A stretch of 64,000 nt of DNA from Variovorax paradoxus (GTDB lineage: Bacteria > Pseudomonadota > Gammaproteobacteria > Burkholderiales > Burkholderiaceae_C): contig NZ_JXQQ01000044.1 of NCBI RefSeq assembly GCF_000834655.1, positions 62,001 through 126,000 on the forward strand, written 5' to 3'. Shown here in pieces: positions 1 to 64,000 of the stretch; the stretch's first letter is position 1; every line of letters starts with the position of its first letter. The translations under genes were made by a program, and so were the position numbers. The notes under the pieces are model-generated. The model saw only the letters and a list, made by a program, of their open reading frames with translations. It searched no databases and was not told the DNA's origin.

Positions 1-411
1 CCATCTCACCCACAGGATTCTTTTGCATCTGTGCAGCCTAGGAAAAATCCTTCCAATCCTCCGCCATTCGTGAGAATCCGGGCACTGTTGTCCGAGCCAA
101 CCGTCCGTCATGTGACAGTTCTAACGCGCAACATCTCCCGTAAGACGAGAGGAAGCTTTACGGTCGTTAGCAATCATAGCAGCCCGACTTTTTGCCTCAC
201 GCCGCTCATCGCCTTTGGCAATCGATGCGAACAGGTGTCGGCTGAGGTTCTGGCGCAACCGCTTACGCAAGGCCGTTGAAGAGCCAGTACTTCGCGACAT
301 CGGGCGACGCGGAGGACCGGCGGCGTTTCGGGCGCGATTGGGGCATCAGGTATAACACGAGGCCATCCGACGACCTCTCGCAGGAAGCGCATCAAAGCAG
401 CGAACTACTCG
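1..411. other. Intergenic region upstream of the surface-glycan locus
   Basis: No convincing gene lies here. Short open frames exist on both strands but have no recognisable domain, signal peptide or ribosome site. The stretch is less GC-rich than the rest of the window. A TATAAC hexamer at 351-356 lies about 55 bases before the first gene and could be a -10 box, but no good -35 box sits 16-18 bases upstream. It probably holds the promoter of the gene at 412 and the end of whatever lies to the left. Confidence 0.4.
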
Positions 412-1764
412 ATGAATTCCAGGTTTACGCCACAAATTGTAAAAATCGCCACCATCGGCGTATTCATCGTTTTCGCTCTTTGCATATATCCGGTGTCGCG
501 CGCGCACCCTTGGTCGGACGATTGGACTTACCCCGGAATTTACGGCTCCAATTGGAAAGAATTTTTCCAATGGGTTGTTGCACAGCACGTCGATCATCGA
601 ATCCCCATCATCAAACTCGTTCAATACGGATTGTTGAAAGCGAGCCGATTCGATTTTCGAGTTTTGCTTCTGTTCAATGCCGCCATCGCTACTGTGGGAG
701 CACTGGCGCTGGCCGGTGCAGCGCGCTTGCACCGAGGGGCGGCGCATTGGGGCGACCTGGTCATTCCGCTGACGGTCCTGAACTTCGGGTTCGGCCTTTA
801 TGCATGGGCATTCTCTGCACAGTTCAGCTTCTGCATTGCGCTCAGCTTCGTGTTTCTATTTCTATTCATGAAGTCGCAATCCGCGAACTCCGGGCCCTTG
901 CTGATTGCAGCGATGGTGGCGCTATGGGCATGCGCCCTGTGTGGCATGAATGGCGCCATCGTAGCCACGGTGATTTCGGCGGCCATCCTGGTACTTGCGA
1001 TTCGCCAGAAGGCCTGGAATACCCAACGCGCCATGATCGCCGGCCCTGCGTCCGTGCTCGCGACGACGGCAGCGGTCTTTCTCACGTGGCAGCCATCCGG
1101 AACCACGCTCGCTGCGCAGACCGATCCCGCGACGCGCATGCTTTCGTGGGCGCGCCACCTCGTGGAATCCAGCTTCATCGTGGACGGCTGGCTGCAGGGC
1201 TACTGGCGCCCCATCCTGTGCGCAGTGTTCTTTGGCGCGGCGCTGGTGCGCGTACTGGCCTATCTGATGCAGGCTCTGCGCCGCGGCAACGCCGACATGG
1301 CGAAGGTCGCGCTCCACGCCACCCTCCTGGCGTACGCCATGCTTTTCGTCTCGATCGTGCTCGGGCGCTCGCGCAGCGGCGAATGGTCGCCCGGCCTGGA
1401 GATGCACTACGGCTACCTCGTGGTGGCCCTGGTTCCGCTCTCCTGGATCATCGTGACGGAATCGGGAAAGAAGACGCTGGCGAGATGGGCATTGGCAGCG
1501 GTGCTGGTGGTTGCATATGGACACGCCTTCAGATGGGGAGCGCTTTATCGCTTGCATGATGTTCGCGACAACAATGCCCAGTACAGCAACGCCACCTTGG
1601 CCATCGGTTCTCAGGAGGCTCCGGAGTCGCTGGCCAAGCGCAAGATCGCCAGCTATTTCTTCGTCGATACGCCGGACACCCAGGGCACCGTCGCACAGGG
1701 GATCGCCAAGCTGCGACAGGTAGGCGGTCCGCTCTACAAGACGCCGCCCGCGGCATCGAACTGA
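412..1764 (+). CDS. Polytopic membrane protein, possible GT-C-type glycosyltransferase
   Basis: This 450-residue protein has roughly nine or ten hydrophobic segments, starting at residues 11-27, and a soluble C-terminal tail of about 70 residues. Just after the first membrane segment is an acidic SDDW motif (residues 35-38). A paired acidic residue in the first periplasmic loop is typical of GT-C enzymes such as ArnT and PMT, which use polyprenyl-phosphate sugars. A second conserved-looking loop, around EMHYGYLV, comes before the last membrane pair. I cannot place it in a named family, so the enzyme role is inferred from topology, this motif and the neighbouring FkbM and arabinose genes. Codon use is less GC-biased at the 5' end than in its neighbours. 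It could instead be a polymerase or a transporter. Confidence 0.55.
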   Translation: MNSRFTPQIVKIATIGVFIVFALCIYPVSRAHPWSDDWTYPGIYGSNWKEFFQWVVAQHVDHRIPIIKLVQYGLLKASRFDFRVLLLFNAAIATVGALALAGAARLHRGAAHWGDLVIPLTVLNFGFGLYAWAFSAQFSFCIALSFVFLFLFMKSQSANSGPLLIAAMVALWACALCGMNGAIVATVISAAILVLAIRQKAWNTQRAMIAGPASVLATTAAVFLTWQPSGTTLAAQTDPATRMLSWARHLVESSFIVDGWLQGYWRPILCAVFFGAALVRVLAYLMQALRRGNADMAKVALHATLLAYAMLFVSIVLGRSRSGEWSPGLEMHYGYLVVALVPLSWIIVTESGKKTLARWALAAVLVVAYGHAFRWGALYRLHDVRDNNAQYSNATLAIGSQEAPESLAKRKIASYFFVDTPDTQGTVAQGIAKLRQVGGPLYKTPPAASN

Positions 1765-1785
1765 GCCTCGGGACGTCACAACCCC

Positions 1786-3147
1786 ATGCCCACGAACACC
1801 CCTCATCCCGTCACCACACGCTACGGCCTGATGCATCTGCTCGGGCGGGATTCCATCGTGTCGGAATCGCTGGCGCTGTACGGCGAGTGGGCCCAGCAGG
1901 AGATCGACTTCCTCGCCCATTTCATCGCGCCGGGATCGGCGGTGCTCGACGTCGGCGCCTTCATCGGAACGCACACGCTGGCCTTCTCCACGTTGGTGGG
2001 CGACCGGGGCACCGTGATCGCGTTCGAACCGCGCGCCGAAGCCTTCGAGCTGCTGACCCGCAACATGCAGGACAACCAGCGCACGAACGTTCGCCTTCAC
2101 CAGCAAGGCGTCTCCGACGCACCGGCCAGCATCCAGCTGCACCGGATGCCATCCGGCGCCCTGACGAACTTCGCGGGGCTGGCGCTCGAGGACGACGACA
2201 AAGGCCCGGCCTCGGGGCCTGCGTACGAAGTGCCGCTCGTGACCGTCGACAGCCTCGCGCTTTCCGCCGTCGGCCTGCTAAAGATCGACGTCGAGGGCAT
2301 GGAAAGGCAGGTGCTCGACGGCGCGCGCGAGACGATCGCTTCCTTCAAGCCCGCGGTGTTCGCCGAGGCCAACTCGATTGCCGCCGGATTGAAGATCCTC
2401 ACGTGGTGCCAAGCAAATGGCTACGAATGCCTGGGGCACCTGACCGACGCCTTCAATCCGGAGAACTTCAACGGCCAGGCGCGCAGCATCTTCGACGGCG
2501 GCAGGGAACTCAACCTCCTGCTGCTGCCGGCTGGCCGGGCACTGCCCGAGGGCCTGCCGTGGGTGTTCGCGATCGACAACGCGGACGACATGGCGGCCGT
2601 GATGCTTCACAAGCCGCAGTACCCCCACGAGGTATTGAGGCTTGCGAACAGGGGGCAGGGGCCGGGCCTGTCGTATCCGTCTCCGGCCGCGCAGGCTGCG
2701 ACGCAGGCCCACCAGAAACTCGAGAGCGAGGTATCGGACCTGCGGGCCGAAGTGCAGGCAGCCCAGGCCGCGCAGCGCGCCCAGGCTGCCGCGTTGCAGG
2801 CCGCCGCACAGGCCGCACAGGCTGCTTCGCAGACGCGCGAAAGACTGCAAGGTGAACTGAACGCCCTGCAATCCGCACTCGCTGCGGCAGAGGCAAAGAC
2901 TGATGCGCTGACGACGCAGTTGACGCAGGCGCTCATGGCGCAGGGCCGCGTCGGCCTGCAGCTCGCAGACGCCACGAGCGACCTCGTACACGCGAACGCC
3001 TACCTCGATACCCTGAAGAACCACCACGAAACGGCATTGGCCGAACTGGCCGCCCTTCGCAACAGCCGCTCGTGGAAATTCACTGCGCCCTTGCGCGATG
3101 TGGGCGGCCGGATGCGAGCCGTGCTGAACCGTTTCAGGCCTCGCTGA
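1786..3147 (+). CDS. FkbM-family methyltransferase with C-terminal coiled coil
   Basis: The first 250 residues form an FkbM-type SAM-dependent methyltransferase. Motif I is VLDVGAFIGTHT at residues 53-64, an acidic end-of-strand follows in AFEPRAEAFE, and LLKIDVEGME is the typical post-II FkbM signature. Residues about 300-400 are an Ala/Gln/Glu-rich region with heptad-like spacing, so a long coiled coil. The protein ends with an SRSWKFTAPLR segment, which recurs at the C-termini of surface-polysaccharide methyltransferases and glycosyltransferases. FkbM proteins usually O-methylate sugars or polyketides. In this locus the likely substrate is a glycan, perhaps as a capping methyl with the coiled coil acting as ruler or scaffold; that is inference. 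It starts 22 bases after the upstream gene stops. Confidence 0.85.
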   Translation: MPTNTPHPVTTRYGLMHLLGRDSIVSESLALYGEWAQQEIDFLAHFIAPGSAVLDVGAFIGTHTLAFSTLVGDRGTVIAFEPRAEAFELLTRNMQDNQRTNVRLHQQGVSDAPASIQLHRMPSGALTNFAGLALEDDDKGPASGPAYEVPLVTVDSLALSAVGLLKIDVEGMERQVLDGARETIASFKPAVFAEANSIAAGLKILTWCQANGYECLGHLTDAFNPENFNGQARSIFDGGRELNLLLLPAGRALPEGLPWVFAIDNADDMAAVMLHKPQYPHEVLRLANRGQGPGLSYPSPAAQAATQAHQKLESEVSDLRAEVQAAQAAQRAQAAALQAAAQAAQAASQTRERLQGELNALQSALAAAEAKTDALTTQLTQALMAQGRVGLQLADATSDLVHANAYLDTLKNHHETALAELAALRNSRSWKFTAPLRDVGGRMRAVLNRFRPR

Positions 3148-3342
3148 CGCGGGCAAGAGGCCGTGCGAGCGCCCGCTGCGGGGGGCCGCGCGAAGGCATT
3201 TAGCTCGGGGCAATGCCAATAGAATCCTCGTTTTTGCATCTCATCCCGCGAACATGCGTACCGTCGCTGAAACTCGAGTCTTGCAGCCACGGCAAATCAA
3301 CCCGTCGCAACGTCCCCGGGACGCCAAGGCTGACCCGTTGCC

Positions 3343-4842
3343 ATGAGCGCATTGCCCCACGTGCGAGATGACACTGGCACGCCCTCTTCCCTCGCTTCGC
3401 CCGTCTCTTCCACGACCGCGGGCCAACGGATCATCGCGGTCGACCTCGATGGAACACTGATCCGTTCAGACCTCCTTGTCGAAAGCGTCTTCCTGCTGCT
3501 CAGGTACCACCCCCTGCTCTTCGTGCGGGCCCTGTTCTGGGTCCTGAAGGGCAAGGCCTATTTCAAGCGCAGGATCGCCGATGCGGTCTCGCCCATCGTC
3601 CAGACGCTGCCCTACAACCAGCCGCTCATCGCGTGGCTCGAGGTGCAGAAGAAAGCCGGCGCGCGCCTCGTGCTGGCCACGGCGTCGGAGACTCGCCTCG
3701 CCAGGGAAGTCGCCGCCCACGTGGGCCTCTTCGACGAAGTCCTCGGCACCGAGAACGAGAACCTCGCATCGACCAACAAGCGCAAGGCGCTGGTCGCTCG
3801 CTACGGTGAGCAGGGCTTCGAGTACGTCGGCAACTCGTCGGCCGACCTGAACGTGTGGCGCTCCGCTAGCGTCGTGCACGTGGTGAACCCCGAGTTCGGC
3901 GTGCTCGCGCGCGCGCGCCGGATGGGACGCACGGGGCAGGTGTTCGACGATCGCGCCAGCTACCTGCGCGTGCTGCGCAAGGCGCTGCGCCTGCACCAGT
4001 GGGCCAAGAACCTGCTGGTGTTCGTGCCCCTCCTGGCAACCCACCAGCTGATGAACCTGGACCTGCTGCTCAACGGCGTGCTGGCATTCATCTGCTTTGG
4101 CATGTGCGCATCGAGCGTATACATCCTGAACGACCTGCTCGACCTGAAGGACGACCGGCAGCACCGCACCAAGCGCAACCGGCCGCTCGCGGCCGGGACC
4201 TTCCCGATGGTGCACGCCATGGTCTGGATGGCGGCGCTGCTCGTGCTGGCATTCGGGCTGGCGCTGCTGTTGCTGCCCTGGCGATTTGCGCTCGTGCTCT
4301 GCGCGTACTACGTGCTCACGCTCGGCTACTCGCTCTGGATCAAGCGGCTGGTGATGCTCGACGTGATCACGCTGGCCATGCTCTACACGGTGCGCGTGGT
4401 CGCCGGCGCGGCAGCCATCGTGGCGCCGCTGACGTTCTGGATCCTCGCGTTCTGCATGTTCATGTTCCTGAGCCTCGCGTTCGTCAAGCGCTACACGGAG
4501 CTCTACGACGCCAAGGAACAGCGCAAGGGCGACGCCGTGCCCGGCCGGGGCTACCAGCTGCAGGATTTCGAGCTGCTCGCCTCGCTCGGCGGCTCGTCGG
4601 GCTACCTGTCGGTGCTGGTGCTGGCGCTCTACATCAACGACACCTCGGCATTGACCCTCTACGGGCACCCCAAGCTCTTGTGGATGGCTTGCCCGCTGCT
4701 CCTGTTCTGGCTGAGCCGCGTCTGGCTGATCGCGCACCGCGGCCAGATGAACGACGACCCCATCGTCTTCGCGCTGCGCGATCGCGTGAGCCAGTTGATC
4801 GGCCTCGCGTTTGCAAGCACCTTCGTCCTCGCCTCGCTTTGA
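3343..4842 (+). CDS. HAD phosphatase-UbiA prenyltransferase fusion (polyprenyl-phosphate phosphoribosyltransferase-like)
   Basis: Two domains are fused in 499 residues. Residues about 28-200 are HAD-like: motif I DLDGT at 34-38, motif II in VLATASE, and motif IV GNSSAD near 163-168. Residues about 205-499 are a UbiA integral-membrane prenyltransferase with the Asp-rich NDLLDLKDD motif at 263-271 and a second polar loop YTELYDAKEQRKGD. In mycobacteria the UbiA homologue Rv3806c transfers 5-phosphoribose from PRPP to decaprenyl phosphate, and a phosphatase then removes the 5-phosphate. A fusion of both activities fits that pathway and fits the DprE1- and DprE2-like genes directly downstream. 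The GTG-free ATG start follows a 195-base gap, so the operon promoter may lie in 3148-3342. Motif IV has Asn where the first acidic residue is usual. Confidence 0.85.
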   Translation: MSALPHVRDDTGTPSSLASPVSSTTAGQRIIAVDLDGTLIRSDLLVESVFLLLRYHPLLFVRALFWVLKGKAYFKRRIADAVSPIVQTLPYNQPLIAWLEVQKKAGARLVLATASETRLAREVAAHVGLFDEVLGTENENLASTNKRKALVARYGEQGFEYVGNSSADLNVWRSASVVHVVNPEFGVLARARRMGRTGQVFDDRASYLRVLRKALRLHQWAKNLLVFVPLLATHQLMNLDLLLNGVLAFICFGMCASSVYILNDLLDLKDDRQHRTKRNRPLAAGTFPMVHAMVWMAALLVLAFGLALLLLPWRFALVLCAYYVLTLGYSLWIKRLVMLDVITLAMLYTVRVVAGAAAIVAPLTFWILAFCMFMFLSLAFVKRYTELYDAKEQRKGDAVPGRGYQLQDFELLASLGGSSGYLSVLVLALYINDTSALTLYGHPKLLWMACPLLLFWLSRVWLIAHRGQMNDDPIVFALRDRVSQLIGLAFASTFVLASL

Positions 4843-6176
4843 ACGCGCGCACCCGCCTGTCCTGGGGAAGGTACCCGCAGCATCCGCAGACGGTCCATCC
4901 CGTCCAGTGGCCTTCGGAGGTCGAAGGCGCCGTGGCCGAAGCGCTCGCGGCCGCCACCGGCGGCACCCTGGCGTTCGGCATGGGCCGCAGCTACGGCGAT
5001 TCGTGCATGGCCGCGTCGGACCACGTGGTCGCCACGGCGGGCTTCGACCGGGTGCTCTCCGCGGACTGGGACACCGGCACGATCGTTGCCCAGCCGGGCC
5101 TCACCCTCGGCGCCCTGATCGACATGGCCCTGCCGCGCGGCTGGTTCCTGCCCGTCACGCCCGGCACCAAGTTCGTCACACTCGGCGGCGCGGTCGCCAA
5201 CGACGTGCACGGCAAGAACCACCATGTGACGGGCACCTTCGGCCGCCACGTGAAGCGCCTGTCGCTGCTGCGGACCGACGAAGGCGTCGTCGAGTGCTCG
5301 CCCGACGTCAACGCCGAGCTGTTCGAGGCGACTGTCGGCGGGCTCGGACTCACCGGCATCGTGCTGTCGGTCGAGCTGCAGTTGCGCCGCGTCGAATCGG
5401 CGTATGTCGACCAGTGCGCCATCAAGTTCGGCGGCCTCGACGAATTCTTCGCGCTGTCCGAAGAACTGGATGCCCGCCATGAATACGCAGTCGCCTGGGT
5501 CGATTGCCTGGCCACGGGACGGCATGCTGGGCGAGGCCACTACATCGTCGGGAATCACGCCACCGACGGACGGCTGCAGATCGCGCCGCCGCGGCCCAGG
5601 AGCATGCCGGTGGACCCGCCCTTCTCGCTGGTCAACGGTCTGACGCTCAAGGCTTTCAACACTCTCTATTACCACCGCCAGCAGACGAAGCGCGTGACCT
5701 CGGTCGTCGGCTACGACCCCTTCTTCTATCCGCTGGACGGCCTGCTGCAATGGAACCGCATGTACGGACGCGGCGGCTTCCAGCAATACCAATGCGTGAT
5801 CCCGCACGCGAACGCCCGCGACGCGATCCGCGCGATGCTCGCGGAAATCGCGCGCAGCGGCAGCGGCTCCTTCCTCGCGGTGCTCAAGCGCTGCGGCGAC
5901 ATCCGCTCGCCAGGGTTGCTTTCCTTTCCACTGGAGGGCGTTTCGCTCGCGCTCGATTTCGCGCAGCGCGACACCGCCAACGCCACCCTGTTCGCCCGGC
6001 TCGACGCGCTGGTCGACGAAGCGGGCGGGCGCCTCTATCCGGCCAAGGATGCGCACATGGGCGCAATCCATTTCCAGAAGGCCTATCCCGCGTGGCCCCG
6101 CGTCGAAGCGCTTCGCGACCGCCATCTGCAATCCCGCTTCTGGCAGCGGGTTACTCAACGGGGCCTCACCTCATGA
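4839..6176 (+). CDS. FAD-linked oxidase, DprE1-like (polyprenyl-phosphoribose 2'-epimerase subunit 1)
   Basis: I place the start at TTG 4839, overlapping the previous stop by four bases (TTGA), giving 445 residues; no later start keeps the N-terminal FAD domain. The FAD_binding_4 fold is clear: GMGRSYGDS, VTLGGAVANDVHG, then HGKNHH at 124-129 and TVGGLGLTG. The C-terminal half keeps DprE1 features such as QWNRMYGRGGFQQYQ, and the catalytic-type lysine in RLYPAKD (K403). In Mycobacterium tuberculosis DprE1 oxidises decaprenyl-phospho-ribose at C2'. The cysteine attacked by benzothiazinones (C387 there, in ICVDF) corresponds here to alanine 371 in LALDF, by my alignment from memory. The DprE2-like partner is directly downstream. 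Substrate identity is inferred from family and context. Confidence 0.87.
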   Translation: MNARTRLSWGRYPQHPQTVHPVQWPSEVEGAVAEALAAATGGTLAFGMGRSYGDSCMAASDHVVATAGFDRVLSADWDTGTIVAQPGLTLGALIDMALPRGWFLPVTPGTKFVTLGGAVANDVHGKNHHVTGTFGRHVKRLSLLRTDEGVVECSPDVNAELFEATVGGLGLTGIVLSVELQLRRVESAYVDQCAIKFGGLDEFFALSEELDARHEYAVAWVDCLATGRHAGRGHYIVGNHATDGRLQIAPPRPRSMPVDPPFSLVNGLTLKAFNTLYYHRQQTKRVTSVVGYDPFFYPLDGLLQWNRMYGRGGFQQYQCVIPHANARDAIRAMLAEIARSGSGSFLAVLKRCGDIRSPGLLSFPLEGVSLALDFAQRDTANATLFARLDALVDEAGGRLYPAKDAHMGAIHFQKAYPAWPRVEALRDRHLQSRFWQRVTQRGLTS

Positions 6177-6919
6177 CGACAAAGAACATCCTGATCATCG
6201 GCGCGACCTCCGGCATCGCCGAGGCCGTGGCGCGCCGCTATGCGGCGTCGAACTGCAACTTCGTGCTCGTGGGCCGGGACACCGCCAAGCTCGACGTCAT
6301 CGCGAGCGACCTTGCCGCGCGCGGCGCGGCAAGTGTCCATGTGCTGCCATGGGACGCGAACGACGTCGCGCAGGCTGGCGCAACGATCGCCGGCGCGTGG
6401 CAGCAACTCGGCACCGTAGACCTCGCGCTGATCGCGCACGGCTCGCTGCCCGACCAGGCGCGCGCCGAGGAAGACCTGGCCTACGCCGTCGAACAGTTCC
6501 GCCTCAACGGCGAGAGCGCCGTCGTCTGCATGCTGGCGCTCGCGCAGCATTTCCGCAAACAAGGCAACGGCACGCTCGCGGTGATCGGCTCGGTGGCCGG
6601 CGACCGGGGCCGGCCGACCAACTACGTGTATGGCGCCGCCAAGGGTGCGGTGGAAGATTGCGCCTCGGGCCTGAGAGCGAGCCTCTTCAAGCAGGGCGTG
6701 CACCTGCTGCTCATCAAGCCAGGCTTCGTCGCGACGCCGATGACGGCGCACCTGGAACTGCCGGGTGCATTGACGGCCTCGGCCGACCAGGTGGCGCAGG
6801 ACATCCAGCGCGCCGTGGCACGCGGCAGCGACGTGCTCTACACGCGCTGGTTCTGGCGCTGGATCATGCTGATCATCAAGAGCATCCCCACCCTGGTCTT
6901 CAAGCGCCTGAGCCTCTGA
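6173..6919 (+). CDS. SDR reductase, DprE2-like (polyprenyl-phospho-2-keto-pentose reductase)
   Basis: This 248-residue classical short-chain dehydrogenase has the cofactor motif GATSGIAEA near the N-terminus, a catalytic serine region VIGSVAG, and the active-site pair Y153 and K157 in YGAAK. Its C-terminus is an amphipathic or hydrophobic tail (FWRWIMLIIKSIPTL), which is also seen in DprE2 and suits a lipid-linked substrate at the inner membrane. Its ATG overlaps the previous TGA (ATGA at 6173-6176), so the two products are probably made together, as expected for the two halves of the ribose-to-arabinose epimerase. Together they would turn polyprenyl-phospho-ribofuranose into polyprenyl-phospho-D-arabinofuranose. 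Confidence 0.85.
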   Translation: MTTKNILIIGATSGIAEAVARRYAASNCNFVLVGRDTAKLDVIASDLAARGAASVHVLPWDANDVAQAGATIAGAWQQLGTVDLALIAHGSLPDQARAEEDLAYAVEQFRLNGESAVVCMLALAQHFRKQGNGTLAVIGSVAGDRGRPTNYVYGAAKGAVEDCASGLRASLFKQGVHLLLIKPGFVATPMTAHLELPGALTASADQVAQDIQRAVARGSDVLYTRWFWRWIMLIIKSIPTLVFKRLSL

Positions 6920-6956
6920 CGCGCACCGCGCACCAAAGACAAATCACGCAAAACCC

Positions 6957-7892
6957 ATGAACAAGAAAATCGTACTGCCCGGCGGCGCCGGCCTCGTGGG
7001 CCAGAACCTGGTGGCACGCCTGCGGGCACGTGGCTACACGGACATCGTCGTGCTCGACAAGCACGAGCACAACCTCGAAGTCCTGCGCAAGACGCAGGAC
7101 GGCATCACGGCGGAGCACGCCGACCTCGCCAGGCCCGGCACCTGGCAGCGGCACTTCGAAGGCGCGCACACCGTCGTCATGTTGCAGGCGCAGATCGGCG
7201 GCATCGACTACAAGGAATTCGAGGACAACAACGTGGCCTCGACCCAGCTCATCCTCGAAGAGATTCGAAAGCACAAGATCCCTCAGCTGGTCCACATCAG
7301 CTCATCGGTGGTGGAGTCGGTGGCCGATGACTTCTACACGCGCAGCAAGAAGGAGCAGGAGCGCATCGTGCTGGAGAGCGGCATCGAATGCCCGATCCTG
7401 CGGCCGACGCTGATGTTCGGCTGGTTCGACCGCAAGCACCTGGGCTGGCTGTCGCGCTTCATGGCGCGCGTGCCGGTTTTTCCGATTCCGGGCAACGGCA
7501 AGTTCATGCGCCAGCCGCTGTACGTGGGCGACTTCTGCAACGTGATCATCAGCTGCATCGAGAACGACGTGCGCACCGGCATCTTCAACATCACGGGCCA
7601 CGAACAGGTCGACTACATCGACATCATTCGCGAAATCAAGCGCGTGACGAAAGCCAAGGCCCATATCGTGAAGATCCCCTACGGCCTCTTCTATGCGCTG
7701 CTGTGGGTCTGGTCGCTCTTCGACCGCAACCCGCCCTTCACCACGCAGCAGCTGCAGGCGCTGGTGGCGCGCGACGAATTCGAAGTCATCGACTGGCCCG
7801 GCATCTTCGGCGTACGCAGCACGCCCTTCGCCGAGGCCATCGAGGAAACCTTCAACCACCCGGTCTACAGCCAGGTTGCATTGGAGTTCTGA
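6957..7892 (+). CDS. NAD-dependent epimerase/dehydratase family protein
   Basis: This 311-residue extended-SDR protein has the nucleotide motif GGAGLVGQN near residue 9, the serine region HISSSVVES, and the catalytic-type Y127xxxK131 in YTRSK. The C-terminal part resembles sugar-nucleotide epimerases, with ITGHEQVDYIDI and a hydrophobic stretch IPYGLFYALLWVWSLF that could touch a membrane. Its substrate is unknown. It sits between the DprE2-like gene and a HemY-like FAD protein, with its stop directly abutting the next ATG. It is not part of the three-step arabinose route known from mycobacteria, so it may modify the lipid-linked pentose or make another sugar for the same glycan. Confidence 0.8.
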   Translation: MNKKIVLPGGAGLVGQNLVARLRARGYTDIVVLDKHEHNLEVLRKTQDGITAEHADLARPGTWQRHFEGAHTVVMLQAQIGGIDYKEFEDNNVASTQLILEEIRKHKIPQLVHISSSVVESVADDFYTRSKKEQERIVLESGIECPILRPTLMFGWFDRKHLGWLSRFMARVPVFPIPGNGKFMRQPLYVGDFCNVIISCIENDVRTGIFNITGHEQVDYIDIIREIKRVTKAKAHIVKIPYGLFYALLWVWSLFDRNPPFTTQQLQALVARDEFEVIDWPGIFGVRSTPFAEAIEETFNHPVYSQVALEF

Positions 7893-9251
7893 ATGACGGC
7901 GTCTTCCACTTCGATCTCCACCTCGACCCCCACCCCAGCCAGGCCATCCCAGCGCATCGCGGTGCTCGGCGCCGGGCCCATGGGCCTGGCGGTGGCGTAC
8001 CAACTGACCCTCGAAGGCCATCGGCCGGTGGTCTTCGAGGCCGACAACCGCGTGGGCGGCATGACGGCCGCGTTCGATTTCAGCGGACTGAAGATCGAGC
8101 GCTACTACCACTTCCACTGCATCTCCGACGCAGCCTTCCTGCAGGTGCTGGACGAACTGGGCCTCGGCGCGAAGATGAACTGGGTCGCCACGAAGATGGG
8201 CTACTGGTACCAGAACCGCCTGCAGGCCTGGGGCAACCCGGTGGCGCTGCTGCGCTTCAAGGGCCTGGGCTTGGTGGCCAAGTTCCGCTATGGCCTGCAT
8301 GCCTTTCTTTCCACCAAGCGCAACGACTGGAAGCCGCTGGACCGCCTGGATGCCACGGAATGGATCAAGCGCTGGGTCGGCGCCGAAGCCTACGAGGTGC
8401 TCTGGCGGCGCCTCTTCGACTACAAGTTCTACGACTACAGCTCGAACCTCTCGGCCGCCTGGATCTGGAGCCGCATCCGGCGCATCGGGCGCTCGCGCTA
8501 CAGCCTCTTCAAGGAGAAGCTGGGCTACCTGGAAGGCGGCTCGCAGACGTTGCTCGATGCGATGAAGAACGCCATCGAAAGCAAGGGCGGCGAGATCCGG
8601 CTGTCGTCTCCGGCCTCCAGGGTCGTGATCGAAGCGGGCGCGGTCAAGGGCGTGCAGACCGCGGCCGGCATCGAAGCCTTCGACAAGGTGATCAGCACGG
8701 TGCCGCTGCCTTACGTGCCGCGCCTCATGCCCGACTTGCCGCCCGATGTGCTCGCGTCCTTCGCGGCGCTGAAGAACATCGCGGTGGTCTGCGTGATAGC
8801 CAAGCTGCGCAAGCCGCTGACCGAGAATTTCTGGCTCAACATCAACGATCCCGAGATGGACATCCCGGGCCTCGTGGAATACAGCAACCTGCGGCCCCTG
8901 AGCCCGCACGTGCTGTACGTGCCGTTCTACATGCCGGGCGAGCACCCCAAGTTCCAGGACGCCGACGAGGTGTTCCTGGCCAAGGTGCGCGCCTACTGCA
9001 TGAAGATCAACCCGAGCCTCACCGCCGACGATTTCGTCGACATGCGCGCAAGCCGCTACCGCTACGCGCAACCGATCTGCGATCCCGGCTACCTGGACCA
9101 CCTGCCGCCGGCCGCGTTGCCGGTGAAGGGGCTGTGGGTGGCCGACACGTCCTACTACTACCCCGAAGACCGCGGCATTTCGGAGAGCATCGGGTTCGGC
9201 CGCCAGCTGGCGACCTCGGCAGCACTCGACACGCTTCAGGCCGCAGCATGA
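7893..9251 (+). CDS. FAD/NAD(P)-dependent oxidoreductase, HemY/amine-oxidase superfamily
   Basis: The 452-residue protein has a Ser/Thr/Pro-rich first 20 residues and then an ADP-binding GAGPMG motif at 26-31. The FAD-ribose glutamate is in VVFEADNRVGG, followed by GGSQTLLDAM and a C-terminal FAD motif near GLWVADTSYYYPEDRG. This is the COG1232 type, which includes protoporphyrinogen oxidase, carotenoid desaturases and UDP-galactopyranose-mutase-like enzymes. A heme role is unlikely because no heme gene is near and it lies inside a glycan operon. It starts at the base after the upstream stop. A mutase, desaturase or oxidase acting on a sugar or a polyprenyl carrier is possible; the actual reaction is unknown. 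Confidence 0.8.
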   Translation: MTASSTSISTSTPTPARPSQRIAVLGAGPMGLAVAYQLTLEGHRPVVFEADNRVGGMTAAFDFSGLKIERYYHFHCISDAAFLQVLDELGLGAKMNWVATKMGYWYQNRLQAWGNPVALLRFKGLGLVAKFRYGLHAFLSTKRNDWKPLDRLDATEWIKRWVGAEAYEVLWRRLFDYKFYDYSSNLSAAWIWSRIRRIGRSRYSLFKEKLGYLEGGSQTLLDAMKNAIESKGGEIRLSSPASRVVIEAGAVKGVQTAAGIEAFDKVISTVPLPYVPRLMPDLPPDVLASFAALKNIAVVCVIAKLRKPLTENFWLNINDPEMDIPGLVEYSNLRPLSPHVLYVPFYMPGEHPKFQDADEVFLAKVRAYCMKINPSLTADDFVDMRASRYRYAQPICDPGYLDHLPPAALPVKGLWVADTSYYYPEDRGISESIGFGRQLATSAALDTLQAAA

Positions 9252-9261
9252 GAAGCCTGTC

Positions 9262-9651
9262 GTGGTGATTCCCCAGTTCCTGCGCTTCCTCGTCGCCGGC
9301 GGCATCGCGGCAGCGGCCAACTACGGGTCGCGCTTTGTCTTCAGCATCTGGCTGAGCTACAGCGTGGCGATCGTGCTGGCTTACCTGGTCGGCATGATCG
9401 TGGCGTTCGCGCTCATGCGGCACCACGTCTTCGATGCCAAGGCCGGCGACCTGCGCGCACAGGTCGCGAAGTTCGTCGTCGTGAATGTCTTCGCGGTGCT
9501 GCAGACGCTCGCCATCAGCCTGGTGCTGGTGCATTGGGTGTTCCCGGCCTTCGGCGTCGTGAACCATGCCGAAGCCATCGCGCACCTCGTGGGGGTGCTG
9601 GTGCCCGCAGTCACGAGCTACTTCGGGCACCGGATGCTGACGTTCAAATGA
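9262..9651 (+). CDS. GtrA-family small membrane protein (lipid-linked sugar flippase-like), first copy
   Basis: This 129-residue protein has four hydrophobic segments and the GtrA pattern FLRFLVAGGIAAAANYGSRF at its start, with HHVFDAK after the second segment and FGHRMLTFK at the end. GtrA proteins are associated with moving polyprenyl-phosphate sugars across the inner membrane. The start is a GTG at 9262, with a second GTG directly after it at 9265, and it lies 10 bases after the preceding stop. In the Pseudomonas aeruginosa pilin D-arabinofuranose system, as I recall it, a GtrA-like gene also follows the DprE-type genes. Here it would present the lipid-linked pentose to the GT-C enzyme encoded next. 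Confidence 0.88.
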   Translation: MVIPQFLRFLVAGGIAAAANYGSRFVFSIWLSYSVAIVLAYLVGMIVAFALMRHHVFDAKAGDLRAQVAKFVVVNVFAVLQTLAISLVLVHWVFPAFGVVNHAEAIAHLVGVLVPAVTSYFGHRMLTFK

Positions 9652-11747
9652 ACCTCGGATCGGCCGACACCAGGCGTTTTCTCTGGCCGACCCTTGCCTG
9701 CGTCGGCGTCTTTATCTGCCTGATCGCAGGAATCGCCGCATCGGGCATTCCCGTTGCCCAGACCCTGAAGGACGCGAAGCCCTACGTGTTGCTTGCGGTT
9801 GCGCTCGGAGGCATCGCGCTCTTTGGCGCATGGCGTCGCGTGGAACCCGCAGCGGTTCTGCTGGCGCTGTTTGCCATCCTGTCGGTGCAATTCGTCGAGG
9901 TGTCGGCCTTCATTGCAATGCCGGCCTTCCTGCTGGCATCTGCGGTCGTGGGGCAACGCATCGGGAGGCGCTTCGGCGTGGCCGACCTGCTCCTGGCCAC
10001 GTTCATCGGCATCTTCGTCCTGACGGGCCTTATCAGCTGGACGCTGCCCTACAAGATCCACACGCGCTGGGTCTACACGGTCCTGCTGGCCGGGCTGCTC
10101 TGGCTGGAGCGCCGCGCGGCGCGCGACGTGCTGCTGGTCACCTGGCGGGGATGCGCCGACGCCCTGTCGCGCTCGAAGGCCGCCGCGAGCCTGGCCCTGG
10201 TCGTTGCCGTCGCCTCGCTGTCTACCGCCTGGCTGCCCAGCATCTTCTTCGACGACCTCGCCTACCACTCGATGCTGCCAACGCAGCTGATCCACCTAGG
10301 CTACTACCGCTTCGACGTGGCGACGCAGGTCTGGGCGGTCGCGCCCTGGGCCTCCGACATCGTGCATGCGGTGGTGGGCGTGCTGGCCAACACGGAGTCG
10401 CGTGGCGCCGTCAACATCGGATGGTTCTGGCTCGCCTGCTGCGCGCTCTGGCGATTCGGCGCGCTCATCGGCCTCAGCGACAAATGGAAGTGGCTGGGCA
10501 TCGCGCTCTATGCGAGCCAGCCGTACATCAGCGGCCTCTTCGGGACCGCGCAAGTGGAGAACGAGCTTGTTCCCCTCACGCTGGCACTGGCCATCCTCTG
10601 CGTGCGGATCTGCAGGGACAAGGACCCAAACGCGATCTACGCACTCGTGATCCTGGCGGGGCTTTTCGCTGCGCTGAAGGCGTCGCAGGCCCTGGTGATC
10701 GCACCTTTCGTTCTTGTCTGCGCGCCCGCGCTGTTCAAGGCCAACTTGCGCAAGTTGCTGCTCGCGGCCGCCATCGCCCTGGCACTCGGCAGCTCGAGCT
10801 ACGTGTATGCCTGGCTCGCCACCGGCAACCCGTTGCTGCCGCTGTTCAATGCCTACTTCAAGTCGCCGTTCTTCCCGATCACGAATTTCCACGACGGGCG
10901 TTGGTCGCAAGGCCTGAACTGGCGCAGCGTGTGGGACCTCACGTTCGCGACGGACAAATACCAGGAGACCAGCGCCGGCGGCGCGGGGCTTTCGGTGCTG
11001 GCATTGAGCATCCCACTGCTCGCAACGCTGGCTATTGCGGCGCTGCGCCGCACGACCCTCTGGCTGCTTCTCGCGCTGGTGGGCATGTTCGCGGCAATCC
11101 AGTACCTGCGCTACATCGCGCCGCTCTTGATCGTGGCGATTCCGCTCGCGCTGTTCGCCATCGACAGGTATGTGGCGCCGAAGATCGCAACGGGTGCCGT
11201 CGTCATCCTGGTCGTCGCCAACCTGGTGCTCATCCCGACGTCGATCTATCTGCTCAGGGACAAGCTGCTTCACACGCAACTGAGCTCGCTGGTCAAGAGG
11301 TCCAAGGGCGATGCGAACGAGCAGATTCTGCGGAACTACGCCTTCGAGACCGTCGCAGCCGCGCACCTGCTGAAGGACCCCGCTCCAGCCAGGGCCGTCT
11401 TCCTCGCCGACAAGGAGCGCCCTTTCACCGCGCCGTTCGCGGGCCGCGCCTTCGCGCAGAGCTGGTACGACACCTACTTCTCGGCGGCCGGCGCCGAAGC
11501 GGACGCCGACCTCACGGGCGAGCGCTGGAAGCAGCTTCTTTCTCTCAACGGCATCGGCTTCGTGCTGGCGAAGAACGATCCGGCCGATCGTCCCGCGCTG
11601 CACGCGGTGCTGCGTGCCGACGCCGTGCCGACGCTGGTGGGCCCTGCCCACACGCTGTATTGCCTGTGCAAGCCTCGGCAGCCGGCGGCAGCTGGCGATG
11701 CGCTCTACAAGGCCCGGGACCTGAGCGCCCGGCTCAGGTTGTTCTGA
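9648..11747 (+). CDS. Large polytopic membrane protein, probable GT-C glycosyltransferase (arabinosyltransferase candidate)
   Basis: The 699-residue protein has about twelve hydrophobic segments and a soluble C-terminal domain of around 150 residues. A loop after the first group of membrane segments holds FFDDLAYH (D202, D203), the acidic pair expected in the catalytic loop of GT-C enzymes. Its ATG overlaps the stop of the first gtrA-like gene by four bases and a second gtrA-like gene follows five bases later. A GT-C enzyme uses polyprenyl-phosphate sugars on the periplasmic side, which is what this operon appears to make. I infer that it transfers D-arabinose or a derivative to a protein or glycan acceptor. 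No named family was recognised; a polymerase is the main alternative. Confidence 0.7.
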   Translation: MNLGSADTRRFLWPTLACVGVFICLIAGIAASGIPVAQTLKDAKPYVLLAVALGGIALFGAWRRVEPAAVLLALFAILSVQFVEVSAFIAMPAFLLASAVVGQRIGRRFGVADLLLATFIGIFVLTGLISWTLPYKIHTRWVYTVLLAGLLWLERRAARDVLLVTWRGCADALSRSKAAASLALVVAVASLSTAWLPSIFFDDLAYHSMLPTQLIHLGYYRFDVATQVWAVAPWASDIVHAVVGVLANTESRGAVNIGWFWLACCALWRFGALIGLSDKWKWLGIALYASQPYISGLFGTAQVENELVPLTLALAILCVRICRDKDPNAIYALVILAGLFAALKASQALVIAPFVLVCAPALFKANLRKLLLAAAIALALGSSSYVYAWLATGNPLLPLFNAYFKSPFFPITNFHDGRWSQGLNWRSVWDLTFATDKYQETSAGGAGLSVLALSIPLLATLAIAALRRTTLWLLLALVGMFAAIQYLRYIAPLLIVAIPLALFAIDRYVAPKIATGAVVILVVANLVLIPTSIYLLRDKLLHTQLSSLVKRSKGDANEQILRNYAFETVAAAHLLKDPAPARAVFLADKERPFTAPFAGRAFAQSWYDTYFSAAGAEADADLTGERWKQLLSLNGIGFVLAKNDPADRPALHAVLRADAVPTLVGPAHTLYCLCKPRQPAAAGDALYKARDLSARLRLF

Positions 11748-11752
11748 AGGCC

Positions 11753-12130
11753 ATGCGGCAACTCGTCCTCTTCGGCGTGATCGGCGTGACGCAGCTCGTC
11801 GCCGACACGCTGATCTTCTATCTGCTGCTCAAGCTGTCGATCACGCCGTGGATCGCGAACTCGATCTCGCGGTTCCTTGCGCTCCTTCTGGGTTTTGCGC
11901 TGAACGGTGCGATCACGTTCAGGCAGCCCGACAACACGGCATCGACCTCGAAGAAAAGCTTCGTCCGCCTGCTGGTCCTTTGGCTGGCCTTGACCTTCGT
12001 GAGCTCCGAACTGGTCACGCTGGCGAGCCACCACGTCTCTGACCATCGATTGCTTGCGGCCAAGCTCGGGGTCGAACTCGCGCTGGCGTTCGTGTCGTTC
12101 TTCATTTCAAAGACCTGGGTTTACCGATGA
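11753..12130 (+). CDS. GtrA-family small membrane protein, second copy
   Basis: At 125 residues with four hydrophobic segments, it has the GtrA layout: FGVIGVTQLVADTLIFYLL, then RFLALLLGFALNGAITFR, two more segments, and the end FFISKTWVYR. It is clearly divergent from the copy at 9262, so this is not a recent duplication. The start ATG is five bases after the GT-C stop, and its own stop overlaps the ATG of the GT2 gene (ATGA, 12127-12130). The pairing with a DPM1-like GT2 matches the bactoprenol glucosylation layout gtrA-gtrB. It may therefore flip a second lipid-linked sugar made by that GT2. Confidence 0.87.
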   Translation: MRQLVLFGVIGVTQLVADTLIFYLLLKLSITPWIANSISRFLALLLGFALNGAITFRQPDNTASTSKKSFVRLLVLWLALTFVSSELVTLASHHVSDHRLLAAKLGVELALAFVSFFISKTWVYR

Positions 12131-13152
12131 CGCCACCACCGAACACCGCTCCCTTGCGCGCCATCGCGGTCGTCATCCCCTGCTACCGGTCGGGCGAACT
12201 GGCTCTGGACGTCATCCGGCGTATCGGGCCGGAAGTCGGCTGGATCTTCGTCGTCGACGACTGCTGCCCGGTCCAGACCGGACAGACGGTGCTCAAGCAC
12301 AGCACCGACCCCAGGGTCACTGTTCTTTTCCACGCCGAGAACCAGGGCGTGGGCGGCGCGGTGATCACGGGCTACAACGCGGCCATGAAGACGGACGCCT
12401 CCGTCGTCGTCAAGATCGACGGCGATGGGCAGATGGCGCCGGAGCGCATTCCGCAGTTGTGCAGCCCCATCCTTTCGGGGCAGGCGGACTACGTCAAGGG
12501 CAACCGCTTCCACATCGCCGGCGGCGTCGCGGCGATGCCGCCGCTTCGCCTGATCGGCAATGTCGCCCTGTCATTCATCACCAAGGCGTCGAGCGGCTAC
12601 TGGCAGCTGTTCGATCCGACGAACGGGTACACCGCGATCCACGCCCGGGTGCTGGCCGAACTGGACACCGGGAAGATCGCGAAGCGCTACTTCTTCGAAT
12701 CCGACATGCTGTTTCGGCTGAACCTGCTGCGGGCCGTCGTCTCCGAAATGCCGATGAAGGCTGCCTACGACGGCGAACCGTCGAGCCTGAGCCCGATGAA
12801 GGTGATCGCGCCGTTCCTGAGGGGCAACACGCGCAACTTCTTCAAGCGCGTGCTCTACCGCTACTTCGTCTCGGATTTTTCGCTCGCCTCGCTGGAGCTC
12901 GTGTTCGCGGTGCCGCTGCTGGCGTTCGGCATCATCTACGGCGCCGAGCACCTGCTGTCGAACCGCATCAGCGGCGGCGTGGCCTCTGCGGGCACGGTGA
13001 TGGCGTCGGCCTTGCCGATCATCCTGGGGTTCCAGCTTCTGCTGTCGTGGCTCAACTACGACGTGTCGGGCCAGCCCACGCAGGCATTGCACCCGCAGTT
13101 GCCGCCGCTCGACGATGCACCGCCAGCGCAGCGCCCCCAGGCGCCGCCCTGA
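12127..13152 (+). CDS. Glycosyltransferase family 2, DPM1/GtrB-like, with two C-terminal membrane segments
   Basis: The N-terminal 220 residues form a GT-A domain: AVVIPCYRSGE at the start, VDDCC at 43-47 and the metal-binding DGDGQ at 98-102. Two membrane segments follow near residues 250-275 and 292-312, then a Pro-rich tail. This is the layout of polyprenyl-phosphate glycosyltransferases (GtrB, DPM1), which move a sugar from a nucleotide donor to undecaprenyl phosphate on the cytoplasmic face. Translational overlap with the second gtrA-like gene supports a flippase-transferase pair. The sugar is unknown. It ends four bases from the end of the convergent rfbC gene, with no room for a dedicated terminator. 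Confidence 0.85.
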   Translation: MTPPPNTAPLRAIAVVIPCYRSGELALDVIRRIGPEVGWIFVVDDCCPVQTGQTVLKHSTDPRVTVLFHAENQGVGGAVITGYNAAMKTDASVVVKIDGDGQMAPERIPQLCSPILSGQADYVKGNRFHIAGGVAAMPPLRLIGNVALSFITKASSGYWQLFDPTNGYTAIHARVLAELDTGKIAKRYFFESDMLFRLNLLRAVVSEMPMKAAYDGEPSSLSPMKVIAPFLRGNTRNFFKRVLYRYFVSDFSLASLELVFAVPLLAFGIIYGAEHLLSNRISGGVASAGTVMASALPIILGFQLLLSWLNYDVSGQPTQALHPQLPPLDDAPPAQRPQAPP

Positions 13153-13156
13153 TCGA

Positions 13157-13705
13157 TCAGTCGAACAGCGAGGCGTCCGCCAGCAGAGACGCCGCGGCGT
13201 CCTTGCCCGACAGCTGCGGTTCGACACCGGTCGCCGGCCATTCGATGGCCAGCTGCGGGTCGTTCCAGGCAATGGCGCGCTCGTGGGCGGGCGCGTAGTA
13301 GTCGGTGGTCTTGTAGAGGAATTCCGCTGTCTCGCTCAGCACCAGAAAGCCGTGCGCGAAGCCGGCCGGCACCCAGAGCTGCCTGTGGTTGTCTTCGCTC
13401 AACTCGACGCCCACCCACTTGCCGAAGGTCGGCGACGACTTGCGGATGTCGACGGCCACGTCGAACACCGCACCGCGCACCACCCGCACGAGCTTGCCCT
13501 GCGGCTGCTGGATCTGGTAGTGCAGTCCGCGCAGCACGCCCTTGACGGAGCGCGAATGGTTGTCCTGGACGAAGTCGACGTGCTTGCCGACTGCTTCGTC
13601 GAAGGCCTTCTGGTTGAAGCTCTCGAAGAAGAAGCCTCGTGCGTCGCCGAAGACCTTCGGCTCGATCACGATCACTTCAGGAATCGCGGTGGGCGTGGCC
13701 TTCAC
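13157..13705 (-). CDS. rfbC: dTDP-4-dehydrorhamnose 3,5-epimerase
   Basis: This 182-residue cupin-type enzyme converts dTDP-4-keto-6-deoxyglucose to dTDP-4-keto-L-rhamnose. Family motifs are plain: [13 protein letters not shown], the catalytic-histidine region [18 protein letters not shown], and [10 protein letters not shown]. Length is typical for RmlC. The start is a GTG at 13705 that overlaps the rfbA stop (GTGA), so translation is probably coupled. It is the last gene of rmlBDAC on the minus strand and converges with the GT2 gene. The C-terminal 25 residues ([19 protein letters not shown]) are an RmlC tail without known function. Confidence 0.95.
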
Positions 13706-14598
13706 GAGCGCACCTCGTCGTTCAGCAGGTGCTTGAGGTACTTGCCGTAGCCGCTCTTTTCCAGCGGCGCGGCGAGCTTGGAGAGCTGCTCGGTCGTGAT
13801 GAAGCCGTTGCGCCACGCGATTTCCTCGGGGCACGCGATCTTCAGGCCTTGCCGATGCTCGAGCGTGGCGATGAATTGGCCGGCTTCCAGCAGGCTGTCG
13901 TGCGTGCCGGTATCGAGCCACGCATAGCCGCGCTGCATGATCTGCACGTTGAGCTGGTCGAGGTCCAGGTACGCCTGGTTGACCGCGGTAATTTCCAGTT
14001 CGCCGCGTGCGCTGGGCTTCACGGCCTTGGCGATGTCGACGACCTGGTTGTCGTAGAAGTAGAGGCCGGTGACCGCATAGCTGCTCTTGGGCTTGAGCGG
14101 CTTCTCTTCGATGCTGCTCGCCCTGCCCTTGGCATCGAAGGCCACCACGCCATAACGCTCGGGGTCGTGCACGTGGTACGCGAATACAGTGGCGCCCGAG
14201 GTCTTGGCGTCCGCGTCGGCCAGCAGGTGAGCGAAGTCGTGCCCATAGAAGATGTTGTCCCCCAGCACCAACGCACTCGGATCGTTCCCCACGAACTTGT
14301 CCCCGATGATGAACGCCTGCGCCAGCCCGTCCGGGCTCGGCTGCACCGCATATTGCAGGTTGATGCCCCATTGGCTGCCGTCGCCCAGCAGTTGCTGGAA
14401 ACGCGGCGTGTCCTGCGGCGTGCTGATGATCAATATGTCGCGCATGCCGCCCAGCATCAGCGTGCTCAGCGGGTAATAGATCATCGGCTTGTCGTACACC
14501 GGCAGCAGCTGCTTGCTCAGCGCCAGCGTCGCGGGATGCAGCCGGGTGCCCGAGCCACCGGCGAGGATGATGCCTTTGCGTTGCGTCGTTTGGGTCAT
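13702..14598 (-). CDS. rfbA: Glucose-1-phosphate thymidylyltransferase
   Basis: The first enzyme of dTDP-L-rhamnose synthesis, 298 residues, couples dTTP to glucose-1-phosphate. The nucleotidyltransferase signature [20 protein letters not shown] is near the N-terminus, followed by [23 protein letters not shown], and [13 protein letters not shown]. The ATG at 14598 puts the GxGTRL motif at the usual distance from the start. It overlaps rfbC by four bases and sits 32 bases after rfbD, inside the rmlBDAC order common in Burkholderiales. The enzyme is normally feedback-inhibited by dTDP-rhamnose. Confidence 0.96.
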
Positions 14599-14630
14599 GG
14601 GGTGTTCTTGTCTCTTGTCTTGCTTTGCGG

Positions 14631-15521
14631 TCAGAAGGTCTCGCGCAGCATGCGGGCGACGCCGGACTGCCATTCGGGCAGCACGAGGCCGAAGGTCGAT
14701 TGCAGCTTGGTGGTGTCCAGTCGCGAGTTGTGCGGGCGCGTGGCGGGCGTCGGGAATGCGGTCGTGGGCACGGGCTCGACCGCCTCGGGGCCGGCCTTGA
14801 GCTCCACGCCGGCGGCCTTCGCCTGCTCGATCACGAAACGCGCATAGCCGTGCCACGTGGTCACGCCGCCGGCCACCGCGTGATAGAGCCCGGCCTTGGA
14901 CGGGTCCTGCAGCGTTGCGCGAATGGCGTGCGCGGTGATGTCGGCCAGCAATTCCGCGCCGGTGGGCGCGCCGAACTGGTCGTCGATGACCGTGAGCTTG
15001 TCGCGCTCCTTGGCGATGCGAAGCATGGTCTTGGCAAAGTTGCCGCCGCGCGCGGCATACACCCAGCTGGTGCGAAAGATCAGGTGCTTGGCGCAATGCT
15101 GGGCCACCAGTTGCTCGCCTTCGAGCTTGGTGCTGCCGTACACGCTGAGCGGGCCGGTCGCGTCGTCTTCTTTCCAGGGCTTGGCTCCGCTGCCATCGAA
15201 GACGTAGTCGGTCGAGTAGTGAACCATCAGCGCGCCGATCCGCTGCGCCGCTTCGGCCACCACGCCGGGCGAGGTGGCGTTGAGCTTGCGGGCGAAGTCG
15301 GGCTCGCTCTCGGCCTTGTCGACCGCGGTGTGCGCCGCGGCATTGACGATGACGTCGGGGCGCACCTCCAGCACCGTCTCGGCGAGTTGCTCGGGGCGGC
15401 TGAAGTCGGCGTTGAAATCGGTGCTGTCGAAATCGAGCGCGACAAGTTCACCCAGGGGCGCGAGGCTGCGCTGCAGCTCCCAGCCGACCTGTCCGCCCTT
15501 GCCCAGCAGCAGCAGCTTCAT
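14631..15521 (-). CDS. rfbD: dTDP-4-dehydrorhamnose reductase
   Basis: The last step of dTDP-L-rhamnose synthesis, 296 residues. It is an SDR-fold protein beginning [20 protein letters not shown] with the GxGGQxG cofactor loop. The active-site YGSTKLEGE and the substrate region [18 protein letters not shown] are both typical of RmlD. The ATG at 15521 overlaps the rfbB stop by four bases, which argues for this start over longer in-frame extensions. Rhamnose from this pathway presumably feeds lipopolysaccharide or other glycans built with enzymes from the neighbouring plus-strand locus. Confidence 0.96.
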
Positions 15522-16591
15522 GCGTTGGCTTTCGTGGTGTCGTATTGCTTTTCGACCCATTCGCGGTACGCGCCGCTTTGCACGTTGCGCACCCACTCGC
15601 CGTTCGCGAGGTACCACTCGACGGTCTTGCGGATGCCGCTGTCGAAGGTCTCGGCGGGCTTCCAGCCGAGTTCGCGCTCGAGCTTGCGCGCGTCGATGGC
15701 GTAGCGGCGGTCGTGGCCGGGGCGGTCGGTCACGTAGGTGATCTGTTCCTTGTACGGCTTGCCGTCGGCCTTGGGGCTCAATTCGTCGAGCAGCGCGCAG
15801 ACGGTGTTGACGATCTCGATGTTGGGCTTCTCGTTCCAGCCGCCCACGTTGTAGGTCTCGCCGAGCTTGCCCGCTTCGAGCACGCGGCGAATGGCGCTGC
15901 AGTGGTCCTTCACGTAAAGCCAGTCGCGCACCTGCATGCCGTCGCCGTACACGGGCAGCGGCTTGCCGGCCAGCGCGTTGACGATCATCAGCGGGATGAG
16001 CTTCTCTGGGAAATGGAACGGGCCGTAGTTGTTCGAGCAGTTGGTGGTGACCACCGGCAGGCCGTAGGTGTGGTGCCAGGCGCGCACGAGGTGGTCGCTG
16101 GCGGCCTTGCTGGCCGAGTACGGGCTGTTGGGCTCGTACTTGTTCTCTTCGGTGAAGGCCGGGTCGGCCTTGGAAAGCGAGCCGTAGACCTCGTCGGTCG
16201 ACACGTGCAGGAATCGGAAGGCTGCCTTCTGGTCGGCAGGCAGCGCATTCCAGTAGCCGCGCACGGATTCGAGCAGGCGGAAGGTGCCGAGCACGTTGGT
16301 CTGCACGAAGTCTTCGGGACCGTGGATCGAGCGATCGACGTGCGATTCCGCGGCGAAGTTAACGATTGCCCGCGGTTTGTGTTCGACCAGCAGGCGGTCG
16401 AGCAGCGCGCTGTCGCCGATGTCGCCCTGCACGAAGATGTGGTTCGGATTGCCCTTGAGCGACGCGAGCGTCTCGAGGTTGCCCGCATAGGTCAGTTTGT
16501 CGAGGTTCACGACCGGCTCGTTGCCTTCTGCAATCCAGTCGAGTACGAAATTGGCGCCAATGAAGCCTGCGCCGCCGGTTACCAGGATCAT
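15518..16591 (-). CDS. rfbB: dTDP-glucose 4,6-dehydratase
   Basis: The second enzyme of the rhamnose pathway, 357 residues, is an extended SDR with [14 protein letters not shown] at the very start, the substrate segment [11 protein letters not shown], and [12 protein letters not shown] carrying the catalytic YxxxK. The late signature is [14 protein letters not shown]. The start at 16591 gives the standard N-terminus. It heads the rmlBDAC operon. On the minus strand a GATAAT hexamer (plus coordinates 16643-16648) lies about 50 bases upstream and may be the -10 box, but I see no convincing -35. The upstream gap is shared with the divergent glycine-riboswitch promoter. Confidence 0.96.
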
Positions 16592-16677
16592 GGGGTCCCC
16601 TGTTGTTGTCGAACAATCGCCCTCCGGCGAAATGAATGGATGATTATCCCATTGGCCCGCAGGGCCGAAACCTGGGG

Positions 16678-16706
16678 TTGGCGCATGCGAAGCCCGCACC
16701 TACAAT
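16678..16706 (+). promoter_or_regulatory. Sigma70-type promoter of the glycine-riboswitch transcript
   Basis: TTGGCG (16678-16683) and TACAAT (16701-16706) are separated by exactly 17 bases. The predicted transcription start is about seven bases later, near 16713, only a few bases before the first glycine aptamer begins. That position agrees with what a riboswitch leader needs, which raises confidence. Confidence 0.65.
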
Positions 16707-16716
16707 CGCCCCCACT

Positions 16717-16935
16717 GCAGGAGAGCGGGCCACCCCGGTGGCCCTACCGAAGGCGCAAACTCCCATAAACGCTCAGGTCGGCCCGAACAGGGGGTCAGTA
16801 CTGCATCACATCGAACGCCGTCTGGAGAGCCATCGCACCCCGCAAAAAGGTGTCGCGATGCACCGAAGGAGCAAACCCGTTGCAAGGTGCAACAGTGGTG
16901 AATCTCTCAGGTACCGAGGACAGGGGGAGCGGCAA
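16717..16935 (+). ncRNA. Tandem glycine riboswitch
   Basis: Two successive aptamers carry the glycine-riboswitch core. Aptamer 1 (about 16719-16795) has GGAGAG, TACCGAAGGCGCAA, GCTCAGGT and GAACAGGGGG. Aptamer 2 (about 16822-16930) has GGAGAG, CACCGAAGGAGCAA, CTCTCAGGT and GGACAGGGGG. The order and spacing match the cooperative double-aptamer class (Rfam RF00504 as I recall). It lies directly upstream of a DadA-like dehydrogenase, so glycine should control that gene, most likely switching it on for amino-acid oxidation. The region between the second aptamer and the ATG contains a small hairpin but no terminator with a U-tract, so control may be at translation. Confidence 0.93.
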
Positions 16936-16960
16936 CTTGGACAGCGGACGTCCGGTTGCT

Positions 16961-16979
16961 TGCTATTGAATCAATAGCA
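16961..16979 (+). promoter_or_regulatory. Hairpin in the riboswitch expression platform
   Basis: TGCTATTG and CAATAGCA form a perfect 8-bp stem with an AAT loop, 26 bases after the second aptamer and 45 bases before the dadA start. No U-run follows, so it is not an intrinsic terminator. It could be an alternative-pairing partner for control of the AAAGG ribosome site at 17011-17015; that pairing is not evident by eye. Confidence 0.4.
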
Positions 16980-17023
16980 CACCGCGCCCGCCATCCAAGC
17001 GCTGCACCTCAAAGGTATTTGCA

Positions 17024-18325
17024 ATGCGCGTGATCGTTCTTGGCGCCGGCCTGCTCGGCGTGACTTCGGCTTATTACCTCCAGCAACTCGGCCACGAAGT
17101 GACCGTGATCGACCGGCAGGCCACCCCGGCCGCCGAAACCAGCTTCGCCAACGGCGGGCAGATCTCGGTGAGCCACGCCGAGCCCTGGGCCAACCCCAGT
17201 GCGCCGCTCAAGGTGCTGCAGTGGCTCGGCAAGGAAGACGCCCCCCTGCTCTTTCGCATCCGTGCCGACATGCGCCAGTGGCTCTGGGGCCTGCAGTTCC
17301 TGCGCGAATGCACCCCGGCGCGCACCAGGCACAACATCGAGCAGATCGTGCGCCTGGGCACCTACAGCCGCGACACGCTGCAGCAATTGCGCCGCGACAC
17401 GGGCCTCGCCTACGACCAGCGCACGCAGGGCATCCTGCATTTCTATACGACGCAAAAGGAGTTCGACGGCGCCCTGGCACCCGCCGAGCAGATGCGCGCC
17501 CTCGGCTGCGAGCGGCTGGTGATCTCGGCCGACGAGGCGGTGAAGATCGAGCCCGCCCTCGCCCACATCCGCCCCCAGCTGGCCGGCGCCACCTACACGG
17601 CCGAGGACGAATCGGGCGACGCGAATCGATTCGCGCGCGAACTCGTGGGCCTCGCGGCCGCGGCCGGCGTGAAGTTCCTCATGAACCACACGGTGACCGC
17701 GCTGCGCGAAGCCGGCGGCAGCATCGACCACGTCGAGGCCACCGACAACGAAGGCCGCTTCCAGCGCATCCGCGGCGATGCCTTTGTGCTGGCGATGGGA
17801 TCGCTCAGCCCGCTGTATGCGGCGCCGCTGGGCATCCGCCTGCCGATCTATCCGGCCAAGGGCTATTCGGTGACGCTGCCCGTCAAGGACGCCTCGAAGG
17901 CGCACCAGGTCTCGCTGACCGACGACGAGTTCAAGCTCGTGTTTTCGCGCTACACGTCGGAATCGGGCGACCGCCTGCGCATCGCCGGCACGGCCGAGCT
18001 CAACGGCTACGACCGCGACCTGAACCGCGTGCGCTGCGAGGCCATCGTGCGGCGCGTCGAGGAACTGTTCCCCGGCGCGGGCGACACCACGCAGGCCCAG
18101 TTCTGGACGGGCCTGCGGCCCGCAACGCCGAGCAACGTGCCGATTATCGGCAAGACGAAGCTGCCGAACCTGTACCTGAACACCGGCCACGGCACGCTCG
18201 GATGGACGCACGCCTGCGGCTCGGGCAAGTCGATCGCGCGGATCGTGAGCGGGCTTGCGCCCGAGGTGGACTTCGCGTTCACCGGCATGCCGGCGCCGCA
18301 GCCGCGCGTGCTGCAGCCGGCCTGA
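17024..18325 (+). CDS. dadA: D-amino acid dehydrogenase, small-subunit type (DadA-like)
   Basis: This 433-residue FAD-dependent DAO-family oxidoreductase is close in length to E. coli DadA. It opens with RVIVLGAGLLGVTSAYYL (GxGxxG at 8-13) and an acidic residue in VTVIDRQ. PAKGYSVTLP and the C-terminal LYLNTGHGTLGWTHACGSG are typical of DadA. The family deaminates D-amino acids, or glycine in some members, and passes electrons to the quinone pool. The ATG at 17024 has AAAGG eight bases upstream. The tandem glycine riboswitch in its leader makes glycine, or an amino acid that yields glycine, the likely signal and perhaps a substrate. It stands alone and converges with the FIST-domain gene. Confidence 0.88.
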   Translation: MRVIVLGAGLLGVTSAYYLQQLGHEVTVIDRQATPAAETSFANGGQISVSHAEPWANPSAPLKVLQWLGKEDAPLLFRIRADMRQWLWGLQFLRECTPARTRHNIEQIVRLGTYSRDTLQQLRRDTGLAYDQRTQGILHFYTTQKEFDGALAPAEQMRALGCERLVISADEAVKIEPALAHIRPQLAGATYTAEDESGDANRFARELVGLAAAAGVKFLMNHTVTALREAGGSIDHVEATDNEGRFQRIRGDAFVLAMGSLSPLYAAPLGIRLPIYPAKGYSVTLPVKDASKAHQVSLTDDEFKLVFSRYTSESGDRLRIAGTAELNGYDRDLNRVRCEAIVRRVEELFPGAGDTTQAQFWTGLRPATPSNVPIIGKTKLPNLYLNTGHGTLGWTHACGSGKSIARIVSGLAPEVDFAFTGMPAPQPRVLQPA

Positions 18326-18419
18326 TCGCGGCCCGTCAGAAGGTGCGAATGATTTCGGCGTGCCGGAGCGGGCGTGCCTTGGCGCGATGAGCGGGTACGG
18401 CGGATTCGTTCACACCGTC

Positions 18420-19709
18420 TCAGTCCTTGCTGGTGAACACCGTCAGCACGCCGGTGTACCCATACAGGTGATGCCGGGCGATTTCGCCCGCGGCGAAGAA
18501 GCCGACCAGCGGCACGTCGCCCAGCGCGTGGCGCACGATCTGCAGTTCGGCGCCCGGTGCGCCGAAGTGCGGACCGCCGCGCCCGGAGCAGCTCACGTAC
18601 ACCGCTCCCGAAATGCGGCGCGCGGGGTGCGGCGCCGCCTCGGCTTCGCCGGCGGCCACGGCGCGGGCGGTGGCCAGCGTCTGTTCTTCGGGCTCCAGCT
18701 CTTCGCGAATCTCGGCGCAGATGCGCATCAGGTCGGCCCGCGCCGCCTGCGCGTTGCGCCGGCAGAAGGTCAGCCGCATGCCGGCCTCGGCCACGTCGGC
18801 GATCGCGATGCCGCGGCGCGTCGGGTCCAGGCCGATGATGTGGCGCACCAGCACGTCGGCGCCCAGGTCGCCGGTGCGGCGCACGCCGTCGCTGCCCGCA
18901 TCGGCCAGGCCGACCAGCGTGTTGCGCACGGCGTCGATGGCCTCCTGCGGGCGGTCGAGCGACACCTGCAGGTCGGCCAGCAGCACGTCGAGCGCGGGCT
19001 CGCCGTCCAGCTTGAGCAGGAGGTTGCCGTCGGCCTCGGTGATCTCGCGTTCGCGCACGCCCGAGCGCAGCGGCTGGCAGCCCTGCGTGACGCGCGAGAC
19101 CAGGCGCACGCCCTCGCCGAACACCACGCCCGAGAGGCCGCCCGAGAACACGCCGCCCGCGGCGCCGTGCCCGCGGATGTTGCCGTTGCCGCCCACCGCG
19201 AACTGCAGCGCGCCAGCACGGCCCGACGAGAGCCCGCCGAAGAGGTAGCCGGTGTCGACGCGGCCGGCCATCTCGCCGATCAGCTCGGTGAGGTCGGGCG
19301 TCGCGGGGTCGGCGTGGACGAGCGCGGTGTGCGCTTCGAACCCGCTCATCTCCGAATTGCTCAGCGGCGCGACGCCCGAGAACACGCGGTACTGGTCGCT
19401 GGGCAGCGCGCAGAGCATGAGGCTCATGCCGGGCTCGTCGAAATATTCGGCGTTGTTGGCCGAGACACCGATGCCCACGGTGCCCGACCAGTCGGTCACC
19501 TCGGGCAGCTCGGCGCCCAGGTGATCGAGGATCTCCTGCGCCTCGGCCGCGTAGTGGTCGGTGATGTAGAGCAGCCCGAGCGTCGGTGACGACGCGTAGT
19601 CGGGCAGGGCCATCTGCGCGCGCAGCTGGGCCAGCACGAGGCCGGCCGCCATGCGCCATTGCGGGTGGGTGGCATGGCCGGAGGGAAACAACTTCATGAT
19701 GCGTGCCAA
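18420..19709 (-). CDS. FIST-domain signal transduction protein
   Basis: This soluble protein of 429 residues has no membrane segment. The N-terminal FIST domain covers about residues 40-240 with GTVGIGVSANNAEYF and FGGLSSGRAGALQFAV, and the FIST_C domain covers about 250-415, ending in VPLVGFFAAGEIARHHLYGYTG. FIST proteins are thought to be small-molecule sensors, often linked to chemotaxis or two-component systems; neither is encoded nearby. The ATG could also be MKLFPSG five codons later. It follows phaM on the same strand by 33 bases, so the two are probably co-transcribed. The ligand is unknown. Confidence 0.88.
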   Translation of the reverse strand: MARIMKLFPSGHATHPQWRMAAGLVLAQLRAQMALPDYASSPTLGLLYITDHYAAEAQEILDHLGAELPEVTDWSGTVGIGVSANNAEYFDEPGMSLMLCALPSDQYRVFSGVAPLSNSEMSGFEAHTALVHADPATPDLTELIGEMAGRVDTGYLFGGLSSGRAGALQFAVGGNGNIRGHGAAGGVFSGGLSGVVFGEGVRLVSRVTQGCQPLRSGVREREITEADGNLLLKLDGEPALDVLLADLQVSLDRPQEAIDAVRNTLVGLADAGSDGVRRTGDLGADVLVRHIIGLDPTRRGIAIADVAEAGMRLTFCRRNAQAARADLMRICAEIREELEPEEQTLATARAVAAGEAEAAPHPARRISGAVYVSCSGRGGPHFGAPGAELQIVRHALGDVPLVGFFAAGEIARHHLYGYTGVLTVFTSKD

Positions 19710-19742
19710 CCCGTTCTCTTCAAAAGTGGAATGTGTAGGACG

Positions 19743-20498
19743 TCAGCGGCGGCCGGTGGTTCGCTTGCGGGCGGCGGTCGACGTCTTTTTCTTCGCGGCG
19801 GGCGTTGTCGCCTTTCGTGCCGCGGTCTTGGCTGCCGGCTTTTTTGCGGCGGCCGTCTTGCCCATCGCCTTGCCGACCGCGTCGGCCAGCGGCTGGGCCA
19901 TGGCGGGGACCTTGAGCTGGGCCGCGTCCTGCAGCGCCGAGCTGGCGATCTGCTGGAACTGCTCGGTCAGCGAGCCCCACCACTGCATCGGATCGACCAC
20001 GCCGGCGCCGTCTGCAGCGGCAGCCGCCTTGCTGCGCGGCTTTTTCTTCGGAGCGGGTGCTTCTTCTTTCTCGATCTCGGCTTCGTCTTCTTCCTCGGCC
20101 GGCTCGGGTTCGGGCGCCGCGGCTGCGAAAGGCGTTGGCGCCGGCGCCGGAGCGACGGCCGCGGCCTGCTTGGTGAACGCGCTCGCCAGGTCCTCCATCC
20201 GCACGTTCATGCCGCGCAGGGTCGAGAGCGTCATCTTCTGCACCTCGAGCGCCTGGATCGTGGCCTTGAGCGCATGGCCGTTCTGCTCGAGCCAGTACTG
20301 CACGGTCTTAAGTTCCTGGATGCGTTTGTCGACCTCTTCCACGCTCAGCGTGGGCGCCACCCAGCTCGCCAGGCTCGGGATGCCCGGCACCGACGATGCG
20401 GCACCGGCGCCTGCGGCGGCGCCCCCGGCCAGGTTCTTCAGGAAGTCGAATCCGGGGACGAACTGGCTGAAGTTGAAGGGTTGGCTGGCGTTGGTCAT
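19743..20498 (-). CDS. phaM: PHB granule-associated protein PhaM
   Basis: A 251-residue protein with the PhaM plan. A conserved N-terminal part includes FVPGFDFLKNLAGG and TLSVEEVDKRIQELKTVQYW, with a helical segment ending at MEDLASAFTKQ. Then come an Ala/Pro/Glu linker and an acidic/Lys stretch. The C-terminus is histone-H1-like, rich in Lys, Ala and Thr (repeats of the AAKKPAAKT type, ending RKRTTGRR). In Ralstonia, PhaM activates PHB synthase and binds both granules and DNA, spreading granules to daughter cells. The basic tail here would be the DNA-binding part. A GGAG ribosome site precedes the ATG. The phaC gene is not in this window. Confidence 0.85.
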   Translation of the reverse strand: MTNASQPFNFSQFVPGFDFLKNLAGGAAAGAGAASSVPGIPSLASWVAPTLSVEEVDKRIQELKTVQYWLEQNGHALKATIQALEVQKMTLSTLRGMNVRMEDLASAFTKQAAAVAPAPAPTPFAAAAPEPEPAEEEDEAEIEKEEAPAPKKKPRSKAAAAADGAGVVDPMQWWGSLTEQFQQIASSALQDAAQLKVPAMAQPLADAVGKAMGKTAAAKKPAAKTAARKATTPAAKKKTSTAARKRTTGRR

Positions 20499-20563
20499 GC
20501 GGGAGGTCTCCAGGCTGGGTTTTCTTGTGCTGCCAGCTTACTCCAAGCCTCCGGCGTCCGGCC

Positions 20564-22009
20564 TCAAAGCTCGCTTCTGACCTTGCTGAAGACCTTCCAG
20601 AAAGTCGCATCCTGCGAGGTCGCGAAATTGATCCGCATCATGGTGCTGGGCGGCCGGCGCGCATGGAACAGCGAGCCCGGCGCGAGCAGGTAGCCCTGGT
20701 CGAGCATGCGCTGGGTGAGCGCGTCGGTGTCGACGCCCGTATCGACCCAGCCGAAGAGCCCCGCCGGCTCCGAGGCGAAGGTGCATCCGTGCGACATCGC
20801 GAGCTTCACCGACCGCCCGCGCGCACCGTCGAGCCGGATGCGTATGCGATCCGCGTGCCGGCGCAGCTGGCCCTGGTCGATGCACCACGACAACGCCCGC
20901 TCGAAGAGGGTGGGCGAGGTCAGCGTGGCCAGCAGCTTGGTTTCCAGCAGCCGCTCCTTCAGCGCGGGCGATGCGGCCAGGAAGCCGATGCGCCAGTTGG
21001 GCGCGATGATCTTGGCGAAACCGCTCACATAGACGGTGCGCTGCAGCCCGTCGAGCGCGCTCAGCCGCGTGGCGTGCTCGGGCGCGAGGTGGCTGTACGT
21101 ATCGTCCTCGACGATGTGGAAGTCGTGCTCGTTCGCGAGCTTGAGCACCCGGTGGGCGCTCCCGGGCGTGAGGCTGTAGCCCGTCGGGTTGTGCAGCACG
21201 CTCACGCTCACGAAGAGCTTGGGCTTGTGCAGCGCGCAGTACTGCGCCATCACTTCCAGGTCGGGCCCGTCGGCGCGGCGCGGCACGGGCAGGATGCGCA
21301 TGCCCAGCGCCTCCAGCCGCGCGAATTCGAGCGCCCAGCCCGGCTCCTCGACCATCACCGGGTCGCCCGGGCGCAGCAGCGTGCGGCTCACGATGTCCAG
21401 CGCATGGGTGGCGCCGATGGTGGTGATGATCTGGTCGGGCGCGGCAGGCACGTTGATGCCCACGAGCTTTTGCGAGAGGCTGCGGCGCAGGCTCATGTCG
21501 CCCGAGGGCTCGCCGTACTGGAGCGACAGCTCCTGCAGCACGGCTGTACCGGTCATGCGCCGCACCGCCGTGGGGATGAAGGTCGACGTCATCCAGTCCG
21601 GCGGGAAGACGCCCATGCCCGGCTGCGGCTTGTCGCTCGGGCGGTGGAACATGCTGCGGATCAGCGAGCTCGCGTCGGCCGGTACGCGCGAGGCCATCAT
21701 CTGAACGGCCATGGCCGCCGGCATGTCGCCCACGCCGACGGCGTCGGAGGTCTTGCCCGAACGGCCTTCCTGCACCTGCGCCGAATCGCGCACGTAGAAG
21801 CCGCGCTGCCTGCGGGCTTCGACGAGCCCCTGCGCGAGCAGCTGGTCGTACGCGGCGACCACGGTGTACGGGCTCACGCCCTGTTGCCGCGCGCACTCGC
21901 GCACCGAGGGCAACCGGGCGCCGGGCGGCAGCAGCCGGGTGCGGATGCGCTCGGCCAAGCGGTCGGCCAGCTGGCCGGTCAACGACTGGGTGGAGGTTCG
22001 TGTCAGCAT
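20564..22009 (-). CDS. MocR-type regulator (GntR HTH fused to PLP aminotransferase fold)
   Basis: The 481-residue protein has an N-terminal GntR winged helix at about 12-73 (RLPSVRECARQQGVSPYTVVAAY), a linker, and a type-I aminotransferase-like domain with the PLP-binding lysine K333 in SGFAKIIAPNWRIGF. The earlier NPTG motif and EDDTYSHL confirm the fold. MocR proteins use PLP, or a PLP-amino-acid adduct, as the signal. It is transcribed away from a LysE exporter gene, with a strong inverted repeat in the 90-base gap. It is therefore likely to control that exporter run and itself in response to an amino acid. Confidence 0.92.
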   Translation of the reverse strand: MLTRTSTQSLTGQLADRLAERIRTRLLPPGARLPSVRECARQQGVSPYTVVAAYDQLLAQGLVEARRQRGFYVRDSAQVQEGRSGKTSDAVGVGDMPAAMAVQMMASRVPADASSLIRSMFHRPSDKPQPGMGVFPPDWMTSTFIPTAVRRMTGTAVLQELSLQYGEPSGDMSLRRSLSQKLVGINVPAAPDQIITTIGATHALDIVSRTLLRPGDPVMVEEPGWALEFARLEALGMRILPVPRRADGPDLEVMAQYCALHKPKLFVSVSVLHNPTGYSLTPGSAHRVLKLANEHDFHIVEDDTYSHLAPEHATRLSALDGLQRTVYVSGFAKIIAPNWRIGFLAASPALKERLLETKLLATLTSPTLFERALSWCIDQGQLRRHADRIRIRLDGARGRSVKLAMSHGCTFASEPAGLFGWVDTGVDTDALTQRMLDQGYLLAPGSLFHARRPPSTMMRINFATSQDATFWKVFSKVRSEL

Positions 22010-22027
22010 GCTGTGTCGATGGCTTCA

Positions 22028-22066
22028 CCAATACAGATGACCTGTTTGTCCGGTTATCTGTACTGG
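22028..22066. promoter_or_regulatory. Probable MocR operator (inverted repeat)
   Basis: CCAATACAGATGACC (22028-22042) and GGTTATCTGTACTGG (22052-22066) are inverted copies matching at 13 of 15 positions, with a 9-base spacer. A partly overlapping direct repeat is also present: CTGTACTGG (22058-22066) and CTGTAATGG (22069-22077), 11 bases apart, so on one face of the helix. Mixed inverted and direct repeats are common at MocR sites. It lies between the divergent MocR and LysE genes and covers the likely -35 box. Confidence 0.6.
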
Positions 22067-22075
22067 AACTGTAAT
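22046..22075 (+). promoter_or_regulatory. Possible promoter of the LysE-EamA run
   Basis: TTGTCC (22046-22051) and TGTAAT (22070-22075) have an 18-base spacer and lie 25 bases before the LysE ATG. Neither box is perfect, but the placement is right and the inverted repeat overlaps the -35 box, which would suit regulation by the divergent MocR. Confidence 0.45.
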
Positions 22076-22099
22076 GGTCACAAGTTTAGAGTCTGTGTC

Positions 22100-22699
22100 A
22101 TGAACTGGCAAGAATTCACCGCGCTGCTGGTGCTGGCCACGGCGATGAGTTTTTCGCCCGGTCCCAACACCACGCTTTCCACCGCCCTGGCGGCCAACGG
22201 CGGCCTGCCGCGCGCGATGCGCTTCGTGGTCGCGGTGCCGATCGGCTGGACGCTGCTGCTGGCGATCTGCGCGGCCGGCCTCGGCGCGCTGGTGGTGGCG
22301 GTGCCGCCGCTGCGCCTGGCGATCAAGGCGCTGGGCATCGGCTACCTGCTGTGGCTGGCCTGGAAGCTCAGCGGCAGCGGCACGCTGGGCAAGGCCGATG
22401 GCGCCAGGCTCAACGTCGGTTTCGGCCAGGGCGTGATGCTGCAGTTCGTCAACATCAAGGCGTGGCTCCTGGCGCTCACGCTGGTGGCCGGATGGATCGC
22501 CGGCCAGCCCGATGCGCTCTCGCGCTTTGCCATCGTCGCGCCGGTGATGCTGTTCTATGCCTTCACCAGCAACTTCGCCTATGCGCTGGTCGGCGCGCTG
22601 CTGCGCGACTGGCTCGCCAGGGGCAAGCGCCTCCTGTGGTTCAACCGTGCGATGGGCCTGGTGCTGGTGCTCACGGCGTGGTGGATGGTGAGCGTATGA
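22100..22699 (+). CDS. LysE/RhtB-family amino-acid exporter, copy 1
   Basis: A 199-residue inner-membrane protein with about six hydrophobic segments and the family signature MSFSPGPNTTLSTALAANGG near the N-terminus, then LGIGYLLWLAWKL and FVNIKAWLLALT. LysE/RhtB proteins export amino acids or derivatives by proton exchange. It is divergent from the MocR regulator and its promoter overlaps the probable operator. This makes it the best candidate for the main regulated target. Its stop overlaps a 20-codon reading frame (22696-22758) that in turn overlaps the EamA gene, so the pair is likely co-translated. Confidence 0.9.
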   Translation: MNWQEFTALLVLATAMSFSPGPNTTLSTALAANGGLPRAMRFVVAVPIGWTLLLAICAAGLGALVVAVPPLRLAIKALGIGYLLWLAWKLSGSGTLGKADGARLNVGFGQGVMLQFVNIKAWLLALTLVAGWIAGQPDALSRFAIVAPVMLFYAFTSNFAYALVGALLRDWLARGKRLLWFNRAMGLVLVLTAWWMVSV

Positions 22700-22758
22700 G
22701 CCGCCGGGCCGCTCCCAAGGCGAATGCCGCAGTGCGCAGCGCGGAGGCTGCGCAATGA
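22696..22758 (+). CDS. 20-codon reading frame linking LysE and EamA genes
   Basis: ATG 22696 overlaps the LysE stop (ATGA), and its own TGA at 22756-22758 overlaps the EamA ATG at 22755. The peptide (MSRRAAPKANAAVRSAEAAQ) has no recognisable feature. It may serve only to carry ribosomes from one gene to the next, or it may be chance. Confidence 0.2.
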   Translation: MSRRAAPKANAAVRSAEAAQ

Positions 22759-23717
22759 GCAAGAAGCTCGACATCAAGGACGAAACGCTGGGCATGTGGC
22801 TCGGCGTGATCGGCGTCGCCATGTTCGCCATCACGCTGCCGATGACACGGCTGGCCACCGGCTCGCAAGACGCACCGCAGCTCTCGCCCTGGTTCGTCAC
22901 GCTCGGGCGCGCGGCGCTGGCGGGTGTGCTCTCGGCCATCTTCCTGCTGGTCACGCGCTCCCCGCGGCCGGCCGCACACCAGTGGAAGCCGCTGGGCATC
23001 GCGGTGCTGGGCAACTGCATCGGCTTTCCGCTGCTGCTGGCCTATGCGCTGCGCGTGGTCACGGCCAGCCACGCGGCGGTGGTGACGGCGCTGCTGCCGC
23101 TGGTGACGGCCGCCGTTGCGGCCTGGGTGCTGCACCAGCGCGCGCGCCTGGGTTTCTGGCTCTGCGCCATCGCGGGCAGCCTGCTGGTGGTGGTGTTCTC
23201 GGTGCTGCGCGCAAGCCAGAGCGGCCATGGCTTCGGCTTCGAATGGGCCGACCTGCTGCTGGTGGGCGCGGTCATCGCCGCCTCCTTCGGCTACATCTAC
23301 GGCGCGCAGATCACGCCTTCGCTGGGCGCCGAGCGCGTGATCTGCTGGGTCTGTGTGATGGCGCTGCCCTTCACGCTGCCGGCCACGCTGGCGCTGTGGC
23401 CGACGCAGCCCATCGCCACGACGTCGTGGCTGGGCTTCGTTTACGTCGGCATGTTCTCGATGTGGATCGGCTTCTTCGCCTGGTACCGGGGCCTCGCCCT
23501 CGGCGGCGCGCTGCGCGTGAGCCAGACGCAGTTGTTGCAACCCTTTTTGTCGATCCTCGCGTCGATCCCGATCCTGGGCGAACCGCTCGACGTGGTGACG
23601 CTGGGCTTCGCCATTGCCGTGGTCGCCACCGTGGTCATCGGCAAGCGTCTCTCGCAGCCGCCGGCCGCACTCGCCGCAGCGCCGCTCCCCACGGGCGCGG
23701 CCGGAAGAAGCCGATGA
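22755..23717 (+). CDS. EamA/DMT-superfamily transporter
   Basis: At 320 residues, with about ten hydrophobic segments in two EamA repeats (roughly 15-145 and 165-300). The second repeat has GFVYVGMFSMWIGFFAWYRGLA and a conserved end ILASIPILGEPLDVVTLGFA. Members export amino acids, threonine/homoserine or other metabolites. The ATG overlaps the stop of the short linking frame. With the LysE gene it forms an exporter pair downstream of the MocR-controlled promoter. The substrate is not evident. The last 20 residues are Ala/Pro-rich. Confidence 0.88.
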   Translation: MSKKLDIKDETLGMWLGVIGVAMFAITLPMTRLATGSQDAPQLSPWFVTLGRAALAGVLSAIFLLVTRSPRPAAHQWKPLGIAVLGNCIGFPLLLAYALRVVTASHAAVVTALLPLVTAAVAAWVLHQRARLGFWLCAIAGSLLVVVFSVLRASQSGHGFGFEWADLLLVGAVIAASFGYIYGAQITPSLGAERVICWVCVMALPFTLPATLALWPTQPIATTSWLGFVYVGMFSMWIGFFAWYRGLALGGALRVSQTQLLQPFLSILASIPILGEPLDVVTLGFAIAVVATVVIGKRLSQPPAALAAAPLPTGAAGRSR

Positions 23718-23814
23718 CCACGCCCCTTCACGCCGCCTGCAACAAAATCCTGGTTGCATCCCTCGGCGACCTGCCATCGAATCTCACCTCACCCCGCCTG
23801 AAAGAAGAAACGCC

Positions 23815-25017
23815 ATGAACTGGAAACTCGCCGCCCGCGCCGCCAAGATGAACCCGTCGGTGCTGCGCGAAATCCTCAAGGTCACCGAACGCCCCGGCAT
23901 CATCAGCCTGGCCGGCGGCCTGCCCTCGCCCAAGACCTTCCCGATCCAGGCCTTCGCCGACGCCTGCGCCGAGGTGCTGCACAACGACGGCCAGGCCGCG
24001 CTGCAGTACGCCGCGAGCGAAGGCTACGCGCCGCTTCGCCAGGCCGTGGCCGACATGCTGCCGTGGACCGTCGATCCCGCGCAGGTGCTCATCACCACCG
24101 GCTCGCAGCAGGGCCTGGACCTCGTGGCCAAGGTGCTGATCGATCCGGGCAGCAAGGTGCTGGTGGAGACGCCCACCTACCTCGGCGCGCTGCAGGCCTT
24201 CGGCCCGATGGAGCCGAATCCGATGAGCGTGGCGAGCGACGAAGACGGCGTGATCGTCGACGACCTCGTGGCCAAGGCGAAGGACGCGCGCTTCGTCTAC
24301 CTGCTGCCCAACTTCCAGAACCCCACCGGCCGCACCATGACCGAAGAGCGCCGCGCCGCCGTCTCGGCCGCCGCCGCCGAAGCGGGCCTCCCGATCATCG
24401 AAGACAACCCCTACGGCGAACTCTGGTTCGACGAAGCGCCGCCGCTGCCGCTGACGGCGCGCAACCCCGAAGGCTGCATCTACCTGGGCTCGTTCTCCAA
24501 GGTGCTGGCGCCCGGCTTGCGCCTGGGCTTCCTGGTGGCACCCAAGGCCATCTACCCGAAGCTCCTGCAGGCCAAGCAGGCCGTCGACCTGCACACGCCG
24601 ATCTTCACGCAGCGCATGGTGTCGGCCGTGATGAAGGACGGCTTCCTCGACCGCCACGTGCCCACCATTCGCGCGCTCTACAAGCGCCAGCGCGACGCGA
24701 TGATGGCGGCGCTCACCCGGGAGATGGCCGGCCTGGATGTGAAGTTCAACGCGCCCAAGGGCGGCATGTTCCTGTGGGCGCGCCTGCCCGAGGGCATCGA
24801 CACCGTGAAGCTGCTGCCCAAGGCGGTCGAGCGCAACGTGGCCTTCGTGCCCGGCGCGCCGTTCTATGCGGGCCTGGGCGATCCGCGCACGCTGCGCCTG
24901 TCGTTCGTGACGGCCAGCGTGGAAGAGATCGACACCGCCATCGCCGCCCTCGCGCTCACGCTGCGCGAAGAACTGGCGCTGCTCGGCGAGCACAAGCTCG
25001 CGCCCGCATCGGTGTGA
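23815..25017 (+). CDS. PLP-dependent aminotransferase, class I/II (2-aminoadipate or aromatic transaminase type)
   Basis: A 400-residue fold-type-I enzyme with IISLAGGLPSPKTFP, the ITTGSQQGLDLV cofactor region, LLPNFQNPTGRTM and EDNPYGELWF. The PLP lysine is K229 in GSFSKVLAPGLRLGF. There is no HTH domain, unlike the MocR protein nearby. This architecture (LysN/AraT-like) covers alpha-aminoadipate, aromatic and branched-chain aminotransferases. ATG 23815 is preceded by a purine-rich AAAGAAGAAA. It lies 97 bases after the EamA gene and 13 before a second LysE gene, so it may control the pool of the amino acid these exporters handle. Confidence 0.9.
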   Translation: MNWKLAARAAKMNPSVLREILKVTERPGIISLAGGLPSPKTFPIQAFADACAEVLHNDGQAALQYAASEGYAPLRQAVADMLPWTVDPAQVLITTGSQQGLDLVAKVLIDPGSKVLVETPTYLGALQAFGPMEPNPMSVASDEDGVIVDDLVAKAKDARFVYLLPNFQNPTGRTMTEERRAAVSAAAAEAGLPIIEDNPYGELWFDEAPPLPLTARNPEGCIYLGSFSKVLAPGLRLGFLVAPKAIYPKLLQAKQAVDLHTPIFTQRMVSAVMKDGFLDRHVPTIRALYKRQRDAMMAALTREMAGLDVKFNAPKGGMFLWARLPEGIDTVKLLPKAVERNVAFVPGAPFYAGLGDPRTLRLSFVTASVEEIDTAIAALALTLREELALLGEHKLAPASV

Positions 25018-25030
25018 GGGGGCGGGGACG

Positions 25031-25693
25031 ATGATCGGCATCGCGACGCTCTCGCTCTTCCTGCTCGCCGTGCTGGCGCTGTTCCTCTCGCCCGGCCCGA
25101 ACATGGCCTTCGTGCTTTCGCACGGCGTGGCGCACGGTCCGCGCGGCGGGTTCGCCGCGGCGATCGGCATCTCGGCCGCCGACCTGGTGCACACGCTCTT
25201 CGCGGCGACCGGCGTCACCGCGCTGGTGGCCGCGTGGCCGCCGTCGTTCGACCTGCTGCGCTATGCAGGCGCGCTGTACCTGGTGTGGCTTGCGGTGCAG
25301 GCGCTGCGCCATGGCGGCCTTCGCATGGATGCGCAGGCGCAGCCGGCCGGCTTCGGGCGCATCGTGCGCATGGCGCTCCTGAACAACCTCGTCAATCCGA
25401 AGGCGCTGCTGTTCTTCATGGTGTTCCTGCCGCAGTTCGTCGATCCGTCGCGCGGCAGCGTGCCGCTGCAGCTGGTGCAACTGGGCATCGTGCTGTCGGT
25501 GGCCGCGCTCGCCTTCAACACGCTGCTGGGCGCCTGCAGCGGGCAGGTCGGGCGATGGCTGCAGCGCCGGCCCGGCGCCGAAAGATTCCAGCGCACGCTG
25601 CTCGCGCTGGTGATGATCGGCCTGGCCATCCGCCTGCTGATGCTCGACCGACCCGCCGCACCAGGGGCTGCACTTTCCGCACAAGGACACTGA
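25031..25693 (+). CDS. LysE/RhtB-family amino-acid exporter, copy 2
   Basis: A 220-residue membrane protein with the LysE signature ALFLSPGPNMAFVLSHGVAHG near the N-terminus, YAGALYLVWLAVQAL, and LLNNLVNPKALLFFMVFLPQF, which is classic for RhtB types. It has six hydrophobic segments. It starts 13 bases after the aminotransferase stop, suggesting an enzyme-exporter pair. It is only moderately similar to the copies at 22100 and 28105 by eye, so the three look like separate family members, not fresh duplicates. Confidence 0.92.
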   Translation: MIGIATLSLFLLAVLALFLSPGPNMAFVLSHGVAHGPRGGFAAAIGISAADLVHTLFAATGVTALVAAWPPSFDLLRYAGALYLVWLAVQALRHGGLRMDAQAQPAGFGRIVRMALLNNLVNPKALLFFMVFLPQFVDPSRGSVPLQLVQLGIVLSVAALAFNTLLGACSGQVGRWLQRRPGAERFQRTLLALVMIGLAIRLLMLDRPAAPGAALSAQGH

Positions 25694-25698
25694 ACACC

Positions 25699-26340
25699 AT
25701 GCTCAATATCTGGGGCCGCATCAGCTCGATCAACGTCCGCAAGGTGGTGTGGTGCGCGCAGGAACTCGGGCTCGATTTCCAGCGCACCGAGGCCGGCGGC
25801 AAGTTCGGCGTGGTGCAGACGCCCGAATACCTCGCGCTCAATCCGAATGCGATGGTGCCGACCATCGACGACGGCGAAGGCGCCGAGCGCGTGACGCTCT
25901 GGGAGTCGAACGTGATCGTGCGCTACCTCTGCGCGAAGCATTCGCACGGCACCTTCTATCCGAGCGAGCTGCCCGCGCGCTTCGACGCCGAGCGCTGGAT
26001 GGACTGGCAGCAGACCACGCTCAACCGCGCGAGCCGCGACGCGTTCGTGCAGTGGGTCCGCACGCCGCCCGCCGAGCGCCAGCCCGCGCTCATCGACGCC
26101 TCGGTGCGCGAGAGCGAAGCCCTCTTCGCCATGCTCGATGCGCACCTTGCCCAGCGCGCCTACATGGGCGGCGACCGCTTCACGATGGCCGACATCCCCG
26201 TCGGCTGCGAAGCGCACCGCTGGTTCGGTCTGCCCGCCACCGAATACCGGCGGCCGAGCTGGCCGAACGTGGAACGCTGGTACGCCGACCTCCTCTCCCG
26301 CCCGGGCGCCCGCGGCGTGCTCGACCTGGGACTGGAATGA
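25699..26340 (+). CDS. Glutathione S-transferase family protein
   Basis: This 213-residue cytosolic GST-like protein has a thioredoxin-fold N-terminal domain (residues 1-82; INVRKVVWCAQELGLDF, then NAMVPTIDDG and LWESNVIVRYL, the glutathione gamma-glutamyl site) and an all-helical C-terminal domain with GGDRFTMADIPVGC. The active-site position near residue 10 is serine (SSIN), as in theta- and beta-like classes. It starts five bases after the LysE gene, so it is in the same transcript. The substrate is unknown. A repeat element directly follows its stop. Confidence 0.9.
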   Translation: MLNIWGRISSINVRKVVWCAQELGLDFQRTEAGGKFGVVQTPEYLALNPNAMVPTIDDGEGAERVTLWESNVIVRYLCAKHSHGTFYPSELPARFDAERWMDWQQTTLNRASRDAFVQWVRTPPAERQPALIDASVRESEALFAMLDAHLAQRAYMGGDRFTMADIPVGCEAHRWFGLPATEYRRPSWPNVERWYADLLSRPGARGVLDLGLE

Positions 26341-26345
26341 CCCCC

Positions 26346-26432
26346 AGTCTTCGCGCACTTCGTGTCGCTTCGCCAACCCCCTCGCAGGGGGCGACACCAG
26401 TGGCCCGGCGGAGCCGGTTCCACGGTGTCTCC
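26346..26432. repeat. Comamonadaceae-type interspersed repeat with nested hairpins
   Basis: Directly after the GST stop is a non-coding element made of stacked inverted repeats. GTGTCGC (26362-26368) pairs with GCGACAC (26391-26397) and encloses CCCCC (26377-26381) and GGGGG (26387-26391). CCGGC (26405-26409) and GCCGG (26413-26417) follow, then CACGGTGTCTC. I recall this arrangement as a recurring intergenic element in Variovorax, Acidovorax and relatives. It may act as a REP-like transcript-stabilising or terminating element. Confidence 0.65.
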
Positions 26433-26472
26433 TTGACTGACATTGCCCTCTGACCTGAACCGTTTGAATCCG

Positions 26473-27396
26473 ATGAAATCCCGCCCCTTCAAGCAAGTCG
26501 ACGTCTTCACCGCCACCGCCTACTTCGGCAATCCGCTGGCCGTGGTGATCGATGGCCAGGACCTGGACGACGCCGCCATGCAGCGTTTCGCGCAGTGGAC
26601 CAACCTGTCCGAGACCACCTTCCTCCTGCCGCCGACCGAACCGACGGCCGACTACCGCGTGCGCATCTTCACGCCCGGCGGCGAGCTGCCCTTTGCCGGG
26701 CATCCGACCATCGGCACCTGCCATGCATGGCTCGAGGCGGGCGGCAAGCCCAAGGTCGCGGGCCGCGTGGTGCAGCAATGCGGCGCCGGCCTCGTTCCGC
26801 TGCGGCGCGACGGCGATCGCCTGGCTTTCGCCGCGCCACCGCTCAAGCGCAGCGCCCCGAGTCCCGCGCTGCTGGCCAAGGTGGCCGGCGCGCTGGGCCT
26901 GAAGGCGCAGCAGGTGGTCGCGGCGCAGGTGCTGGACAACGGCCCGGTCTGGTTCGGTATCTTGCTCAACGATGCCGACGCCGTTCTGGCGCTGCAGCCC
27001 GACCACCGCGCGCTGAAGGAACTGGGCGTGAAGGCCGGCGTGGCGGGCGTGCCCGCGGCGCACGACACCTCGCTGCTCATCGGCCGCTCCAACCGCGAGG
27101 CGCGCGCTTTCGGCAACCGGCCCGCCACGCCGAACGAAGACGGCGCGAAGATCGACCTGGAAGTGCGCGCCTTCGCCGAGCCGATCGGCGTGCAGGAAGA
27201 CCCGGTCACCGGCAGCCTGAACGCGAGCCTGGCCGAATGGCTGATCGCCGACGGCCACATGCCAGAGCGCTACCTGGCCGCGCAAGGCCAGTGCCTGGGC
27301 CGCGCGGGCCGCGTGTACATCGAGCGCGACGGCGAAGGAAAGATCTGGGTCGGCGGCGATGCCGTGACCTGCGTGGACGGCAACGTCACGCTCTGA
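26473..27396 (+). CDS. PhzF-family isomerase/epimerase-like protein
   Basis: At 307 residues, with the PhzF diaminopimelate-epimerase-like fold in two halves. The first has VDVFTATAYFGNPLAVV and NLSETTFLLP, whose Glu is the catalytic acid in PhzF. It continues with RIFTPGGELPFAGHPTIGTCHAW. The second has GVQEDPVTGSLNASLAEWL. Most members outside phenazine clusters have no known substrate, and no phz genes are here. I chose ATG 26473 over an upstream TTG because it places the FTATAYFGNP motif at the standard distance. A 132-base gap with the repeat element separates it from the GST gene. Confidence 0.9.
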   Translation: MKSRPFKQVDVFTATAYFGNPLAVVIDGQDLDDAAMQRFAQWTNLSETTFLLPPTEPTADYRVRIFTPGGELPFAGHPTIGTCHAWLEAGGKPKVAGRVVQQCGAGLVPLRRDGDRLAFAAPPLKRSAPSPALLAKVAGALGLKAQQVVAAQVLDNGPVWFGILLNDADAVLALQPDHRALKELGVKAGVAGVPAAHDTSLLIGRSNREARAFGNRPATPNEDGAKIDLEVRAFAEPIGVQEDPVTGSLNASLAEWLIADGHMPERYLAAQGQCLGRAGRVYIERDGEGKIWVGGDAVTCVDGNVTL

Positions 27397-27409
27397 AACA
27401 GGAACTGCC

Positions 27410-28102
27410 ATGCACGCTGAAGTCGACCACCTGGTGATCGCCGCCACTTCGCTGGACGAGGGCGTGGCGTGGTGCGAAGCAACGCTGGGCGTCACGCCCG
27501 GCCCCGGCGGCACACATCCGCTCATGGGCACGCACAACCGCCTGCTGAACGTGGCGGGCGATGCGTTTCCGCGTGCCTACGCGGAGATCATCGCGATCGA
27601 GCCCGGCAAGCAGCCCTCGCGCTCCGGCACGCGCCGCTGGTTCGACCTGGACGACGCCGCGCTGCAGGCCGGCCTCGCGCAGCACGGGCCGCACCTGATC
27701 CACTTCGTCGCGCGCGTGCCCGATGCCGTCGCCGCAACGCGCGCGCTGGCCCACGAGGAGCACGCGCACATCGACCGGGGCCAGTTGCTCGAAGCCTCGC
27801 GCGACACGCCGGCCGGGCGGCTCGAATGGCAGATCACGGTGCGCGACGACGGCCAGCGGCTCTTCTACGGCGCGCTGCCGACGCTGATCCAGTGGGGGCC
27901 GGTGCACCCGACCGACGCCATGCCTGCATCGGGCCTCGTGCTGCGTTCGCTGCGCGCCGCACACCCGCGCGCACCGGCCCTGTCGGGCGCGCTCTCGGCC
28001 ATCGGCATGGGCGCGCTGAAGGTGGACGCCGGTCCGCCCAACCTCGTCGCGGTGTTCGACACGCCGCGCGGCCCCGTCACCCTCGAATCCAAGGGACTCT
28101 GA
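27410..28102 (+). CDS. VOC/glyoxalase-like domain protein
   Basis: This 230-residue soluble protein begins EVDHLVIAATSLDEGVAWCE, the first strand-helix of a vicinal-oxygen-chelate domain of the Glyoxalase_3 type, followed by MGTHNRLLNVAG and YAEIIAIEPGK. The C-terminal 60 residues (GPVHPTDAMPASGLVLRSLR onward) form the second half of the module. Members may isomerise or cleave small metabolites, but the substrate is unknown. It sits 13 bases after phzF-like and 2 bases before a LysE gene, inside the exporter run. Confidence 0.82.
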   Translation: MHAEVDHLVIAATSLDEGVAWCEATLGVTPGPGGTHPLMGTHNRLLNVAGDAFPRAYAEIIAIEPGKQPSRSGTRRWFDLDDAALQAGLAQHGPHLIHFVARVPDAVAATRALAHEEHAHIDRGQLLEASRDTPAGRLEWQITVRDDGQRLFYGALPTLIQWGPVHPTDAMPASGLVLRSLRAAHPRAPALSGALSAIGMGALKVDAGPPNLVAVFDTPRGPVTLESKGL

Positions 28103-28104
28103 GC

Positions 28105-28737
28105 ATGCTGACCCTCACCGAAATCGCCTGGTTCGCCCTCGCCTCGCTGCTGCTGGCGCTCACGCCGGGGCCGAACATGATCTATTGCGTCTCGCGCACG
28201 CTGATCCAGGGCCGCCGCGCGGGAATGATCTCGCTGGGCGGCGTGCTGATGGCTTTTCTGGTGCACCTGTTCGCCGCGGCGCTCGGGCTCACCGCGCTGC
28301 TGCTGGCGGTGCCGCTCGCGTTCGATGCGATCCGCATCGCGGGCGCCGCCTACCTGCTGTGGCTCGCATGGCAGGCGGTGCGACCCGGCGGCAATGCGCC
28401 CTTCGAGGCGCGGGCGCTGCCGGCCGATCCGCCGGGCAAGCTGTTCCGCATGGGCTTTCTCACGAACCTGCTGAACCCGAAGGTGGCGATGTTCTACCTG
28501 TCGTTCTTTCCGCAGTTCATCCACCCCGAGCGCGGCTCGGTGCTGCTGCAGAGCATGCAGCTGGGCATGGCGCAGATGGCGTCGAGCGCGGCGGTCAACA
28601 CGGCGGTGATCTTCGGCGCCGCGAGCATCACCGCGGTGCTGTCGCAAAGCGCCGGCTGGCTGCGCGCGCAGCGCTACGTGATGGGCAGCGTGCTGGCCGC
28701 GCTGGCGGTGCGGGTCGCCCTCACCGAACGCAAGTAA
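28105..28737 (+). CDS. LysE/RhtB-family amino-acid exporter, copy 3
   Basis: A 210-residue membrane protein with LLALTPGPNMIYCVSRTLIQG at the N-terminal signature, then AGAAYLLWLAWQAV and FLTNLLNPKVAMFYLSFFPQF. It has six hydrophobic segments. The ATG is two bases after the VOC gene stop. A threonine-dehydratase-like gene follows 20 bases later, which makes threonine, serine or homoserine plausible export substrates. That link is inferred from position only. Confidence 0.92.
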   Translation: MLTLTEIAWFALASLLLALTPGPNMIYCVSRTLIQGRRAGMISLGGVLMAFLVHLFAAALGLTALLLAVPLAFDAIRIAGAAYLLWLAWQAVRPGGNAPFEARALPADPPGKLFRMGFLTNLLNPKVAMFYLSFFPQFIHPERGSVLLQSMQLGMAQMASSAAVNTAVIFGAASITAVLSQSAGWLRAQRYVMGSVLAALAVRVALTERK

Positions 28738-28757
28738 GCAATAAAAAAAGGACGCCA

Positions 28758-29729
28758 GTGAAATTCACCCGCCAGGAGATCGAAGCCGCGCAGCGCACCG
28801 TGCATGCGGCGATGCCGCCGACCCCGCAATACAGCTGGCCGCTGCTGTCGCAGCGCCTGGGCGCAACCCTCTGGGCCAAGCACGAGAACCACACGCCGGT
28901 CGGCGCCTTCAAGATCCGCGGCGGCCTCACCTACTTCGAGACGCTCGCGCGCGAGCACCCCGAAGTGCGCCATGTGATCAGCGCCACGCGCGGCAACCAC
29001 GGCCAGTCGCTCGGCTTCGCGGCGCGGCGGCATGGGCTGGACGCGACCATCGTCGTGCCGCACGGCAACTCGCAGGAAAAGAACGCCGCGATGCGCGCGC
29101 TCGGCGTCACGCTGGTGGAGCATGGCGACGATTTCCAGGCGGCGTCGGAGCACGCGGCCCTGCTGGCCGAGCGCGACGCGCTGCATCGCGTGCCCTCGTT
29201 CCATCGCGAACTCGTGCGCGGTGTATCGACCGCGTATGTCGAGTTCTTCAGCGCATTCGAGGACGCGCCGCCCGACGTGCTGTTCGTGCCCATCGGCCTG
29301 GGCTCCGGATTCGCCGGCGCGGCCGTGGCGCGCGCGCATTGCGGCGTGGCCACAAAAATCATCGGCGTGGTGTCGGCGCATGCCACGGCGTACCGCGACT
29401 CCTTCCGCGCGGGCAAGCCCGTCGAGTCGCCGGTCAGCACGCGGCTGGCCGACGGCATGGCCTGCCGCGTGCCGGTGCCCGAATCGGTCGAGGTGGTGCT
29501 GCGCGAAGCCGACGACGTGATCGCCGTCACCGACGACGAGGTGGCCGAGGCGATGCGCATCCTCTTTTCCGACACGCACAACGTGGCCGAGGGCGCGGGC
29601 GCCGCGGCGCTCGCGGGCGCGCTTCAGCAGCAGGAGCGCTGGCGCGGCAAGACGGTGGGCATCAGCGTGAGCGGCGGCAATGTCGATTCCGACATGTTCG
29701 CCGGGGTGCTTTCGCGCACTTCTCCCTGA
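28758..29729 (+). CDS. PLP-dependent threonine/serine dehydratase-like enzyme
   Basis: A 323-residue fold-type-II PLP enzyme. The Schiff-base lysine is K52 in VGAFKIRGG, TRGNHGQSLGFAARR is the next family motif, and SVSGGNVD is near the C-terminus. The phosphate-binding loop reads GLGSGFAG instead of the more usual Gly-rich GGGGL. There is no ACT regulatory domain, so it resembles catabolic dehydratases or serine racemase-like proteins. The start is GTG 28758, supported by a strong AAAAAAAGGA ribosome site seven bases upstream. It ends the plus-strand run and converges with the creatininase-family gene seven bases away. Confidence 0.9.
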   Translation: MKFTRQEIEAAQRTVHAAMPPTPQYSWPLLSQRLGATLWAKHENHTPVGAFKIRGGLTYFETLAREHPEVRHVISATRGNHGQSLGFAARRHGLDATIVVPHGNSQEKNAAMRALGVTLVEHGDDFQAASEHAALLAERDALHRVPSFHRELVRGVSTAYVEFFSAFEDAPPDVLFVPIGLGSGFAGAAVARAHCGVATKIIGVVSAHATAYRDSFRAGKPVESPVSTRLADGMACRVPVPESVEVVLREADDVIAVTDDEVAEAMRILFSDTHNVAEGAGAAALAGALQQQERWRGKTVGISVSGGNVDSDMFAGVLSRTSP

Positions 29730-29736
29730 AGGCTGG

Positions 29737-30573
29737 TCAGGGCAGCGGCTGGGTGTTGGCCGTCGCCAGCGGCAGGCGCGACACCTCCGCCAGCAGCAAC
29801 GCGAGTTGCTGCGCGGCCGCATCGACCACCGCCTGCCCCTTCGCCGCCGTCGCCGCGGCCGCATTGCCGGCTGCGCCCTGCGCGTTGTAGTCCTCCATGG
29901 CCCAGCCGAGCTTGGCGCTCTTGCCGTTGCCCAGGATCGCGTAGTCGGCGGCGCGCTGCTCGGAGGTCGAGCGGAAATCCTTCGCCTCGCCCATGCGCAC
30001 GAGCTGCGGCGTGAGCGCCAGCATCATCGAGGTCTCGACCTCGCCCGCGTGCACGCCGAAGCGGTGCTCCTTCGCACCGAACTGCGCGTTCGCCTCGCCC
30101 AGCGGCAGGTTGAACCAGCTCACGCTGTAGACGATGAGGCCGTGGGCCGCGCGCAGCTCGCGCGCCACGATGTCCATCGCCCCCACATGGCCGCCGTGCG
30201 CATTGAAGAGCACCAGCTTCTTCACGCCGGCGCGCGCCACGCCCGCGCCGATTTCGTTCCACATGCGGATCAGGGTCTCGGCCGAGAGCGTGAGCGTGCC
30301 GGCAAAGCGTGCGTGCTCGGGGCTGAGGCCGATCTGCTGGGTCGGAAGGAACAGCACCGGCAGATCCGCCGCCAGCAGCGACAGCGATGCGCTCACGATG
30401 CCGTCGGCCAGCACCGTGTCCACGCCCAGCGGCAGGTGCGGGCCGTGCTGCTCGGTCGCGCCCAGCGGCAGCACCGCGACGGTGGCAGCTGCGTCGAGCG
30501 AGGCGAAATCGCGCGTGGTGAGCTGGGACCAGAACCGGGGAAGGGGTAGCGACGGGGACGATGGGGCGTTCAT
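29737..30573 (-). CDS. Creatininase-family amidohydrolase
   Basis: At 278 residues, it has the metal-binding signature of the family: LPLGATEQHGPHLPLGVDT (Glu, His and Asp ligands) near residue 33, then FNAHGGHVGAMD and a late glutamate in HAGEVETSMML. The family includes creatinine amidohydrolase, MftE-type peptidases and riboflavin-pathway hydrolases. Nothing nearby indicates creatinine use. It converges with the dehydratase gene and diverges from pgaA, with a 247-base AT-rich gap upstream of both. Confidence 0.88.
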   Translation of the reverse strand: MNAPSSPSLPLPRFWSQLTTRDFASLDAAATVAVLPLGATEQHGPHLPLGVDTVLADGIVSASLSLLAADLPVLFLPTQQIGLSPEHARFAGTLTLSAETLIRMWNEIGAGVARAGVKKLVLFNAHGGHVGAMDIVARELRAAHGLIVYSVSWFNLPLGEANAQFGAKEHRFGVHAGEVETSMMLALTPQLVRMGEAKDFRSTSEQRAADYAILGNGKSAKLGWAMEDYNAQGAAGNAAAATAAKGQAVVDAAAQQLALLLAEVSRLPLATANTQPLP

Positions 30574-30820
30574 TTCACGATCTTAGGCGGGCGCGTTGCC
30601 GTCCCCAAGTTGCACCTGCATACAACTTGCCTGAAGTCAATCGCGAAACTGCGATCCAGTTCACAGTCATTAGTTATGTTTTGTCAGTTTCTCCGATTTG
30701 TTAACAACATCCCCTAGAGTCATTTTTTAAGAACTTTCAGCTACGTTTGCTAACAGGCTGCAAGTTCTCCGTTGTGACGGCACAAGAGGCTGCGCACCGG
30801 GTGATGTTCAAGGGAGCAGA
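30574..30820. promoter_or_regulatory. AT-rich divergent control region upstream of pgaABCD
   Basis: This 247-base gap is clearly more AT-rich than the surroundings, especially 30650-30760. It includes TGTTAACA (30700-30707 area), the inverted repeat TTGTG-ACGG-CACAA at 30772-30785, and a TTGTCA (30681-30686) that could be a -35 box, though no good -10 follows at 17 bases. Such AT-rich DNA in a GC-rich genome often binds H-NS-like silencers. No gene is visible inside. Confidence 0.45.
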
Positions 30821-33451
30821 GTGTCGATCCACCAAAAAGATGGGGGCACGGTCACGGCTGGGCGCAAAACTGCGCTGGTCCGTTCGTTGTCGCTACACCT
30901 CGCAGCCGTTGCGCGGGGCTTGCCACCGATTCTTTGCGTACTGGCCCTGGGCATGTCCCAGGCACAGGCGCAATCCGTTGTCACGAATCAGCCCGCCGCC
31001 GAGCGCGGCACGTCGGCCTACGACCCGCAGCGCCACGACGCGCTGATCGCCGAGCGCCGCGCCGGCCGCCTCACGTCCGCGCAGGCGCTGCGGCAGCTGA
31101 AGGACTGGCTCGCCGCGGCCACGCTCGCAGATGCCGCCCGCCAGCGGGTGGCCTCCGATGCGATCGCCGTTGCCGTTGACGACGGCCAGTTCGCCGAAGC
31201 CGTGGCGCTGGGCCGGCAGTTTCCGCCGGGCCAGTTGCGCGACTACGCCCTGGGTCCGCTGGCCGTGGCGGCACGACGTACCAAAGACCTCATATTGCAG
31301 GGCGAAACTGTCGCCGCGTGGCGCGCAAGGCAACCTGCAGCGCGAGAACCGCGGATCCACGAGGCCTTCTGGCGTCTTGACAGCGGCGACATCCCCGCAG
31401 CACAGGCGCTGTACCGCGAACTCGCGCAACCCGCGCCGACCGAAACAGCCGACCGGCTCGCGCTCCTGGAGCTGCGCGGAGCCTTGGCACGGGCGGGCGG
31501 CGACACGCTGCAGGCGATGTCCGCCTACGCCGAAGCCAGCACGCTCGGGCCCGACCGGTCCGACCTGCGCCGGGAAACCGACTTCCTGCTGGCCGACAGC
31601 GGCGCCGAGTCGACCGCATTCGAAGACGCCGAGGCGGCCGAACGCGCGAAACCCGGTTCCTTTTCGGCCCTCGCGCTGTCCACGCTGCAACAGCGGGCGC
31701 TCGGGCAGCGGCTGCGCTGGGCGATCAAGGAGCGCGACGAACGGCTCGGGCCCTCGCGCGTGGTCGCGCTGGACCGCGTGCTGGTCGACCAGGAGACTGC
31801 GCTGAGCCGGCTCGACACAGCCGCCGCTGCCGCGCCGCCCGCCGATGCGCCGCAGTGGCACGCCGTGCGCGTTCGCCTCTTGTCCGACCGCCTGCTCGCG
31901 CTGGTCGAGCGCGGGCGTCCCGCCGAGGCCATCGCGCTCTACGGCACGCTCCACGCCGCCGGCACGGAACTGCCGCCCTACGGCCTTTCAGCCGCCGCCC
32001 GCGCCTTCGCGCAGGAGCGCCGCTCGGTCGATGCGGTGCCGCTGTACGAAGCCGCCATCGCCAAGGCCGGCCCCACATTGCAGATGCCCGCCGAGAGCCA
32101 TTTCGGGCTGGTCTACGCCTACCAGGACACCGGCCGTTTCGAAGACGCCGAGGCCCTGCTCAAGCGCATCGAGGAAGCCACGCCCGCCTACCTGCGGCTC
32201 GCACCGGAAGCGCGCCGGCCCAACAGCCAGTACACCGACGTGAACGGAATGCGCGGGCTGCTGGCGCTCTATGGCGACAACCCCGCGCTCGCCCAGCAGC
32301 GCTTTTCGACGCTGACCGGCGAAGCCCCGCTGAACCCCGGCTACGCCTACGGCGCGGGACTCACCGAACGGCTGCGCGAACACCCCGAGGCCGCCGTCGC
32401 GCGCTTCGAGGCGCAGGCGGCCGACGCCCCGTTCGACATCAGCGCGCGCGCCGGCCATGTCGAAGCGCTGATGGACGCGGGCGAATTCGCACAAGCCCGG
32501 CAGCGCGCCGAATCGCTCGAGGCCGATGCGGGCGACGACGCCGAGGTGCGCAACCTCGCGCGCAAGCGCCGCGCCATCACCGGCCCGCAACTGGAGGTCG
32601 AAGCAGGCGCATCGACCGGAGGCGGCGCCCTCGCGAACCGCGAATGGCGCGTCGACAGCCGGCTCAGCTCGGGTCTCATCGACGACCAGTGGCGCGTCTT
32701 CTACGACCAGTCGCTGGGCCGTGGCGACACGTCCATCGGCGATGCGAACCGCGCACGCGCGGGCCTGGGCCTGCGCTGGGAAAGCGGCCGCTGGCTGGCC
32801 GAAGGCGCGCTGCAGCGCAGCAACGGCGGGCCCTACCGCACCAGCGTGGCCGGCCGCGTGGACTACCGCGCGGGCGACGCCTGGCGCCTCTCGGCCACCT
32901 ACGACGGCGACAGCAAGGAATTGCCCTGGAAGGCCAAGGCCACCGGCGTCGGCGCGCGCGAGGCCGGTGCGAGCGTCGGCTACGTGGTGAACGAATCGCG
33001 CCGCTTCGACCTCGGGTGGAAGCAAATGGACTTCAGCGACGGCAACCTGCGCCGCGGCCTGGACTTCACCTGGCAGGAGCGCTGGATCAGTACGCCGCGC
33101 TTCCAGCTGGAGACGCGGCTGGGCGTGGACGCGAGCCGCAGCCGCACGCAGGACGTGGCGTATTTCAGCCCGTCCAGCGACGCGAGCGCGCAGCTCGCGG
33201 TGCGCGCGCAATGGCTCAACTGGAAGAGCGACGAGCGCCAGTTCTTCCAGGCGGTCGAAGTGAGCGGCGGCGGCTACCGGCAGGCGGGCTTCGGCACCGG
33301 CCCGCTCTGGAGCGTGCGCTACGAGCACCGCTGGAACCTCGGCCCGCGCATGACGCTGCGCTACGGCGTGAGCTTCTCCAGCCATCCCTACGACGGCGTG
33401 CGCGAACGACAGCGCGGCGTCTTCCTGAACCTTTCGATGCCCCTGCAGTGA
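30821..33451 (+). CDS. pgaA: PNAG export outer-membrane porin PgaA
   Basis: An 876-residue outer-membrane exporter for poly-beta-1,6-N-acetylglucosamine. A long basic N-region and a signal peptide (LPPILCVLALGMSQAQA, cleavage near residue 47) come first. TPR-like helical repeats follow to about residue 570, including ALYGDNPALAQQRFSTL. The rest is a beta-barrel of alternating aromatic strands, ending VFLNLSMPLQ, as in E. coli PgaA. The start is GTG 30821 with AGGGAG four bases upstream. The stop shares a base with the pgaB ATG. Periplasmic TPRs bind de-N-acetylated polymer and lead it into the barrel. Confidence 0.93.
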   Translation: MSIHQKDGGTVTAGRKTALVRSLSLHLAAVARGLPPILCVLALGMSQAQAQSVVTNQPAAERGTSAYDPQRHDALIAERRAGRLTSAQALRQLKDWLAAATLADAARQRVASDAIAVAVDDGQFAEAVALGRQFPPGQLRDYALGPLAVAARRTKDLILQGETVAAWRARQPAAREPRIHEAFWRLDSGDIPAAQALYRELAQPAPTETADRLALLELRGALARAGGDTLQAMSAYAEASTLGPDRSDLRRETDFLLADSGAESTAFEDAEAAERAKPGSFSALALSTLQQRALGQRLRWAIKERDERLGPSRVVALDRVLVDQETALSRLDTAAAAAPPADAPQWHAVRVRLLSDRLLALVERGRPAEAIALYGTLHAAGTELPPYGLSAAARAFAQERRSVDAVPLYEAAIAKAGPTLQMPAESHFGLVYAYQDTGRFEDAEALLKRIEEATPAYLRLAPEARRPNSQYTDVNGMRGLLALYGDNPALAQQRFSTLTGEAPLNPGYAYGAGLTERLREHPEAAVARFEAQAADAPFDISARAGHVEALMDAGEFAQARQRAESLEADAGDDAEVRNLARKRRAITGPQLEVEAGASTGGGALANREWRVDSRLSSGLIDDQWRVFYDQSLGRGDTSIGDANRARAGLGLRWESGRWLAEGALQRSNGGPYRTSVAGRVDYRAGDAWRLSATYDGDSKELPWKAKATGVGAREAGASVGYVVNESRRFDLGWKQMDFSDGNLRRGLDFTWQERWISTPRFQLETRLGVDASRSRTQDVAYFSPSSDASAQLAVRAQWLNWKSDERQFFQAVEVSGGGYRQAGFGTGPLWSVRYEHRWNLGPRMTLRYGVSFSSHPYDGVRERQRGVFLNLSMPLQ

Positions 33452-35514
33452 TGCCGCCGATGAAACCCCTCTCCTTTTTGCGCGCGGCCATGCTCTGGCT
33501 GCTGGTGGCGCTCGCGCTGCCGGCCCTGGCGCAACCGCTGCCGCCCGCCGACACCGACGACGGCGTGAGCTTTCGCGTGCTCTCCTTTCACGACGTGCGC
33601 GCCAACGTGCGCGCCAGCTTCGAGACCTCGCCCGACGAGACCGCCGTGGACGAACGCTCGCTCGCCGAAGTGTTCGCCTGGCTGCAGTACAGCGGCTACC
33701 ACCCGGTCAGCCTGCAGCAGATCGTCGATGCACGCGCCGGCCGCACGCCGCTGCCCGCCAAGCCGGTGCTGCTGACCTTCGACGACGGCTATCGCAGCGC
33801 CTACACCAAGGTGTTCCCGCTGCTGCAGCGCTACCGGTACCCCGCCGTGCTGGCGCTGGTGTCCAGCTGGCTCGAGGTGCCCGAGGGCAGCCTCGTGCAC
33901 TGGGGCGACAAGCCCGCGCAGCGGGACGAGTTCCTGCGTTGGAGCGAAGCGGCCGAGATGGCGCGCTCGGGCCTGGTCGAACTCGCGAGCCACAGCAATG
34001 CGATGCACACCGGCATTCCGGCCAACCCGCAGGGCAACATGCTTCCCGCCGCGACCACGCACCGCTACGACGCGGCCACCGGCCGCTACGAGGACGACGC
34101 CGCCTACACCCGGCGCGTCGAGGCCGACCTGCGCCGCAGCCGCGAGATCATCGAAGCGCGCACCGGCGCCAAGGTGCGCGCGATGGTGTGGCCCTACGGG
34201 GCGTACAACGATGCGGCGCTCAAGGCCGCCGAGCGCGCCGGCATGCCCGTCACCCTCACGCTGGACGACGGGCCGAACACGGCGGCGGTGCCGCTCTCGC
34301 GCATCCGCCGCGCGCTCGCGGCCTACGACAACGAGGCACCCGATTACGCGCGCCTCCTTCGCAGCCCGGTCGGCGGCGAGGCGCGACCGATCAACCGCGT
34401 GATGCACGTGGACCTGGACTACGTCTACGACCCCGACCCGGCCCAGCAGGAGCGCAACCTCTCGGCGCTGGTGGAGCGCGTGGCCGCAGTGCGCCCGCGC
34501 TCGGTGTTCCTGCAGGCCTATGCGGACCCGGACGGCGACGGCGTGGCCGACGCGCTGTACTTTCCCAACCGCCACCTGCCGATGCGCGCCGACCTGTTCG
34601 CCCGCGCGGCCTGGCAGCTGCGCAGCCGCGCCGGGGTGAAGGTCTACGCCTGGATGCCGGTGATGGCCTTTCGCCTGCCGGCCTCGAACCCGCTCGCCGC
34701 GCACACCGTGCGCACACAGGACGGCACCACGCCGCCCGATCGCTACCACCGCCTCTCGCCCTTCGACCCCGCGGTGCGCACGCTGGTGGGCGACCTGTAC
34801 GAAGACCTCGGCCGCCACGCCTTCTTCGAGGGCCTGCTGTTCCACGACGACGCGATGCTCTCGGACGACGAGGACGCGAGCCCCGCCGCGCTCGCTGCGT
34901 ACGCGCGCTGGGGCCTGCCGCCCGACGTGGCCGCCATCCGCGCCGACCCGGCGCTGATGGCACGCTGGACCACCGCCAAGACACGCTACCTGACCGAATT
35001 CACGCAGGAACTCGCGGCACGCGTGGGCGTGTGGCGGCCGGGCCTGGAGACCGCGCGCAACCTGTATGCGCGCCCGGTGCTGGAACCCGCGGCCGAACAG
35101 TGGTTCGCGCAGAACTACGAGAACGCGCTCGCCGCCTACGACTACGTGGGGCTCATGGCCATGCCGCGCATGGAGCGCGAAGCCAAGAATCCTGCACAGA
35201 GCGATGCATGGCTCGCACGGCTGGCCCGCCGCGCGGCCGACACGCCGCGCGGCCTGGACGGCACGGTGTTCGAACTGCAGGCACGCGACTGGCGCACCGG
35301 CAATCCGGTGCCCGATGAAGAGCTCGCGCGCCAGTGGACGCTGCTCCAGCGCGCGGGCATCCGCCACCTGGGCTACTACCCCGACGACTTCTTGAACAAC
35401 CAACCCTCGCTGGACGTGGTGCGCCGCGCCATCTCGGTCCGAACCCTGCTGTCGCGCCCCGTGCGCCAGGTCATCCCGTCGCCTTCGGCGGCAGAAGGAA
35501 CCGGCTCGCCATGA
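33451..35514 (+). CDS. pgaB: PNAG de-N-acetylase/hydrolase PgaB
   Basis: A 687-residue two-domain enzyme. The N-terminal CE4 deacetylase has TFDDGY with D111 and D112, and metal ligands H181 and H186 in SHSNAMH, the same spacing as in E. coli PgaB. The C-terminal glycoside-hydrolase-like domain (about 310-670) has HVDLDYVYDPDP, FLQAYADPDGDG and LLFHDDAMLSDDE. It removes some acetyl groups so that the polymer can leave through PgaA, and it may also cut the chain. Unlike the E. coli lipoprotein, the signal peptide (MLWLLVALALPALA before QPLPP) has no lipobox cysteine, so the mature enzyme is probably soluble in the periplasm. Confidence 0.94.
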   Translation: MPPMKPLSFLRAAMLWLLVALALPALAQPLPPADTDDGVSFRVLSFHDVRANVRASFETSPDETAVDERSLAEVFAWLQYSGYHPVSLQQIVDARAGRTPLPAKPVLLTFDDGYRSAYTKVFPLLQRYRYPAVLALVSSWLEVPEGSLVHWGDKPAQRDEFLRWSEAAEMARSGLVELASHSNAMHTGIPANPQGNMLPAATTHRYDAATGRYEDDAAYTRRVEADLRRSREIIEARTGAKVRAMVWPYGAYNDAALKAAERAGMPVTLTLDDGPNTAAVPLSRIRRALAAYDNEAPDYARLLRSPVGGEARPINRVMHVDLDYVYDPDPAQQERNLSALVERVAAVRPRSVFLQAYADPDGDGVADALYFPNRHLPMRADLFARAAWQLRSRAGVKVYAWMPVMAFRLPASNPLAAHTVRTQDGTTPPDRYHRLSPFDPAVRTLVGDLYEDLGRHAFFEGLLFHDDAMLSDDEDASPAALAAYARWGLPPDVAAIRADPALMARWTTAKTRYLTEFTQELAARVGVWRPGLETARNLYARPVLEPAAEQWFAQNYENALAAYDYVGLMAMPRMEREAKNPAQSDAWLARLARRAADTPRGLDGTVFELQARDWRTGNPVPDEELARQWTLLQRAGIRHLGYYPDDFLNNQPSLDVVRRAISVRTLLSRPVRQVIPSPSAAEGTGSP

Positions 35515-36788
35515 CCACGCTCCAGGCCCTCTCGCAGAACCTGCCGCCGCTGCTGTTCGGCTTCGTCTTCTACTACCCGTTCTTCATGGCCTATGTGTGG
35601 ATGGCCGGCGGGCTCTCCCACGCCTGGGTGTTCGAGCGCGGCGATCCCGCGGACCTCGACCCGCTGCCGACACTCCCCTTCCATCCGCTGGTGACGGTGG
35701 TGGTGCCCTGCTTCAACGAGGCGCCGCACCTGCGCGAGGTGATCGAGCAGCTGATGCGCACGCGCTATCCGCACTACGAAGTGATCGCGGTGAACGACGG
35801 CAGCACCGACGGCACCGGCGAACTGCTGGACGCGATGACCACGGAATACAGCCGGCTGCGCGTGATCCACAACGCCAGCAACCAGGGCAAGGCCGTGGGG
35901 CTGAACACCGCCTGCCAGCTCGCGCGCGGCGAGTACATCCTGGGCATCGACGGCGATGCGCTGGTGGACGAGAACGCCATCGCCTGGATGCTGCAGCCGA
36001 TGCTCAGCTCCGAGCGCATCGGCGCGGTGACCGGCAATCCGCGCATCCGCACGCGCACCACGCTGCTCGGGCGCATGCAGGTGGGCGAGTTCTCCTCGAT
36101 CATCGGGCTCATCAAGCGCTCGCAGCAGCTGGTGGGCACGCTCTTCACCGTCTCGGGCGTGCTTGCGATGTTCCGCCGCCGGGCGGTGATCGACGTGGGC
36201 TTCTGGAGCCCCGACGTGCTCACCGAGGACATCGACATGAGCTGGAAGCTCCAGCTGGGCGGCTGGAAGTTGCGCTTCGAGCCGCGCGCGCTGTGCTGGA
36301 TCCTCATGCCCGAGACATTGCGCGGCCTGTGGAAGCAGCGCCTGCGCTGGGCCGTGGGCGGCATCCAGACCATGCTGCGCTACACGCCGCGCATCCTGCG
36401 CCCGCGCCATTGGCGCATGTGGCTGGTGTATGCCGAGTACATGGTCAGCGTGGTCTGGGCCTATGCGATGGCGCTGGTGCTGGCGATCGGCCTGGCACGG
36501 CCTTTCCTGCCGCAGGACTCGCCCTGGCATTCGGCACTGCTGCCGCACTGGCAGGGCACGCTGCTGGCCATGACCTGCATCCTCCAGATGCTCGTGAGCC
36601 TGTGGATCGACCGCCGCTACGACAAGGACCTGCTGCGCTATTTCGCCGGAACGATCTGGTATCCGATCGCTTTCTGGACCATCACGATGGCGGCCACCGT
36701 CATCGCCCTTCCCAAAGCTCTGATACGCCGACGCGGTAAACGCGCGGTGTGGACGAGCCCTGACCGAGGAGTCTCCGATGCCCCGTGA
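35511..36788 (+). CDS. pgaC: PNAG synthase, family-2 glycosyltransferase PgaC
   Basis: A 425-residue inner-membrane processive GT2. Membrane segments lie near residues 12-32 and, at the C-terminal side, near 310-400. The catalytic domain has VVPCFNEAPHLRE, NDGSTDGT, GIDGDALVD, TEDIDMSW and the QRLRW motif. It polymerises UDP-GlcNAc into beta-1,6-linked chains and moves them across the membrane with PgaD, usually activated by c-di-GMP. Its ATG overlaps the pgaB stop by four bases and its 3' end overlaps pgaD by 11 bases, so the whole operon is tightly coupled. Confidence 0.96.
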   Translation: MTTLQALSQNLPPLLFGFVFYYPFFMAYVWMAGGLSHAWVFERGDPADLDPLPTLPFHPLVTVVVPCFNEAPHLREVIEQLMRTRYPHYEVIAVNDGSTDGTGELLDAMTTEYSRLRVIHNASNQGKAVGLNTACQLARGEYILGIDGDALVDENAIAWMLQPMLSSERIGAVTGNPRIRTRTTLLGRMQVGEFSSIIGLIKRSQQLVGTLFTVSGVLAMFRRRAVIDVGFWSPDVLTEDIDMSWKLQLGGWKLRFEPRALCWILMPETLRGLWKQRLRWAVGGIQTMLRYTPRILRPRHWRMWLVYAEYMVSVVWAYAMALVLAIGLARPFLPQDSPWHSALLPHWQGTLLAMTCILQMLVSLWIDRRYDKDLLRYFAGTIWYPIAFWTITMAATVIALPKALIRRRGKRAVWTSPDRGVSDAP

Positions 36789-37368
36789 ATCCAATGCCCA
36801 TGCCATCCATCTTCAAGCCGAGGCCTATGCCGACGCGCCGCCCCCGACACGAAGCCGGTCGTGGGGCCAGCCGACCGACGAGGCGCCCATCATCGACGCC
36901 GCGCGCATGCCGCTGCGTGCCTATGGCAACAGCCGCTCGCCGACACGCACGCTGGCCATGTACCTGTGGCTGCGCGTCTTGCGGCCGGCAGTGACCGTTG
37001 CCATCTGGTTCTGCGCTGTCTGGTATGCATGGCCCTACGTGCTGGGTGCGCGCTCGCAGCCCGAGGTGCTGCACCTGCTGGCCCTATACGCCGTGGTGAT
37101 CGGCGCGATCCTGGGCGCGATGCTGATGATGGCGCCGCTGCGCCTGCGCCAGCAGGAACGCGAAGCCTCGCCCGACCAGGAACAGTCGTCGCTGTTCGCG
37201 CTGGCTTCCTACATCGAGGTGCCGCCTTCGCGCCTGTCGGCCTGGCAACGCACGCGCCAGTTGCTCGCGCACCACGACCACCACGGCCAGCTGCGCGACG
37301 CGGTCGATACCGCCCCCGGCGCGCTGGAACCCGAGATGCCGCAGCGCCGCGCCAGCGCAGCGCGCTGA
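36778..37368 (+). CDS. pgaD: PNAG biosynthesis accessory protein PgaD
   Basis: This 196-residue protein has two membrane segments (about 65-85 and 100-122), polar ends, and PgaD-like RSPTRTLAMYLWLRVLRPAVT before the first segment. PgaD partners PgaC and is needed for c-di-GMP activation of the synthase in E. coli. It overlaps pgaC by 11 bases. It is longer than the E. coli protein (137 residues), with an N-terminal extension of about 35 and a C-terminal extension containing LAHHDHHGQL and a basic tail. It closes the operon. Confidence 0.88.
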   Translation: MPRESNAHAIHLQAEAYADAPPPTRSRSWGQPTDEAPIIDAARMPLRAYGNSRSPTRTLAMYLWLRVLRPAVTVAIWFCAVWYAWPYVLGARSQPEVLHLLALYAVVIGAILGAMLMMAPLRLRQQEREASPDQEQSSLFALASYIEVPPSRLSAWQRTRQLLAHHDHHGQLRDAVDTAPGALEPEMPQRRASAAR

Positions 37369-37470
37369 CCCGCGAGTACGAGGGAACGGACAGCCACGTC
37401 CGTGCAGGGGTTTCGCCGCGGTGCTTCAATCGCCGCCGGCGAATCGTTTCCAACCCCTTCAAGGACTTTC

Positions 37471-38268
37471 ATGGATCTCCAGCTCCAGGACCAGCACGTT
37501 CTCATCACCGGCGGCAGCAAGGGCATCGGCCTGGCCTGCGCGCTGGGCTTCCTGCGCGAAGGCGCGCGCGTGAGCCTCGTCTCGCGCGACCTGCAGAACC
37601 TGGAGCAAGGGCGCAAGGCGCTGGCCGAGGCGTTCGCCGGGGCAGAAGACAGGGTCTCGGTGCATGCCGCGGACCTCAAGGACCCGGCCGGCGCCGTGGC
37701 CGCCCTCGATGCGGCCGAGAAGGCCTTCGGGCCGGTCGACGTGCTCGTCAACTCCGCCGGCGCCGCGCGCCGCACCCCGCCCGACGACCTGACCCCCACC
37801 GCGTGGCACGACGCGATGGACGCCAAGTACTTCACCTACATCCACATGATCGACCCGGTGGTCAAGCGCATGGGCGAGCGCGGCCGCGGCGCGATCGTCA
37901 ACGTGATCGGCCAGGGCGGCAAGGTCGCCAGCCCCGTGCACATGGCCGGCGGCGCGGCCAATGCGGCGCTGATGCTGGTGAGCGCCGGCATGGCCGCCGC
38001 CTACGCGGCCAAGGGCGTGCGCGTGAACGCCGTGAACCCCGGCCTCACGCTGACCGCGCGCCTGCAGGAAGGCATGAAGGCCGACGCGAAGCTGCAGGGC
38101 ATCGACACCGACGAGGCGCTGAAGCGCGCCACCGCACGCCTGCCGCTCGGGCGCATCGCGACGCCCGAGGAAATCGCCAACACGGTCGTGTTCCTCGCAT
38201 CGCCGAGGGCGAGCTATGTGACGGGCGCCACCGTCGCGATGGACGGTGCGGTCACGCCGTTGATCTGA
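37471..38268 (+). CDS. SDR-family protein with degenerate active site
   Basis: A 265-residue short-chain dehydrogenase-like protein with an intact cofactor loop (ITGGSKGIG, residues 12-20), NSAGAARR, and the C-terminal SYVTGATVAMDGAV. The usual catalytic Ser-Tyr-Lys set is not visible. Where NISS and YxASK normally occur, the sequence reads NVIGQGGKVASPVHMAGGAANAAL. It may use other residues, act on an unusual substrate, or be a non-catalytic member of the fold. ATG 37471 has AAGGAC ten bases upstream. It follows pgaD by 102 bases and is followed by a large repeat element. Confidence 0.85.
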   Translation: MDLQLQDQHVLITGGSKGIGLACALGFLREGARVSLVSRDLQNLEQGRKALAEAFAGAEDRVSVHAADLKDPAGAVAALDAAEKAFGPVDVLVNSAGAARRTPPDDLTPTAWHDAMDAKYFTYIHMIDPVVKRMGERGRGAIVNVIGQGGKVASPVHMAGGAANAALMLVSAGMAAAYAAKGVRVNAVNPGLTLTARLQEGMKADAKLQGIDTDEALKRATARLPLGRIATPEEIANTVVFLASPRASYVTGATVAMDGAVTPLI

Positions 38269-38297
38269 GGAAGGCCCGGCGCACGTCGCGCAGCCGC

Positions 38298-38610
38298 CCT
38301 CACCCCAACCCTCTCCCCAAGGGGAGAGGGAGCAAATCCCAAGCCGAGCGAAGCAAAGGCCCGACCAAAAAAGAGGCCGAGCGCAGCGATGGCCCGTCGG
38401 TCTCCAAAGCCCCTCTGGCTGCGCCGAGGAGCGCAGCGTTTCGCGGATCAGGGCTCGCAGCTGTTTGAGCCGAAGGCGAGTTCTGCGAGACCCCGCGAAA
38501 CGCGAGCACCGCAGGTTGCCCGCAGCGAAGCGAAGGGTCGCAGACAGCGGGGTCGCCTTTTCTTTGGCTACTTTCTTTTGGCGAAGCAAAAGAAAGTAGC
38601 TCGCCCGCCG
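38298..38610. repeat. Composite non-coding repeat element with three hairpins
   Basis: This 310-base stretch has no gene and carries three strong inverted repeats. CCCTCTCCCC and GGGGAGAGGG face each other at 38309-38330. CGTTTCGCGG (38437-38446) and CCGCGAAACG (38493-38502) close a larger imperfect stem. GCTACTTTCTTTTG and CAAAAGAAAGTAGC (38567-38600) form a perfect 14-bp stem with a 6-base loop. I recall the same modules, in this order, between genes of many Comamonadaceae. It is probably an interspersed, possibly non-autonomous mobile, element. It also generates a spurious reading frame (38389 onward) that should not be called a gene. Confidence 0.7.
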
Positions 38611-38649
38611 GGGCGAGACCCGGCCAGCAGCGTCAATCAAAGGACGCGT

Positions 38650-39558
38650 TCAAAACCCAGCCTCCAACCCCTCAAACTTCATCGCAAGAAATTCAACAAC
38701 CGCCCGTACCCGCGCCGGCACAAACCGCCCGCTAGGAAGCAACGCATGCAACGGATAAGGCTCCGTCTGCCAGTCCGTCATGAGATGCACCAGCCGCCCG
38801 CTGCGAATGTCGTCCCGCACATCGAGCGCCGACTTCAGCGTGATGCCATATCCCGCCACCGCCCACTCGCGCGCAAGCGAGGCGTCGTCCACGCTGCGGT
38901 TGCCGTTCACCCGAACCTCGGTCCACTGCCCGTTCTGCGCGAAGCGCCAGATGCGGTGCCGCCGTCCGCCACGGTTGAAGATCAGGCAGTTGTGGTGCGC
39001 CAGGTCCTGCGGCGTCTTCGGCGCCGGATGGCGGCGCAGGTACTCGGGCGAGGCGGTCAGCAGCGGATTCGTCATCGCAAAGGGCCGCGCCACCAGCCGC
39101 GAATCGGCCAGCGCGCCGTAGCGCAGCGCCACGTCGACCTCGTCGCGCATCACGTCCAGCGGCCGGTCGCCGACCGACAGCGAGAGCTGCACGCCGGTGT
39201 GCAGCGCGAGGAATTCGTCGAACCACGGCAGCAGCGTGCTGCGCGTGAGGTCCGAGGGCGCGGCCACGCGCAGCGTGCCCACGAGCTCGCCGCGATCGGC
39301 CGTGACCAGCGACTCGCCTTCGGCCAGAAGTTCGAAGGCCCGCACCGCGTAGTCAAGCAGCGTCTGGCCCTGCGGCGTGAGGCGCATCGCGCGCGTGGAG
39401 CGCTCGAACAGGCGCGCGCCGAGCTGCGTTTCCAGCCGCTTGAGCGTGGCGCTGGCCGCCGCCGGCGTGATGCCCAGCGCATGGGCCGCGGCCGTGAGCG
39501 TGCCGCCGCGCGCCGTTTGCACGAGCACCTGCAGGTCGGAGGTATTTTCAATCTTCAT
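38650..39558 (-). CDS. LysR-family transcriptional regulator
   Basis: A 302-residue LTTR with the N-terminal helix-turn-helix (TARGGTLTAAAHALGITPAAASATLKRLE, residues about 14-42) and a periplasmic-binding-like effector domain beginning near residue 90 (GTLRVAAPSDLTRSTLLPWF). It is divergent from the quinone-oxidoreductase-like gene with an 86-base gap. ATTTGA (39557-39562) and TCAAAT (39589-39594) face each other across the gap and might be part of its site. It most likely controls that neighbour; the inducer is unknown. Confidence 0.93.
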   Translation of the reverse strand: MKIENTSDLQVLVQTARGGTLTAAAHALGITPAAASATLKRLETQLGARLFERSTRAMRLTPQGQTLLDYAVRAFELLAEGESLVTADRGELVGTLRVAAPSDLTRSTLLPWFDEFLALHTGVQLSLSVGDRPLDVMRDEVDVALRYGALADSRLVARPFAMTNPLLTASPEYLRRHPAPKTPQDLAHHNCLIFNRGGRRHRIWRFAQNGQWTEVRVNGNRSVDDASLAREWAVAGYGITLKSALDVRDDIRSGRLVHLMTDWQTEPYPLHALLPSGRFVPARVRAVVEFLAMKFEGLEAGF

Positions 39559-39644
39559 TTGAAAGTGTTGCTGTTAGCGGCCTACTTATCAAATGGCCGT
39601 TGCCATCCTACAGTTCAGGCATCGTTTCAGAAAGGTCATCCGCC

Positions 39645-40655
39645 ATGAAAGCCATCGGTTACTACCAGCCCCTTCCCATCGACAACGCCGAATCGCTGCA
39701 GGACATCGAACTGCCCGCGCCCGTACCCGGCGCGCGCGACCTGCTGGTGCGCGTGAAGGCGGTGTCGGTCAACCCGGTCGACACCAAGGTCCGCAAGAAC
39801 GCCGCGCCCGAAGCCGGCCAGGCCAAGGTGCTGGGCTGGGATGCGGTCGGCACCGTCGAGGCCATCGGCAGCGAGGTGCAGAGCTTCAAGGTCGGCGACC
39901 GCGTGTACTACGCGGGCTCGATCATTCGCCCCGGTGCCAATTCGGAACTGCATGCGGTGGACGAGCGCATTGCCGCCATCGCGCCGAAGAGCCTGGACGA
40001 CGCGCAGGCCGCCGCGCTGCCGCTGACCACCATCACCGCCTACGAACTGCTGTTCGACCGCCTGCAGGTGCCCAAGGGCGGCGGCGCGGGCCAGACGCTC
40101 CTGATCACCGGCGGTGCGGGCGGCGTGGGCTCGATCCTCATCCAGCTCGCGCGCCAGCTCACGCAGCTGCGCGTGATCGCCACCGCCTCGCGCCCCGAAA
40201 CGCGCGAGTGGTGCCTTGCGCTCGGCGCGCACGCGGTCATCGACCATTCGAAGCCGCTGGCCGCAGAGCTCAAGGCCGCCGGCATCGGCGAGGTCGACAT
40301 GGTCGCCAGCCTCACGCAGACCGAGCAGCACTTCGCGCAGATCATCGAGAGCCTCAAGCCCCAGGGCCAGCTCGCGGTGATCGACGACATGAAGGTGCTC
40401 GACGCGATGCCGCTGAAGACCAAGTGCATCTCGCTGCACTGGGAAATGATGTTCACCCGCTCGCGCTTCACCACGCCCGACATCGCCGAGCAGGGCAAGC
40501 TGCTGGCCGAGGTGGCGGCGCTGGTCGATGCAGGGCGCATCCGCACGACGGCGAACGCGAGCTTCGGCACCATCAACGCCGCCAATCTTCAGCGCGCGCA
40601 TGCGCTCATCGAGAGCGGCAAGGCGCAGGGCAAGGTGGTGCTGGCGGGGTTCTGA
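39645..40655 (+). CDS. Zinc-type alcohol dehydrogenase/quinone oxidoreductase-like protein
   Basis: A 336-residue MDR-family enzyme. The N-terminal GroES-like half has LVRVKAVSVNPVDTKVRKN and LGWDAVGTVEAIG. The Rossmann half has ITGGAGGVGSILIQLARQ. The structural-zinc cysteines are absent, as usual for quinone-reductase-like ZADH proteins, which reduce enones or quinones with NADPH. The start at 39645 follows GAAAGG at 39630-39635. The gene is divergent from a LysR regulator and ends one base before the convergent ClC gene. Confidence 0.92.
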   Translation: MKAIGYYQPLPIDNAESLQDIELPAPVPGARDLLVRVKAVSVNPVDTKVRKNAAPEAGQAKVLGWDAVGTVEAIGSEVQSFKVGDRVYYAGSIIRPGANSELHAVDERIAAIAPKSLDDAQAAALPLTTITAYELLFDRLQVPKGGGAGQTLLITGGAGGVGSILIQLARQLTQLRVIATASRPETREWCLALGAHAVIDHSKPLAAELKAAGIGEVDMVASLTQTEQHFAQIIESLKPQGQLAVIDDMKVLDAMPLKTKCISLHWEMMFTRSRFTTPDIAEQGKLLAEVAALVDAGRIRTTANASFGTINAANLQRAHALIESGKAQGKVVLAGF

Positions 40656-40656
40656 G

Positions 40657-42405
40657 CTAGCCGGCCTGCCAGGGCAGGCCGCGCAAGCGCTCGCGCTTTT
40701 CTTCTTCGTCGAAGTGCGCGAGCGAGGGCTTGATGAGATCGCTGCGCGCCACGAGGCCGACGAGCGCGAGCGACTGCGCATCCTTCACCACCGGCAACCG
40801 CTCCAGCCGGTGGCGCGCCATGCGCGTGGCCACCAGGCGGCAGTTCTCGCCCGCGAGCGCGAACACCGGCACCGCATCGCCGCAGGCGTCGCCCACCGTG
40901 CCCACGCTGAACGCGGCGAGCATCGCGCGGTCGGCCATGCCGATCACCGCGCTGCCGCGCAGCACCGGGTAGGCGCGGTGCGCCTGGCCTTCGCCGAAGT
41001 AGCGTGCGAGCGCATCGCCGACGGGCAGCGCGGCGTCGATGCTGCGCACCTCGCGCGTCATCACTTCCTCGACCGAGTGGCGCTCCAGCGGATCGATGCC
41101 GTACTCGCGGTAGATGTGATAGCCGCGGCGCGCGATCTTCTCGGTGAGGATCGAGCGGCGCATCGTGAGCACGGTGAAGCCGTAGGCCACGGCGGAGGTG
41201 GTCAGGAGCGGCAGCAGCGCATTGCTGTCGTGCGTGAGCCCGAAGGCGAAGATGGTGGCGGTGAGCGGTGCGCGCATCACGCCGCCGAGCGTGGCCGCCA
41301 TGCAGACCAGCGGCCACAGCATCGGGTCGTTGCCGGGCAGCACATGCGAGAGCACCACGCCCAGGCCCGCGCCCATCATCAGCAGCGGCGCAAGCACGCC
41401 GCCCGAGGTGCCCGAGCCCAGCGAGATGACCCAGATCACCGCCTTCACCGCGAGCAGCGCGGCCACCACGCCGAGCGCGAGGTGGTTGTGCAGCAGGTCG
41501 CCGATGACGTCGTAGCCCACGCCCAGCGCGCGCGGCTCGAAGTAGCCGCCGATGCCCACCGCCAGGCCGCCGATGGCCGGCCACCACATCCAGTGGATCG
41601 GCAGCTTGCCGAACAAATCTTCCACCTTGTAGAGCGAGATCGAGAGCGAGGCCGACAGCATGCCGCACAGGAGGCCGGCGGCCACGCAGGAGAGCATCGC
41701 GAGCGGACCTGGCACGGCCGTCTGCAGCGGGAAGAGCGGGCCCGCGTCCATCAGGAGCGGCCGCGTGAAGCCCGCGACCGCGCAGGCCACGGCCACCGGC
41801 AAGAGGCTGCGCGGACGCAGCTCGAACAGCAGCAGCTCGACCGCCAGCAGCACCGCGGCCACGGGCGTGCCGAACACGGCTGTCATGCCGGCGGTGGCGC
41901 CCGCCACCAGCAGCGCCTTGCGCTCGGCGGCGGTGAGGTGGAAGTACTGCGCGATCAACGAGCCGATGGCGCCGCCCGTCATGATGATCGGCCCCTCGGC
42001 ACCGAACGGCCCGCCGCTGCCGATCACGATGCCCGACGAGAGCGGCTTGAGCACCGCGACCTTCGGCGACATCTTGCTCTTGCCGAACAGGATCGCCTCG
42101 ATGGCCTCGGGGATGCCGTGGCCGCGGATCTTGTCGGAGCCGTAGCGCGCGACCAGCCCGACGATGAGGCCGCCGATCACCGGCACCACGATGACCCAGG
42201 CGCCCAGCGTGTGCGTGGCCGGCGAGCGCTCGGCCAGCGAGAAGGTCTGGAAGAAGAAGAGATTGGTGAAGAAGCGGATCAGGTCGAGCAGCACGCGCGC
42301 GGCCACGGTGCTGATGACGCCGATGACCACGGCCATGGCGGTGATGCGCAGCAGGCGGGCATGGAGGGCGAAGTCGCCGCGCGGGGGATGGGAAGCAGGA
42401 GTCAT
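40657..42405 (-). CDS. ClC-family chloride transporter/channel with CBS domains
   Basis: A 582-residue membrane protein with about ten to twelve membrane helices and three ion-binding signatures. GHGIP (95-99) stands for the usual GSGIP. GAEGP (135-139) has the gating glutamate E137. SGGVLAPLL is the third. The retained glutamate suggests Cl-/H+ exchange. Two CBS domains fill about residues 435-570 (VMTREVRSIDAALPVGDAL and HRLERLPVVKDAQSLALVG), so nucleotide control is possible. I chose ATG 42405 over a TTG 45 bases upstream. The gene diverges from the GNAT gene. Confidence 0.93.
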   Translation of the reverse strand: MTPASHPPRGDFALHARLLRITAMAVVIGVISTVAARVLLDLIRFFTNLFFFQTFSLAERSPATHTLGAWVIVVPVIGGLIVGLVARYGSDKIRGHGIPEAIEAILFGKSKMSPKVAVLKPLSSGIVIGSGGPFGAEGPIIMTGGAIGSLIAQYFHLTAAERKALLVAGATAGMTAVFGTPVAAVLLAVELLLFELRPRSLLPVAVACAVAGFTRPLLMDAGPLFPLQTAVPGPLAMLSCVAAGLLCGMLSASLSISLYKVEDLFGKLPIHWMWWPAIGGLAVGIGGYFEPRALGVGYDVIGDLLHNHLALGVVAALLAVKAVIWVISLGSGTSGGVLAPLLMMGAGLGVVLSHVLPGNDPMLWPLVCMAATLGGVMRAPLTATIFAFGLTHDSNALLPLLTTSAVAYGFTVLTMRRSILTEKIARRGYHIYREYGIDPLERHSVEEVMTREVRSIDAALPVGDALARYFGEGQAHRAYPVLRGSAVIGMADRAMLAAFSVGTVGDACGDAVPVFALAGENCRLVATRMARHRLERLPVVKDAQSLALVGLVARSDLIKPSLAHFDEEEKRERLRGLPWQAG

Positions 42406-42494
42406 GGCGGGGGTGTCGGCGCGCGTCGGGGAGATTCGGAGCAGCCTCAATTACATCACAGCATGATGTATATGCGATCGCTCACAATCGCCGC

Positions 42495-43049
42495 ATGTCT
42501 GCTCCCCTGATCGAATTCGACACCGACCGCCTTCGCCTGCGCCAGTGGCGCGAGAGCGATTTCGCCCCTTTCGCCGCCATGGCAGCCGACCCTCAGGTCA
42601 TGGAATTCCTGCTCCCGCTGCCCACGCGCGCCGACAGCGATGCGCTCATCGAACGCATCAAGGCGCGCATCGAAGAAAACGGCTGGGGCTTCTGGGCCGT
42701 CGAGCACAAGGCAAAGGGCGAATTCATGGGCTTCACGGGCCTCAACGTGCCGCTGGCCACGCTGCCGTTTTCACCGTGCGTGGAGATCGGCTGGCGGTTT
42801 GCGCGCCACGCGTGGGGACAGGGATTCGCGACCGAGGCCGCACGCGGCGTGCTGCAGGTCGGCTTCGAGCGGCTCGGGTTCGCCGAAATCGTCGCCTTCA
42901 CCGCGCTCGGCAACCTGCGTTCGGCCGCGGTGATGGAACGCATCGGCATGCACGAGGACGTGGCCGGTGCGTTCGACCATCCGTCCGTGCCCGCCGGAAG
43001 CCCGCTGCTTGCGCACCGGCTCTTCCGGATCCGCCGCCCGCAGCGCTGA
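42495..43049 (+). CDS. GNAT-family N-acetyltransferase (RimJ/RimL type)
   Basis: This 184-residue protein begins with the Acetyltransf_3 strand IEFDTDRLRLRQWRESDFAPFAAMAADP. It continues with GFTGLNVP, EIGWRFARHAWGQGFATEAARGVLQVGFERLGF (acetyl-CoA loop) and NLRSAAVMERIGM. The family acetylates ribosomal protein N-termini, antibiotics or other amines; the acceptor here is unknown. It is divergent from the ClC gene and converges with the sorbosone-dehydrogenase-like gene, 15 bases away. Confidence 0.92.
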   Translation: MSAPLIEFDTDRLRLRQWRESDFAPFAAMAADPQVMEFLLPLPTRADSDALIERIKARIEENGWGFWAVEHKAKGEFMGFTGLNVPLATLPFSPCVEIGWRFARHAWGQGFATEAARGVLQVGFERLGFAEIVAFTALGNLRSAAVMERIGMHEDVAGAFDHPSVPAGSPLLAHRLFRIRRPQR

Positions 43050-43064
43050 AAAAGCCGGCGCGAG

Positions 43065-44441
43065 TTACTGCGGTTTCGCGCGCGACACGCGCCACACCGC
43101 ATTGCCCACGTCGTCGGCCACCAGCAGCGCGCCGCTCTTGTCGAGCGTCACGCCCACCGGCCGGCCCTGGGCCTTTTCGTCGGCGGTGAGGAAGCCGGTG
43201 AGGATGTCCACCGGCGGCCCGCTCGGCTTGCCGCCGATGAAGGGCACGAACACCACCTTGTAGCCCGACTTGGGCTTGCGGTTCCACGAGCCGTGCTCGC
43301 CGATGAAGACGCCGCTCGCGAACTCCGGCGGCATGCCGCGCGCGTGCGAGAAGGTCATGCCGAGCGGCGCGACGTGCGAGCCGAGCGCGTAATCGGGCGC
43401 GATGGCCTTAGCCGCCATCTCGGGGTTCTGCGGCGTCACGCGCGCATCGACGATGCCCCCGTAGTAGGTCCAGGGCCAGCCGTAGAACGCGCCCTCCTTC
43501 ACCGAGGTGAGGTAGTCGGGCACGAGGTCGCTGCCGATCTCGTCGCGCTCGTTCACCACGGTCCACAGCACGTTGGTGTCGGGGTCCCAGCCCATGCCGT
43601 TGGGGTTGCGCAAGCCGCTCGCGAAAAGGCGCTTTTCTCCCGTCTTGGCGTCGACCTCCCAGATCGCGGCGCGGCCTTCCTCGGCCGCGAGGCCGTTCTC
43701 GCCGATGTTGCTGTTGGAGCCGACCGTCACATAGAGCTTCGTGCCGTCGGCGTTGGCGATCACGTTCTTGGTCCAGTGGTGGTTGATGCCCGCGGGCAGC
43801 TGCGTGACCAGCGTGGGATTGACCTTCACCGAGGTCTCGCCCTCGGTGTAGGGCACCTTCACGAGCGCATCGGCGTTGGCGATGAAGAGCTCGTTGCCTA
43901 CCAGCGCCATGCCGTAGGGCGACATCAGGTTGGTCATGAAGACCTGCTTGACCTCGGCCACGCCGTCGCCGTCGGCATCGCGCAGCAAGGTGATGCGGTT
44001 CGGGCTGGGCACGCCGGCACCGGCGCGGGCCATGACCTTGCCCATGACCCAGTTGCGGATCTTGGCGATCGGGCCACTGCCGCCGTCGCTGCTGCCGCCC
44101 GGCTTGGGCGGCTTGTTGCTCTCGGCCACGAGCACGTCGCCGTTGGGCAGGGTGTAGACCCAGCGCGGATGCTCCAGCCCGCGCGCGAGGGCGGTCACCC
44201 GCAGGCCTTCGGCGGGGGTGGGCGCGGCGGTGTCGGTCCAGCCGACGGCTGGCGCCACGTTGACGGTCGGAATCATCGTCTTGTTCGGCTCGACCAGCTG
44301 CGGACGCGGGCCGGTCGTGACCTCCGGGGCGAGCTTGGCGGCCTCGCCGCAGCCGGCCACGAGCAGGGCGGCGGCGACGGCCAGGGCGGACATCTGCCAG
44401 GCGCGGGCGATGCGGGTGGGTGCTTGCTGCGGAGCTTTCAT
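43065..44441 (-). CDS. PQQ-dependent sugar (sorbosone) dehydrogenase-like lipoprotein
   Basis: A 458-residue exported beta-propeller. The signal ends in a lipobox, ALLVAGC, with lipidated Cys31, so it is membrane-anchored in the periplasm. Propeller features include LARGLEHPRWVYTLPNGDVLVAES, NRITLLRDADGDG, INHHWTKNV and IGEHGSWNRKPKSGYKVVFVPF. The family resembles soluble glucose/L-sorbosone dehydrogenases, which use PQQ; no pqq genes are in the window. The start ATG at 44441 is chosen because it gives a complete lipoprotein signal. It is divergent from the AlaX gene. Confidence 0.88.
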   Translation of the reverse strand: MKAPQQAPTRIARAWQMSALAVAAALLVAGCGEAAKLAPEVTTGPRPQLVEPNKTMIPTVNVAPAVGWTDTAAPTPAEGLRVTALARGLEHPRWVYTLPNGDVLVAESNKPPKPGGSSDGGSGPIAKIRNWVMGKVMARAGAGVPSPNRITLLRDADGDGVAEVKQVFMTNLMSPYGMALVGNELFIANADALVKVPYTEGETSVKVNPTLVTQLPAGINHHWTKNVIANADGTKLYVTVGSNSNIGENGLAAEEGRAAIWEVDAKTGEKRLFASGLRNPNGMGWDPDTNVLWTVVNERDEIGSDLVPDYLTSVKEGAFYGWPWTYYGGIVDARVTPQNPEMAAKAIAPDYALGSHVAPLGMTFSHARGMPPEFASGVFIGEHGSWNRKPKSGYKVVFVPFIGGKPSGPPVDILTGFLTADEKAQGRPVGVTLDKSGALLVADDVGNAVWRVSRAKPQ

Positions 44442-44571
44442 GCGTGATCCTTCGCGGCGGGGGCCGCATACCGCGCGGATCATCCATCGCGGGCCGGCCC
44501 CGGGGTTGTCGGTCGTGGGCGCTTTCTGGCGTGGGCGCACCCCAATCGCGCATCGCCGCTACCATCGCCGG

Positions 44572-45330
44572 ATGACCGACGACCTGTTCCGTGCCGACGC
44601 CTACCTGCGCGCCTGCGAAGCCCGCATCCTGCGCATCGACGAAGCCGGCATCGTGCTGGACCGCACGGTGTTCTATCCGCTGGGCGGCGGGCAGGCTGGA
44701 GACAGCGGCGTGCTGGCCCTGGCCGACGGCCGCGAACTCGTCATCGCCGACACCCGCAAGGCCAAGAACGAAGAGGGCCTTCCCACCCACGAGTTCCTCC
44801 ACGTGCCGACGCCCGAACAGGCCGACCTCCTGGCCGCGCTGAAGCCCGGCGACACCGTCACCGCCCGCCTGGACTGGGAGCGCCGCCACCGGCTGATGCG
44901 CTTTCACACCGCCTCCCACCTCCTGTGCCACCTCGTGCCGGTGCCGGTGAACGGCTGCTCGATCACTCCCGACTACGCGCGCATCGATTTCCACATGACC
45001 GACCCGCTCGACAAGGAAGCGCTCACCGCCGGCCTCGCGCGGCTGGTCGAGGCGGCTCATCCGCTGACGGTGGGCGCGATCACCGACGAAGAGCTCGACG
45101 CGAACCCGGCGCTGGTCAAGAGCATGAGCGTGCAGCCCCCGCGCGGCACGGGCACGGTGCGCACCATCCGCATCGGCGCCGAAGGCGACGCGCAGATCGA
45201 CTTCCAGCCCTGCGGCGGCACGCATGTTGCGAACACCGCCGAGATCGGGGCCGTGGTCGTCACCAAGATCGAGAAGAAAAGCGCCAACAGCCGGCGCGTG
45301 GTGCTGGGCTGGGCGGCAGCGGCCGCCTGA
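44572..45330 (+). CDS. Alanyl-tRNA editing protein AlaX
   Basis: This 252-residue free-standing editing factor related to the AlaRS editing domain hydrolyses Ser-tRNA-Ala or Gly-tRNA-Ala. The metal-binding set is complete: H112 and H116 in HTASH, and C214 and H218 in CGGTH. The N-terminal part FYPLGGGQAGDSG is the AlaX beta-barrel motif, and the C-terminal IEKKSANSRRVVLGW is the typical end. Length fits AlaX-II. ATG 44572 is preceded only by a weak ribosome site. A dsbD-like gene begins 46 bases later. Confidence 0.92.
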   Translation: MTDDLFRADAYLRACEARILRIDEAGIVLDRTVFYPLGGGQAGDSGVLALADGRELVIADTRKAKNEEGLPTHEFLHVPTPEQADLLAALKPGDTVTARLDWERRHRLMRFHTASHLLCHLVPVPVNGCSITPDYARIDFHMTDPLDKEALTAGLARLVEAAHPLTVGAITDEELDANPALVKSMSVQPPRGTGTVRTIRIGAEGDAQIDFQPCGGTHVANTAEIGAVVVTKIEKKSANSRRVVLGWAAAAA

Positions 45331-45376
45331 CGAAACACCCGGAACTTCGCCCTGCCCTATTGCTCCGACTGACGGC

Positions 45377-47608
45377 ATGATCTTCCCGCGCATCCATTTC
45401 GCTACGCTTCTGATAGCAATCGCCGCAGCCAGCATGCCGGCCGCCGCGCAATTGGCGCCCAAGACCGGGGCTGTCGTCACCACCCCGCACGTGCGCGCCG
45501 AACTCGTTGCGCATGCGCCCGACGGCGTCTCCCCCGGCGCCCAGGCCTGGGTCGGCCTGCAGATCACCCACCAGCCCGAGTGGCACACCTACTGGAAGAA
45601 CGCCGGCGATTCGGGCCTCCCGACCGAACTGACCTGGACGCTGCCCGCCGGCGTCTCGACCGGCGAGATCGCCTGGCCGGTGCCCAAGAAGATCCCGGTC
45701 GGCAACCTCGCCAACTACGGCTACGAGAACACCGTGCTGCTGCCGGTCCCGCTGGAGGTCTCGACGCTCTACAAGCCGCCGATGGCGCTGGCCGGCGGCA
45801 CGCCGGCCATGGACGTAAAGCTCAAGGCCTCCTGGCTGGTCTGCCGAAAAGAATGCATCCCCGAAGAGGGCGAGTTCATCCTTTCGCTGCCGCTGCAGGG
45901 CTCGACCGCGCTGCACAAGGCCGACTTCGACGCCGCACAGGCCGCCCAGCCCCAGCCGCTGGCCCAACCGGGCGGCATCGAGGTCGACGGCACCAACCTG
46001 CGAATCACGCTCGAAGGGCTGCCGGCCGCCGTGCAAGGCAAGACGCTGGCCTTCTTCCCCGAGACCCCCGAAGTGATCCGCACCGCGGCCGTCTCCGGCA
46101 AGGACTGGACGCAAAGCTGGCAAGGCGGCACCTGGACCGCGACGATGCCGCTGGCCGACCAGCGCAGCGCGAGCCCCACTGTCTTGCCGCTCGTGGTCGC
46201 CCTCGCCGACGCCGACCGCCAGCCGGGCCAGCCGGTGGCATGGCGCGCGGAAGCGCCGGTTTCCGGCAACTGGCCCGCCGCCACGCCGGCACGCGCCGAG
46301 GTGTCGCCCGCACTGCAGGCCGCGCTCACTGCCAATGCGGCAAATGCCGCCAACGCGGCCGCATCCGCCTCGACCACCGACCTGCCCGCCCAACCCACCG
46401 GCACCTTCGCCATGGCGTTGCTGGGCGCATTGCTCGGCGGCCTGCTGCTGAACCTGATGCCCTGCGTGTTCCCGATCCTCGCGATCAAGGTGCTGGGCTT
46501 TGCGCGGCAGGCAGGCAATGCCAGCGCACACCGCAAGGCGGGCCTCGCTTACACCGGCGGCGTGATGCTGTCGTTCCTCGCGCTCGGCGGCGCCATGCTC
46601 GCGCTGCGCGCGGCCGGTGCGCAACTGGGCTGGGGCTTCCAGCTGCAGTCGCCGGGCGTGGTGGCGGCGCTCGCGGCGCTCTTCACGCTGATCGGCCTGA
46701 ACCTCGTGGGCGTGTTCGAGTTCGGTCACGCGGCGCCCTCGTCGGTGTGCACCGCCCAGGCCAAGCATCCGCTGGCCAACGACTTCCTCTCCGGCGTGCT
46801 CGCCGTGGTGATCGCCTCGCCCTGCACCGCGCCGTTCATGGGCGTGTCGCTCGGCTTCGCGATCGGCCTGCCCGCCGCGCAGGCGCTGCTGCTCTTCGCG
46901 GCGCTGGGCCTCGGGCTCGCGCTGCCGTATCTCGTGGCCGGCTTCGTGCCCGCCGTCGCCCACCTGCTGCCCAAGCCCGGACCCTGGATGGGCACGCTGC
47001 GCCGCCTGCTGGCCTTTCCGATGTTCGCCACCGTGGCGTGGCTGGTCTGGATCCTCGGCCAGCAAAGCGGCATCGACGGCGCGGGCACGCTGCTCGCGCT
47101 GCTGGTGTGCCTGGCGGCCATCGTCTGGGCATTCACGCTGCGCGGCCGCACGCGGCTGGTGATCGCCACCGTGCTGATCGCCTTCACCGCGGTGCTGACC
47201 GGTGCCATCGGCCGCAACGTGCTGCAGGTGGTGGAGCCGGCCAGGCTGGCTGCGAACAGCACTGCCGACCAGCGCTGGCAACCGTGGTCGGCCGAGCGCG
47301 TGAGCGAGCTCTCGGGCGCCGGCCAGCCGGTGTTCATCGACTTCACCGCCGCCTGGTGCGTGACCTGCCAATACAACAAGAAGCGCACGCTGGCCGATGC
47401 CGACGTGCTCGCCGATTTCGATGCCAAGAAGGTCGCGATGCTGCGCGCCGACTGGACCCGCCGCGACCCCGCGATCACCGCCGCGCTCACCGCGCTCGGC
47501 CGCAGCGGCGTGCCTGTGTACGTGCTGCAGGCGCCGGGCAAGGCGCCGGTCGTGCTGACCGAAATTTTGGGTAAAGACGAGGTCCGCGCCGCACTCGCCG
47601 CGCTTTGA
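45377..47608 (+). CDS. dsbD: Thiol:disulfide interchange protein DsbD/ScsB-like
   Basis: At 743 residues, in order: a signal peptide (to about residue 23, SMPAAAQ), a periplasmic alpha domain with the redox pair C156/C160 (CRKEC), and an eight-helix DsbD core with LMPCVFPILAIKVLGF and IASPCTAPFMGVSLGF. The C-terminal thioredoxin domain has C661/C664 in WCVTC. All three cysteine pairs needed to pass electrons from cytoplasmic thioredoxin to periplasmic partners are present. The long N-terminal part is nearer ScsB than classical DsbD. A periplasmic redoxin gene lies 77 bases downstream and may be a partner. Confidence 0.92.
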   Translation: MIFPRIHFATLLIAIAAASMPAAAQLAPKTGAVVTTPHVRAELVAHAPDGVSPGAQAWVGLQITHQPEWHTYWKNAGDSGLPTELTWTLPAGVSTGEIAWPVPKKIPVGNLANYGYENTVLLPVPLEVSTLYKPPMALAGGTPAMDVKLKASWLVCRKECIPEEGEFILSLPLQGSTALHKADFDAAQAAQPQPLAQPGGIEVDGTNLRITLEGLPAAVQGKTLAFFPETPEVIRTAAVSGKDWTQSWQGGTWTATMPLADQRSASPTVLPLVVALADADRQPGQPVAWRAEAPVSGNWPAATPARAEVSPALQAALTANAANAANAAASASTTDLPAQPTGTFAMALLGALLGGLLLNLMPCVFPILAIKVLGFARQAGNASAHRKAGLAYTGGVMLSFLALGGAMLALRAAGAQLGWGFQLQSPGVVAALAALFTLIGLNLVGVFEFGHAAPSSVCTAQAKHPLANDFLSGVLAVVIASPCTAPFMGVSLGFAIGLPAAQALLLFAALGLGLALPYLVAGFVPAVAHLLPKPGPWMGTLRRLLAFPMFATVAWLVWILGQQSGIDGAGTLLALLVCLAAIVWAFTLRGRTRLVIATVLIAFTAVLTGAIGRNVLQVVEPARLAANSTADQRWQPWSAERVSELSGAGQPVFIDFTAAWCVTCQYNKKRTLADADVLADFDAKKVAMLRADWTRRDPAITAALTALGRSGVPVYVLQAPGKAPVVLTEILGKDEVRAALAAL

Positions 47609-47685
47609 CCACACTGCGTGACATGGGTTGTCACATGCACTTGAAGAAACCGTTCTAAGCTGCAGTTGTCGTTTGGAATTTTCTA

Positions 47686-48396
47686 ATGGAGCTCAAGCTG
47701 GCCATGTCTCTCTCGCCGACCTCCGACTCGCGTTCCCTTCGTGCCGCGCGCCATGCCCGCGCCGCCCTGAGCCGAGCCTCCCGCCGTGCCGTGGTCGCTG
47801 CCGCCGTTGCGCTCGGCGGGGCCTTTTTGATGGGCACCAACGCGTTCGCCGCACCGGCCGTGGGCCAGCAGGCGCCCGACTTCGTGGCCGTGGACACCAC
47901 CGGCGCCAAGCACAAGCTCTCCGACTTCGCCGGCAAGTTCGTCGTGCTCGAATGGACCAACCCCGGCTGCCCCTTCGTGCGCAAGCACTACGGCAGCGGC
48001 AACATGCCCGCCACGCAAAAGGCCGCGACCGCCAAGGGCGTGGTGTGGCTGGCCATCAACTCCACCGAGCGCGCTGCGAGCGACTACCTGAAGGCCGACG
48101 CGCTCGATGCCTGGATGAAGTCGCAATCGGCCGCGCCCACTGCCGTGCTGATGGACGAGGACGGCGTCATCGGCCAGGTCTACGGCGCGCGCACCACGCC
48201 GCACATCTTCATCATCGATCCGAAGGGCACGCTGGTGTATGCGGGCGGCATCGACAGCATTGCGTCGGCGCGCGTGGACGACATCAAGACCGCGACCAAC
48301 TACGTGAACCAGGCGCTGGGCGAAGCCTTCGGCGGCAAACCGATCTCGGCGACCACGACGCGGCCCTACGGCTGCTCGATCAAATACAAGACCTGA
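47686..48396 (+). CDS. Exported thioredoxin-fold (redoxin/AhpC-TSA) protein
   Basis: A 236-residue protein with an export signal. RASRRAVVAAAVALGGAFLMG is Tat-like, with R33 and R34, and cleavage is likely after NAFA (residue 55). The redoxin domain follows: VGQQAPDFVAVDTTG, then TNPGCPFVRKHY with C95 as the single active-site cysteine in place of a CxxC, and TTPHIFIIDPKG. A second cysteine, C230, lies in the C-terminal RPYGCSIKY. The start at 47686 has TTGGAA upstream; ATG 47704 is an alternative that still keeps the signal. The position after dsbD suggests it receives electrons from DsbD. Confidence 0.87.
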   Translation: MELKLAMSLSPTSDSRSLRAARHARAALSRASRRAVVAAAVALGGAFLMGTNAFAAPAVGQQAPDFVAVDTTGAKHKLSDFAGKFVVLEWTNPGCPFVRKHYGSGNMPATQKAATAKGVVWLAINSTERAASDYLKADALDAWMKSQSAAPTAVLMDEDGVIGQVYGARTTPHIFIIDPKGTLVYAGGIDSIASARVDDIKTATNYVNQALGEAFGGKPISATTTRPYGCSIKYKT

Positions 48397-48440
48397 CGCA
48401 GAACCTGACGCGCATTGCGTCCGTCACTCCATGAGTGACA

Positions 48441-48494
48441 GCTACCTGACCCGCGGCGTCAGGTAGCGGTCGGGGAGCCCGACCTAGCCTTAGG
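48441..48494 (+). promoter_or_regulatory. Tandem hairpins upstream of the MHS-family transporter gene
   Basis: GCTACCTGAC (48441-48450) and GTCAGGTAGC (48458-48467) form a perfect 10-bp stem. Directly abutting, GGTCGGG (48468-48474) and CCCGACC (48478-48484) form a 7-bp stem with a GAG loop. A short CCTA/TAGG pair ends at 48494. No U-tract follows, so a simple intrinsic terminator is unlikely. The cluster lies 31 bases before the transporter start. Confidence 0.5.
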
Positions 48495-48524
48495 CGTTCA
48501 CACATCGCCCAAGGGGACAACAAG

Positions 48525-49868
48525 ATGAATCCTGCGCCCTCCGCTGCGCCACAAGGCGCGGCCGCCCGCCCTTCTTCCACCACGGCCTCCTCCTCGAAAT
48601 TCGCCACCGTGCTGCGCGTGACCGGCGGGAATTTCATGGAGATGTTCGACTTCTTCCTGTTCGGCTTCTACGCAACGCAGATCTCGAAGGCGTTCTTCCC
48701 CGCGGGCAACGAGTTCGCCTCGCTGATGCTCACTTTCATGACCTTCGGCGCGGGCTTCCTAATGCGACCGCTGGGCGCGATCTTCCTGGGCGCCTACGTC
48801 GACCGCGTCGGCCGCCGCAAGGGCCTGATCGTCACGCTCGCGCTCATGGCGCTGGGCACGCTGCTCATCGCCTGCGTGCCGGCCTACGCGACCATCGGCG
48901 TCATCGCGCCGCTCCTGGTGCTCATCGGCCGGCTGCTGCAGGGCTTCTCGGCGGGCGTGGAGCTGGGCGGCGTGTCGGTGTACCTCTCGGAGATGGCCAC
49001 GCCGGGCCGCAAGGGCTTCTACGTGAGCTGGCAATCGGCCAGCCAGCAGGTGGCCATCGTCGTGGCGGCAGCGCTCGGCTACTGGCTCAACGTGACCTAC
49101 TCCTCGCAGGAGATCGGCGACTTCTACTGGCGCGTGCCGTTCTTCGTCGGCTGCCTGATCGTGCCGGTGCTCTTCGTCATCCGCCGCTCGCTGCAGGAGA
49201 CCGAAGAGTTCATGGCACGCAAGCACCGCCCCGATGCGCGCGAGATCTTCCAGTCGATGATCGCCAACTGGGGCCTCGTCATCGCCGGGATGATGCTGGT
49301 GTCGATGACCACCGTGTCGTTCTATCTCATCACGGTCTACACGCCGACCTTCGGCAAGTCGGTGCTGCACCTGAGCACGACCGATGCACTCATCGTCACG
49401 CTGTGCGTGGCCGTCTCCAACTTCATCTGGCTGCCGATCATGGGTGCGCTCTCGGACCGCGTGGGACGCAAGCCGCTGCTGATTTTGTTCACCGTGCTGA
49501 CCATCCTCACCGCGTACCCGTCGCTCAAGTGGCTGGTGGGCGCGCCGAGCTTCGCGCGCATGCTCGAAGTGGAACTGTGGCTGTCATTCCTCTACGCGAG
49601 CTACAACGGCGCGATGGTGGTGGCGCTCACCGAAGTGATGCCGGTCAATGTGCGCACCGCCGGCTTCTCGCTTGCCTACAGCCTGGCGACGGCGCTGTTC
49701 GGCGGCTTCACGCCGGCCATCGCGACTGGGCTCATCGAGATGACCGGCGACAAGGGCGCGCCGGGCCTGTGGATGACGGCGGCCGCCATCTGCGGGCTGA
49801 TCGCCACGCTGGTTCTCTACCGGCGCAACGTGAGCCCGGCGGATTCGCGGCGCGTGCCGGTGGTCTGA
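48525..49868 (+). CDS. MFS transporter, metabolite:H+ symporter (citrate/tricarballylate type)
   Basis: A 447-residue membrane protein with twelve expected helices and clear MHS-family motifs. [17 protein letters not shown] opens the first helix, and the loop [13 protein letters not shown] between helices 2 and 3 recurs as [11 protein letters not shown] between 8 and 9. [22 protein letters not shown] closely matches citrate-proton symporters (CitA, TcuC). Substrate is probably a tricarboxylate. GGGGAC lies near 48513. The N-terminal 25 residues are Ala/Ser/Pro-rich and may start too early. Paired hairpins in the leader suggest post-transcriptional control. Confidence 0.9.
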
Positions 49869-49930
49869 GCTTTCCACGGACGGTCCCAGGGCCATCGCAG
49901 GCGATGGCGAGGCCCTGCGACAATTGGGAA

Positions 49931-51040
49931 ATGCCTTTCGCCCCATTGCAAAACGACACTTTCCTGCGAGCCTGCTGGCGCCAGGCCACCGATCACACGC
50001 CCGTCTGGCTGATGCGCCAGGCCGGCCGCTACCTGCCGGAGTACGTCGCCACGCGCGCCAAGGCCGGCAGCTTCATGGGGCTGGCCACCAACACCGACTA
50101 CGCCACCGAAGTCACGCTGCAGCCGCTCGCACGCTACCCGCTGGACGCGGCGATCCTGTTCTCCGACATCCTCACTGTGCCCGACGCCATGGGCCTGGGC
50201 CTTTCTTTCGAAGCCGGCGAAGGCCCGCGCTTTGCCCGCCCGGTGCGCGACGAAGCGGCCGTGGCCGCGCTCGAAGTGCCCGACATGGCCAGGTTGCGCT
50301 ACGTGTTCGACGCCGTGGCCTCGATTCGCGGCGCGCTCGACGGCCGGGTGCCGCTGATCGGCTTCTCGGGCAGCCCCTGGACGCTCGCCTGCTACATGGT
50401 CGAAGGCGCGGGCTCCAGCGACTACCGGCTCGTGAAAAGCATGCTGTACAGCCGCCCCGACCTGATGCACCGCATCCTCGCGGTCAATGCCGATTCGGTG
50501 GCCACGTACCTCAACGCGCAGATCGACGCCGGCGCGCAGGCCGTGATGATCTTCGACAGCTGGGGCGGCGTGCTGGCCGACGGCGCCTTCCAGGAGTTCA
50601 GCCTCGCCTACACGGCGCGCGTGCTCGCGGGCTTGAAGCGCACCGGCGCCGATGGCCAGCCCGTGCCGCGCATCGTGTTCACCAAGGGCGGCGGCCTCTG
50701 GCTCGAAGCCATGCGCGCGCTCGATTGCGAAGTGCTCGGCGTGGACTGGACCGTGAACCTCGCCGCCGCGCGCCGCCAGGTCGCCGAAGGCACCGACGGC
50801 AAGGCCAAGGCGCTGCAGGGCAACATCGATCCGAACGTGCTGTTCGCGCCGCCCGCGCAGATCGAGGCCGAGGTGGCGAAAGTCCTGCAGGCGTTCGGCA
50901 AGCCCCATGCGGACCGCAATGCCCCCGGCCCGACGCACATCTTCAACCTGGGCCACGGCATCAGCCAGTTCACGCCGCCCGACCATGTGGCGGCGCTGGT
51001 CGAAGCGGTCCACACGCAGTCGCGGGCCCTGCGCGGCTGA
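49931..51040 (+). CDS. hemE: Uroporphyrinogen decarboxylase
   Basis: A 369-residue cytosolic heme-pathway enzyme that removes four acetate carboxyls from uroporphyrinogen III. The conserved [13 protein letters not shown] is at residues 26-38, [15 protein letters not shown] and [17 protein letters not shown] follow, then IFDSWGGVL, and [16 protein letters not shown] closes the protein. The start ATG at 49931 has GGGAA directly upstream. The leader is only 62 bases from the permease stop. It precedes priA, with an AT-rich DnaA-box-bearing gap between. Confidence 0.97.
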
Positions 51041-51142
51041 AACTGTGACCCGGGGGGCCGATCGTGCGGAAGCGCGAAGTGCCCCCGGGAAAATCGCTCC
51101 GCCGCTGTTTGTCAAGCCTAAAAACGGTGTAGGAGGCCCGAC

Positions 51143-51151
51143 TTATGCACA
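51143..51151 (+). promoter_or_regulatory. DnaA-box match 1 (TTATGCACA)
   Basis: Fits the TTATNCACA consensus exactly. It is in the AT-rich hemE-priA gap and in the same orientation as the second match 187 bases away. A single 9-mer can occur by chance, so the pairing and the context are the only support. Confidence 0.35.
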
Positions 51152-51329
51152 AAACCTGTGTTGCAGTGCGCAAGATTATCTGAGGCATTGACCTCTTTGC
51201 TCCCAAACCAATAGCACGCGTAAGTTGTTGATTTATATAGGATTTGAACTTTGCTTTTTTTTGGGGCAATCCAGCCGAAGCCTTGATTTTCAAGGCTCCG
51301 CAGCGTGTCGAGGCCGGTTGTCAACAAAG

Positions 51330-51338
51330 TTATCCACA
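51330..51338 (+). promoter_or_regulatory. DnaA-box match 2 (TTATCCACA)
   Basis: This is the perfect strong DnaA-box sequence, flanked by GTTGTCAACAAAG on the left and GAAA on the right, about 77 bases before the likely priA start. A role in coupling priA to replication initiation is possible. Confidence 0.45.
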
Positions 51339-51414
51339 GAAACTCTGGATGGCTGGCAAAGCACTGGAAAATCAACGACTTAAGTGGTTTTGCTCAAAGT
51401 CGCATTAACAACCG

Positions 51415-53619
51415 TTGCCAACAAGGTCTCCCATTTCTCCAGCCAGTCCTGCCCCAGATACGGACGCCCCGGCCGCCGGTAGCGTCCCTCTGCCGCCGCC
51501 TGAGAGCGCGCCGGCAGGCCTGGTGTGGCGTATCGACATCGCCGTGCAGACGCCGGCACATGCCGCACTCGGCGATCTGCTGAGCTACGCCGGCACGGCG
51601 CCGCTCGTGCCCGGCACGCTGGTGCGGGTGCCGCTGGGCCGGCGCGAGGTGCTGGGCGTGGTCTGGAACGAACCCGTCTCGCTGGACGGCGCAGAGCCCG
51701 ACATGGCCCTCAAGCCCGTGGGCGCCGCCCTCGACGCGCTGGCGCCGCTCGGCCAGGCCTGGCGCGATCTCGTGGCCTTTGCCGCCCGCTACTACCAGCG
51801 CTCCATCGGCGAGATCGCCCTGGCGTCCCTGCCGCCGCAGTTGCGCGACCTGACGGCGACGCAGCTCGCGCGCCGCCTCAAGCGCAAGACAACGACCGGA
51901 CCCGTCGCCCAGACGGCCGAAGCCGCCAACCTGATCGCGCTGAGCGCGGAGCAGACGGCGGCGCTGGCCCGCATCGAGTCCGAGAGCGGCACGTTCCTGC
52001 TGGTGGGCAGCACCGGTAGCGGCAAGACCGAGGTCTACCTGCGCTGCGTGGCCGACCTGCTCGCACGCGACCCCGAGGCGCAGGCGCTGGTGATGGTGCC
52101 CGAGATCAACCTCACGCCGCAGCTGGAAGCGCGCTTCAAGGCCCGCTTCGGCGACGAGGCGGTGGTGTCGCTGCACAGCGGCATGACGAATCCGCAGCGC
52201 CTGGCGAGCTGGCTCGCCGCGCACAGCGGCGCCGCGCGCATCGTGCTGGGCACGCGCATGGCGGTGTTCGCGTCGATCCCGGGGCTGAAGCTGATCGTGG
52301 TCGACGAGGAACACGACCCGAGTTACAAGCAGCAGGAAGGCGCGCGTTATTCCGCGCGCGACCTGGCCGTCTGGCGCGGCCAGCGCGAAGGCGCGAAGGT
52401 GATCCTCGGTTCGGCCACGCCTTCGCTCGAAAGCTGGCACCAGAGCCGCCCCGCCGAAGGCGACGACCCGGGCGGACGCTATGTGCGGCTGGAGATGCCA
52501 TCGCGCATCGGCGCGGGCGAGCTGCCCGCGGTGCGGCTGGTCGACATGAACCTGCAGCCGCCCAAGACGGTGCTCTCGGGCGCGCTGCTCGACGCCATCG
52601 GCCAGCGCATCGCGCGCGGCGAGCAGAGCATGATCTTCCTGAACCGCCGCGGCTACGCACCGGTGCTGGCCTGCGGCGACTGCGGCTGGAAGAGCGAATG
52701 CCCGCACTGCAGCGCCTATCGCGTGTTCCACAAGATCGACCGCACCCTGCGCTGCCACCACTGCGGCTTCACCGAGCGGGTGCCGCGCGCCTGCCCGGCC
52801 TGCGGCAACCCCGACATCGCACCCGTGGGCCGCGGCACCGAGCGGCTCGAGGAGCACCTGGCCGAACTGTTCGCCGCGGTGAAGCGCCCCGACGGCAGCG
52901 CGGTGCGCATCGCGCGCATCGACGCCGACAGCACCAAGAAGCAGGGCGCGCTCGAATCGCAACTCGCGGCCGTGCATGCGGGCGAGGTCGACGTGCTGGT
53001 CGGCACGCAGATGATCGCCAAGGGCCACGACTTCCGGCGCATCACGCTGGTGGCGGCGGTGAACCCCGACGGCGCGCTGTTCTCCAGCGATTTCCGCGCG
53101 CCCGAGCGGCTGTTCAGCCTGCTGATGCAATCGGCCGGCCGCGCGGGCCGCGACGCCGCCTACCTCGCCGCGCAGGGCACGACCGCCGAGATGTGGATCC
53201 AGACCTTCCACTCGCAGCACCCCCTTTTCATGGCGCTGCGCAAGCACGACTACGCCGCGTTCGCGAAACAGCAGCTCGACGAGCGCCAGGCGGCCGCGAT
53301 GCCGCCCTTCGCGTTCCAGGCGCTGCTGCGTGCCGATGCGCGCGAGCAGTCGGTGGCGCAGGCCTTCCTGAACACCGCGGCCGATGCGGCCGAGAAACTG
53401 CCGGGCGCCGACATCGTCACCCGCTATCCCGCGGTGCCGCTGTCGATCCAGCGGGTGGCCGACGTGGAGCGTGCGCAGATGCTCATCGAGAGCCCCTCGC
53501 GCGCCGCGCTGCAGCGATTGCTCGCAAGCTGGCAGCCGCTGCTGCACGAGCTGCGGCGCACGCCCGAGGGCAAGGGCGTGATCCGCTGGCTGATCGACGT
53601 CGATCCGCACAGCATCTGA
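51415..53619 (+). CDS. priA: Primosomal replication protein N' (PriA helicase)
   Basis: A 734-residue replication-restart helicase. An N-terminal DNA-binding domain (IDIAVQTPAHAALGDLLSYA, LVRVPLGRREVLGVVW) comes first, then Walker A GSTGSGKTE near residue 199 and VVDEEHDPSYKQQEGARYSAR with the DEEH box near 296. The zinc-binding insertion has eight cysteines (CGDCGWKSECPHC and CHHC...CPAC, about 420-467). Then come VLVGTQMIAKGHDF and the C-terminal domain. The start is uncertain. TTG 51415 gives a 30-residue Ser/Pro-rich lead with no clear ribosome site, and a downstream GTG would remove it. It follows hemE across an AT-rich gap. Confidence 0.95.
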   Translation: MPTRSPISPASPAPDTDAPAAGSVPLPPPESAPAGLVWRIDIAVQTPAHAALGDLLSYAGTAPLVPGTLVRVPLGRREVLGVVWNEPVSLDGAEPDMALKPVGAALDALAPLGQAWRDLVAFAARYYQRSIGEIALASLPPQLRDLTATQLARRLKRKTTTGPVAQTAEAANLIALSAEQTAALARIESESGTFLLVGSTGSGKTEVYLRCVADLLARDPEAQALVMVPEINLTPQLEARFKARFGDEAVVSLHSGMTNPQRLASWLAAHSGAARIVLGTRMAVFASIPGLKLIVVDEEHDPSYKQQEGARYSARDLAVWRGQREGAKVILGSATPSLESWHQSRPAEGDDPGGRYVRLEMPSRIGAGELPAVRLVDMNLQPPKTVLSGALLDAIGQRIARGEQSMIFLNRRGYAPVLACGDCGWKSECPHCSAYRVFHKIDRTLRCHHCGFTERVPRACPACGNPDIAPVGRGTERLEEHLAELFAAVKRPDGSAVRIARIDADSTKKQGALESQLAAVHAGEVDVLVGTQMIAKGHDFRRITLVAAVNPDGALFSSDFRAPERLFSLLMQSAGRAGRDAAYLAAQGTTAEMWIQTFHSQHPLFMALRKHDYAAFAKQQLDERQAAAMPPFAFQALLRADAREQSVAQAFLNTAADAAEKLPGADIVTRYPAVPLSIQRVADVERAQMLIESPSRAALQRLLASWQPLLHELRRTPEGKGVIRWLIDVDPHSI

Positions 53620-53669
53620 GCCGGTTGTCCTGCACGGCGCGCATGCGGGCGGCGCCAAGGTCTTCCAGC

Positions 53670-54569
53670 ATGAACACCTCACTCGCCACCACGGCCCGCC
53701 GAATGGGCTTCGGCGCCCTCCTTCTGGCGGCTTCGATGCTGGCTTCGGCGCAGCAGCCGCCCGCGCCACCCGCCCCGCCTGCAACCGGCCCGGCGGCCGA
53801 GTTGCGCGCCAAGCTGCAGTCGCTCGCGCCGCAACTCGAGCGCAACGCCTTCCGTCGCCCGCTCGCACTCGAATCGAGCGAAGCCGCGGACCGGCTGAGC
53901 GGTGACGTCTATGCGCTGGTGGATCATCCGTTCGCCCGTGTGAGCGGCGCGCTGCGGGAGCCCGCCGCGTGGTGCCAGGTGCTGATGCTTCACCTGAACA
54001 CCAAGCATTGCGCGGTCAAGGGCGGCGGCTCCACGCTGGCGGTCGCCATCGGGCGCAAGTTCGACCAGCCGATCGCGGACGCGCAGGCGATCGCCTTTGC
54101 CTACACGCTGGGCAAGTCCGACGAGAACTACCTGAACGTTCGCCTGAGCGCAGACACCGGACCGCTCTCCACGCGCGACTACAGCATCGTGTTCGAGGCC
54201 TCGCCTGCGGACGGCGGCAAGACCGCGATCCACCTGCGCTATGCGTACGCCTACGGCACCGCCGCACGGCTCGCGATGAAGGGCTACCTCGCCACGCTCG
54301 GCAGCGACAAGGTCGGCTTCACGCCCGCGGGTCAAGGCGGCTACATCGGCGGCGTGCGGGGCGTGGTGGAGCGCAACACCATGCGCTACTACCTCGCGAT
54401 CGACAGCTACCTCGATGCGCCCGGCGCGGCGCAGCTGGAGCAGCGCCTCGCGGCTTGGTTCGATGCGACGGAGCAGTACGCCAGGCAGCTCCACGAGATC
54501 GACAAGAGCGACTACCTCACGATGAAGCGCCACGAGTTCCAGCGCCTGCAGCAGCCAGCGGCGTCCTGA
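53670..54569 (+). CDS. Exported protein of unknown function
   Basis: A 299-residue protein with a signal peptide (MGFGALLLAASMLASA, cleavage before QQPPAPP at about residue 28) and a short Pro-rich linker. The mature part of about 250 residues has no membrane segment and mixed alpha/beta character. It contains LSGDVYALVDHPFARVSGAL and several strand-like stretches (KTAIHLRYAYAYG, GVVERNTMRYYLAIDSYL). It has two cysteines (AWCQVLML and KHCAVKG) that could pair. I do not recognise a family. ATG 53670 has AAGG nine bases upstream. It follows priA by 50 bases, possibly in the same transcript. Confidence 0.7.
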   Translation: MNTSLATTARRMGFGALLLAASMLASAQQPPAPPAPPATGPAAELRAKLQSLAPQLERNAFRRPLALESSEAADRLSGDVYALVDHPFARVSGALREPAAWCQVLMLHLNTKHCAVKGGGSTLAVAIGRKFDQPIADAQAIAFAYTLGKSDENYLNVRLSADTGPLSTRDYSIVFEASPADGGKTAIHLRYAYAYGTAARLAMKGYLATLGSDKVGFTPAGQGGYIGGVRGVVERNTMRYYLAIDSYLDAPGAAQLEQRLAAWFDATEQYARQLHEIDKSDYLTMKRHEFQRLQQPAAS

Positions 54570-54600
54570 AGCGACGCGCGCATTCCAACAACTCGGGTAC

Positions 54601-54813
54601 TCAGTGGTAGCCGGTGGGCTCCTTGCCCATGTCCACGTAGCGCAATTCGCGGTGGTGCCGGCGCCGCGCGATGCTGCCCGGCCATGCGAACACCACGAGG
54701 CTCAACGCAGCCAGCGCGATCGAAGCCGCGGTGCCGAGCGCACCCACATGCCAGACCCACGCCACGCCGGCGAGCCAGGCGACCCACAACATGATGCGAA
54801 CCAGTATTGCCAT
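54601..54813 (-). CDS. Small membrane protein of unknown function
   Basis: A 70-residue protein with two hydrophobic segments (about 3-22 and 27-45), then a basic RRRHHRELRYVDMGKEPTGYH tail, which suggests a cytoplasmic C-terminus. No family was recognised. It lies convergent to the unknown exported gene and is bounded on its upstream side by a 234-base gap. Codon use looks like that of its neighbours, so it is likely a real gene. Confidence 0.6.
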   Translation of the reverse strand: MAILVRIMLWVAWLAGVAWVWHVGALGTAASIALAALSLVVFAWPGSIARRRHHRELRYVDMGKEPTGYH

Positions 54814-55047
54814 CGGACGCCCCTATTCACACCGTTGACCGGAAGCCACTTTAGCAGCGCATCTGCAAACTCAAGCATTCATCTGAAGAGATAAGGGTTC
54901 CTATGACTTACGGCCTGCCCTTGCCTACCTGGAAATAATTGGAAAAAACAGTTGACGCGGCGCGGTGACGCTGCTCAAGCTGCCAATGCGCGAACTCCTC
55001 CGCGAGTTTCGCGTTCCAGGCAAGCTCGTTTACACGCAAAGGTCGCC

Positions 55048-55740
55048 GTGAAATCGTCGTCTCTTCTTGGTTGGGTACCCACAATTGCGTGCGTCGCCGC
55101 CCTCATCGGCACACCCGCCGCCGCGGCGGACATCGCACTGCAAGGCCGCGAACTGGTGGTCTCGGGCATGCTCGACGGAAGCGCGATCAAGACCTTCACG
55201 GACCACTTGGCGAGCGGCACGGTGCGCACCGTGGTGTTCGAGGATCTCTCCGGCGGCACCGCCGATGCGGCGGGCGCGTTTGCCGACGCGATTCGCGCGA
55301 GCGGCGTCGACACCGAGATCCGCGGCCAATGCATGGCCGCCTGCGCCTACGCGTTCCTTGCGGGCAAGACCCATCGATTCGGTTACGGCTTCCAGGTCAA
55401 CGGCATCCTGCTGCCGGTGGCCGTGCGGCCCACGGCGGCCGAGCTGGCCGTGCGCTGGCGCGGCGAGGAAGCCCACAAGACACTGGCCGACTTCACGCCC
55501 GCAACCGCCACCACGGCGGGCACGGCGACGGCCAAGCCGGTGGAGGCCAGTGTCCCGTCCACCAAAGACGCCCGGGACAACTGGCAGCCCGACCACGGCG
55601 TGCTCTTCACCGCGAGCCCCACGCTCTTCGGGCGCATCTACAACGCCTATTACTGCGACGGCACGCAGGGCCGCGATTTCTCCAAGTGCGAGCGGCTGTC
55701 CGACGCAGATCCGTACAAGCTCGGCGTCCTCACGCCGTAG
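55048..55740 (+). CDS. Exported ClpP/crotonase-fold-like protein of unknown function
   Basis: At 230 residues from GTG 55048, preferred because CAAAGG lies six bases upstream and it gives a compact signal peptide (LLGWVPTIACVAALIGTPAAAA). A longer TTG start adds 32 residues before the signal and is unlikely. The mature part has TVVFEDLSGGTADAAGAFADAIRASG and IRGQCMAACAYAFLAGKTHRFG. This resembles periplasmic ClpP-like proteins, where the serine sits in a C-S-A-C turn. Here that turn is CMAAC, so the nucleophile is lacking. Four cysteines are present in two groups. The function is unknown. Confidence 0.65.
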   Translation: MKSSSLLGWVPTIACVAALIGTPAAAADIALQGRELVVSGMLDGSAIKTFTDHLASGTVRTVVFEDLSGGTADAAGAFADAIRASGVDTEIRGQCMAACAYAFLAGKTHRFGYGFQVNGILLPVAVRPTAAELAVRWRGEEAHKTLADFTPATATTAGTATAKPVEASVPSTKDARDNWQPDHGVLFTASPTLFGRIYNAYYCDGTQGRDFSKCERLSDADPYKLGVLTP

Positions 55741-55748
55741 CGCGCACC

Positions 55749-56768
55749 TCAGCGCAGCAGCCCCACCGCCAGCGGAAAACTGAAGAAGGCCGCCACCGTC
55801 GTCCACAGGATGATGCGTGCGATGCGCCCGTTGTCGGCGCCGAAGCGCTCGGCCAGCATCGACACATTGCTCGCGCTCGGCAGCGCCGCGACCAGCACGA
55901 TCGCCACCAGTGCCGCGTGCGACAGCGGCAGCCCCAGCGCGATGGCCCCGGCACCCAGCCCCCACACCAGCAGCGGGTGCAGCAGCAGCTTCACCGCCAC
56001 CACCGGCAGCACATCGGCCAGCGGCGCCTTGCGCGCGGCGGCGCCTCCGGTTCCCATGGCCTGGGCCACCGCGGCGCTGGCCACGTGCTCGCGCTCGAGC
56101 AACGCGGAGCGCGCCAGCACCGCGCCGATGGTGAAGAGCGCCACCGGCGAGGCCGCGTCCGCCAGCATGGCCACGGTGCGGTCGATGGGCCCCGGCAATT
56201 GCCAGCGTGCCGCCGACAGCAGCACGCCCAGCAGGATCGACCACGGCATCGGATTGAAAACGATGCCGCGCAGCGCCTTGCGCGCCGCCTGCGATGCACC
56301 GTGGCGCCCCGCGCCACCTGCCCCGTCCAGCCGCGACAGCGCGATGCACAGCGACGAGGTCACCACGAGGTCGAACGCGATCGTGATGATCATCGGCCCG
56401 GCCGCCTGCGCGCCCAGGATCGCCACCAGCAGCGGCACGCCCATGAAGCCGGTGTTCGGAAAGGCCGCCACCAGCGCGCCGAAAGCCGCGTCGTTCCAGC
56501 CGATGCGTGCGTTGCGGGTCAGCAGCACCACGCCCGCCACCACGGCCAGCGCGCATGCGCCCCAGACGAGTGCGACGCTGCCATCGAGCAATTGCGTGAT
56601 CGGCGTGCCGGCGCCGAAGCGCAGCAGCATGCACGGCAGCGCGAAATACAGCACGAAGGTGTTGAGGCCGGGAATCGCCTCCAGCGGCAGGAGGCGGGCG
56701 CGGGCGGCGGCGTAGCCGGCCGCGATCAGCGCGAAGAAAGGGAAAGTAACAAGGAATACGGGCAGCAC
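55749..56768 (-). CDS. AEC-family transporter (auxin efflux carrier-like permease)
   Basis: A 339-residue membrane protein with about ten hydrophobic segments in two inverted halves. Motifs include FFALIAAGYAAARARLLPLEAIPGLNTFVLYFALPCML near the start and FGALVAAFPNTGFMGVPLLVAILG, a hallmark of AEC proteins. Bacterial members carry malate, malonate or other small organic acids; this substrate is unknown. It converges with the ClpP-like gene (eight bases) and is divergent from rep with a 123-base gap. Confidence 0.9.
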   Translation of the reverse strand: MLPVFLVTFPFFALIAAGYAAARARLLPLEAIPGLNTFVLYFALPCMLLRFGAGTPITQLLDGSVALVWGACALAVVAGVVLLTRNARIGWNDAAFGALVAAFPNTGFMGVPLLVAILGAQAAGPMIITIAFDLVVTSSLCIALSRLDGAGGAGRHGASQAARKALRGIVFNPMPWSILLGVLLSAARWQLPGPIDRTVAMLADAASPVALFTIGAVLARSALLEREHVASAAVAQAMGTGGAAARKAPLADVLPVVAVKLLLHPLLVWGLGAGAIALGLPLSHAALVAIVLVAALPSASNVSMLAERFGADNGRIARIILWTTVAAFFSFPLAVGLLR

Positions 56769-56891
56769 GGGCCGATTGTCGTTGCCCTTGCCCGGCGTGT
56801 CCTGCCTACAACGTCCGGCGGGCCCGGCCCCGTATCATTGCCCGCTTTGCGCCTGCCGTTCCCCACGGCGTGTTCCCCGTTCCCACCCCCC

Positions 56892-59000
56892 ATGTCCCAC
56901 GGTCTCAATCTCGCGCAGCAAGAAGCGGTCAACTACATGCACGGTCCCTGCCTCGTGCTGGCAGGCGCGGGCTCGGGCAAGACGCGCGTCATCACGCACA
57001 AGATCGGCCGGTTGATCCAGGCCGGCATGGAGCCCCAGCGCATCGCGGCCATCACCTTCACGAACAAGGCGGCGGCTGAAATGCGCGAGCGCGCGAAAGA
57101 CCTGATCGGCCGGGACGCGCGCAAGGTGGTGGTCTGCACCTTCCACGCACTGGGCGTGCGCATGATGCGCGAGGACGGCGCGGTGCTGGGCTTGAAGCCC
57201 GCCTTCAGCATCCTGGACAGCGACGACGTCACCAAGATCCTGAAGGACGCCGGCGGCACCACCGACATCGCCACCGCCCGCATCTGGCAGTGGACCATCA
57301 GCAAGTGGAAGAACATGGGCCTCAACGCCCAGCAGGCCGCCGCCGCCGCGGTGGACGACAACGAGCGCATCACGGCCGAGGTCATGGGCCACTACGAAGA
57401 GCGCCTGCAGGCCTACCAGAGCGTCGACTTCGACGACCTCATCGGCATGCCGCTCAAGCTCCTGCACGACTTTCCCGAAGTGCGCGCCAAGTGGCAGGCC
57501 GCGCTCGGCCACATCCTGGTGGACGAGTACCAGGACACCAACGCCACGCAGTACGAAGTGCTCAAGGCCCTGGCCGGCGACCGCGCCCGCTTCACCGCGG
57601 TGGGCGACGACGACCAGTCGATCTACGGCTGGCGCGGCGCCACGCTGGACAACCTGAAGAAGCTGCCGGTCGACTACCCGACGCTCAAGGTCATCAAGCT
57701 GGAGCAGAACTACCGCTCCACCAGCGCCATCCTGCGTGCGGCCAACAACGTGATCGGCCCCAACCCCAAGCTCTTTCCGAAGACGCTCTTCTCCGAACTG
57801 GGCGAAGGCGAGCCGGTGCGCATCGTCGATGCCGACACCGAACTGCACGAGGCCGAGCGCGCGGTGGCGCGCATCGTGAGCCTGCGCGCGGGCGACGCCA
57901 CCACGCAGGGCACGCAATACAAGGAGTTCCGCGACTTCGCGATCCTGTACCGCGCCAACCACCAGGCGCGCATCTTCGAGCAGGCGCTGCGCCGCGCGCA
58001 GATCCCCTACAAGGTCTCGGGCGGCCAGAGCTTCTTCGACCGCGCCGAGATCAAGGACCTGTGCGGCTGGTTTCGCCTCTGGGTCAACAACGACGACGAC
58101 CCCGCGTTCCTGCGCGCCATCACCACGCCCAAGCGCGGCATCGGCCACACCACGCTCGCGAGCCTGGGCACGTTCGCCAGCCAGTACAAGCTGAGCCTGT
58201 TCGCGGCGCTGTTCAGCCCGTCGCTGCCCAGCGTGATCCCCAAGCGCACGCTCGAAGGCGTGCACGAGTTCGGCCGCTACATCAACGACCTGGAATACCG
58301 CGCGCGCCGCACCATGGGCGCCGAAGACTCGCGCACCTTCATGCTCGACTGGCTCAAGGAGATCGACTACGAGCGCCATCTCTACGAAGGCGAGGACAGC
58401 GAAGCGGCCGCCGCCACGCGCTGGACCAACGTGCTGGAGTTCGTCGACTGGATGTCGCAGCGCGCCGGCGGCTCGCTGGACGACGCATCGGGCGCCAACA
58501 ACAACGACGAAGGAAACGAGCGCAAGAGCCTGCTCGAAGTCGCGCAGACCATCTCGCTGCTCTCGACCATCAGCGAGCGCGAGCAGGACCAGAACGTGGT
58601 CACGCTCTCCACGCTGCATGCCTCCAAGGGCCTGGAGTGGCCGCACGTGCTGCTCATCGGCGTGACCGAGGGGCTGCTGCCCTTCAAGCTGGACGACGAC
58701 AACGGCCGCCAGAAGGTGGTGAGCGACGAGACGACGCAACGCCTGCAGGAAGAGCGCCGCCTGATGTACGTGGGCATCACCCGCGCGCAGCGCAGCCTGG
58801 CCGTGAGCTGGACCAAGAAGCGCAAGCAGGGCCGCGACATGGTGCCCTGCATGCCGAGCCGCTTCATCGCCGAGATGGGCCTGGACAAGGCCACGACCAG
58901 GGAAGACCCGCGCGAGAAGCTCAAGGCGCTGCGCGCCGAGTTCGCGCGCAAGGCACAGGACAGCGCGGCCGCGAAGGCGGCCGCGGCGGCGGCGCCATGA
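56892..59000 (+). CDS. rep: ATP-dependent DNA helicase Rep (UvrD/Rep superfamily 1A)
   Basis: At 702 residues, it starts LNLAQQEAVNYMHGPCLVLAGAGSGKTR (Walker A), much closer to Rep than to UvrD. Other motifs: ITFTNKAAAEMRERA, HILVDEYQDTN (Walker B), GDDDQSIYGWRGA, LEQNYRST, TLHASKGLEWPHV and RLMYVGITRAQRSL. All SF1A motifs are intact. It unwinds 3'-5' and helps forks pass obstacles. The tail is Ala/Lys-rich. The stop overlaps the lipoprotein ATG by four bases. Rep and PriA, both restart factors, are within 6 kb of each other here. Confidence 0.95.
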   Translation: MSHGLNLAQQEAVNYMHGPCLVLAGAGSGKTRVITHKIGRLIQAGMEPQRIAAITFTNKAAAEMRERAKDLIGRDARKVVVCTFHALGVRMMREDGAVLGLKPAFSILDSDDVTKILKDAGGTTDIATARIWQWTISKWKNMGLNAQQAAAAAVDDNERITAEVMGHYEERLQAYQSVDFDDLIGMPLKLLHDFPEVRAKWQAALGHILVDEYQDTNATQYEVLKALAGDRARFTAVGDDDQSIYGWRGATLDNLKKLPVDYPTLKVIKLEQNYRSTSAILRAANNVIGPNPKLFPKTLFSELGEGEPVRIVDADTELHEAERAVARIVSLRAGDATTQGTQYKEFRDFAILYRANHQARIFEQALRRAQIPYKVSGGQSFFDRAEIKDLCGWFRLWVNNDDDPAFLRAITTPKRGIGHTTLASLGTFASQYKLSLFAALFSPSLPSVIPKRTLEGVHEFGRYINDLEYRARRTMGAEDSRTFMLDWLKEIDYERHLYEGEDSEAAAATRWTNVLEFVDWMSQRAGGSLDDASGANNNDEGNERKSLLEVAQTISLLSTISEREQDQNVVTLSTLHASKGLEWPHVLLIGVTEGLLPFKLDDDNGRQKVVSDETTQRLQEERRLMYVGITRAQRSLAVSWTKKRKQGRDMVPCMPSRFIAEMGLDKATTREDPREKLKALRAEFARKAQDSAAAKAAAAAAP

Positions 59001-59443
59001 AGGCGCTGTTCGCGGTCTTCGCCGCGCTCGTCGTCACCGGCTGCGCCACGGTCGATCCCAACTGCCCCGCCGACGCGCGCGACCTGCCCCTGGCATCGCT
59101 CTACGGCCGCTGGGAAGCGCGCTTCGACGGCCTGCCCGCCGTGTCCGTCGTGCACCTCGGCAAGCACCCCGACTACGCCGGCGTGCGCGGCACGATCACG
59201 CGCAATGCCGATGGCGGCAGCGCCAAGCCTTCGGTGGCGCAGCTGGCAGGCGACGTCGACGACGAGGGCGCCCTCTCCATCGACGAATCGCTGGACGGCC
59301 GCGCCATCAGCGGCAACTGGGCCGGTACCTTGCAGCCGCGCTCCTGCGGCCGCGAATTCAGGGGAACGTGGCGCAATGCCGCGGACGAAAGCACGCACCC
59401 GTTCGTGCTGATCAAAACGGACGGTTTGGAAGGAAAAAGATGA
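58997..59443 (+). CDS. Small lipoprotein of unknown function
   Basis: A 148-residue protein with a clear lipoprotein signal ending in LVVTGC (lipidated Cys16). The mature part looks like a small beta-barrel: LYGRWEARFDGL, VHLGKHPDYAGVRGTITRNADG, and ISGNWAGTLQPRSCGREFRGTW. Gly-rich strands and two further cysteines (CP, SCG) are visible. I recognise no named family. It overlaps rep upstream and pldA downstream (ATGA at each), which suggests co-expression with the outer-membrane phospholipase. Confidence 0.72.
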   Translation: MKALFAVFAALVVTGCATVDPNCPADARDLPLASLYGRWEARFDGLPAVSVVHLGKHPDYAGVRGTITRNADGGSAKPSVAQLAGDVDDEGALSIDESLDGRAISGNWAGTLQPRSCGREFRGTWRNAADESTHPFVLIKTDGLEGKR

Positions 59444-60606
59444 CCACTCGCACCTATGCGTTCTCCGCAACGTTCATGACGTTCGCGGCCTGCCTGGGCA
59501 GCGCGGCCGCCTACGCACAAGCCGTCGACAAGCCCGCGAGCCCGCTGGCCGACTCGCAACTCACCTGGCAGCAATGCGCCGCGCTCGGCAACAACAACGA
59601 CGCCCGCCTGGCCTGCTTCGACCGCTGGGCCCAGCAGCAGACGCTGCCCTCGGTGTCGGTGCCTGTCGCGCCGCCCGTGCTGGCCAGCACGCAGGCGCCG
59701 CCGGTGGACGGCACGATTCCCGCCACCCGCGTGATCTCGGTCGCCACCACAGAGGGCTGCCGCGACCGCCAGTATTCGGTGCTCTCGCGCTTCTGGGAGC
59801 TGGAGAACGCGACCGACTGCGGCACCTTCGGCTTTCGCGGCTACCGCCCGCTCAACGTCTCGGTCTCGGCCGCCACCAAGAAGCCGCAGGTGCCCACGTC
59901 GCCCTCGGCCGACCACACCGGCGACCCCATCGCCTACCAGGCCAACGAGATGCGCATCGGCCTGTCGGTGCGCACCAAGCTCGCGCAGGGCATGCTCACG
60001 CAGAACGATCCGGTCAAGAAGGACTCGCTGTGGTTCGCCTATTCGCAGCAGTCGACCTGGCAGCTGTTCAACGGCGCGATCTCGCGGCCTTTCCGCACCA
60101 CCGACCACGAGCCCGAGCTGATGTATGTCTACCCGACCGACTTCAAGCTGCCCGGCGGCTGGCGCTGGCGCTACGCGGGCCTGGGCATCGTGCACCAGTC
60201 GAACGGCCAGACGCTGCCGCTGTCGCGCAGCTGGAACCGCGTCTACCTGATGGGCGGGGCCGAGCTGGGCGACGAGTTCCAGATCACCGGACGCATCTGG
60301 AAGCGCATCTCGGAAGATGCGGCCAAGGACGACAACCCCGACATCGCCGACTACATCGGCCGCGCCGAAGTCACCGGCCGCTGGAACCTGAACCGCGACA
60401 ACACGCTCGGCGTGACGGTGCGCAACAACCTGCGCGACAGCGGCCGCGGCTCGGTGAAGCTCGAATGGCTCAAGGCCATCGGCGATCCGACCAAGAGCAA
60501 CCTGCGCTTCCACACGCAGCTGTTCCACGGCTATGGCGACACGCTGGTGGACTACAACCGCAAGCGAACGGTTTTGAGCATCGGCCTGAGCCTCGTCGAC
60601 TTCTGA
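59440..60606 (+). CDS. pldA: Outer-membrane phospholipase A1
   Basis: A 388-residue protein with a signal peptide (cleavage near AAAYAQ, residue 27). A Pro-rich linker and the OMPLA beta-barrel follow. The catalytic set is visible in VHQSNGQTLPLSRSWNR: H252, S254 and the later asparagine N266 region. N-terminal barrel strands carry NEMRIGLSVRTKLAQG and LWFAYSQQSTWQLFN. The enzyme hydrolyses phospholipids that reach the outer leaflet, after calcium-dependent dimerisation. It is longer than the E. coli enzyme because of an N-terminal domain of about 100 residues with four cysteines. ATG 59440 has AGGAAAAAG upstream. Confidence 0.92.
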   Translation: MTTRTYAFSATFMTFAACLGSAAAYAQAVDKPASPLADSQLTWQQCAALGNNNDARLACFDRWAQQQTLPSVSVPVAPPVLASTQAPPVDGTIPATRVISVATTEGCRDRQYSVLSRFWELENATDCGTFGFRGYRPLNVSVSAATKKPQVPTSPSADHTGDPIAYQANEMRIGLSVRTKLAQGMLTQNDPVKKDSLWFAYSQQSTWQLFNGAISRPFRTTDHEPELMYVYPTDFKLPGGWRWRYAGLGIVHQSNGQTLPLSRSWNRVYLMGGAELGDEFQITGRIWKRISEDAAKDDNPDIADYIGRAEVTGRWNLNRDNTLGVTVRNNLRDSGRGSVKLEWLKAIGDPTKSNLRFHTQLFHGYGDTLVDYNRKRTVLSIGLSLVDF

Positions 60607-60633
60607 TCTCCTTCTTATCCGCAGGCGAAAAAC

Positions 60634-61491
60634 ATGAGTGCTGACCTGTCCCCCGTCGATGCCACGCAGCGCGAGATCATCGCGGCGCTGCACGTGGCCC
60701 CCGTGTTCGATGCCGCCGCCGAGCTCGAGCGGCGCACCGACTTTCTCGCCGGCTACCTGAAGCAGACGGGACTGAAAACGCTGGTGCTCGGCATCAGCGG
60801 CGGCGTCGATTCGCTCACGGCCGGCTGCCTCGCGCAGCGTGCTGTCGAGAAGCTGCGTGCCGGCGGCTACGACGCCACCTTCATCGCGATGCGCCTGCCC
60901 TACGGCGTGCAGAAGGACGAAGCGGAAGCGCAACGGTCGCTCACCGTGATGAAGCCCGACCGCACGATCACCGTGGACATCCGCCCCGCGGCCGACGGCA
61001 TGCTCGCCGCGTTGAAGGCCGGCGACCTGAAGTTCCGCGATGCGGCGCACGAGGACTTCGTGCTGGGCAACATCAAGGCGCGCCAGCGCATGGTCGCGCA
61101 GTTCGCGGTGGCCGGCGCGCACGACGGCATCGTCATCGGCACCGACCACGCGGCCGAGGCGCTGATGGGCTTCTTCACCAAGTTCGGCGACGGCGCGGCC
61201 GACATCACGCCGCTCACCGGCCTGAACAAGCGCCGCGTGCGAGCCGTGGCGGCACTGCTCGGCGCGCCCGACGAACTGGTCTTCAAAGTGCCGACCGCCG
61301 ACCTCGAATCGCTGGTGCCGGGCAAGCCCGACGAAGACGCCTTCGGCGTCACCTACGAAGAGATCGACGACTTCCTCGAAGGCAAGCCGGTGACTGCCGA
61401 GGCGCGCGCGATCATCCTGTCGACGCACCGCAAGAGCGCGCACAAGCGCGCGCTGCCGGTCGAGCCGCCCCCCGCAAGCGCCGGGGGCTGA
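60634..61491 (+). CDS. nadE: NAD+ synthetase, ammonia-dependent
   Basis: This 285-residue enzyme of the ATP-pyrophosphatase fold catalyses the last NAD+ step from deamido-NAD+. The PP-loop is ISGGVDS at 54-60. [59 protein letters not shown] and the late [22 protein letters not shown] are all typical of NadE. No glutaminase domain is present, so ammonia is the nitrogen source. It follows pldA by 27 bases. Confidence 0.96.
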
Positions 61492-61554
61492 CCCAACGAC
61501 CGCGGCGCTGTCCGCTGTACCGACCAACGCGCTGCCCCCCATCGACGAGGTGCC

Positions 61555-62952
61555 ATGACCCCCACCATGAGACAGACCTTCGATGCGATGCGCGCAGCCA
61601 GCCTGCGCGCGCAGACGCCGCCGTGGAGCGAGCGCGCCGACCGCCTGCACCGCCTGCGCGCGCTGGTGACCGGCAACCGCATGGAGATCGCCGCCGCCAT
61701 CAGCGCCGACTTCTTCAACCGGCCGTTCCAGGAAACCGAGCTGGCCGAGGTGTTCCCCGCGGTCGAGGGCATCGACCATGCGCTGGGCCATGGGAGGAAA
61801 TGGATGCGGACGCAGCGCCGCTCCACCGGCCTCTGGTTCAAGCCCGCGTCGTCGCGGATCATGCCGCAGCCCCTGGGCGTGGTCGGCATCGTGGTTCCGT
61901 GGAACTACCCGCTGAACCTCGCGGTGGGCCCGATGACCGCCGCGCTGGCCGCGGGCAACCGGGTGATGGTCAAGCAGTCGGAATTCACGCCGCGCTTTGC
62001 CGAGTTGTTCGCCACGCTCGTGCGCGCGAGCTTTGCGGAAGACGAGATTGCCATCGTCAACGGCGATGCCGAGGCGGCACGCGAATTCTCCAGCCTCCCG
62101 TTCGATCACCTGCTGTTCACCGGCTCGACCGCCGTCGGCCATCACGTGATGCGCGCCGCGAGCGAGAACCTCACGCCGGTGACGCTGGAGCTGGGCGGCA
62201 AGTCGCCCGCGATCATCGGGCCCGATGCCAACTTCGAGAAGGCCGTCGAGCGCATCCTCGTGGGCAAGACGCTCAACGCGGGCCAGACCTGCATCGCACC
62301 CGACTACGTGCTCGTGCCCGAGGGCCAGCAGGCGCGCTTCGCCGCCAGCGCGCGGCGCATGTTCGCGGCGATGTACCCGGACATCGCCAGCAACAACGAC
62401 TACACGAGCATCGTGAGCCCGCGCCATTTCTCGCGATTGCAGGAACTCGCGGCGCTCGCGCAGGCGCAGGGCGCATCGGCCCTTCCACTCTCGGACATGG
62501 CGCCCGATGCCGCGACGCGCCGCTTTCCGCCCGTGCTGCTGACCGGCGTGCAGGACGGCATGCGCGTGATGCAGGAGGAGATCTTCGGCCCGATCCTGCC
62601 GGTGATTCCGTACACGGCCATCGACGACGCCATCGCCTACGTCAACGCGCACCCGCGTCCGCTCGCGCTCTACCTCTTCGAGAAGAACCGCGCGACCATC
62701 GACCGGGTGATGCAGGAGACGGTGGCCGGCGGCGTGTCGATCAACGACACCCTGCTGCACATCGCGCAGGACGACCTGCCCTTCGGCGGCGTCGGTGCGA
62801 GCGGCATGGGGGCCTACCACGGGGAGTACGGTTTTGCGACCTTCTCCAAGATGAAGCCGATCTTCCACCAGTCGGCCTTCAGCGGCGTGGGCCTCTTCAA
62901 GCCGCCCTACGGCAAGACCTTCGCGCGGATGCTGAAGCTGCTGGTGCGCTGA
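61555..62952 (+). CDS. Aldehyde dehydrogenase, coniferyl-aldehyde dehydrogenase type
   Basis: A 465-residue ALDH with a shortened N-terminus and C-terminus, as in CalB-type coniferyl-aldehyde and fatty-aldehyde dehydrogenases. The cofactor region is IVVPWNYPLNLAVGPM and FTGSTAVGHHVM. Catalytic residues are E212 in ELGGKSP and C246 in GQTC. QEEIFGPILPVI and FGGVGASGMGAYHG follow, and a hydrophobic C-terminus (FARMLKLLVR) ends the protein. It is NAD-linked and may act on plant-derived aromatic aldehydes. GAGGTG lies six bases before ATG 61555. It is followed by an exported hydrolase gene on the same strand. Confidence 0.9.
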   Translation: MTPTMRQTFDAMRAASLRAQTPPWSERADRLHRLRALVTGNRMEIAAAISADFFNRPFQETELAEVFPAVEGIDHALGHGRKWMRTQRRSTGLWFKPASSRIMPQPLGVVGIVVPWNYPLNLAVGPMTAALAAGNRVMVKQSEFTPRFAELFATLVRASFAEDEIAIVNGDAEAAREFSSLPFDHLLFTGSTAVGHHVMRAASENLTPVTLELGGKSPAIIGPDANFEKAVERILVGKTLNAGQTCIAPDYVLVPEGQQARFAASARRMFAAMYPDIASNNDYTSIVSPRHFSRLQELAALAQAQGASALPLSDMAPDAATRRFPPVLLTGVQDGMRVMQEEIFGPILPVIPYTAIDDAIAYVNAHPRPLALYLFEKNRATIDRVMQETVAGGVSINDTLLHIAQDDLPFGGVGASGMGAYHGEYGFATFSKMKPIFHQSAFSGVGLFKPPYGKTFARMLKLLVR

Positions 62953-63060
62953 GCGGGTTGCTCCCCGGCGTTTGTGCCCATTGGACATTCGTCCGATGGC
63001 GCCGCGGGCCCGCTGCGCCGACAGTACGGGTTCCGCTTCAACTCACTCATCAGGACTTCC

Positions 63061-63834
63061 ATGAAAACCGCTCAACGCTTCAAGCTCGCCGCCGCAGCCC
63101 TCGCCATCGGCCTCTCCTTCGCCACGGGCGCCACCGCCGCCACCAGCGGCGACAAGCCCAGCGTGGTCATCGTCCATGGTGCGTTCGCCGACGGCTCCGA
63201 CTGGGCCAAGGTGATCCCCCTGCTGCAGGCCAAGGGCGTGAACGTGGTCGCGGTGCAGAACCCGCTGACCTCGCTCGAAGACGACGTGGCCGCCGCCAAG
63301 CGCGCCATCGACGCGCAGCCCGGCAAGGTCGTGCTGGTGGGCCACTCGTGGGGCGGCTCGGTCATCACCGAGGCCGGCGGGAACGACAAGGTCTCGTCGC
63401 TCGTCTACATCGCGGCCTTCGCACCCGATGCGGGCCAGAACTCGGCCGAGCTCGGCAAGGACTACCCGACGGCGCCCGGCTTCGCGCACATCAAGGCCGA
63501 CGCGAGCGGCTTCCTGTCGCTCACGAAGGAAGGCATGTCCAAGCACTTCGCGCAGGACCTCCCCGCCGCCGCCACGTCGGTGATGACCTCGACGCAGGGC
63601 CCGATCCAGGGCAAGTCCTTCGAGCAGAAGCTCACCGTGGCCGCATGGAAGACCAAGCCCTCCTGGTACCTGGTCGCGAACTCGGACCACATGATCCAGC
63701 CAGCCCTGCAACGCGACATGGCCAAGAAGATCGGCGCGACCGTCTCCTCGGTCAACAGCAGCCACGTGCCGCAGCAATCGCAGCCGGCCAAGGTGGCGCA
63801 GGTGATTCTGGACGCCGTGAACCAATCCAAGTAA
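63061..63834 (+). CDS. Exported alpha/beta hydrolase
   Basis: A 257-residue protein with a signal peptide (AAAALAIGLSFATGATAA, cleavage near residue 28) and a compact hydrolase domain. VVIVHGAFADGSDW forms the oxyanion region, the nucleophile elbow is GHSWGG with S96, and the catalytic histidine is in NSSHVPQQSQP. Closest relatives by motif are esterase/salicylate-esterase-like hydrolases of about 230 residues; the substrate is unknown. ATG 63061 is preferred over an upstream ATG because it gives a proper signal sequence. A strong terminator follows eight bases after the stop. Confidence 0.88.
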   Translation: MKTAQRFKLAAAALAIGLSFATGATAATSGDKPSVVIVHGAFADGSDWAKVIPLLQAKGVNVVAVQNPLTSLEDDVAAAKRAIDAQPGKVVLVGHSWGGSVITEAGGNDKVSSLVYIAAFAPDAGQNSAELGKDYPTAPGFAHIKADASGFLSLTKEGMSKHFAQDLPAAATSVMTSTQGPIQGKSFEQKLTVAAWKTKPSWYLVANSDHMIQPALQRDMAKKIGATVSSVNSSHVPQQSQPAKVAQVILDAVNQSK

Positions 63835-63841
63835 GGTGCCC

Positions 63842-63880
63842 GGCGCGCCGGCCCAGGCCGGCGCGCCTTCTTCCTTTTAC
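63842..63880 (+). terminator. Rho-independent terminator after the exported hydrolase gene
   Basis: GGCGCGCCGGCC (63842-63853) and GGCCGGCGCGCC (63856-63867) are perfect 12-base inverted copies separated by CA. A T-rich tail, TTCTTCCTTTTAC, follows. The position right after the stop and before the next GTG start fits a terminator well. Confidence 0.8.
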
Positions 63881-63896
63881 TTCTTCGATTGCTCCC

Positions 63897-64000
63897 GTGC
63901 AGCCTGCGCCCCATATCCCGGTCTTCGACGCCATCAAGGCCCTTGCATTCGTCGGCGACCTGAGCATGGGGCAACCCATCGACCATTCGGCCCGCACCGC
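63897..64000 (+). CDS. Partial gene, probable HD-domain phosphohydrolase (N-terminus)
   Basis: From GTG 63897 the frame stays open to the window edge, giving about 34 residues: PVFDAIKALAFVGDLSMGQP and then IDHSART. The VGDLSMGQPxDHSxRT pattern is what I recall from the start of HD-domain/HD-GYP-like proteins in Burkholderiales, where the gene continues for 400 or more residues. No ribosome site is obvious, and the start could lie elsewhere. The right edge of the window cuts the gene. Confidence 0.5.
   Translation, partial: MQPAPHIPVFDAIKALAFVGDLSMGQPIDHSART

Follow-up and report, generated by a model that had tools for sequence, protein, structure and literature searches.

Which sugar is supplied by an operon of Variovorax paradoxus that contains counterparts of the mycobacterial genes for a lipid-bound arabinose donor? 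The window that we analysed is a stretch of 64,000 nt, for which an initial annotation had described three coupled genes at the head of a nine-gene operon. The three genes are as described, with the right coordinates, according to their reading frames and their Pfam, NCBIfam and solved-structure matches; the coupling is borne out by overlaps of 4 nt between consecutive frames, and the proposed link to a surface glycan is also supported. The three genes are:

3343 to 4842, + strand: predicted HAD-UbiA polyprenyl-phosphate phosphoribosyltransferase and phosphatase, 499 aa (PRK08238, match to 8j8j, kept motifs)
4839 to 6176, + strand: DprE1-like FAD oxidase, 445 aa, TTG start (DprE1 alignment and profiles)
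6173 to 6919, + strand: DprE2-like short-chain reductase, 248 aa (DprE2 structure match, PRK07102)

The product of the first gene has both expected Pfam domains (UbiA, PF01040, 83.7 bits; HAD, PF12710, 39.4 bits) and scores 627.6 bits against NCBIfam model PRK08238, above the cut-off of 351. The roles of the NDxxDxxxD stretch and of the R and E residues of cytoplasmic loop IV are described in Kelly et al. (2024; PMC11127046); in an alignment to the solved structure nearest by sequence, DPPR synthase 8j8j (103.7 bits), the metal-binding NDxxDxxxD and these R and E residues are identical, and both the NDxxDxxxD and KRYxEL stretches are retained. The protein is predicted to use PRPP as donor, with polyprenyl phosphate as acceptor. 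The oxidase (FAD_binding_4, 56.9 bits in Pfam) is identical to DprE1 at 159 of 409 aligned residues (39%), and its best solved structure by sequence is DprE1 (232.4 bits; the second-ranked family reaches 30.9). At 18 DprE1 positions that we take to be active-site residues, 15 are identical, including Y60, H132, K134, K367, Y415 and K418, and three differ (S228V, Y314F and C387A). The reductase (adh_short, 108.4 bits in Pfam) exceeds the NCBIfam cut-off of 267 for PRK07102, at 303.7 bits, and its closest solved relative is DprE2 (113.3 bits, against 61.6 for the next), with YxxxK in place. Profile searches, which the initial annotation had called for, matched all three families; by score the oxidase and reductase appear to adjoin DprE1 and DprE2, yet both lie below the NCBIfam cut-offs (359.9 bits against 500 for NF053785, where the next model reaches 41.5, and 188.3 against 250 for NF053786). 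The best reading of the three genes is that they would make a polyprenyl-phospho-D-arabinofuranose-type donor.

The order of reactions is expected to be identical to that of the mycobacterial decaprenyl-phospho-D-arabinose pathway (Rv3806c, Rv3807c, DprE1 and DprE2), and Rv3806c, DprE1 and DprE2 are the closest solved structures of the three operon proteins. Unlike the mycobacterial pathway, the operon has its phosphatase as a fused HAD domain and contains an additional epimerase and flavoprotein, and no Emb-type protein was found among its genes. The core pathway itself is not new. The initial annotation treated such gene sets as rare outside actinobacteria, but we found at least 7998 oxidase homologues in the protein set, matches to the oxidase in at least 587 genome-contig stretches, and the oxidase in 53 of 274 class-level genomes. 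Moreover, lipid-linked pentofuranose pathways in Gram-negative bacteria have been published, in an article that covers the HAD-UbiA enzyme and reports, citing its own supplementary information, DprE1/E2 homologues in Araf-glycan systems (Kelly et al., 2024; PMC11127046). No publication in the literature collection searched names both "Variovorax" and "arabinofuranose", and the phage records searched gave no match to the oxidase (E 1e-20) or to the HAD-UbiA protein (E 1e-10).

The three genes are followed by three others:

6957 to 7892, + strand: extended SDR epimerase/dehydrogenase, oxidase-linked (invariant residues in 23 orthologues; co-occurrence)
7893 to 9251, + strand: FAD oxidoreductase of the PRK07233 type, oxidase-linked (co-occurrence)
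9262 to 9651, + strand: GtrA-type membrane protein 1 (GtrA1), presumed flippase of the cassette (PF04138, 59.6 bits)

The HAD-UbiA, oxidase, reductase, epimerase, flavoprotein and GtrA1 genes are one module. We examined 80 named loci that were selected for the similarity of their oxidases; as the top 80 of at least 587 stretches, they are not a random sample; "without cassette" here means absent from the flank examined (up to 10 kb), not from the genome. Within this set, the flavoprotein occurs in 25 loci, and the epimerase and GtrA1 in 26 each; GtrA1 is in all 25 cassette loci, as opposed to one of the 55 others. The six genes keep their relative order in 23 of the 25 named loci and on seven of eight plasmids from Alpha-, Beta- and Gammaproteobacteria, one plasmid being typed as conjugative, and other orders are found in two named loci and two class genomes. 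Among the 274 class-level genomes, the epimerase occurs in eight; the same eight have a flavoprotein match of at least 475 bits, and all are among the 53 with the oxidase. The chance of this overlap, computed on the seven genomes other than the window's own, is 6e-6, and in six of those seven the oxidase is at most 5 kb away. Weaker flavoproteins have no epimerase match (three at 172-231 bits in the class sample and three at 235-238 bits in the family sample), and in G429 a flavoprotein at 449 bits has no epimerase within 1.5 kb on either side. Small genes 3' of the reductase in cassette-free loci gave no Pfam match (10 proteins).

Since the epimerase and flavoprotein track the pathway so strictly, a further change to the sugar is likely. 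The linkage could nonetheless stem from shared mobility rather than from a common substrate, in which case the end product would be plain D-arabinofuranose, as the initial annotation had it, with the pair serving a different sugar, or a different step, of that glycan and linked by co-transfer only. Indeed, the first three genes should by analogy suffice for an Araf donor, the oxidase stands without the flavoprotein in the flanks of 55 of the 80 best-matching loci, and co-mobile cassettes are found on plasmids. Mere co-transfer, however, should at times leave the pair beside other systems, and class-level genomes that lack the oxidase have no epimerase and no flavoprotein above 231 bits. The oxidase tree argues in the same direction: the pair accounts for 15 changes, at least seven of them forced by starred branches, and such gain and loss fits an optional tailoring step. 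This tree has 86 rows, was built by a quick method with SH-aLRT support only, and includes DprE1 as a single row on a long branch, without an outside family; the cassette label was counted for 78 rows, the eight left out being DprE1 and L053, L072, L073, L102, L103, L114 and L123, whose contigs end less than 6 kb downstream. We consider plain D-arabinofuranose doubtful, though a serious contender. We give about even chances to the explanation that the operon supplies a surface polysaccharide with a lipid-linked pentose and that the epimerase and flavoprotein alter this sugar further.

In this preferred explanation, the oxidase and reductase would, by homology to DprE1/DprE2, invert C2 to give polyprenyl-phospho-D-arabinofuranose; the epimerase and flavoprotein, judging from their linkage, would jointly modify the lipid-linked pentose or its 2-keto intermediate. 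If the pair does remodel the polyprenyl-phosphate pentose, the sugar finally delivered may be something other than D-arabinofuranose. Somewhat more tentatively, we propose that the six-gene cassette is a portable route from PRPP to a lipid-linked pentose other than furanose ribose, xylose or arabinose, with polyprenyl-phospho-D-arabinofuranose only an intermediate, and that the pair makes a rare pentose donor such as D-lyxofuranose or L-xylose. We know of no biosynthetic route to such a donor.

What the pair might do can be weighed from its relatives. The Ser-Tyr-Lys positions and nucleotide-binding glycines of the epimerase are unchanged across 23 aligned orthologues, and its best profile matches include sugar-4-epimerase and 4,6-dehydratase structures. 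For the flavoprotein, phytoene desaturase ranks first by fold; UDP-galactopyranose mutase comes behind it and behind protoporphyrinogen oxidase, at about 4 Z units or less from the first. All of these matches belong to one broad flavoprotein class, and the modelled fold does not tell the substrate. The relatives accord with a conversion of polyprenyl-phospho-D-arabinose to L-xylose, its C4 epimer by our own stereochemical derivation, with the flavoprotein acting as a furanose-pyranose mutase and the epimerase as a C4 epimerase. Xanthomonas has an L-xylosylated rhamnan, and four Xanthomonas loci among the best 80 of at least 587 carry the cassette. A non-stoichiometric beta-L-xylopyranose branch on rhamnan is also described for the Ralstonia solanacearum O-polysaccharide (PMC10450222). 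The low rank of the mutase speaks against this conversion, as does genus g521, which we guess to be Ralstonia: the oxidase is in one of its 16 genomes, and none of the nine genomes with the flavoprotein, out of 249, belongs to it. We regard L-xylose as improbable. Inversion of lipid-linked D-arabinofuranose at C3 to D-lyxofuranose, by what would be a second oxidase-reductase pair resembling DprE1/E2, seems to us a long shot as well. Citrobacter ORF13, likewise a GalE-like SDR, acts at C3 of lipid-linked Ribf to give Xylf (PMC11127046); it acts alone, however, which leaves the need for a flavoprotein unexplained, and by the account of Kelly et al. lyxofuranose is in no solved structure (PMC11127046). 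Lastly, the flavoprotein might modify the polyprenyl chain rather than the sugar, like phytoene desaturase, its most similar relative. This is very unlikely, since a lipid change would need no oxidase, yet all genomes of the class sample with a strong flavoprotein have one, and its unfailing co-occurrence with a sugar-type SDR favours a sugar substrate.

Should the pair indeed alter the sugar, a small cassette of soil and plant bacteria, sometimes plasmid-borne, would supply a pentose that annotators would label arabinose, the newly described extracytoplasmic pentofuranose pathway would have a second layer of epimerisation, the large unnamed flavoprotein family PRK07233 would gain a function, and glycobiologists would have a marker of which strains to analyse; the surface sugar of a cassette carrier may then not be plain arabinose. 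If the pair leaves the sugar unchanged, the locus is another member of a published pathway.

Further genes flank the module on either side:

412 to 1764, + strand: GT-C-type membrane glycosyltransferase, candidate pentosyltransferase (fold), outside the coordinates of the initial annotation
1786 to 3147, + strand: FkbM-type methyltransferase with a coiled-coil-like C-terminal half (PF05050, 64.2 bits, residues 55-214)
9648 to 11747, + strand: second large membrane protein (gtC), GT-C-like by inspection only (13 hydrophobic segments)
11744 to 12130, + strand: GtrA-type membrane protein 2 (gtrA2; PF04138, 51.3 bits)
12127 to 13152, + strand: GT2 glycosyltransferase (gt2), resembling polyprenyl-phosphate-sugar synthases (PF00535, 55.0 bits)

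The nine-gene operon holds in that all genes of 3343-13152 have + orientation and are spaced by -4 to +37 nt, but the functional unit probably starts earlier, at 412. The modelled fold of 412-1764 has AftB as top match, nearly level with other GT-Cs, and this protein is likely to be the pentosyltransferase of the locus. GtrA1 would move the product to the periplasm, where the GT-C enzyme would attach the pentose to the polysaccharide of an adjacent O-antigen cluster of the ABC-transporter type, represented upstream by ManC, ABC2_membrane, ABC_tran, GDP-mannose dehydratase and glycosyltransferases. In the methyltransferase, residues 303-430 gave weak coiled-coil-type matches, below cut-offs.

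The three-component pentofuranose systems of Citrobacter youngae O1/O2 are alike in their HAD-UbiA polyprenyl phosphoribose synthase with phosphatase, flippase, GT-C transferase (here by the fold of 412-1764), ABC-transporter O-antigen setting and auxiliary epimerase that is gained or lost (PMC11127046). They differ in having a MATE flippase rather than GtrA (the 11 genes in 412-13152 gave no MATE match, and PF04138 twice instead), and the single SDR ORF13 rather than a DprE1/E2-like pair with a further SDR and FAD protein (PMC11127046). The supplementary information of that article is said to show systems of Xanthomonas that have more than one candidate epimerase or GT-C, and these may be identical with the present cassette. 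In Pseudomonas, systems for arabinosylated pilin likewise have a DprE1/E2-type Araf donor in a Gram-negative bacterium (described in part in PMC11127046); the 80 named loci (the top 80 of at least 587) include Pseudomonas oxidases and, unlike the Variovorax operon, most of these Pseudomonas loci are without the epimerase and flavoprotein.

The gtC, gtrA2 and gt2 genes resemble a second GtrA/GtrB/Gtr-type trio, for another sugar that is probably a hexose. All three protein kinds expected from O-antigen glucosylation trios are represented (by gt2, gtrA2 and gtC), with the difference that gtC is called a transferase by inspection only; it did not match the cassette GT-C family (hhalign 1.6%). The gt2 product scores 48.3 bits against AglJ-type and 42.4 bits against PpgS-type models, both below cut-off. 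The trio is followed by rml genes at 13157-16699.

The three coupled genes at 3343-6919, which the initial annotation had assigned to a polyprenyl-phospho-D-arabinofuranose pathway, belong to a six-gene cassette:

3343-4842, + strand, HAD-UbiA protein
4839-6176, + strand, oxidase
6173-6919, + strand, reductase
6957-7892, + strand, extended-SDR epimerase
7893-9251, + strand, PRK07233-type FAD flavoprotein
9262-9651, + strand, first GtrA protein (GtrA1)

That three-gene observation stands. Pfam places a HAD phosphatase domain ahead of a UbiA domain in the HAD-UbiA protein, which exceeds the cut-off of the curated NCBIfam HAD-UbiA model and has a mycobacterial phosphoribosyltransferase as its best solved relative. 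The oxidase aligns with DprE1 over almost its full length, with 159 identical residues among 409 aligned positions. Of the 18 DprE1 positions checked, which we take to line the active site, 15 are unchanged; the differences are S228 to V, Y314 to F and C387 to A. The position occupied by this Ala in the oxidase (4839-6176) is equivalent to DprE1 Cys387, the target of benzothiazinone drugs. DprE2 is the best solved relative of the reductase. Neither the oxidase nor the reductase reaches the cut-off of its NCBIfam model (DprE1 and DprE2, respectively); the names DprE1-like and DprE2-like are appropriate. The initial interpretation, which suggested an undescribed arabinosylated surface structure, is partly supported: the enzymes had been read correctly, the pathway was already known, and its end product is uncertain.

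Kelly et al. (2024; PMC11127046) showed that a Citrobacter HAD-UbiA protein makes polyprenyl-phospho-ribofuranose from PRPP, that a single SDR converts the sugar to xylofuranose, and that a GT-C enzyme transfers the sugar in the periplasm. They also place DprE1/E2 homologues in systems for Araf-containing glycans, and note that some systems in Xanthomonas and Bacillus are more elaborate, with more than one candidate epimerase or GT-C. Given these findings, the earlier statement that, outside actinobacteria, comparable sets are known only from Azorhizobium and Pseudomonas is out of date. Relatives of the oxidase are common (at least 7998 proteins, and at least 587 contig stretches), with matches in 53 of 274 class-level genomes (E 1e-40). 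We found no published description of the six-gene cassette in the main texts searched. The part worth testing is the conserved pairing of the epimerase and flavoprotein with the pathway.

In the class sample (n = 274), the epimerase occurs in 8 genomes (E 1e-40) and the flavoprotein in 11, 8 of them at ≥475 bits and 3 at 172-231 bits. The 8 strong flavoprotein genomes are the same 8 that have the epimerase, and all lie within the 53 oxidase genomes; the 3 weak ones have neither epimerase nor oxidase. With genomes taken as independent, the chance of all 7 pair genomes other than our own falling among oxidase genomes is 6e-6. The flavoprotein lies <5 kb from the oxidase in 6 of these 7; in class genome G132 the two are on separate contigs. 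The family sample has flavoprotein matches in 11 of 299 genomes (8 at ≥449 bits), and the epimerase lies within the 1.5 kb examined in 6 of the 7 strong non-own genomes, none being found within that distance in G429.

Among the 80 named loci closest to the oxidase, the best 80 of at least 587 stretches, 78 have HAD-UbiA, 78 the reductase, 26 the epimerase, 25 the flavoprotein and 26 GtrA1, which accompanies the pair in 25/25 loci with it versus 1/55 without. The order HAD-UbiA, oxidase, reductase, epimerase, flavoprotein, GtrA1 is found in 23 of the 25 flavoprotein loci, 13 without any gap of ≥450 nt and 10 with an insert; the order differs in L089 and L119. In two class genomes (G165 and G159; loci L163 and L166) the cassette genes remain clustered, but the oxidase gene follows that for GtrA. 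PF03706 flippase-like proteins adjoin the cassette or oxidase in three loci tested (L041:4493-5989, L091:14722-15657, L111:7355-8482). Mapped on the oxidase tree, cassette presence requires 15 changes, at least 7 of which are forced by starred branches; Paraburkholderia tropica, for instance, has no cassette in the flank examined, yet it sits next to P. bannensis, which has one.

Seven of eight plasmid records with a flavoprotein match carry all six genes in standard order (hosts Burkholderia, Rhizobium, Agrobacterium and a Rhodobacteraceae strain); an Embleya plasmid with a 29% match has none of the other five in the flank examined. One of the plasmids, pDG3-1a of Agrobacterium salinitolerans (L191), is typed conjugative and carries the whole cassette, with an IS3-family transposase gene ~5 kb away. 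Pseudaminic acid genes adjoin the cassette on Rhizobium tumorigenes plasmids (L189, L209).

Because dependence runs one way, from the pair to the oxidase, the simplest reading, to which we give about an even chance, is that the pair alters the lipid-linked pentose that the oxidase and reductase produce. Across 23 aligned epimerase sequences the Ser, Tyr and Lys expected in an active SDR are invariant, and the epimerase profile matches dehydratases, 4-epimerases and the complex I 39 kDa subunit. The flavoprotein is confidently modelled (pLDDT 88.6) and falls in a class with phytoene desaturase, protoporphyrinogen oxidase, amine oxidases and UDP-galactopyranose mutase, which does not fix its substrate. 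A product of L-xylose, which is D-arabinose inverted at C4, seems improbable: an L-xylose branch occurs on part of the O-antigen units of Ralstonia solanacearum, according to PMC10450222, but in the genus taken as Ralstonia (a presumptive assignment) the oxidase occurs in just 1 of 16 genomes, and the 9 of 249 genomes with the flavoprotein all come from other genera.

The window is bases 62001-126000 of contig C78 in a 6.9 Mb genome. Among 61 same-genus genomes (60 Variovorax plus our own), 8, our own included, have the oxidase at ≥68% identity, all 8 with epimerase, flavoprotein and GtrA1 adjoining; the locus is therefore accessory. Two further genomes have an oxidase at 47-48% identity, without this set of neighbours in the flank examined. 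The other genes of the locus (upstream GT-C, FkbM, gtC, gtrA2 and gt2) recur in 1 of the 80 closest loci (best 80 of at least 587), that of Variovorax sp. ZS18.2.2. Among these loci, the second trio at 9648-13152 (large membrane protein, GtrA, GT2) accompanies the cassette only there and in the window. The FkbM-type methyltransferase (1786-3147) has a coiled-coil-like C-terminal half, with weak coiled-coil matches, and its shape recalls O-antigen chain terminators that join a methyltransferase to a coiled-coil ruler.
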